Positions 1 to 22,363 of a DNA stretch of 22,363 bases are shown here, piece after piece (position 1 is the first letter of the stretch; every line of letters begins with the position of its first letter). Made by a program: the position numbers and the translations under genes. The notes beneath the pieces are model-generated. The model made no database searches. It saw only the letters and a program-made list of their open reading frames with translations, and was not told where the DNA came from. The DNA comes from a virus, in IMG/VR virus record IMGVR_UViG_3300035698_004619, positions 1-22,363 of that record, one strand, 5' to 3'.

Positions 1-578
1 ATTGTAAAGACGCAGGGTACAGTCAGAAGGAATTGGTTTACCTGGAACATCTATCTGATGTTAATTTGGAAGTGGACAGGAAAATGGACAAATGGGACAG
101 GGAAATTGATAAATCTATCAATACGGATATCTATCTTTTAAAAACCGCAGATGAAAAAATATCTGTTTTATCTGGGTTGTTAGAAGAAGCCTGGAATGCG
201 ATTAAGAGAATAAGAGAGGCCGGCGGCGGGTTCATTGAAAGGGAGATGGTATTCCTAATCTTCAAGATCGGGAGAATAGAGAAGCTCAGAAGAAGCCTTA
301 GGGCTAACCAGTGCCACCAACCAAGTCTAAAGCCAGATTACGAAAAGATAACAGATGCCGATATCGTCCGGGCGCGTGAGCATCCGATTGAGAATCTTGT
401 TGAAGTTGGGCCGGGGGGGAAAGTTAAATGTCCGTTTCACAACGATACAAGGGCTTCCGGGTATGTGAAGAACGGATATTTCTATTGTTTTGTTTGTAAC
501 GAATGGGCGGACTCAATCAAATGGCTGATGAAGGTCCAAGGGTATAAGTTTTTCGATGCGGTTAAGAAACTCCGATGA
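1..578 (+). CDS. 5'-truncated protein with C-terminal CHC2-type zinc finger
   Basis: The reading frame is open from the left edge (first full codon at base 3) and reads as plausible protein before the first possible start, TTG at 33. The AGAAGG before that TTG is only 2 bases away, so the gene probably begins outside the window. Counting from TTG 33, residues 1-90 are charged and helical. Residues 133-180 form a CHC2 zinc finger as in DnaG-type primases: CPFH (C133, H136), then CFVC (C152, C155), then the usual hydrophobic helix ending FFDAVKKL. In primases this finger helps recognise template DNA. No TOPRIM or other primase catalytic domain follows, because the gene stops right after the finger. 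It overlaps the next gene as ATGA. A DNA-binding or priming accessory role is inferred; catalytic primase activity is not supported by what is visible. Confidence 0.8.
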   Translation, partial: CKDAGYSQKELVYLEHLSDVNLEVDRKMDKWDREIDKSINTDIYLLKTADEKISVLSGLLEEAWNAIKRIREAGGGFIEREMVFLIFKIGRIEKLRRSLRANQCHQPSLKPDYEKITDADIVRAREHPIENLVEVGPGGKVKCPFHNDTRASGYVKNGYFYCFVCNEWADSIKWLMKVQGYKFFDAVKKLR

Positions 579-784
579 AATCCTGGAAATGCCGAGTCAA
601 CAAATGCGACAAGTGGAACGTAATCCATGACGGGGTGATCGCAATCGAGGAAGAACACTGGCTCCCGTCAACGAAGCAAGTTGCGCTTCGGGGCAAGGTT
701 AAGATATGCCGGGAGTGCGGGCGGCGGGTGACAGATTTGGATAATGTTAAAAAAAAGGAGGCAAGCAATGAGCAAAGTAATTGA
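575..784 (+). CDS. Small Cys-rich putative zinc-ribbon protein
   Basis: This is a 69-residue protein starting in an ATGA overlap with the upstream gene, so it is probably translationally coupled (only a weak ribosome binding site is visible). It has two cysteine pairs, CRVNKC near the N-terminus and CRECGRR near residue 48, spaced like the two knuckles of a zinc ribbon. The tail is polar and lysine-rich. Its end overlaps the start of the next gene, whose ribosome binding site lies inside it. No specific family is recognised. A zinc-binding, possibly nucleic-acid-binding, role is inferred from the cysteine pattern only. Confidence 0.65.
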   Translation: MKSWKCRVNKCDKWNVIHDGVIAIEEEHWLPSTKQVALRGKVKICRECGRRVTDLDNVKKKEASNEQSN

Positions 785-1123
785 AGTGAGTGATGAGACG
801 TTTGAAAAGATAAAAGATCAGATATCTAGCGATGAAGACAGTGAGGTCGAAAGCCTTAAATATGTGATTGTGCGAACTTATTCGGCGGGGGTGTTTTCTG
901 GTTACTTAAAAGAAAGAAACGGGAAAGAGGTTACACTGCTTAAGGCAAGGCGTTTCTGGTATTGGAATGGCGCGGCTTCGCTGTCTCAACTTGCGACGGA
1001 AGGGACAAAAAAGCCGAATGATTGTAAATTCCCTTGTGAAGTTAATCGTGTGGACCTTACTGAAGCTATCGAGATTCTGGATGTTACGAGTAGTGCTAAG
1101 GCGAACATAAAGAAGGTTCCTGT

Positions 1124-1136
<13 letters not shown>
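768..1136 (+). CDS. DUF6948-like phage protein
   Basis: The start is ATG 768, because AAGGAGG at 755-761 sits 6 bases upstream; an in-frame ATG at 744 has no such site. The 122-residue product carries YVIVRTYSAGVFSGYL, then ARRFWYWNGAASLSQLA, then CKFPCEVNRVDLTEAIEIL. I recognise this layout as the phage family annotated DUF6948, whose function is unknown to me. No membrane segment or signal peptide is visible. The stop codon lies inside the following Gly-rich gene (ATG 1124), so the two are coupled. The family call is from memory of the motif and was not searched. Confidence 0.8.
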
Positions 1137-1459
<323 letters not shown>

Positions 1460-1479
1460 CGTTAAAGAGAGGGTGGAAA

Positions 1480-1650
1480 ATGAAAACTAAAATATTTGTA
1501 ATGAATAAGACACTGTATCAGGTTTTCGGGTTGGTGATATCCCTGGCTGGCGCGGTGTTGGCGGTTGGTTGTTACGGCTGGGACTTATTTCTGTGCCTGT
1601 TTCTTCTTATGTGGGGAAACAATATCAGCTTACAGACGGGGGCAAAATGA
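1480..1650 (+). CDS. Small membrane protein with two hydrophobic segments
   Basis: This 56-residue ORF starts at ATG 1480 behind a GAGGG-type ribosome binding site (about 1468-1474). A short basic N-terminus (MKTKIFVMNK) is followed by hydrophobic stretches at about residues 14-31 and 36-46, separated by a short turn near Tyr32-Gly33-Trp34. It therefore looks like a hairpin or single-pass inner-membrane protein. The stop overlaps the next start (ATGA at 1647). Holins and superinfection proteins can look like this, but nothing specific is recognised and no endolysin gene is nearby. The function is left open. Confidence 0.6.
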   Translation: MKTKIFVMNKTLYQVFGLVISLAGAVLAVGCYGWDLFLCLFLLMWGNNISLQTGAK

Positions 1651-1853
1651 TTCAAATGACTAACGAGCTACAAGGTCGCGGGAGCATAATCAAACGGGAG
1701 AGGTCGCACGTCTGTAAGGCGGGGCATTACAAGACGAATAAGGTCGTTAAGATGGGCGCGTTGTTGTGTCATGGTGGATATGACCAACCTCCTTGCAGAT
1801 ACCTCAAGGAGTGTGCGAAAGAGAATGGGTTGAAACTCAGGAGGAAAAAATGA
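1647..1853 (+). CDS. Small basic Cys/His-containing protein
   Basis: The frame is open from further upstream (a possible start lies at 1569), but ATG 1647 forms the ATGA overlap used throughout this operon and avoids reading over the upstream membrane gene, so it is preferred. The product is 68 residues and basic, with HVCKAGHY near residue 23 and LLCHGGYDQPPCRYLKEC in the second half. The four cysteines plus nearby histidines could bind a metal. The end is lysine/arginine-rich (LKLRRKK). No family is recognised. Confidence 0.6.
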   Translation: MIQMTNELQGRGSIIKRERSHVCKAGHYKTNKVVKMGALLCHGGYDQPPCRYLKECAKENGLKLRRKK

Positions 1854-1939
1854 TGTGGTGGTTTATCTTAGGATTCATTTGTGGGGCGGTATTCATCAAG
1901 GCAGTAGATTACGTCGTCGGGATCTTATATGGGGAGTAA
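1850..1939 (+). CDS. 29-residue single-pass membrane peptide
   Basis: ATG 1850 overlaps the upstream stop, with AGGAGG at 1839-1844 at good spacing. The translation is MMWWFILGFICGAVFIKAVD followed by a short tail to a TAA at 1937. It is almost entirely hydrophobic with one lysine, as expected for one transmembrane helix. The downstream gene's ribosome binding site lies inside it. The operon position and clear binding site support expression; no function is recognised. Confidence 0.5.
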   Translation: MMWWFILGFICGAVFIKAVDYVVGILYGE

Positions 1940-1940
1940 G

Positions 1941-2333
1941 ATGAAAATCAAAATATCAGCGTTAGATGCGTTGTTCAGCAAATACATCCGGATGCGGGAC
2001 GGGTGGACCTGCCAGCGGTGCGAGACTCAATACGAACCGCCAACCAATGGACTCCATTGCGCGCATTTCCATGGTCGGCGGAAACAGAGTGTAAGATTCG
2101 AGCCTGATAATGTGTGTGCGCTCTGCTTCGGCTGTCACCAACATATGCACGAAAGCCCATACGACCATGTGGCCTTTATGAAGAAGAGGCTCGGGACCAG
2201 GCGATACAATTCCTTGACCGTCCAGGCTGAAACGATAGGGAGGCCGGACTACGAGGCAATCAAGTTATGGCTTAGGGCGATGATTAAGGGGATGGAAGAT
2301 AAGCAGAAGGGGTTCATCCTGGGGGCGCACTGA
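1941..2333 (+). CDS. NinG-like / HNH-fold zinc protein
   Basis: This is a 130-residue protein. ATG 1941 is chosen over in-frame ATG 1929 because GGGGAG at 1931-1936 lies in front of it. Visible order: DALFSKYIRMRDGWTCQRC with C24 and C27; LHCAHFHGRR with H39, C40 and H42; FEPDNVCALCFGCHQHMHE with the Asp-Asn pair and C62, C65, H66 and H70. This is the layout of the lambda NinG (Rap) group and related HNH/endonuclease VII folds, where the His and Asn residues bind the catalytic metal and the cysteines bind structural zinc. A structure-specific or recombination nuclease is the likely role. It overlaps the next gene by 1 base. Confidence 0.75.
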   Translation: MKIKISALDALFSKYIRMRDGWTCQRCETQYEPPTNGLHCAHFHGRRKQSVRFEPDNVCALCFGCHQHMHESPYDHVAFMKKRLGTRRYNSLTVQAETIGRPDYEAIKLWLRAMIKGMEDKQKGFILGAH

Positions 2334-2545
2334 TGGGCGGGTTCTACAACAAGACCGCGACCCCGCAGGACTACTGCCCGCGGTGCGAAGAGAAAACCTT
2401 ACATGGTGTCCGGGGGATCTGCCCAAAGTGTAAAACGAGATATTCTTATACTTCGACAAACCACAAACTATTCATCGATGGCGAAGTTGTCCTTGATGAA
2501 AAGGTTAAACGGGATGAATCGAAGGGAGCGAGTGAATTTCGATGA
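2333..2545 (+). CDS. Small zinc-ribbon protein
   Basis: This 70-residue protein starts at ATG 2333, sharing one base with the upstream stop, with a G-rich stretch at 2319-2325 as the binding site. The N-terminal half holds YCPRCEEKTLHG then GICPKCKTRYSY, a classic two-knuckle CxxC zinc ribbon of about 20 residues. The C-terminal half (KLFIDGEVVLDEKVKRDE) is charged and probably strand-forming. It sits directly after the NinG-like gene. No named family is assigned; nucleic-acid or protein binding is inferred from the ribbon. Confidence 0.7.
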   Translation: MGGFYNKTATPQDYCPRCEEKTLHGVRGICPKCKTRYSYTSTNHKLFIDGEVVLDEKVKRDESKGASEFR

Positions 2546-2619
2546 GTATCGCTGAAGTGAGGCCGAAACCAAATGTCCATGCTGCCAGGAGAAGGAGGAT
2601 AAGAAGTGAAAATTCATAA
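2542..2619 (+). CDS. Possible 25-residue peptide
   Basis: ATG 2542 overlaps the upstream stop as ATGA and runs 25 codons (start MSIAEVRPKPN, then an Arg-rich end) to TAA 2617. The only binding site is a weak GGGAG about 12 bases away, and the frame overlaps the next, better supported gene by 14 bases. It may only be a spacer that carries translation to the next binding site. Confidence 0.25.
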   Translation: MSIAEVRPKPNVHAARRRRIRSENS

Positions 2620-2743
2620 GACCGTAAATCTTGGAGCGATTTCATTTTGTGGTCTATTCTTAGCAGGTTTAAAGCGTTCAACTTTTTGGAAACGTGTGAC
2701 CTGTAAACGATGTTTACGCTTCAAGAAGGATAAGAAGGGATAA
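2606..2743 (+). CDS. 45-residue basic protein with CKRC motif
   Basis: The start is GTG 2606, decided by AAGGAGG at 2592-2598, which is 7 bases upstream. The translation begins MKIHKTVNLGAISFCGLFLA and later carries VTCKRCLRFKKDKKG. C15 is isolated, and C33 and C36 form a CxxC knuckle. The TAA stop shares its last base with the next ATG (2743). Similar small His-Lys-Thr-Val and CKxCL proteins are common in phage accessory regions as far as I recall. The function is unknown. Confidence 0.6.
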   Translation: MKIHKTVNLGAISFCGLFLAGLKRSTFWKRVTCKRCLRFKKDKKG

Positions 2744-3051
2744 TGGATAAACCAAAAGAAGAGGGGCAATCTAATATTGGATACCTCAATGAAAAACTGT
2801 TAAGGGCAGTGCTTAGGGGGTTTCAGCCAGAATTTATTGATGAAATTGTTCACGTTGCTAACGTCTACGAAGCCAGCCAAGCGGAGATCGCTACGCTGAA
2901 GAAGATGAACGGAGAGTTGGTGGGGGCTTTGGGCCTAGTCGATATTTATTTCCAGAGGATGTTAGCCAGTGATAATTTCATGGGGGATGAAGAACATGAA
3001 ACATGGAAAACCGTAACGACAGCCCTAGCCAAATGGAACAAAGAGAAATGA
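2743..3051 (+). CDS. Hypothetical acidic helical protein
   Basis: This 102-residue protein is mostly charged and probably all-helical, with a coiled-coil-like stretch around residues 40-60 (EASQAEIATLKKMNGELVGA). It has no cysteines, signal peptide or membrane segment. It starts one base into the upstream stop and ends as ATGA with the next gene, so it belongs to the same translationally coupled string. I do not recognise it. Confidence 0.65.
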   Translation: MDKPKEEGQSNIGYLNEKLLRAVLRGFQPEFIDEIVHVANVYEASQAEIATLKKMNGELVGALGLVDIYFQRMLASDNFMGDEEHETWKTVTTALAKWNKEK

Positions 3052-3155
3052 ACGAAATGGAAAGCCAATGGGTAACTTGTTCTGAGTGCGGGGCGACGTT
3101 CCTCGCTGAGTTTGACGGGGATACGCTTTGTCTCTGTTGCAAAGAAAAATCTTAA
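3048..3155 (+). CDS. 35-residue single zinc-ribbon peptide
   Basis: ATG 3048 overlaps the upstream stop. The product is essentially one zinc ribbon: VTCSECGATFLAEFDGD then TLCLCCKEKS, with CxxC in the first knuckle and CxCC in the second, about 15 residues apart. Only a weak AAGAG site precedes it, so translation probably depends on coupling. It is the last gene before the 161-base noncoding stretch with the structured RNA. Confidence 0.6.
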   Translation: MNEMESQWVTCSECGATFLAEFDGDTLCLCCKEKS

Positions 3156-3184
3156 TTTTGATTTGTCGTGAAAAGATGCCATTA

Positions 3185-3303
3185 GTGCATTAAGAGCTTT
3201 CATCCGGCTCTTGGTTGACCTGATGAGTCAGCCCTCGACCGGTAAGGCGGTCGAAGCGTACGAGAACGATAGATGGGGGTTCGACTCCCCTGGCCCACAA
3301 ACC
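3185..3303 (+). ncRNA. Structured RNA ending in a tRNA T-arm (tRNA-like)
   Basis: Four consecutive hairpins can be drawn. (1) 3192-3197 with 3207-3212, 6 bp and 9-base loop, resembling a D-arm. (2) 3213-3219 with 3227-3233, 7 bp and 7-base loop CTGATGA, shaped like an anticodon loop with C32, T33, GAT at 34-36 and A38. (3) 3235-3241 with 3248-3254, 7 bp, like a long variable arm. (4) 3275-3279 with 3287-3291 around TTCGACT, a canonical T-arm. GGCCCAC (3292-3298) then A3299 would be the acceptor 3' strand. Its best 5' partner, 3185-3191, has two mismatches and two G-U pairs. The D-loop lacks the usual GG, the anticodon stem is 2 bp too long, and no CCA is encoded. It may be a divergent tRNA, a tRNA mimic, or a composite that includes a tRNA 3' end. 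Confidence 0.4.
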
Positions 3304-3316
3304 TTAGGAGGGAAGA

Positions 3317-3553
3317 GTGAAGATTATATTAACCGCATTTGGTGGACGTTTAACAGGTGAGGCTTATATCAGCGAGTTAAAGCCAACGATTTATATGGCT
3401 ATGGACGTTCCCATGCCCAGGGTAATGGCTATCGAAATCGATCCTTCGATAACAACCAGCAAGAAGGCTGAATTTGAAATGATATCGCGTGTAAAATTTG
3501 ATCCAGACACAGGAAGGCCGATTCATGTTTATAGAATGGTCAGTGTATCTTAA
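3317..3553 (+). CDS. Hypothetical 78-residue protein
   Basis: The start is GTG 3317, set by AGGAGGG at 3306-3312 just upstream; translated MKIILTAFGGRLTGEAYISE. The product is a small mixed alpha/beta-looking protein with no cysteines and no membrane segment. It follows the structured RNA and is the last gene before the terminator region. I do not recognise a family. Confidence 0.65.
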   Translation: MKIILTAFGGRLTGEAYISELKPTIYMAMDVPMPRVMAIEIDPSITTSKKAEFEMISRVKFDPDTGRPIHVYRMVSVS

Positions 3554-3585
3554 AAAATAGCTTGCCCTGACACGCCAAATATACT

Positions 3586-3632
3586 AGGTTCTCCGCAATG
3601 AGGGGCCATCGCTTTCATTGCAGGGGAAACTT
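3586..3632 (+). other. Long imperfect hairpin upstream of the terminator
   Basis: TTCTCC plus GCAATGA (3589-3601) pair with TCATTGC (3615-3621) and GGGGAA (3623-3628), with a bulged A at 3622; three further pairs can form below. The loop is 13 bases (3602-3614). It lies between the last small gene and the terminator, so it could be part of a leader, a processing site or an attenuator. No known riboswitch class is recognised. A TATACT at 3580-3585 is present but has no -35 box at proper distance. Confidence 0.5.
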
Positions 3633-3639
3633 AAATGAT

Positions 3640-3670
3640 GCTCGTTACAGTATTGTGACGGGCTTTTTTT
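3640..3670 (+). terminator. Rho-independent terminator before the packaging operon
   Basis: A 10-bp stem is formed by GCTCGTTACA (3640-3649) and TGTGACGGGC (3654-3663), counting G-T pairs, with loop GTAT and then seven T. It would stop transcription coming from the small-gene block before the terminase genes, which begin 27 bases later. The structural genes therefore need their own promoter or antitermination. Confidence 0.85.
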
Positions 3671-3696
3671 ACGCCCAAGTGAGGCATTGAAAACCA

Positions 3697-4089
3697 ATGT
3701 CTACTAGAGAAAAGACATCGGGATCGTTTAAGCCTGGATGGAAGGGTGGCACAGGTGGACCGCGACCAAGCAGTGGCCGGCCCACATCGATCTTCAAAGC
3801 ATTGTGCCGAGATATTTCGGATAAAGATAAGTTGATTGAAATGCTTCGAGACATGGCGAAGGGCAAAGACTTTGAGCAACGAATCAACACTAACGGCGAA
3901 ACAGTTTCTTTTCCATGCCCTCCAAAAGATAGGCGGGACGCGGCCATTTATATTCTCAATCAGGCTTACGGCCAACCAATCCAATCGGTGACGGAGGTAA
4001 ACGATGAAGGGGAAACAAAGTTCAGGGGACGATTATCTGGTGAAGAACTTATCCGCCTTATCGCCGCGCTCGAAGGAGGGGCTTCTTAA
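3697..4089 (+). CDS. Putative terminase small subunit
   Basis: This 130-residue protein sits immediately upstream of the large terminase. The N-terminus FKPGWKGGTGGPRPSSGRPT is the basic Gly/Pro-rich segment seen at the start of many small-terminase or DUF5681-type phage proteins. It is followed by helical segments (residues about 30-60) and DRRDAAIYILNQAYGQP around residue 80, a pattern common in these proteins. The small subunit would recognise viral DNA and start packaging with the large subunit. The binding site is poor (GAGG 3681-3684, about 12 bases away). The gene overlaps the large terminase by 86 bases. The call rests on context and the N-terminal motif; no typical helix-turn-helix can be demonstrated by eye. 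Confidence 0.7.
   Translation: MSTREKTSGSFKPGWKGGTGGPRPSSGRPTSIFKALCRDISDKDKLIEMLRDMAKGKDFEQRINTNGETVSFPCPPKDRRDAAIYILNQAYGQPIQSVTEVNDEGETKFRGRLSGEELIRLIAALEGGAS
3993..3997 (+). promoter_or_regulatory. Ribosome binding site deciding the large terminase start
   Basis: GGAGG at 3993-3997 lies 6 bases before ATG 4004 and sits inside the small terminase gene. It supports the long overlap rather than a later start such as GTG 4040. Confidence 0.7.
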
Positions 4090-5485
4090 TGACTTCAAGA
4101 CCGAACTTGAATGGACTAGGAAGAATCGGCGGATCCAATTTTTCACGCCCAACGGCAAACAGGAAGAGTTTGTCAAAATCGCTCAAGACACATCCGGCCT
4201 CGTCTCTATTCTCTCATCCGCTAACGGCGTTGGCAAAACTGCCGATATTGTTAATATCTTTGGCAATCTTATTTTCGGGCCTCAAAGTGATTGGTTTGAT
4301 TCCGACCTCTTCCACAACTGGCCCTATCCTAAACGAATCCGCTATATCACAGACCCCAAACTTGTCGAAGAGATTGGTCCGTTCCATTCTGAGATCGAGA
4401 AGTGGTGGCCTAAAGGCGAATACCAAGCAAGCAAAGCCGGGAAGAATTACTTCTCGCAATACAAAGCCAACGGCTGGGTGGTGGATGTTATGACCTACGA
4501 CCAGGACGTAAGCCAATTTGAAGGCGGGAACCTGGGCCTGGTGGTATGCGATGAGCCGCCTCCTCGGGGAATCTATCACGCTTGCGTAACACGATTACGG
4601 ATGGGTGGCCTTCTGTTTGTCTTGATGACTCCATTAACCGAGGCGGCCTGGTTCTTTGAAGAGGTTGTCCCGCGTAATGAGAACCGAATCGTTTACGCTT
4701 CGATGGAAGATGCCTGTAAAGAGCATGGAGTTCGAGGCCACTTAGATCACGCTCAGATCATGAAGATGGTTGAAGAGATGGACCCAGACGAGATCGAGGC
4801 CCGCGTTTACGGGAAGGCGATGTATCTTAAAGGGCTTATCTTTAAAACCTTCGATCACAATGTCCACGTTGCCAAAGAGAACATACCCGTCCCTTGGGAC
4901 GCACAGATTTACCACATCGTTGATCCGCATGTTGATAAACCTTTCGCAATGATCTGGGGATATCCCGGCAAGGATGGAGTCTTTCGGCAGGTGGATGAAT
5001 GGCCGAATGAAGATTTTTATCGGATGCATGGCTGTAACTTCGGTGTCCCGGACTACAAGAAAATAATCTTGATGAAGGAAGAAGGCTGGAACGTCCAGAA
5101 GAGAATCATCGACCGGCACTTCGCAGACATCGAGAGCGTACAGACCCGGACCACGATTAGGCAGGAGTTCGGGAAGGTTGGGCTTCGGTTCGATCCTTCC
5201 TACAAAGCGTCCGAAGAAGTGGAGACCGGAATACTCAAGGTCCGGGCCGACCTCAGATACAACACAAAGAAGCCAATCGATTCAGCGAACCAACCAAAGT
5301 ATGTCGTTAGTCCCAACTGTAAGAATACGATCAAAGGATTTCAGCGTTGGTCGTTTGATCCTAAGACGGGGAAGATCCGCGAGGAATATAAAGATTTCAT
5401 GGATTGTGTGCGATACGGGCTTATGGATAATCCGCGTATAGCCACAGATATCCCAGACAATCAGCCTCGCAAACTATTTGGATAG
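4004..5485 (+). CDS. Terminase large subunit
   Basis: This is the 493-residue packaging motor. ATPase domain: Walker A SANGVGKT at residues 72-79 and Walker B GLVVCDEP with D183 and E184. A coupling motif candidate is LFVLMTPL near 204-211. The C-terminal nuclease (RNase H-like) domain begins near residue 300: D307 in YHIVDPHVD, D370 in RIIDRHFAD, and a C-terminal acidic pair D464/D467 in EEYKDFMDCVRYG, suitable for two-metal catalysis. The length is normal for the family. It would pump DNA through the portal and cut concatemers. The start at ATG 4004 has a strong ribosome binding site and lies 86 bases inside the small subunit gene. Confidence 0.93.
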   Translation: MKGKQSSGDDYLVKNLSALSPRSKEGLLNDFKTELEWTRKNRRIQFFTPNGKQEEFVKIAQDTSGLVSILSSANGVGKTADIVNIFGNLIFGPQSDWFDSDLFHNWPYPKRIRYITDPKLVEEIGPFHSEIEKWWPKGEYQASKAGKNYFSQYKANGWVVDVMTYDQDVSQFEGGNLGLVVCDEPPPRGIYHACVTRLRMGGLLFVLMTPLTEAAWFFEEVVPRNENRIVYASMEDACKEHGVRGHLDHAQIMKMVEEMDPDEIEARVYGKAMYLKGLIFKTFDHNVHVAKENIPVPWDAQIYHIVDPHVDKPFAMIWGYPGKDGVFRQVDEWPNEDFYRMHGCNFGVPDYKKIILMKEEGWNVQKRIIDRHFADIESVQTRTTIRQEFGKVGLRFDPSYKASEEVETGILKVRADLRYNTKKPIDSANQPKYVVSPNCKNTIKGFQRWSFDPKTGKIREEYKDFMDCVRYGLMDNPRIATDIPDNQPRKLFG

Positions 5486-5493
5486 GAGAGATT

Positions 5494-7683
5494 ATGCCAA
5501 TATTCAATAAACCCCGACCAGACGTTTTCGGACCAGGTGCCCCGGACCAATCAGCCCAACCACTTTATGATCCTGACAGACCGCCTCCAATCCTAGATAC
5601 CGCTTCCCTTCCGGCCACGTTACCTGGCGACCAGCCCGCAGAGCAACCAGAACAGAAATACTCAACCATGGGTATTGATCAAATGGTTCAGATGGAAGTC
5701 GCGAACATGGTCACGTCCCGAAAGGCCGCGTCTTATGACGCATGGAAAACAAAAAAGTTTATGTGGGACAAATGTTGGGAGCATTACAAGCAAGTTTATG
5801 ACAAGAGTGGTAAAGAGAATTGGCAATCGACCACGTTCCAACCGGACACAACCAAAGTCGTTGAGATCATTACGGCCAATCTTCACAGCGCGTTGACGGC
5901 CCCGAGTTCGCCGGCAGAGTGGGAGTGCCGGGTTAAAGCATTTGAGGATCAAGTTCGGTATGTAAACAAGATTGTTTCCAAAGATTTGGAACACGCGAAG
6001 TTTAAGCCTGGGTTCACGAATTACTTGAGAACCTTGTGCATTATCGGGACCGCAGTTGGAAAGGTGGGCTACGACTTCAAACAAGAGGTCGTCATGGTCA
6101 AGAAGAAGCCACAAGCGACCGTTATCGAACGGGCCATGGCCGCCTTCCAGGGCCGGCCTCCACAAGTCCCGCCTGAGACCTTTGCTCCTGAGAAGATGAC
6201 GGTTAAAGATTGGGCGACGGTCAATTACGTTGATCGATATAAGATTTTCCCTCAACCATACACAGACAAGATCGATAAAGATTATTGGATCATCGAAGAG
6301 TCTATCATCACGAACGCGGAACTGGTTGCACTTCAGAACCATCCAGATCCGTTCTATCGGCTTATAAATGTGACCCCGGACCTATTGTATCAGAGCTTTG
6401 GGAAGGTGGTCCAATACGACGAGGACACAGCGGCCAGACGCGCCGCACTCATGCAAGATGATCCGATGATGTTTCATTTAGATCCGGACACGCCTCATCA
6501 GTTACTTGAATATTGGGGGCCGGTTCCGATCTGGATGTTGGACCCGTCACAGCGGTACAACGAAGCCACGAAGAACGAACAGATCAATGCGTGGATATGG
6601 ATTATCGATGGAACGTTTTGTGTCCGTAAAAGCCTGAACCCAAACCGGGACGGTGAACCGCCTTACTTCAAAGATACTTATATCTCGATCCCAGGCGATT
6701 GGGACGGTATCGGGCCGGCTGAAATCATGCTCGGCCTTCAGATTGAGAAGAATGAGATGGTTAACACTGGCTCCGACCAAGTGAACCTTAGCCTCCAAAA
6801 GATTGTCGCGGTCCTCAAGGACAAGATCCCACCGAAGGATTGGAAGCGGTTGAAGTCTGAGCCGGCGGCTATCTGGACATTTGAAGGGATCGAGGATGTC
6901 CGGAAAGCGTTTACAATTGTCGAGTTCCCGGACATGACCAAAGATTGGTACATGAAAATCAGCATGGTTGACCAGGCTATCCAAGAGGCGACCGCCGCGG
7001 TTAAGGCGACCATCGGAGTCGGTGGCGCAGAGGACGAGGCCGGAGGCGGAACCTTCCGGGGCCAGCTTATGAATAAGCAAGTGGCTGGTGAACGGTTCAT
7101 GTTGACCGCCAAAGGAGTCGAAGCCAACGGGTTCAAAGATATTTATCGAAAGGTGTATCAACAGGTTTACCAGTACAAGACATTTGAATCGATCGAGCGG
7201 ATACTGGGGCCTGATGACGCGCAGAAGTTCCAATACATTTCGCCGGAAGAGCTGGACAATATTGCGACCCTAGTTCCGCGTGGTGTTATGACTCTCGAAT
7301 CCAAAGGCGTGAAGTTGGGCCAGATGGAAGGCTATGCGAAACTTTGGATGCAAGAGCCTTGGTTCAAGAAATATGATCTCGCTCGCAAGATGTGGTTAGA
7401 GATGGGCAACTCAGATCCGGACGGTGTGATTTTCTCAGAAGAGGAACTCCAACAATACAACCAATTCCGCCAGGCGATGATGCAATCGTTCCCTGGTTTG
7501 TCCGGTGGCGCGCCGGGACAAGGACAAGGACAAGGGCCTCAACCCGGTCCAGGACGAGGGGTTCCGCCAGGGCAATCCGGGGCGGGTAATACACCTCCGA
7601 GCGCGGGGGGCGGGTTGCCTGCAGTATCAGGACCGGGCGGAGATCCAGGTGCGGGGCCTGGGAAGCCTTTACAGTTAGCTTAA
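5494..7683 (+). CDS. Portal protein (P22-like size)
   Basis: This 729-residue protein lies directly downstream of the large terminase, started by AGGAGAG just before ATG 5494. The length matches podovirus (P22-type) portals of roughly 725 residues. The N-terminal 60 residues are Pro-rich. The body carries the usual portal-like stretches: WQSTTFQPDTTKVVEIITAN, a middle part with IPGDWDGIGPAEIMLGLQIE, and a long helix near IQEATAAVKATIGVGGAE. The last about 65 residues are Gly/Pro/Gln low complexity (APGQGQGQGPQPGPGRG) and probably disordered. It would form the dodecameric DNA channel at the capsid vertex. Assignment is by order, length and fold-like pattern. Confidence 0.9.
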   Translation: MPIFNKPRPDVFGPGAPDQSAQPLYDPDRPPPILDTASLPATLPGDQPAEQPEQKYSTMGIDQMVQMEVANMVTSRKAASYDAWKTKKFMWDKCWEHYKQVYDKSGKENWQSTTFQPDTTKVVEIITANLHSALTAPSSPAEWECRVKAFEDQVRYVNKIVSKDLEHAKFKPGFTNYLRTLCIIGTAVGKVGYDFKQEVVMVKKKPQATVIERAMAAFQGRPPQVPPETFAPEKMTVKDWATVNYVDRYKIFPQPYTDKIDKDYWIIEESIITNAELVALQNHPDPFYRLINVTPDLLYQSFGKVVQYDEDTAARRAALMQDDPMMFHLDPDTPHQLLEYWGPVPIWMLDPSQRYNEATKNEQINAWIWIIDGTFCVRKSLNPNRDGEPPYFKDTYISIPGDWDGIGPAEIMLGLQIEKNEMVNTGSDQVNLSLQKIVAVLKDKIPPKDWKRLKSEPAAIWTFEGIEDVRKAFTIVEFPDMTKDWYMKISMVDQAIQEATAAVKATIGVGGAEDEAGGGTFRGQLMNKQVAGERFMLTAKGVEANGFKDIYRKVYQQVYQYKTFESIERILGPDDAQKFQYISPEELDNIATLVPRGVMTLESKGVKLGQMEGYAKLWMQEPWFKKYDLARKMWLEMGNSDPDGVIFSEEELQQYNQFRQAMMQSFPGLSGGAPGQGQGQGPQPGPGRGVPPGQSGAGNTPPSAGGGLPAVSGPGGDPGAGPGKPLQLA

Positions 7684-7698
7684 TTCATGGAGGGGGAA

Positions 7699-8013
7699 AT
7701 GAAGAGTAGATTGATGGACGATATAAAAGAAACATGGCAGGACAGGCTTAAGGAGATGGAGGAACGCCTGATTGAAAGAGAACAAGAATTGGCCCGACGC
7801 GAAAGTGAGCAGTTCCAAAAAGAGATTGCACAGAGTCGCGTCTCCGTTGCGGAAGAAAATGCCGCACTCTATAAGGGTCGTATGCAAGCGGCCGAAGGAT
7901 ATTACGGAAACATGGTCAAAGAAATGATGTTAGCGATTGGGATGTGTCCAACCTGCAAGGGTGCGGTCCCACAGCGGAAGCCATGTGACTGCGTGGTGGT
8001 GTCCCATGTTTAG
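7699..8013 (+). CDS. Coiled-coil protein with C-terminal Cys cluster
   Basis: ATG 7699 is preferred to in-frame ATG 7687 because GGAGG at 7689-7693 fits it; the product is 104 residues. Residues about 5-75 are a strong charged coiled coil (for example RLKEMEERLIEREQELARRE). The C-terminus MCPTCKGAVPQRKPCDCVVV has four cysteines in a zinc-knuckle-like arrangement. It lies between portal and scaffold, where small head-assembly accessory proteins are common. Its stop overlaps the next start. No family is recognised. Confidence 0.65.
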   Translation: MKSRLMDDIKETWQDRLKEMEERLIEREQELARRESEQFQKEIAQSRVSVAEENAALYKGRMQAAEGYYGNMVKEMMLAIGMCPTCKGAVPQRKPCDCVVVSHV

Positions 8014-8260
8014 TCGGCAATCCTCAGTAGAAGAAGAAGCTTCAAAAGAACTGGCCTCGTCGTTTGGTGACATACAAAGATTTTACGCTTGGAAGTATTT
8101 GATGGGTGAATTGGTCCGGATGAAGTCGAAAGCGGTTGACGATATAGACAAGGTTCCGATCGACAGTTTGACGGTTCAAAGGATTGCTCAGGCTCGCGGG
8201 ATTCGGAAGTGCATCGACGACATCATGAAAAAGATCGAGTACGCGAAAGAGGGTGTATGA
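8006..8260 (+). CDS. Hypothetical helical protein between portal and scaffold
   Basis: The frame opens at 7937, but ATG 8006 is the sensible start because it overlaps the upstream stop by a few bases, giving 84 residues. The protein is helical and charged (FSRQSSVEEEASKELASSFG, later IDKVPIDSLTVQRIAQARGI) with one cysteine. No strong binding site precedes it, so it is probably coupled. Similar small proteins of unknown role are often found after phage portals. Confidence 0.6.
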   Translation: MFSRQSSVEEEASKELASSFGDIQRFYAWKYLMGELVRMKSKAVDDIDKVPIDSLTVQRIAQARGIRKCIDDIMKKIEYAKEGV

Positions 8261-8337
8261 CGGATGAGGAACTTCACTTGATGGATCAGGACACGCTCAC
8301 AGAGATTTTAATTCGGGCCGGTTTGATCCGGCCATAG
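8257..8337 (+). CDS. 26-residue peptide gene
   Basis: ATG 8257 overlaps the upstream stop as ATGA, with GAGGG a few bases before it. The product begins MTDEELHLMDQDTLTEILIR and ends at TAG 8335. The acidic, then hydrophobic-amphipathic pattern is compatible with one helix. The last codons are also part of an inverted repeat (8316-8333). Confidence 0.45.
   Translation: MTDEELHLMDQDTLTEILIRAGLIRP
8316..8333 (+). repeat. Inverted repeat GGCCGG / CCGGCC
   Basis: A perfect 6-bp GC stem with 6-base loop TTTGAT spans the end of the 26-residue gene. It is followed by ATAGATTTTC, a poor T-run, so at best a weak terminator or an mRNA-stabilising hairpin ahead of the scaffold gene. Confidence 0.5.
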
Positions 8338-8391
8338 ATTTTCATACTTTGACCACAAGCCTAACAGGCCGGTCATAGGGAGGAATACACA

Positions 8392-9363
8392 ATGACAGAA
8401 CAGGAATCGGCCCTCGACGAGAAGGAAGGCAAGACTTCAGATCAAGTTCTGGACGAGATCGAAGGTAAGAAGAAGGAACTCAAGGAAACTCCGCCAGCCA
8501 ATGCGAAGATTCCGGAGCTTCAACCTATCGTAGATCCCGAGCCGGAAGATACAGTCAAAACGCCAACCGCTCCGATAGACAAGCCATCCGAAACCGAGGC
8601 ACCTTCTGCCCCGGCTGAATCGCCCGTCCCTTTCGTAGAGAAAGATAAGGCGGAGACAGAGGAATGGATGAAGAAGAAGGGATTCAAGTCGGTACAAGAC
8701 ATGGCTCGTTCCATGTGGAATCTCGAAAGGAAGCTACATAGCAAAGAACCGGGGCCAAATACGGAACCAAGTGTTCCCGCGGCCAATGCGCCAATGCCCC
8801 GTCAACCGATGCAACCAGCTTCTCAATCTGTTGAGGATGTTGCGAAACATTACGGTATCGATCCGGAAGATCTAGGAAAGATTGGCCCGGTCGCCCGCGA
8901 TATCGCGATGTCCATAGTTCAACAGCAACTCGGCCCGTTGACAGCAAGGATCAACGCCTCCGATCGAGTTATTTCGCGTAGGACAACCGTCGAGAAACTA
9001 GACTCTGACCCTGCCTTCCATGATCCCGAGGTGCTTAAAGAAATGCACGAAATCATGGAGAGCAATCCAACCAACCTAAGAAACAATCCCGCTGCGATGA
9101 CTACGGTCTTTGATACGGCCTTAAAGAACATCGGACGGAGAAAGCTGGAAGGTTTAAAACAGACTCCTACTGATAGTCCACCGACCAACGGGAGTGTAGT
9201 TCCGAAGGGACCGCCGCCGACCGCAAGGGGAGCCGGGGTGCCGAGACCAGGGAACGCATTAGGTACGGGAAAAGACAAGATCAACGAAAAGTTTGAAACG
9301 CTCCCTGTGGCAGGGATGGAAAAGGTCTTGAGGGAATTGGGACAGAAATTGGAAGATGATTGA
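8392..9363 (+). CDS. Capsid scaffolding protein (putative)
   Basis: This 323-residue acidic protein lies immediately before the major capsid gene. Residues 1-90 are Glu/Pro/Lys-rich and disordered. The middle has WMKKKGFKSVQDMARSMWNL and a helical section near VEDVAKHYGIDPEDLGKIGP. The C-terminus is a Gly/Pro linker followed by a charged helix (EKFETLPVAGMEKVLRELGQ) that could bind the capsid protein. There are no cysteines, the protein is highly charged, and the gene order portal-scaffold-capsid is conserved, all of which fit a scaffold that organises procapsid assembly and leaves later. Translation starts behind AGGGAGG at about 8376-8382. Confidence 0.8.
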   Translation: MTEQESALDEKEGKTSDQVLDEIEGKKKELKETPPANAKIPELQPIVDPEPEDTVKTPTAPIDKPSETEAPSAPAESPVPFVEKDKAETEEWMKKKGFKSVQDMARSMWNLERKLHSKEPGPNTEPSVPAANAPMPRQPMQPASQSVEDVAKHYGIDPEDLGKIGPVARDIAMSIVQQQLGPLTARINASDRVISRRTTVEKLDSDPAFHDPEVLKEMHEIMESNPTNLRNNPAAMTTVFDTALKNIGRRKLEGLKQTPTDSPPTNGSVVPKGPPPTARGAGVPRPGNALGTGKDKINEKFETLPVAGMEKVLRELGQKLEDD

Positions 9364-9397
9364 ATACCCCAGTATGCAACTAGGGGGTGAATAAATT

Positions 9398-10429
9398 ATG
9401 ACTGACTTATATACAGAAAGTGATGGGACTACTATTACAACCATGATCGGTAATTATTACGACAAGGTTTTCTTAGAACGTCTCGTTGCTAATCTGGTTT
9501 ATCAAAAGTTCGCTGTTAAGAAATCGCTTCCCCAGAATGAGGGCGATACAGTGATTTGGCATCAGCTTATAAACCCAGGAACCGGGTACACTCTAAACGA
9601 GACCGGAACCCCAGGAACAAGCGCGGTATCAACTCGCAAAGTATCTGCTTCTCAGGTATGGAAAGCTGACCTTCGCAACGTAACAACTCGGGTCGCTGCA
9701 ACTGCTGTGAACCCCGTCGTTAAAGAAACGGCGGACGCTCTCGGTTATGGCGCGGCTTTGACTGTGGACAACTACATTTCCGACGTGATCGGATTTGGGT
9801 CCGCAGCTTCGACCGGTATCGCTGATGCCAGCTCTGCAAAGTTTCCCTCGGCTTTTACTCAAGGGTTTCCCTTGTTTGAAGGTAACCGAGCTTCGACTTT
9901 TTGGGCTGCCATCGGATTGCAAAACGGTTTCTTTTCTACGGTGACAACGATTGCGCATGTGCGCAAAGCTGTTACTGAATTGAAGAAGCTCGATGCTATG
10001 CCGTTTGAAGACGGGAACTATCGCGGAATCGTGAGTCCCACGGTTTCGGATCAAATCAGGGCTGACTCTAACTTTGCGACCTGGATGGCTTACACCAACC
10101 GGAGTGCGATGGAAAGAGGACGCTTGGGCGTGATCGAACGAGTCTTGTTTGAGGAAAGTTCTCAAGCGATGACCGTCGCGGTTCTTGCTTCAACTTATTC
10201 CGGGTACGTTTCGGGTGGTGGTTCCTTGTATGGAACTCTCATCGTCGGGAAAGGTGCTTATGGCGTAACCAAATTGCGTGGACAGGACACGAAAGTCAAT
10301 ATCGTCTCAGGAGCAGATAAGAGTGATCCTCTCGATCAACGTACCTACATCGGGTACAAGATCGCAGTGGCCGCTAAGATTCTGAATCCTTCGGCTGGTA
10401 TTGTTATGACGTTCTTGGACGACGCTTAG
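9398..10429 (+). CDS. Major capsid protein, N4-gp56 family
   Basis: This 343-residue protein shows the features of the N4-gp56 capsid family: YYDKVFLERLVANLVYQKFA near residue 20, then LPQNEGDTVIWHQLINPG, then a Thr/Val-rich strand region and the long P-domain-type helical part (VNPVVKETADALGYGAALT). The family has an HK97-like fold and forms the icosahedral shell. A late MERGRLGVIERVLFEESSQA stretch is followed by strand-rich C-terminal sequence. No cysteines are visible. AGGGGGT upstream of ATG 9398 is a good ribosome binding site. It is the last gene of the head block before a strong hairpin and the sugar cassette. Confidence 0.92.
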   Translation: MTDLYTESDGTTITTMIGNYYDKVFLERLVANLVYQKFAVKKSLPQNEGDTVIWHQLINPGTGYTLNETGTPGTSAVSTRKVSASQVWKADLRNVTTRVAATAVNPVVKETADALGYGAALTVDNYISDVIGFGSAASTGIADASSAKFPSAFTQGFPLFEGNRASTFWAAIGLQNGFFSTVTTIAHVRKAVTELKKLDAMPFEDGNYRGIVSPTVSDQIRADSNFATWMAYTNRSAMERGRLGVIERVLFEESSQAMTVAVLASTYSGYVSGGGSLYGTLIVGKGAYGVTKLRGQDTKVNIVSGADKSDPLDQRTYIGYKIAVAAKILNPSAGIVMTFLDDA

Positions 10430-10435
10430 AAAAGA

Positions 10436-10487
10436 TTTCTAAAGTCCTCTCCGACCTGATTTCCCCCAGGCGGAGGGGCTTTAGAAG
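10436..10487 (+). terminator. Strong hairpin after the major capsid gene
   Basis: TTCTAAAG (10437-10444) pairs with CTTTAGAA (10479-10486), and CCTCTCCG (10446-10453) pairs with CGGAGGGG (10471-10478), with one bulged T. A further CCTG/CAGG can close the top. It is stable but followed by GATAAAAGG rather than a T-run, so it may be an mRNA 3'-end stabiliser or partial terminator that sets high capsid and lower cassette expression. Confidence 0.55.
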
Positions 10488-10500
10488 ATAAAAGGAAAAG

Positions 10501-11238
10501 ATGAAAAGTTTAATTATAGGCAGAGGCGAAGTAGGAGAAGCATTGTTCGAGGTCATCAAACCTTACCACACGACGTTCATCCGGGACGTTGGGGAGTGCG
10601 ACCTTCCGAGCATTGAGGTGATGCATATCTGTTTCCCGGACAGCGACAATTTTGTTTCAGAGGTTAAGCGGTATCAGAAGAAATACAAACCAGATTTGAC
10701 GATTATCCATTCTTCGATCTCTGTTGGGACTACCGAAGAGATTGGGGGCCATATCGTTTATTCCCCGGTACGCGGTCGGCACCGGCCAAAACTTTCGGTG
10801 GAATTAAAGTTCTTCCCAAAGTTTATCGCCAGTACGATTAAGAAAGATTCTGACATGGCCGCGAAATACTTTAAAGAGTGTGGATGGGATGTTTTCTGTA
10901 CGAGAGACATAGCAGGAACCGAGTTGGTCAAGATGCTGTTCAATATCCACATGGGCATTGAGATCGCTTGGGCGCAGGAAGTTGACCGGATCTTGAACCA
11001 TTTCAAGGCGAACCCGTCAACGTATGAAAAATGGGAAGAGGGTTACAACGCGGGATATTTCAAATTGCTCCAACCTCATTTGATGCGGCCTATCATGAGA
11101 CCAGACCCGATAGGCGGGCATTGCATCTTGGAGTGTATCGAAATATTAAAGCAGCAATTCTCTTCACCAATCTTTGAGTTTGTGAGGTTAAGCAATGAAG
11201 AAGCTAAAAAAAGTTACACCAAAAAGAAAGGCAGTTAA
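10501..11238 (+). CDS. Compact nucleotide-sugar dehydrogenase-like protein
   Basis: This 245-residue protein begins MKSLIIGRGEVGEALFEVI, a Rossmann GxGxxG NAD-binding loop at residues 7-12. Residues about 139-164 (TELVKMLFNIHMGIEIAWAQ) match the central helix of UDP-glucose/UDP-ManNAc dehydrogenases. PDPIGGHCIL (Cys208) matches the catalytic-cysteine region of that family (usual form GGHCIP). The normal family length is about 400-440; here the C-terminal nucleotide-binding domain is missing and the linker is shortened. It may oxidise or bind an unusual nucleotide sugar, or be a degenerate member. Binding site AAGGAAAAG precedes ATG 10501. The 3' end overlaps the next gene by 44 bases. Confidence 0.7.
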   Translation: MKSLIIGRGEVGEALFEVIKPYHTTFIRDVGECDLPSIEVMHICFPDSDNFVSEVKRYQKKYKPDLTIIHSSISVGTTEEIGGHIVYSPVRGRHRPKLSVELKFFPKFIASTIKKDSDMAAKYFKECGWDVFCTRDIAGTELVKMLFNIHMGIEIAWAQEVDRILNHFKANPSTYEKWEEGYNAGYFKLLQPHLMRPIMRPDPIGGHCILECIEILKQQFSSPIFEFVRLSNEEAKKSYTKKKGS

Positions 11239-11449
11239 AAAGATCATCGATCCACCTGCGATGGAAATGACTCCCGCCAAGCCCTCTGTTTGTAAGACTT
11301 TGGCGAGGAAGGCAGAGAAGGCGGTTGAGGATCTTGAGGACAAATGCGCTCGCGGTGGATGCGGTCACGTTCGCCGGATGCACATCTTCAACAGGGTTAG
11401 CGAAGAGTGTCACCTCTGCCCATGCCGGGATTTTATTGAACTGAAATGA
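11195..11449 (+). CDS. Small basic protein with C-terminal zinc motif
   Basis: The start ATG 11195 is set by GTGAGG at 11182-11187, so the gene begins inside the dehydrogenase-like gene. The 84 residues comprise a Lys-rich N-terminus (MKKLKKVTPKRKAVKKIIDP) and a C-terminal Cys/His cluster: CARGGCGHVRRMH then CHLCPCRDF. Two zinc sites or one extended ribbon are possible. The stop overlaps the aminotransferase start. The role in the cassette is unclear; nucleic-acid binding would fit the basic tail. Confidence 0.65.
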   Translation: MKKLKKVTPKRKAVKKIIDPPAMEMTPAKPSVCKTLARKAEKAVEDLEDKCARGGCGHVRRMHIFNRVSEECHLCPCRDFIELK

Positions 11450-12549
11450 AAAAGAAGCCGGAGTTCATTACTTTCAGCAAGCCTGATATCTCAGAAAAAG
11501 AGATTAAGGCTGTTACTGACGTAATGAGGTCCGGTTGGTTGTCTACGGGGAAAGTGGTTCAAGCGTTCCAGTCGGAGTTCGAGGAATTCATTGGCGGCGG
11601 TTACGCGGTAGCCGTCTCGTCCTGTTCTGAAGCCCTGGTGGCCTCTCTGACGGTTGCGTGTATTGGAAGTGGTCATGAGGTTATTATCCCCGCTATGACC
11701 TTCTCAGCCGTTATAAACGCCGTTCTACAGGTGGGAGCCAAGCCGGTCCTGGTAGATGTGACGAGTTCGGGCAATATTGACCCTAATTTACTGAAACACG
11801 CTATCAACGAAAAGACACGCGGGATCATTGCGGTCCACCATACCGGCTTCCCATGCGACATGGACGAGATCCAAACGGTTGCCAAACCCTACAACTTGAC
11901 CGTAATCGAGGACGCGGCCCACGCCTTCGGTGGAACTTACAAGGGCCGGAAGATAGGGACCATCAGCGATTTCACCTGCTTTAGTTTCTATCCGACGAAG
12001 AATATTACTTGTGGTGAGGGTGGCATGGTGATCTGTAGAGACCCCGACAAAGCCGCCAGGATTAAAACGCTTATCCTTCAAGGACTTACGATGGGTGCCT
12101 GGAAGCGGTACGGGCGGGACACGATCTGCAATTACCAAATCGAGTTCCCTGGCCACAAAGGGAATATGTCGGACATCCATGCTTCGATCGGATTAGCCCA
12201 GCTGAGACGCTGGCCGGAGCTTAAGGAACGCAGAAACAAAGTATGGCAGATTTATGAGAAGGGATTAGGGAACCATATTCCCGGCCATTCTCAACACATT
12301 TACAGCATCAAGGTTCCCAAGCGGGACGCGATGAGGCAGAAACTTTATGAGCGCGGGATTGGGACCGGTATCCATTTCAAGCCGTTACACTTGGAGCCGG
12401 CTTATAAGTTCTTGAGATACAAAGAGGGCGACTTCCCGAGAGCGGAACATTACGGGGCGACGACATTGAGTTTCCCTGTTTCCTCGGCTATGACTGAAAA
12501 GGACGCTGAGAGAGTTGTTTTGGAGGTACTAGATCTTGGAATCAAGTAA
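11446..12549 (+). CDS. DegT/DnrJ/EryC1/StrS sugar aminotransferase
   Basis: This 367-residue protein is of full family length. Visible motifs: SGWLSTGKVVQAFQSEFEEF (residues 29-48), the cofactor-side Asp in VIEDAAHAFGG (D156), and the PLP lysine K185 in CFSFYPTKNITCGEGGM. Members transfer an amino group to a keto nucleotide sugar, for example forming 3- or 4-amino sugars for O-antigens and glycoconjugates. It lies just after the dehydrogenase-like gene and before methyltransferase and glycosyltransferase genes, fitting a donor-sugar pathway. It is coupled to the preceding gene by ATGA and overlaps the next by 14 bases. Confidence 0.93.
   Translation: MKKKPEFITFSKPDISEKEIKAVTDVMRSGWLSTGKVVQAFQSEFEEFIGGGYAVAVSSCSEALVASLTVACIGSGHEVIIPAMTFSAVINAVLQVGAKPVLVDVTSSGNIDPNLLKHAINEKTRGIIAVHHTGFPCDMDEIQTVAKPYNLTVIEDAAHAFGGTYKGRKIGTISDFTCFSFYPTKNITCGEGGMVICRDPDKAARIKTLILQGLTMGAWKRYGRDTICNYQIEFPGHKGNMSDIHASIGLAQLRRWPELKERRNKVWQIYEKGLGNHIPGHSQHIYSIKVPKRDAMRQKLYERGIGTGIHFKPLHLEPAYKFLRYKEGDFPRAEHYGATTLSFPVSSAMTEKDAERVVLEVLDLGIK
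12522..12527 (+). promoter_or_regulatory. Ribosome binding site for a TTG start
   Basis: GGAGGT lies inside the aminotransferase gene, 8 bases before TTG 12536, and decides this unusual start. Confidence 0.6.
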
Positions 12550-13021
12550 GAAGATTTTCATATGCGTCAAAGGAAATGTTTTGCCGAACTATAGTTTGGA
12601 GCATGACAGCCATGAGCGGTTAATAAAAGGCTTGGGCCTGAAGGATGACAAACTGTTTGAAAGGAATTTTGTTCGGGTCCAGATATGGCCGATGGGAAGC
12701 TGGTTTGATCCGCGGGTCCGGTTTAACGGTTGGGGAGTGGGTGTGGATGATTTCGATAGTTTGCCGGCCTGGTTCGAGGAAGATCGGGATTTATGGTTCG
12801 ATCGGTGCCTGGATGAAATCGAGAAGTTTGTTGTTCCCCAAACAGTGAAAGGGATTTATCCCGGCGATCTTTCGATTCAGGACGATATTACAATCGACAA
12901 TTTAAAAAGTGTGGCAGGGAATCTTTATGTAAACGGATCGGCTGTTTTTATCGCTCCGAACCTGAAGAAGATTGGCGGGAAACTTAGTGTTTCCAGGAAC
13001 GCAAAATATGAACCTAATTGA
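12536..13021 (+). CDS. Protein with beta-solenoid/LRR-like C-terminus
   Basis: This 161-residue protein uses a TTG start behind GGAGGT. The N-terminal about 100 residues hold SSKKIFICVKGNVLPNYS and several Trp/Phe-rich segments with no family I recognise. Residues about 106-157 show a repeat-like pattern: GDLSIQDDITIDNLKSVAGN, then LYVNGSAVFIAPNLKKIGGK, then LSV. This resembles short leucine-rich or polymer-forming beta-helix coils. Such repeats often serve as scaffolds or binding surfaces. It sits between aminotransferase and methyltransferase genes, overlapping both, so it is probably part of the cassette. Confidence 0.6.
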   Translation: MESSKKIFICVKGNVLPNYSLEHDSHERLIKGLGLKDDKLFERNFVRVQIWPMGSWFDPRVRFNGWGVGVDDFDSLPAWFEEDRDLWFDRCLDEIEKFVVPQTVKGIYPGDLSIQDDITIDNLKSVAGNLYVNGSAVFIAPNLKKIGGKLSVSRNAKYEPN

Positions 13022-13634
13022 GATCGAGAAATGTTTGATTGCCATGGGCAAAGAGAACTGGAACCAGCAGAAGGATAAACTTGCTGTTGAGATTGAGCAT
13101 GGTAAGAAGTTGCACGATCAGGTTGTTGCCAAGCGGCCGCAAGTCATTGTCGAGGTTGGCACCGGACATGGCTATTCGACGGCCTGGATGCTTCTAGCTT
13201 TAGCGAATATTGATTTAGGTCACTTGTATTCGATCGATATCGAAGCATATCCAGATAATGAGCCTGTTTGGAAGAAGCTGGGCCTTTCGACTCGCCGGCT
13301 ATCTGTTATGAGGGGAAGCCTTAAACAGTTCATTGAGGTTCTACCGACCCGGATCGATATGATCTTTTTGGATTCGGACCATCAGATACATAACATCGTT
13401 GATGATATCGAGATGCTTATGCCTCATTTGACGATCGGCGGGATGATCGCGGTCCACGATGTTGCCTATATCGAAGAGATGGGGAACTGTTTAAAAGATT
13501 ATTTCCATGGGATCAATTCGGATAAATTGAATCATTGCGGAGTTACCGCGAAGCCGGATAACAAATGGATGTATGAAGAATTTAAGTCTACAAGCGGTCT
13601 GGGGATCGCGACCAAAAAAGGGGAAACAAAATGA
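13008..13634 (+). CDS. Class I SAM-dependent methyltransferase (Methyltransf_24 type)
   Basis: ATG 13008 is preferred to in-frame ATG 12972, which would overlap the previous gene more and lacks a site; AGGAA lies at 12994-12998. The 208 residues carry motif I VEVGTGHGYS (48-57), an acidic end of strand 2 in LYSIDIE (73-79), FLDSDHQIHNIVDDI (120-134), and GGMIAVHDV (144-152). This is the cephalosporin hydroxylase/Methyltransf_24-like pattern often found in glycan clusters, where the enzyme O-methylates sugars. The LDSDH and HD residues may bind a metal. The stop overlaps the next start as ATGA. Confidence 0.85.
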   Translation: MNLIEIEKCLIAMGKENWNQQKDKLAVEIEHGKKLHDQVVAKRPQVIVEVGTGHGYSTAWMLLALANIDLGHLYSIDIEAYPDNEPVWKKLGLSTRRLSVMRGSLKQFIEVLPTRIDMIFLDSDHQIHNIVDDIEMLMPHLTIGGMIAVHDVAYIEEMGNCLKDYFHGINSDKLNHCGVTAKPDNKWMYEEFKSTSGLGIATKKGETK

Positions 13635-15298
13635 CAATAGAGCTACAAAAAGAGCCGTTAATCTCATTCATCGTGCCGGTCTACAAGGTTGATAAGGACT
13701 TGTTTAATCGGTGCCTCATGAGCTTGATCAAACAGGATTATAAAAACTTTGAAATCATTTGCACGTTTGACGGGGTGGACCCGGAACTGCTTAAGGTGGC
13801 GACCTCGTTCCATAAAGATAAACGGGTACGGATCATTGAGATCAAACACGCCGGCGCACCTGCGGCGCGAAATGCTGGGTTCGAGGCTTCCAAGGGTGAG
13901 ATCGTTTCCTTTTTCAATAGCGACTATATCGCTAAACGGGGGATGACTCGGACCTGGATCGATGAGCTTCAGACTCATCCGGATTGCGGGTTCATTTACG
14001 GAGCTTACGAGTACGGGACCAAAGACCGGGCCTGGTATCCTTCTAAAAAGTTCAACCCCTGGGAATTGAAACAGGCAAACTATATCGATTGCGGGTTCCC
14101 GATTTGGAGGAAGCACGTTGTTAAATGGGACGAGAATTGCAAGAGCCTTCAGGATTGGGATTTCTGGTTGCGGGTTGTGTTCGGAGATCCGGTCGAGGAA
14201 GATGTTAAGGTCAAAGGCCATTTCCTTGGACGAGAGATCAGCTTTGTTGCTCAGGTTCCGTTAGAGGGTGGTCTCTCTTATGACTCGGAAGATCATTGGA
14301 TTGAACGGGTTTTATATATCAGGGAGAAGCATAGGATTTCCACATCTCAGATGGTTGTCACTTCGCTGGGTGCGCCTTATCATGGGACCGAGATCGCCAA
14401 GATGATCGGGGCCGATTACCGGGATGACACGATCTTCAAAAAGAACGAATACAAAGCAATTTACATGATCGGGTTTTATACCAAGCCAACGGATGAGGGG
14501 AACCCTCACGCCCAGGTATTGCAGAGATATGATAAGCAGGTCAAGATCGTCCATTTCGTTGGTGCTGATATTTACTGGTTAAGGAAGTTCACGCATGAGG
14601 ATCTGAAGTATATCGCCGGTGCGCTGAATCTGAAGGTGGATCATATCCTATGTGAAACGGACCTGGCTCAGAAGGAATTGGAAGAGATGGGAATACATAG
14701 CAAGGTGGTCCCGATCTCACCGTATCAGGATTTTGATATTACTCCGCTTCCGGAAAAGTTTAGCGTTGCGATTCTTTTAACTGATAAAAGCGATTTCGAT
14801 AAATACTGCAAAGAGAAAACCTTATCGATTGTTCGGGCGATGCCTGACGTACAGTTTCAGGCGTATGGAGACGGATGCAAGAATCTGATTTATCCGAATA
14901 TCAAACACGCCGGGAATCTCAACAAAGAGGATTGGAAGAAATTTGTTTACGGGAATTCCTGTTTACTGAGGATTGTTAATCACGATACCCGGCCGATGGC
15001 TTCAGATGAATTCATTATGGCCGGGCGGGATGTGGTAACAAATGTCCCGACGGCTTATATGGAATACATCAAGACCGGCGGAGACGTGGATCGGAACGAA
15101 TGGGATACGTTTGCGTCTCGTCTTTCCTACACTCAATGGCCGTCAACGAAGAAGAAGATCGTTCAGAAGGTTCGAGAGGTTAGGAAGGCTCAGCCGTATA
15201 GTCTGAACCGGAGAGAGAAAGCCAGTCAATATTTCAAAGACGTTTTGAATAGAGAGAAATATATTCACACGATTAAAACATTGGGGGGAACACTATGA
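13631..15298 (+). CDS. Bifunctional-looking GT2 - GT-B glycosyltransferase fusion
   Basis: This 555-residue protein has two parts. Residues about 8-240 are a GT2 (GT-A fold) domain: ISFIVPVYKVDKDLFNRCLM, FDG at 46-48, and APAARNAGFEASKGE leading to FFNSDY. The usual metal-binding DxD is Asn-Ser-Asp here (96-98). WDFWLRV near residue 176 fits the acceptor-side W-D motif. Residues about 240-540 look like a GT-B (GT4-like) half: IVHFVGADIYWL, ILCETDLAQKELEEMGIHSK, VVPISPYQDF, then a Rossmann-like C-part ending in MASDEFIMAGRDVVTNVP, where the Glu would contact the donor. It could add two sugars or one domain may be inactive. It lies in the methyltransferase/glycosyltransferase run and is coupled by ATGA. 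Confidence 0.85.
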   Translation: MTIELQKEPLISFIVPVYKVDKDLFNRCLMSLIKQDYKNFEIICTFDGVDPELLKVATSFHKDKRVRIIEIKHAGAPAARNAGFEASKGEIVSFFNSDYIAKRGMTRTWIDELQTHPDCGFIYGAYEYGTKDRAWYPSKKFNPWELKQANYIDCGFPIWRKHVVKWDENCKSLQDWDFWLRVVFGDPVEEDVKVKGHFLGREISFVAQVPLEGGLSYDSEDHWIERVLYIREKHRISTSQMVVTSLGAPYHGTEIAKMIGADYRDDTIFKKNEYKAIYMIGFYTKPTDEGNPHAQVLQRYDKQVKIVHFVGADIYWLRKFTHEDLKYIAGALNLKVDHILCETDLAQKELEEMGIHSKVVPISPYQDFDITPLPEKFSVAILLTDKSDFDKYCKEKTLSIVRAMPDVQFQAYGDGCKNLIYPNIKHAGNLNKEDWKKFVYGNSCLLRIVNHDTRPMASDEFIMAGRDVVTNVPTAYMEYIKTGGDVDRNEWDTFASRLSYTQWPSTKKKIVQKVREVRKAQPYSLNRREKASQYFKDVLNREKYIHTIKTLGGTL

Positions 15299-15309
15299 GT
15301 CCGAAAGTA

Positions 15310-15867
15310 TCATTGTTTTTGAAAACAATGCGACCAGTGTTTTCCTTGCAAAATAAAGCAGACATGGCTCCGACAAATATTGAACTGAGTCGCTATCTCG
15401 CGTTGTTTTTTGCCAAGGTTTCTAAGTTTATGAATTGTTTTTATATCTTTTGTGGTAAGTCTTGCGTTGTGATGGCTACTACCGCGAGGCATCCTCTTTC
15501 GGTCTGCGGCATCACCCATGTTCTGGGCTTGGGTTCCTGCGTAAAGATGCTTTGGATTTACACATTTCGGATTATCGCAATGGTGGCAAATAAACATACC
15601 TTCCGGGATTTTTCCGTTCAACAATTCCCAGGAATAGCGATGGGCCAGTATTCTTCCGAATCGTTTACCATTGCTGAGCCTTCCGTATCCACTATGGTTC
15701 ATGGGGCCAATCCAATTCCAGCATTTATGAGTTTTATGCACATGGCGGAAAAATCTTTTCTTAAGTGGTGGGATAGGATATTTCCTTGTTCTCATGATAT
15801 GCCCAGGCTTAAAACTGCTTTCTTTTCTTTTAACATGGATTCCACATCCACATTTACAAAGTTGCAT
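15310..15867 (-). CDS. HNH homing endonuclease (HNH_3 plus HTH), antisense
   Basis: This is the only clear - strand gene. The frame opens at 15900, but ATG 15867 is chosen because GAGGAGG (15877-15883, - strand) lies 9 bases upstream; it gives 185 residues. Order: CKCGCGIHV near the N-terminus, a small knuckle. Next is WNWIGPMNHSGYGRLSNGKR. The HNH core follows: AHRYSWELLNGKIPEG (H76), CHHCDNPKC and NPKHLYAGTQAQN. Last is a C-terminal helix-turn-helix: LTTKDIKTIHKLRNLGKKQR then FNICRSHVCFILQGKHW. This is the domain order of free-standing phage HNH homing endonucleases. It sits between two glycosyltransferase genes that otherwise would abut, so it is a recent mobile insertion by inference. Confidence 0.9.
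   Translation of the reverse strand: MQLCKCGCGIHVKRKESSFKPGHIMRTRKYPIPPLKKRFFRHVHKTHKCWNWIGPMNHSGYGRLSNGKRFGRILAHRYSWELLNGKIPEGMFICHHCDNPKCVNPKHLYAGTQAQNMGDAADRKRMPRGSSHHNARLTTKDIKTIHKLRNLGKKQREIATQFNICRSHVCFILQGKHWSHCFQKQ
15311..15330. repeat. AT-rich inverted repeat at the 3' end of the HNH gene
   Basis: CATTGTTTT and AAAACAATG are perfect 9-base arms separated by TG. The repeat covers the last codons of the HNH gene and lies near the left boundary of the presumed insertion. It could be a weak terminator for the - strand gene or a recognition-type palindrome. Confidence 0.6.
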
Positions 15868-15876
15868 AATTTTGTT

Positions 15877-15883
15877 CCTCCTC
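15877..15883 (-). promoter_or_regulatory. Ribosome binding site of the HNH gene
   Basis: GAGGAGG on the - strand, 9 bases upstream of ATG 15867, sets the start; the longer frame to 15900 would contain this site inside the gene. Confidence 0.65.
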
Positions 15884-15923
15884 ATTACGGGTTGGAACAT
15901 AATACTAAATTATTGGGGGAAAT

Positions 15924-16616
15924 ATGAAAAATCCACTCCTGTCTTTTGTCGTGCCGACTCGCGATAGGATCGAATGGGTCGCTGAGTGCGTAAGCGGTTT
16001 GCTCGCGCAGACAGTTGAAGAGATCGAGGTTGTCATTGTCAATGACGGTTCGACTGATGGGACCAAGGAATTTCTAAATGAATGGCTGAGTGAGAATAAG
16101 CGGGTCCAGGTTTATCACAATGAGAAGTCGATTGGAGGCGGCCTATCGAGAAACAAGGGAATCGAATTGGCGAAAGCTCCGATTATCGCGGTCTGCGATG
16201 ACGACGATTGTTATCCAGTGCAGCGGGCGGAGCGGGTTATCGAGTTCTTCGAGAAATATCCAAAGGGCCATATGATGACGGCCCCTTATGTTCGGATCGG
16301 GTACGAGAATGACGTTCTCGAATACTTCAACGGTGAACATTTCAATGAGAAGCTTTTCAGGGAAACGGGATCAGTGAACTACTTTTGTCATCCGGCCTCC
16401 GCTTACACCAAGGAAGATATCCTTCAGATTGGCGGATACAAAGCTGAGACGAATCTTCAGACGGATGATCTTCAGCTTGTTCACGATTGGATTCACGCGG
16501 AGAAGAAGATCACGATTCAGGATGGCGAATATCTTTGTATGCACAGAGTCCTTCCAGTTTCGATGATGGTTCGGATGAGAGGGTTCAAAGAAGAGTGGGC
16601 AGGTAAGAAATCATGA
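15924..16616 (+). CDS. GT2 family glycosyltransferase
   Basis: This 230-residue single-domain GT-A enzyme shows PLLSFVVPTRDRIEWVAECV at the N-terminus, NDGSTDG (40-46) for nucleotide binding, GGGLSRNKGIELAKAP, and an intact metal site in VCDDDDCYP (D92-D95). QTDDLQLVHDW near 189-199 is the catalytic-base region. The length is at the short end for the family but all core motifs are present. It would add a sugar from a nucleotide donor. It starts behind a GGGGGA-type site and ends in an ATGA overlap with the next gene. Confidence 0.92.
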   Translation: MKNPLLSFVVPTRDRIEWVAECVSGLLAQTVEEIEVVIVNDGSTDGTKEFLNEWLSENKRVQVYHNEKSIGGGLSRNKGIELAKAPIIAVCDDDDCYPVQRAERVIEFFEKYPKGHMMTAPYVRIGYENDVLEYFNGEHFNEKLFRETGSVNYFCHPASAYTKEDILQIGGYKAETNLQTDDLQLVHDWIHAEKKITIQDGEYLCMHRVLPVSMMVRMRGFKEEWAGKKS

Positions 16617-18601
16617 GCCAAATGGAAGAAAAAGAAATCTTAACTAGGGAGCAGATGATCCATTCTCATGAGGATTACCGAGATATAATGCCACAGGGTA
16701 TAGAGGCGTATCCGTTTACCCAATCGAGGATTCTACCGATCATTTACGAGATCCCGGAAGGCGCGAAGGTCTTGGATATCGGATGCAACTCAGGTGAGTT
16801 CATGCGTCTCCTGGCTGAGAAGAGGCATTGTGACGTAACAGGGGTGGACGTTTCGGCCCCGGTCCTTGAGATCGCGAAGAAGAAAGGGCTTAAGGTTGTC
16901 AAATGTGATGCTGACAAATTGCCTTTCCCCGACAAAACCTTTGACGTTGTAACACTTATGGAGACATTGGAACATTTCAATGACCCGATCCCGTACCTAA
17001 AAGAGATCCGGCGGGTTCTGAAAAAGGATGGCGTTCTCTTGGGTTCATGCCCGCACAACAATCTTGAGCGGCACGTTTGGTCCGATGATCGGCTCCATTG
17101 CCAGTATTATGACGAGAACGGATTAAGGAGCGATTTGGATAAGGTTTTCAAAAAGTCTTATATCCGATCCTTGAATGGGACAGAATTCTCGATGTCGTTT
17201 GCTAATAACTTTCTGCAAAACGAACCGGTAGAATTGCTTTTTAAAGCCGGCGGCAAGATGATCGACAAATGGGAAGCTGAGATGCGGAAGGAAAAGAAAC
17301 TCCGCGTTTGGTTTGGGTTCACTCAGCTTTCAGGAACGATCTACTATAGGATGCGGGGGTTCGCGGATAAGATGCACAGTTACGGAGTCGAAGCGGCCTA
17401 TGAATATTTCAATTATGACGGTTCCGAATCACAAAGTGATTGGCAGAACCGGGTTGTTTACCCTTTGCATGACGGGAAATTTGAGTGGTCAAAATGGCTA
17501 CTGGACAACTTCTTTCAAAGGCTCTTAACGGTGGCTCATATGTCGGTTTGGCAGATCGCCGGAAATCGGTTCGTCTTGGCCTTCCTTCATTGCATCAAGG
17601 GCGTTTTCAAGAAACCGGTTGTTACCGAAGTCGATGATTGGCTTTTGGATATGCCGGCCTACAATATCGCGTCTCATCCGTTTAAGCCGAATTCGGAATC
17701 GGAATGGATTGCGATGGAACAGTTAAAGCTCTCAGATGCTTTGATTGTTTCGACTCAGTTCATGATCGACCATTTGAAGCCTATCTTTCCCGATAAGCCA
17801 ATGCACTTGATTCCTAACGGGATCGATTTCGATATCTGGGATAACCTGGATAAACAGCTTGCGCCTGAGATCAAGGGAACTGAGAAGGCTCCCGGCGTGG
17901 TCCGGATCGGGTACACAGGTTGCGGGAACCATATCGGAGACCTGAATCTGATTAAGCGACCTCTTTTGAAATTGCTAGAAGAGTTCCCTAATTTAGATTT
18001 CATGATATCGAACCGGTTCCAGATCGGAGAACTTAAGCTCTGGGCTGATATCGACCATCCGCGGATTAAGTATTTGGAACGCTGGGTCATGATGGACCGG
18101 TTCCCTTATGAGATCAACGCCTGGAAGATGGATATTGGGGTGGCGCCTTTGAGAGACAATAATTTTAATTGCTCAAAGTCGAACCTTCGCTGGCTTGAGT
18201 ATTCGGCTTTGAAGCTCCCGACGGTTGCCAGCCCGGTTTATCCGTTCAAGAACAGCATTGAGGAAGGCAAGACGGGCCTTTTGTGCAACTCTGAACTCGA
18301 ATGGTACGAGGCTTTGAAGAGTCTTATCCTAGATGAACAGAAGAGGAAGATGCTTGGCGGGAACGCTTATCTAAAAGTGAAACAAGATTTCAATATGGAA
18401 ACAATTACGAAGAAGTACGCAGAAGTTTTGAAGGGGATCAAAGGGGAACATGGGAGGATCGAATTATGCAACGATCAGAAATCGAGACCGAGTGTGGATA
18501 CCTGCTTGGCGACCCCCGTCATACAAGATGGTCAACAACCAAACTTAGAGAACGGATCGAATTTGCTCAACAGCAAGTCCAAGCCCTTACCGGTGCGATA
18601 A
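16613..18601 (+). CDS. SAM methyltransferase - GT4-like glycosyltransferase fusion
   Basis: This 662-residue protein has a Methyltransf_11-type domain at about 1-190, with motif I VLDIGCNSGEF (53-63), GVDVSAP, LPFPDKTFDVVTLMETLEHF, then LKKDGVLLGSCPH. The second part, about 225-620, is a GT-B glycosyltransferase: KKLRVWFGFTQLSGTIYYRM, VTEVDDWLLDMPAYN, LIPNGIDFDIWD, VRIGYTGCGNHIGDLNLIKR, and MDIGVAPLRDNNFNCSKSNL with EYSALKLPTVASPVYPF as donor site. Fusion of methylation and sugar transfer suggests a methylated glycan or chain-end capping. The frame runs 136 bases into the next gene; the last about 45 residues (rich in Asn, Gln, Ser and Pro) look like non-homologous tail, so the natural end was probably near 18470. 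Confidence 0.88.
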   Translation: MSQMEEKEILTREQMIHSHEDYRDIMPQGIEAYPFTQSRILPIIYEIPEGAKVLDIGCNSGEFMRLLAEKRHCDVTGVDVSAPVLEIAKKKGLKVVKCDADKLPFPDKTFDVVTLMETLEHFNDPIPYLKEIRRVLKKDGVLLGSCPHNNLERHVWSDDRLHCQYYDENGLRSDLDKVFKKSYIRSLNGTEFSMSFANNFLQNEPVELLFKAGGKMIDKWEAEMRKEKKLRVWFGFTQLSGTIYYRMRGFADKMHSYGVEAAYEYFNYDGSESQSDWQNRVVYPLHDGKFEWSKWLLDNFFQRLLTVAHMSVWQIAGNRFVLAFLHCIKGVFKKPVVTEVDDWLLDMPAYNIASHPFKPNSESEWIAMEQLKLSDALIVSTQFMIDHLKPIFPDKPMHLIPNGIDFDIWDNLDKQLAPEIKGTEKAPGVVRIGYTGCGNHIGDLNLIKRPLLKLLEEFPNLDFMISNRFQIGELKLWADIDHPRIKYLERWVMMDRFPYEINAWKMDIGVAPLRDNNFNCSKSNLRWLEYSALKLPTVASPVYPFKNSIEEGKTGLLCNSELEWYEALKSLILDEQKRKMLGGNAYLKVKQDFNMETITKKYAEVLKGIKGEHGRIELCNDQKSRPSVDTCLATPVIQDGQQPNLENGSNLLNSKSKPLPVR

Positions 18602-19203
18602 GGCAAGTCAATACTTACACGCCTGTTGTAGACACCAAAGAGGTGACGGTCGGGACCGACATTGTAGATATCACGCGGGTTACGCTTACTGATTCGGATG
18701 GCGATATCCTTCCATTGGAAGGCAAGTCGCGTGTCGATTGGGACTTCTATTATCCTGATTGGGAGAACGAGGATTCCGGCAAACCGCGAGAGTTTTCTTA
18801 CGATGCGTCCAATAATCAGATAATCCTAAGACCTAAACCTTCCTCCGATTATACCGTTGCCGATTCCTTGAGAGTATGGGAAGTCAATATCCCAACAGCT
18901 TTAGCCGGCTCCACATCCGAACCATTTGAAGCAAACCAGGCTATGCAAAACTACGCGATGTCGATTGTTCATTGGGTGGTCGCTCAGTGTTTCCAAGATG
19001 ACGGGACTCCGGAAGCGTTAGGAAAATCCAGGTTCCACAGATCAAACAACGTGGACAGCCCTGGCGAATTCGAGAAATGGATTAAGCTCATCAATTCAAA
19101 ATTCAATACGGTTACTTCGATTCCAGCTAGGCTTAAATGGTATCCACAAGGCGGGCGGGTAGGTGGAATAGGCCGGCGATCGAAGAGCAACCCATTAGGA
19201 TAA
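18466..19203 (+). CDS. Head-tail adaptor/connector protein (putative)
   Basis: This 245-residue protein starts at ATG 18466 behind GGGAGG (18452-18457, 8 bases). The N-terminal helical part (CGYLLGDPRHTRWSTTKLRE, RIEFAQQQVQALTGAIRQ) is followed by strand-rich sequence (VDTKEVTVGTDIVDITRVTL and DASNNQIILRPKPSSDY) and a late helix (QNYAMSIVHWVVAQCFQDD) before a basic tail. This helix-strand-helix layout matches phage adaptor proteins that dock under the portal ring in podoviruses. Its position before the tail/stabilisation gene supports this. It resumes the structural module after the sugar cassette. Confidence 0.75.
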   Translation: MQRSEIETECGYLLGDPRHTRWSTTKLRERIEFAQQQVQALTGAIRQVNTYTPVVDTKEVTVGTDIVDITRVTLTDSDGDILPLEGKSRVDWDFYYPDWENEDSGKPREFSYDASNNQIILRPKPSSDYTVADSLRVWEVNIPTALAGSTSEPFEANQAMQNYAMSIVHWVVAQCFQDDGTPEALGKSRFHRSNNVDSPGEFEKWIKLINSKFNTVTSIPARLKWYPQGGRVGGIGRRSKSNPLG

Positions 19204-19207
19204 AATT

Positions 19208-21970
19208 ATGAAGAAAATATTATTCGGATCAATTCTCTTTCTCGGGCTGGCTGGTTTAATCCAAGCCCCGTTACAAGCCCAGGACTATGGTACGAAGGTC
19301 GTTGCTCCATTCGGGACTCTGAATAATACTGATAACTCGGTTATTCTCCCGGACCACATGGCGCAGGATCTTCTTAACGTCGATATCACAAAGCATGGAT
19401 CGGTAAAAAAGAGAGAAGGTTATGGGCTGGCGTATACAACGAACCATACAACCTCCCCGATCCATGGCGTTTACCATTTCTACGATACCGGCGGGAATAA
19501 CGTCTCCTTGTTTTTCAATGATACGGATATGATTTCCGAGGTTAACGGAATAATCCGAACATTGTTTACAGACCAAACTTTTGGTTCAACGTACCAATGC
19601 ACCGATTCGGAAGGGTACGCTTATTGCGTTAATTCAAATAATGACGGTTTGTTTAAAACGGAGGGGTTAACCTACACATCAATGAAACCCGTCTCGACCG
19701 GGACGATGATTACCAGCACAGTGGAACGTCTTGTTATGGCGGGTTTTTCCAATGCGCTTAACCGGATCGATGTTTCCGAAGCTAATGACTTTTCCGATTG
19801 GACCCCCGCGAGTGCGCCGACGGACCCGATCCAGTTTACAGTCGTTTCTCCTGGTTCCCAGATTCTTCATATTACCTATGCCTTCGGTCGGATCATGTGG
19901 TTCAAGTCGGACAGCTTCGGTTATATCCTGGAAGGGCAGACCCAGGCCGATTGGACGCTCCGGATCGTTTCCCACATTACCGGGACGTTAACGAATACCT
20001 CTGTTTACCATAACGGAATCCTTTATTTCCAAGGCCAGGACAGCCACATTTATGCTTATGACGGGGCCAGATTGACGAAGTTAAGTTTAGATATTGCGAC
20101 CACGATAGATTTCTCTCAACAGAGAACTATCAACGCTTGGTCTCAAACGACTCAAGGCGATTGGGAATCCGGTTCAGTTTCTACGCCGACTTGGCTATCG
20201 ACAACCCTTTCTCCTGGTTCGGTTGTGTTGGCTACAAATACGATGGTTGCTGATTTTGTCGATTCAGTTTCGACTGATTTTAATGCTGGAACAAAAGTGG
20301 ACACGCAGGTATATTTTGCTAATAAACTTTCGCTTGAGAGGAATTTAAATCTGACGATATCTTCTTTTACCGATAATACTGGATCTGAAATTCTTTACTA
20401 CACGTTCTCGAATTCTATATTTCAGTCATTTATTGCGTCTGACGACATGATCTTTAGGTCGGCTAAACTTTATTTAAAAAAAACACTCCCGGCTTCAGAT
20501 GGGACAGTTTATCTTATGGCGGATAATGCGGGGGAACCGGGGGATATCCTTACTTCTGTTGTTTTTCATTTTACCCGAGTTGGTAGCGCGGTATCGTGGA
20601 TAGCTATTGATTTCCTTCTATCAGGAGAAGTCCCTCTTGTTGCTGGAACAAAATATTGGATTGGGGTATACGCTCTTGGTCCTTCGATTAGCTGGAATTA
20701 TTGTGATTCCGCGACGGCGTGTGTTCCAGACGGGAACCCTGTATGGGTTAATGGGGTACAATCCACTTCCCAACAAATGTTGCTTGATATCGACACTGGG
20801 CAACAATATGATACAAGCGGGACTTTTGTTTCTCAGATTTTTGATGCTGAATCTGATTCGAGTACCTATCGATGGGAGTGGGATGAAGTTACGATTGGCG
20901 AAGATGAACCCGTCGGATCAACAATAACTTATCAGATTCAAACGTCTACAGCTAATGATGGCGGTTGGGAAGCATTGACATCTATCGTATCGGGTGCAAA
21001 GCCAACGTCCAGCGTTAGTCAGTATATTCGATATAAGGCGACCCTTCAGGGTACGAAAACGCTAAGTCCTTTTCTTGAAGATTTTACGATTTCTATGTCG
21101 TCAAGGATTCGACCAGGAGCGACGTTTTACTCTGCCATTAGGAACGCAGATGACATTGTTTCTTGGTTAAAATTTGAAGCTGACAAACAAGACAATGACG
21201 GGACTCATACTTTTTCGATTCGGTCCCATGCGACATCCTTCCCCATACTGTCCTCGACGATCTCTTGGACATCTATATCTCCCGGTGACGTTCCGACTGT
21301 ATCAACGGCGGCATACTTCCAGGTCAAGGATGAATTCAGCACAACGAAGTCAACCCAGAATCCCAAGCTCGATAGCTTCTCGCTTCGATGGTATGAGGGA
21401 ATCGTTACGGATAAGTCGTATGCGATTTATTTCAAGGATGCTATCTGGTGGTCTGTTGCTTCAGGTGCCGGTGTTTCAAACAATAATTACATCCTCCGGC
21501 TCGACCTTGTGAATAAGGGTTGGACCCTGTACGACATAGGAAACAATGGGATGTATGTTAAGAACACAGCCCTTTATTTTGGGTCTCCTACCTCCGGTTA
21601 TATTTATCAGTTTGGTGGAGCGAACGACGATAACGGTTCGGCTATCAACGCTTATTGGAAATCAAAAGATTATCCTGCTACCAGCCTGTTTACCGAGAAG
21701 GAATTCAATAAACTTTCCATTGCCGCGGGGAGTGTCGTCTCGTCCACTGTTACGATCACATACGAGATTGATGGGAGTTCTTCGACGGCTTACGATATTC
21801 CCCTAGAAGATGCTAATTCGGATTTCATTAAACACAACCGAAACTTGGCCGGTGGTCAAGCTGGGCAGACCATTAATTTCAAGGTTGGAAACAATGCCAC
21901 TGAGCAACCCTTTGAGATATTCGGGATACAGTTTGGATTTAGATCAAAACCTTGGAGGCCAACGGAATGA
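19208..21970 (+). CDS. gp10-like tail/DNA-stabilisation protein with signal peptide
   Basis: This 920-residue protein starts with a Sec signal peptide: MKKILFG, hydrophobic residues 8-20, and a likely cut after A24 (PLQA-QDYG). Mature sequence begins like phage stabilisation/tail-hub beta-propeller proteins (DHMAQDLLNVDITKHGSVKK, REGYGLAYT), followed by repeated blades such as YAYDGARLTKLSLDI. Residues about 345-530 look like an inserted carbohydrate-binding or anchor-type beta domain (VYLMADNAGEPGDILTSVV, GTKYWIGVYALG). A propeller-like part resumes near 750 (YAIYFKDAIWWSVAS). The only four cysteines are in two close pairs, C131/C140 and C499/C505. The usual family member (P22 gp10) is about 470 residues. 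It would close the portal or form the tail hub; export is unexpected. Confidence 0.75.
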   Translation: MKKILFGSILFLGLAGLIQAPLQAQDYGTKVVAPFGTLNNTDNSVILPDHMAQDLLNVDITKHGSVKKREGYGLAYTTNHTTSPIHGVYHFYDTGGNNVSLFFNDTDMISEVNGIIRTLFTDQTFGSTYQCTDSEGYAYCVNSNNDGLFKTEGLTYTSMKPVSTGTMITSTVERLVMAGFSNALNRIDVSEANDFSDWTPASAPTDPIQFTVVSPGSQILHITYAFGRIMWFKSDSFGYILEGQTQADWTLRIVSHITGTLTNTSVYHNGILYFQGQDSHIYAYDGARLTKLSLDIATTIDFSQQRTINAWSQTTQGDWESGSVSTPTWLSTTLSPGSVVLATNTMVADFVDSVSTDFNAGTKVDTQVYFANKLSLERNLNLTISSFTDNTGSEILYYTFSNSIFQSFIASDDMIFRSAKLYLKKTLPASDGTVYLMADNAGEPGDILTSVVFHFTRVGSAVSWIAIDFLLSGEVPLVAGTKYWIGVYALGPSISWNYCDSATACVPDGNPVWVNGVQSTSQQMLLDIDTGQQYDTSGTFVSQIFDAESDSSTYRWEWDEVTIGEDEPVGSTITYQIQTSTANDGGWEALTSIVSGAKPTSSVSQYIRYKATLQGTKTLSPFLEDFTISMSSRIRPGATFYSAIRNADDIVSWLKFEADKQDNDGTHTFSIRSHATSFPILSSTISWTSISPGDVPTVSTAAYFQVKDEFSTTKSTQNPKLDSFSLRWYEGIVTDKSYAIYFKDAIWWSVASGAGVSNNNYILRLDLVNKGWTLYDIGNNGMYVKNTALYFGSPTSGYIYQFGGANDDNGSAINAYWKSKDYPATSLFTEKEFNKLSIAAGSVVSSTVTITYEIDGSSSTAYDIPLEDANSDFIKHNRNLAGGQAGQTINFKVGNNATEQPFEIFGIQFGFRSKPWRPTE

Positions 21971-22338
21971 AAACATTAAAATATCTTTTACCTTTATTAT
22001 TGATCGGTTCCTTTGCTTCTGCGGAAGGGCCGGTATTCCAGCACAAGAATACTTTTGTTCAACAGGAGTTCGAGAATAGTTACCAGGATATTCGGACTGT
22101 ATTAGGATTAAACGGATCGAAGAAATGTATTGATAATCCAACCTTCTGCGTTGACGTTGTAGATAATACCGTCGAGGTTAAGGGTGCAACGGGTTCGCCC
22201 GGTGTCCTTGTTCTCTACAACGATGCCGGTGCTGATTATTTTTTATGGGTAGACACAGACGGCGATTTTAGGGGACACACTTCATATCCGGCTGACGATG
22301 ACGCGGATGGGGTAGTGATAAAGGATCTTTCCCCTTAA
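21967..22338 (+). CDS. Short exported fibre-like protein
   Basis: ATG 21967 is preferred to in-frame ATG 21952, since it overlaps the upstream stop and places the signal peptide at the N-terminus. The product is 123 residues: MKTLKYLLPLLLIGSFASA with an ideal A-S-A cleavage site after residue 19. The mature part has FVQQEFENSYQDIRTVLGLN (a helical, virion-attachment-like start), then a paired C54/C61 in KKCIDNPTFC, then a strand-rich section (VVDNTVEVKGATGSPGVLVL) resembling the shaft or head start of phage fibre proteins. It follows the gp10-like gene and probably attaches to the tail. Confidence 0.7.
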   Translation: MKTLKYLLPLLLIGSFASAEGPVFQHKNTFVQQEFENSYQDIRTVLGLNGSKKCIDNPTFCVDVVDNTVEVKGATGSPGVLVLYNDAGADYFLWVDTDGDFRGHTSYPADDDADGVVIKDLSP

Positions 22339-22359
22339 GGAAAGCAGGAGGCAAACGAT

Positions 22360-22363
22360 ATGG
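22360..22363 (+). CDS. Start of a further gene (truncated by window)
   Basis: AGGAGG at 22346-22351 is followed 8 bases later by ATG 22360 at the window edge. Only the start codon and one base are present, so nothing can be said of the product; its position suggests more tail or fibre genes. Confidence 0.5.

What the first reader, a model, noticed from the sequence alone, without database searches (positions are those of the whole stretch)
10501..18601. Sugar-synthesis, glycosyltransferase and methyltransferase cassette embedded in the capsid module
About 8 kb between the capsid gene and the adaptor gene encode a nucleotide-sugar dehydrogenase-like protein, a DegT aminotransferase, two methyltransferase domains, and four glycosyltransferase domains (two GT2 and two GT-B type). 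Coupled overlaps link most of them to one transcript with late structural genes. Known phage glycan genes usually modify host O-antigen or DNA. Placement in the structural operon and the late timing it implies make virion (capsid or fibre) glycosylation an attractive hypothesis.
Basis: partly seen in the sequence, partly recalled or inferred. Interest (0 to 1): 0.7.

Follow-up and report, generated by a model that had tools for sequence, protein, structure and literature searches.

The report
Phage glycan cassette fixed beside capsid
A group of uncultured short-tailed phages carries sugar-attaching enzymes fixed between the capsid gene and the tail-adaptor gene, in nearly every genome we could check, which suggests that these phages coat their own particles with a sugar structure they build themselves.

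Summary
Between the major capsid gene (9398-10429) and the SU10-type adaptor gene (18466-19203) lie a truncated nucleotide-sugar-dehydrogenase-like gene, a DegT aminotransferase, two methyltransferase domains and four glycosyltransferase (GT) domains, mostly with coupled overlaps.

A blind search with only the GT-B domain found 104 viral relatives. Of 65 non-redundant loci among the best 80, 54 lie in a phage structural module. The usual order is capsid - variable sugar genes - GT2/GT-B fusion - GT2 - GT-B - adaptor - nozzle-position gene. The reverse search, with a capsid protein only 28% identical to the window's, gave 26 of 26 usable contigs with the GTs downstream. The GT genes share the phylogenetic signal of the structural genes and evolve under equally strong purifying selection. 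No GtrA, Wzx or thymidylate-synthase-type pyrimidine hydroxymethylase was found in 30 related records.

Best explanation: soluble, late, phage-encoded enzymes build a partly methylated glycan on a virion protein. This works like chlorovirus capsid glycosylation and mycobacteriophage virion glycosylation, by enzymes not closely related to those tested. The glycan itself is not shown. It is a new variant of a known kind.

The parts
9398..10429 (+). major capsid protein (SU10/phrog_1357 type), left border of the cassette
   Evidence: phrog_1357 E 3e-32; dN/dS 0.076 against G001
10501..11238 (+). truncated nucleotide-sugar dehydrogenase-like protein; conserved Lys144 and Cys208 (GGHCI motif), no C-terminal NDP-binding domain; optional member
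   Evidence: TIGR03026 E 5e-8; family alignment; PDB matches to UDP-sugar dehydrogenases E 5e-5
11195..11449 (+). small Cys/His-rich (zinc-ribbon-like) protein; comparable small ORFs after the capsid gene in several close relatives
   Evidence: reading of sequences; recurs in only 7 of 44 wider loci by motif
11446..12549 (+). DegT/ArnB-like PLP sugar 4-aminotransferase, PLP-lysine region intact; optional member
   Evidence: PF01041 E 9e-108; closest solved structures are ArnB
12536..13021 (+). protein of unknown function, optional, seen in window, G001 and G002 only
   Evidence: no family match; homologues
13008..13634 (+). class I methyltransferase (Methyltransf_24), optional member
   Evidence: PF13578 E 1e-19; start moved to ATG 13008
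13631..15298 (+). core gene 1: GT2 (GT-A) fused to a GT-B domain
   Evidence: PF00535 E 2e-20; model pLDDT 78; Foldseek GT-A and GT-B matches
15310..15900 (-). HNH homing endonuclease inserted antisense between core genes 1 and 2 (not a cassette function)
   Evidence: PF13392 E 2e-12, phrog_1872 E 4e-30; at other sites in other relatives
15924..16616 (+). core gene 2: stand-alone GT2 glycosyltransferase with CDDDD motif
   Evidence: PF00535 E 1e-30; alignment A4
16613..18601 (+). core gene 3: Methyltransf_11 fused to a GT-B glycosyltransferase (GT4-like region, invariant K-S and E)
   Evidence: PF08241 E 1e-25, phrog_7162 E 1e-21, alignments A2 and A8
18466..19203 (+). SU10-type adaptor, right border; start overlaps core gene 3
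   Evidence: PF24175 E 6e-14
19208..21970 (+). protein in the nozzle position, with Sec-like signal peptide
   Evidence: position and conservation; the gene in the same position in L130 matches phrog_8040 head closure Hc3; no direct family match

Best explanation
The cassette is a phage-encoded virion-glycosylation pathway built into the late structural operon. Three core proteins (GT2/GT-B fusion, GT2, GT-B) work in the host cytoplasm and assemble a short glycan on a virion protein that is conserved across the lineage, most likely the major capsid protein or another head or neck subunit made from the same transcript. Methyltransferases cap sugars. The optional dehydrogenase-like and DegT enzymes supply or modify the outer sugars (probably an NDP-4-amino sugar), so the outer part varies between phages while the core stays. 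Shown here: gene content, intact motifs, constraint, predicted solubility, fixed location and shared phylogenetic signal. Inferred: late expression, that the acceptor is a virion protein, which protein it is, and the sugars.
For: (1) Two-way linkage: GT-B-only search -> 104 relatives; of 65 clusters among the best 80, 54 have a capsid, portal, adaptor or nozzle-position neighbour, 31 have the adaptor as the very next gene, 36 have the GT2/GT-B fusion within four genes upstream. Capsid-only search -> 26 of 26 contigs with at least 900 nt after the capsid gene carry GTs downstream. Curated families confirm the labels in distant members: phrog_1357 capsid and PF24175 adaptor. (2) Mantel correlations: MCP with GT2/GT-B 0.72 and adaptor with GT-B 0.72, equal to MCP with adaptor 0.71. 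(3) dN/dS 0.065-0.072 for the triad, as for capsid 0.076 and adaptor 0.064. (4) No TM-type hydrophobicity except in DegT, a soluble family. (5) No GtrA, Wzx or PF00303 in 30 records. (6) A conserved core with variable added genes fits one conserved acceptor. (7) A methyltransferase is fused to either GT gene: to GT-B in the window clade, to the GT2/GT-B protein in L106 in the order GT-GT-MT, the domain order of chlorovirus A064R. (8) The closest predicted viral folds are mostly giant-virus GTs.
Against: No glycan, acceptor or sugar has been seen. No isolate of the lineage exists in the phage collection searched; the one named genome with the layout, MW202801.1, is itself environmental. Soluble GTs could also act on lipid-linked or LPS precursors. 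Eight of 30 records carry an integrase, so lysogenic roles are possible for some. Mantel tests show shared descent, which linkage alone could produce. In 11 of 65 clusters no structural gene was recognised nearby. SU10 itself and Paenibacillus phage API480 have no GT in this slot.
Confidence: 0.7

Rival explanations
1. The cassette alters a host surface glycan late in infection or in lysogeny, blocking superinfection or stopping progeny from re-adsorbing to debris.
For: Many phage GTs do this; generic PHROG hits to GtrB-like O-antigen GTs; 8 of 30 records have an integrase.
Against: No GtrA or Wzx in 30 records; no membrane GT in the cassette; the core triad is constant across phages whose capsid proteins share about 28% identity and which probably have different hosts, where surface glycans should differ; location fixed to the capsid-adaptor slot.
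Confidence: 0.14
2. The enzymes glycosylate phage DNA to resist restriction.
For: Phage GTs commonly do this; methyltransferases and HNH genes are present.
Against: No thymidylate-synthase-type hydroxymethylase in 30 records; genes sit with the capsid and not with replication genes. The records are not certified complete and other hypermodification routes exist.
Confidence: 0.05
3. The cassette is passing cargo in an insertion-prone spot of the structural operon, with diverse substrates.
For: UGDH, DegT, Methyltransf_24 and HNH genes come and go; G004 has UGDH and DegT homologues upstream of terminase instead.
Against: The triad keeps its order and descent over most of the lineage, and GT genes are present in 26 of 26 capsid-recruited contigs; purifying selection equals that on capsid genes.
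Confidence: 0.08

Closest known systems
Mycobacteriophage virion glycosylation (Freeman et al. 2023, as cited in PMC12619734)
   Same: Tailed phage encoding several GTs; glycans on capsid and tail-tube subunits are reported there.
   Different: In Che8, annotated GTs gp108-110 lie near the genome end, outside the structural genes. gp108 and gp109 share only the generic GT2 domain with the triad (E 2e-11 and 3e-6); gp110 gave no match; none matches the GT-B gene. No sugar-nucleotide or methyltransferase genes are annotated next to them.
Chlorovirus PBCV-1 capsid glycosylation: A064R, A111/114R (PMC9614988, PMC7826918)
   Same: Mostly soluble, virus-encoded, multi-domain GTs, one of them fused to a methyltransferase, glycosylate the virus's own capsid protein without host organelles; conserved core glycan with variable outer sugars and methyl caps. 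L106 has the same GT-GT-MT order.
   Different: Eukaryotic algal virus; PBCV-1 GT genes are expressed early; homology to the A064R domains was not tested; DegT and dehydrogenase genes are not part of the described A064R pathway.
Podovirus ctQWt234 (MW202801.1, Manatee Spring)
   Same: Capsid - [radical SAM-type, GT2, PhyH, methyltransferase, NodB-like, GT-B] - SU10 adaptor; GT-B 27% identical.
   Different: Lacks the GT2/GT-B fusion and has different sugar-modifying enzymes; function not tested by anyone as far as was found.
Streptomyces phages Zuko and KimJongPhill
   Same: Cultured phages with a homologue of the GT-B gene (Zuko E 1e-61) just upstream of the terminase (Zuko).
   Different: Siphovirus-type tail genes; a single GT, not between capsid and adaptor.
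Escherichia phage SU10
   Same: Same order of terminase, portal, scaffold, capsid and adaptor.
   Different: The capsid-adaptor slot holds one Ig-domain gene (gp10) and no GT.

Membership tests
SU10-like structural module | SU10 portal, phrog_1357 capsid and SU10 adaptor in order | tested here: met
   PF23899 E 6e-10, phrog_1357 E 3e-32, PF24175 E 6e-14
Virion glycosylation system of a tailed phage | phage-encoded glycosyltransferases with intact motifs under constraint | tested here: met
Virion glycosylation system of a tailed phage | glycan covalently present on virion proteins and lost when the GT is removed | not testable with these tools
   needs mass spectrometry and knock-out
Mycobacteriophage-type virion glycosylation (same enzymes) | GTs homologous to Che8 gp108-110 | tested here: not met
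   only generic GT2-domain similarity for gp108 and gp109; no match for gp110, none to GT-B
Chlorovirus A064R-like enzymes | GT-GT-methyltransferase domain order | tested here: inconclusive
   order met in L106 but not in the window, where the methyltransferase is fused to the N-terminus of the GT-B gene; homology to A064R not tested
GtrABC O-antigen conversion cassette | GtrA flippase and membrane-bound GtrB/Gtr | tested here: not met
   PF04138 absent in 30 records; no TM-type segment in the cassette GTs
Phage DNA glycosylation pathway | thymidylate-synthase-type pyrimidine hydroxymethylase supplying the acceptor base | tested here: not met
   PF00303 absent in 30 records, control genomes positive
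UDP-sugar 6-dehydrogenase | three domains including the C-terminal NDP-binding domain | tested here: not met
   245 aa, ends soon after the GGHCI motif; catalytic-type Cys and Lys kept
DegT/DnrJ/EryC1/StrS aminotransferase | full-length family match with the PLP-lysine region | tested here: met
   PF01041 residues 14-360, E 9e-108; region aligned with ArnB

The most novel reading that the evidence does not exclude
In this lineage the glycan is an obligate structural part of the particle, made by a dedicated core triad and standing where SU10 has an Ig-domain gene. That would make these tailed bacterial viruses a prokaryotic counterpart of chloroviruses, with their own conserved capsid-glycan core.
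Probability: 0.3. Interest if true: 0.82.

Novelty: new variant of a known kind. Interest (0 to 1): 0.62.

Why it matters
Virion glycosylation in tailed phages is shown, in the papers available here, only for mycobacteriophages. If confirmed, this lineage would show that it can be ancient, conserved and built into the virion gene module across many environmental podoviruses. It would give unnamed phage glycosyltransferases a testable role, and a model for how a glycan affects capsid stability, adsorption or recognition.

Tried and rejected
Lysogenic O-antigen conversion and DNA glycosylation were tested by family searches and found without support. The plus-strand ORF 15295-15927 was rejected as a gene (dN/dS 1.0; antisense HNH). 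A universal zinc-ribbon partner after the capsid gene was suspected but found in only 7 of 44 loci. A structure of the nozzle-position protein was predicted but unusable (pLDDT 45), so no fold search was made; a sequence search against the PDB found nothing convincing for it. A broad capsid alignment had no searchable motif, so a sub-clade was used instead. A GTDB scan with the GT2/GT-B family found only one weak GT2 match, in Chitinophaga, so the host stays unknown. The crude signal-peptide rule gives false positives on GT2 proteins (12 of 40), so its hits were also read by eye. The Freeman 2023 paper was not held.
Full report
WHAT IS THERE. The window is a 22,363-base virus record with the structural module of an SU10-like podovirus: large terminase 4004-5485, portal 5494-7683 (PF23899), scaffold 8392-9363 (by position), capsid 9398-10429 (phrog_1357), adaptor 18466-19203 (PF24175) and a nozzle-position protein 19208-21970. 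Pfam, NCBIfam and PHROGs confirm DegT, two methyltransferase domains, two GT2 domains and a GT-B domain. The fourth GT domain, the second half of 13631-15298, has no family match, but its predicted structure matches GT-B enzymes (moderate confidence because the full-length alignment mixes two domains). The dehydrogenase-like protein keeps a catalytic-type Cys and Lys but lacks the third domain of UDP-sugar dehydrogenases; its substrate is uncertain.

CORRECTIONS. An HNH endonuclease gene lies antisense at 15310-15900, between two GT genes. The plus-strand ORF over it, 15295-15927, evolves neutrally as a protein (dN/dS 1.0), while the HNH frame is constrained. Homologous HNH genes sit at other places in relatives. 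The Methyltransf_24 gene probably starts at 13008.

RELATIVES, CLOSE. Searches with capsid and GT alignments found about a dozen contigs with capsid identity 58-94%. In every one long enough, the GT2/GT-B fusion, the GT2 gene and the methyltransferase/GT-B fusion lie in that order between capsid and adaptor. The dehydrogenase, DegT and Methyltransf_24 genes vary. Against G001 (capsid 94% identical), dN/dS of the core genes is 0.065-0.072, like terminase 0.053, capsid 0.076 and adaptor 0.064.

RELATIVES, DISTANT. An alignment of the GT-B domain alone, including distant forms, was used for a scan that knows nothing of gene context. It found 104 relatives; the best 80 were kept. After clustering at 90% identity 65 remain. 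Capsid lies upstream in 43, the adaptor is the next gene in 31, a GT2 gene is immediately upstream in 31, the GT2/GT-B fusion is within four genes in 36, and 54 have at least one structural neighbour (many contigs end too early to score all). The maps typically read portal - scaffold - capsid - variable genes - GT2/GT-B (about 500 aa) - GT2 (about 235 aa) - GT-B (about 380 aa) - adaptor - nozzle position. Minimal forms exist (capsid - 80 aa - GT-B - adaptor in L129/L130). The labels rest on iterated HMMs made here; Pfam and PHROGs confirm those that were submitted from L101, L106, L130 and MW202801.1, except that the L101 adaptor has no Pfam match.

REVERSE TEST. A capsid alignment from another branch (about 28% identical to the window capsid) recruited 34 contigs with no reference to GTs. 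All 26 with at least 900 bases after the capsid gene have GT genes downstream. The capsid branch was itself chosen from GT-bearing contigs, so this shows near-fixation within that branch, not in all SU10-like phages: SU10 has only an Ig-domain gene in the slot and Paenibacillus phage API480 has two short ORFs.

SHARED DESCENT. Distance-matrix correlations of GT genes with structural genes (0.51-0.72) lie in the range of structural genes with each other (0.41-0.90); each pair reached the permutation floor p = 0.002 (500 permutations). The triad is therefore mostly inherited with the virion genes and not shuffled in from outside.

MECHANISM. The GTs have no transmembrane-type segments, so they probably act in the cytoplasm, where virions are assembled. 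In 30 related records there is no GtrA, Wzx or thymidylate-synthase-type hydroxymethylase, while control genomes score positive; the records are not certified complete. A constant core plus variable added enzymes is what one expects of a conserved protein acceptor with a conserved core glycan and variable outer sugars. The methyltransferase is fused to the GT-B gene in the window clade and to the GT2/GT-B gene in L106, which argues that methylation acts on the same glycan. The DegT enzyme is closest to ArnB by sequence, which suggests, without proving, a 4-amino sugar. I commit to virion glycosylation at 0.7. The acceptor is not identified; the capsid protein is the first candidate because of position and copy number only.

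COMPARISON. It works like chlorovirus capsid glycosylation, where soluble virus-encoded multi-domain GT and methyltransferase enzymes build the capsid glycan (PMC9614988, PMC7826918), and the closest predicted viral folds to the GT2/GT-B protein are mostly giant-virus GTs. Within tailed phages it resembles mycobacteriophage virion glycosylation (Freeman 2023, known here only through PMC12619734), but the Che8 GTs are elsewhere in the genome and share only generic GT2 similarity. It is not a member of the mycobacteriophage enzyme set by the tests made; homology to the chlorovirus enzymes was not tested. Single GTs in phage structural modules have been noted before, for example gp41 of Cellulophaga phage phi18:1 (PMC11946311), discussed there in terms of LPS or DNA as known targets. 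No paper describing this conserved arrangement was found in five literature searches on it.

Noticed in passing
19208-21970 and 21952-22338; homologues in L063, L065, L075, L078, L095, L097, L101, L102, L108 and others: The nozzle-position protein and the next tail genes begin with Sec-like signal peptides (for example MKKILFGSILFLGLAGLIQAPLQAQ). By a crude rule 12 of 36 nozzle-position proteins are positive, against 0 of 34 portals and 2 of 44 capsids. The rule has false positives, but many sequences look canonical by eye. Export signals on tail proteins are unusual and unexplained.
   Followed up: partly
15310-15900 (-); L002 14556-15146 and 17735-18229; L008 9504-10082 and 11810-12292: HNH endonuclease genes sit antisense between glycan genes, at different junctions in different relatives, and mimic a plus-strand gene by a shadow ORF.
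   Followed up: partly
1124-1459: An ORF of 111 aa made almost only of Gly-Ser-Gly-Phe/Tyr repeats in a G+C-richer stretch; function unknown.
   Followed up: no
record G004, 7428-9455 of the reverse-complemented sequence used: In one relative the UGDH-like and a DegT homologue lie upstream of terminase and not behind the capsid gene, so the sugar-supply genes move independently of the triad.
   Followed up: no
L056 (MW202801.1) 8303-12966: A distant podovirus fills the same slot with genes annotated as Fe-S oxidoreductase, PhyH, NodB-like and methyltransferase plus GTs, which suggests other sugar chemistries in the same position.
   Followed up: partly
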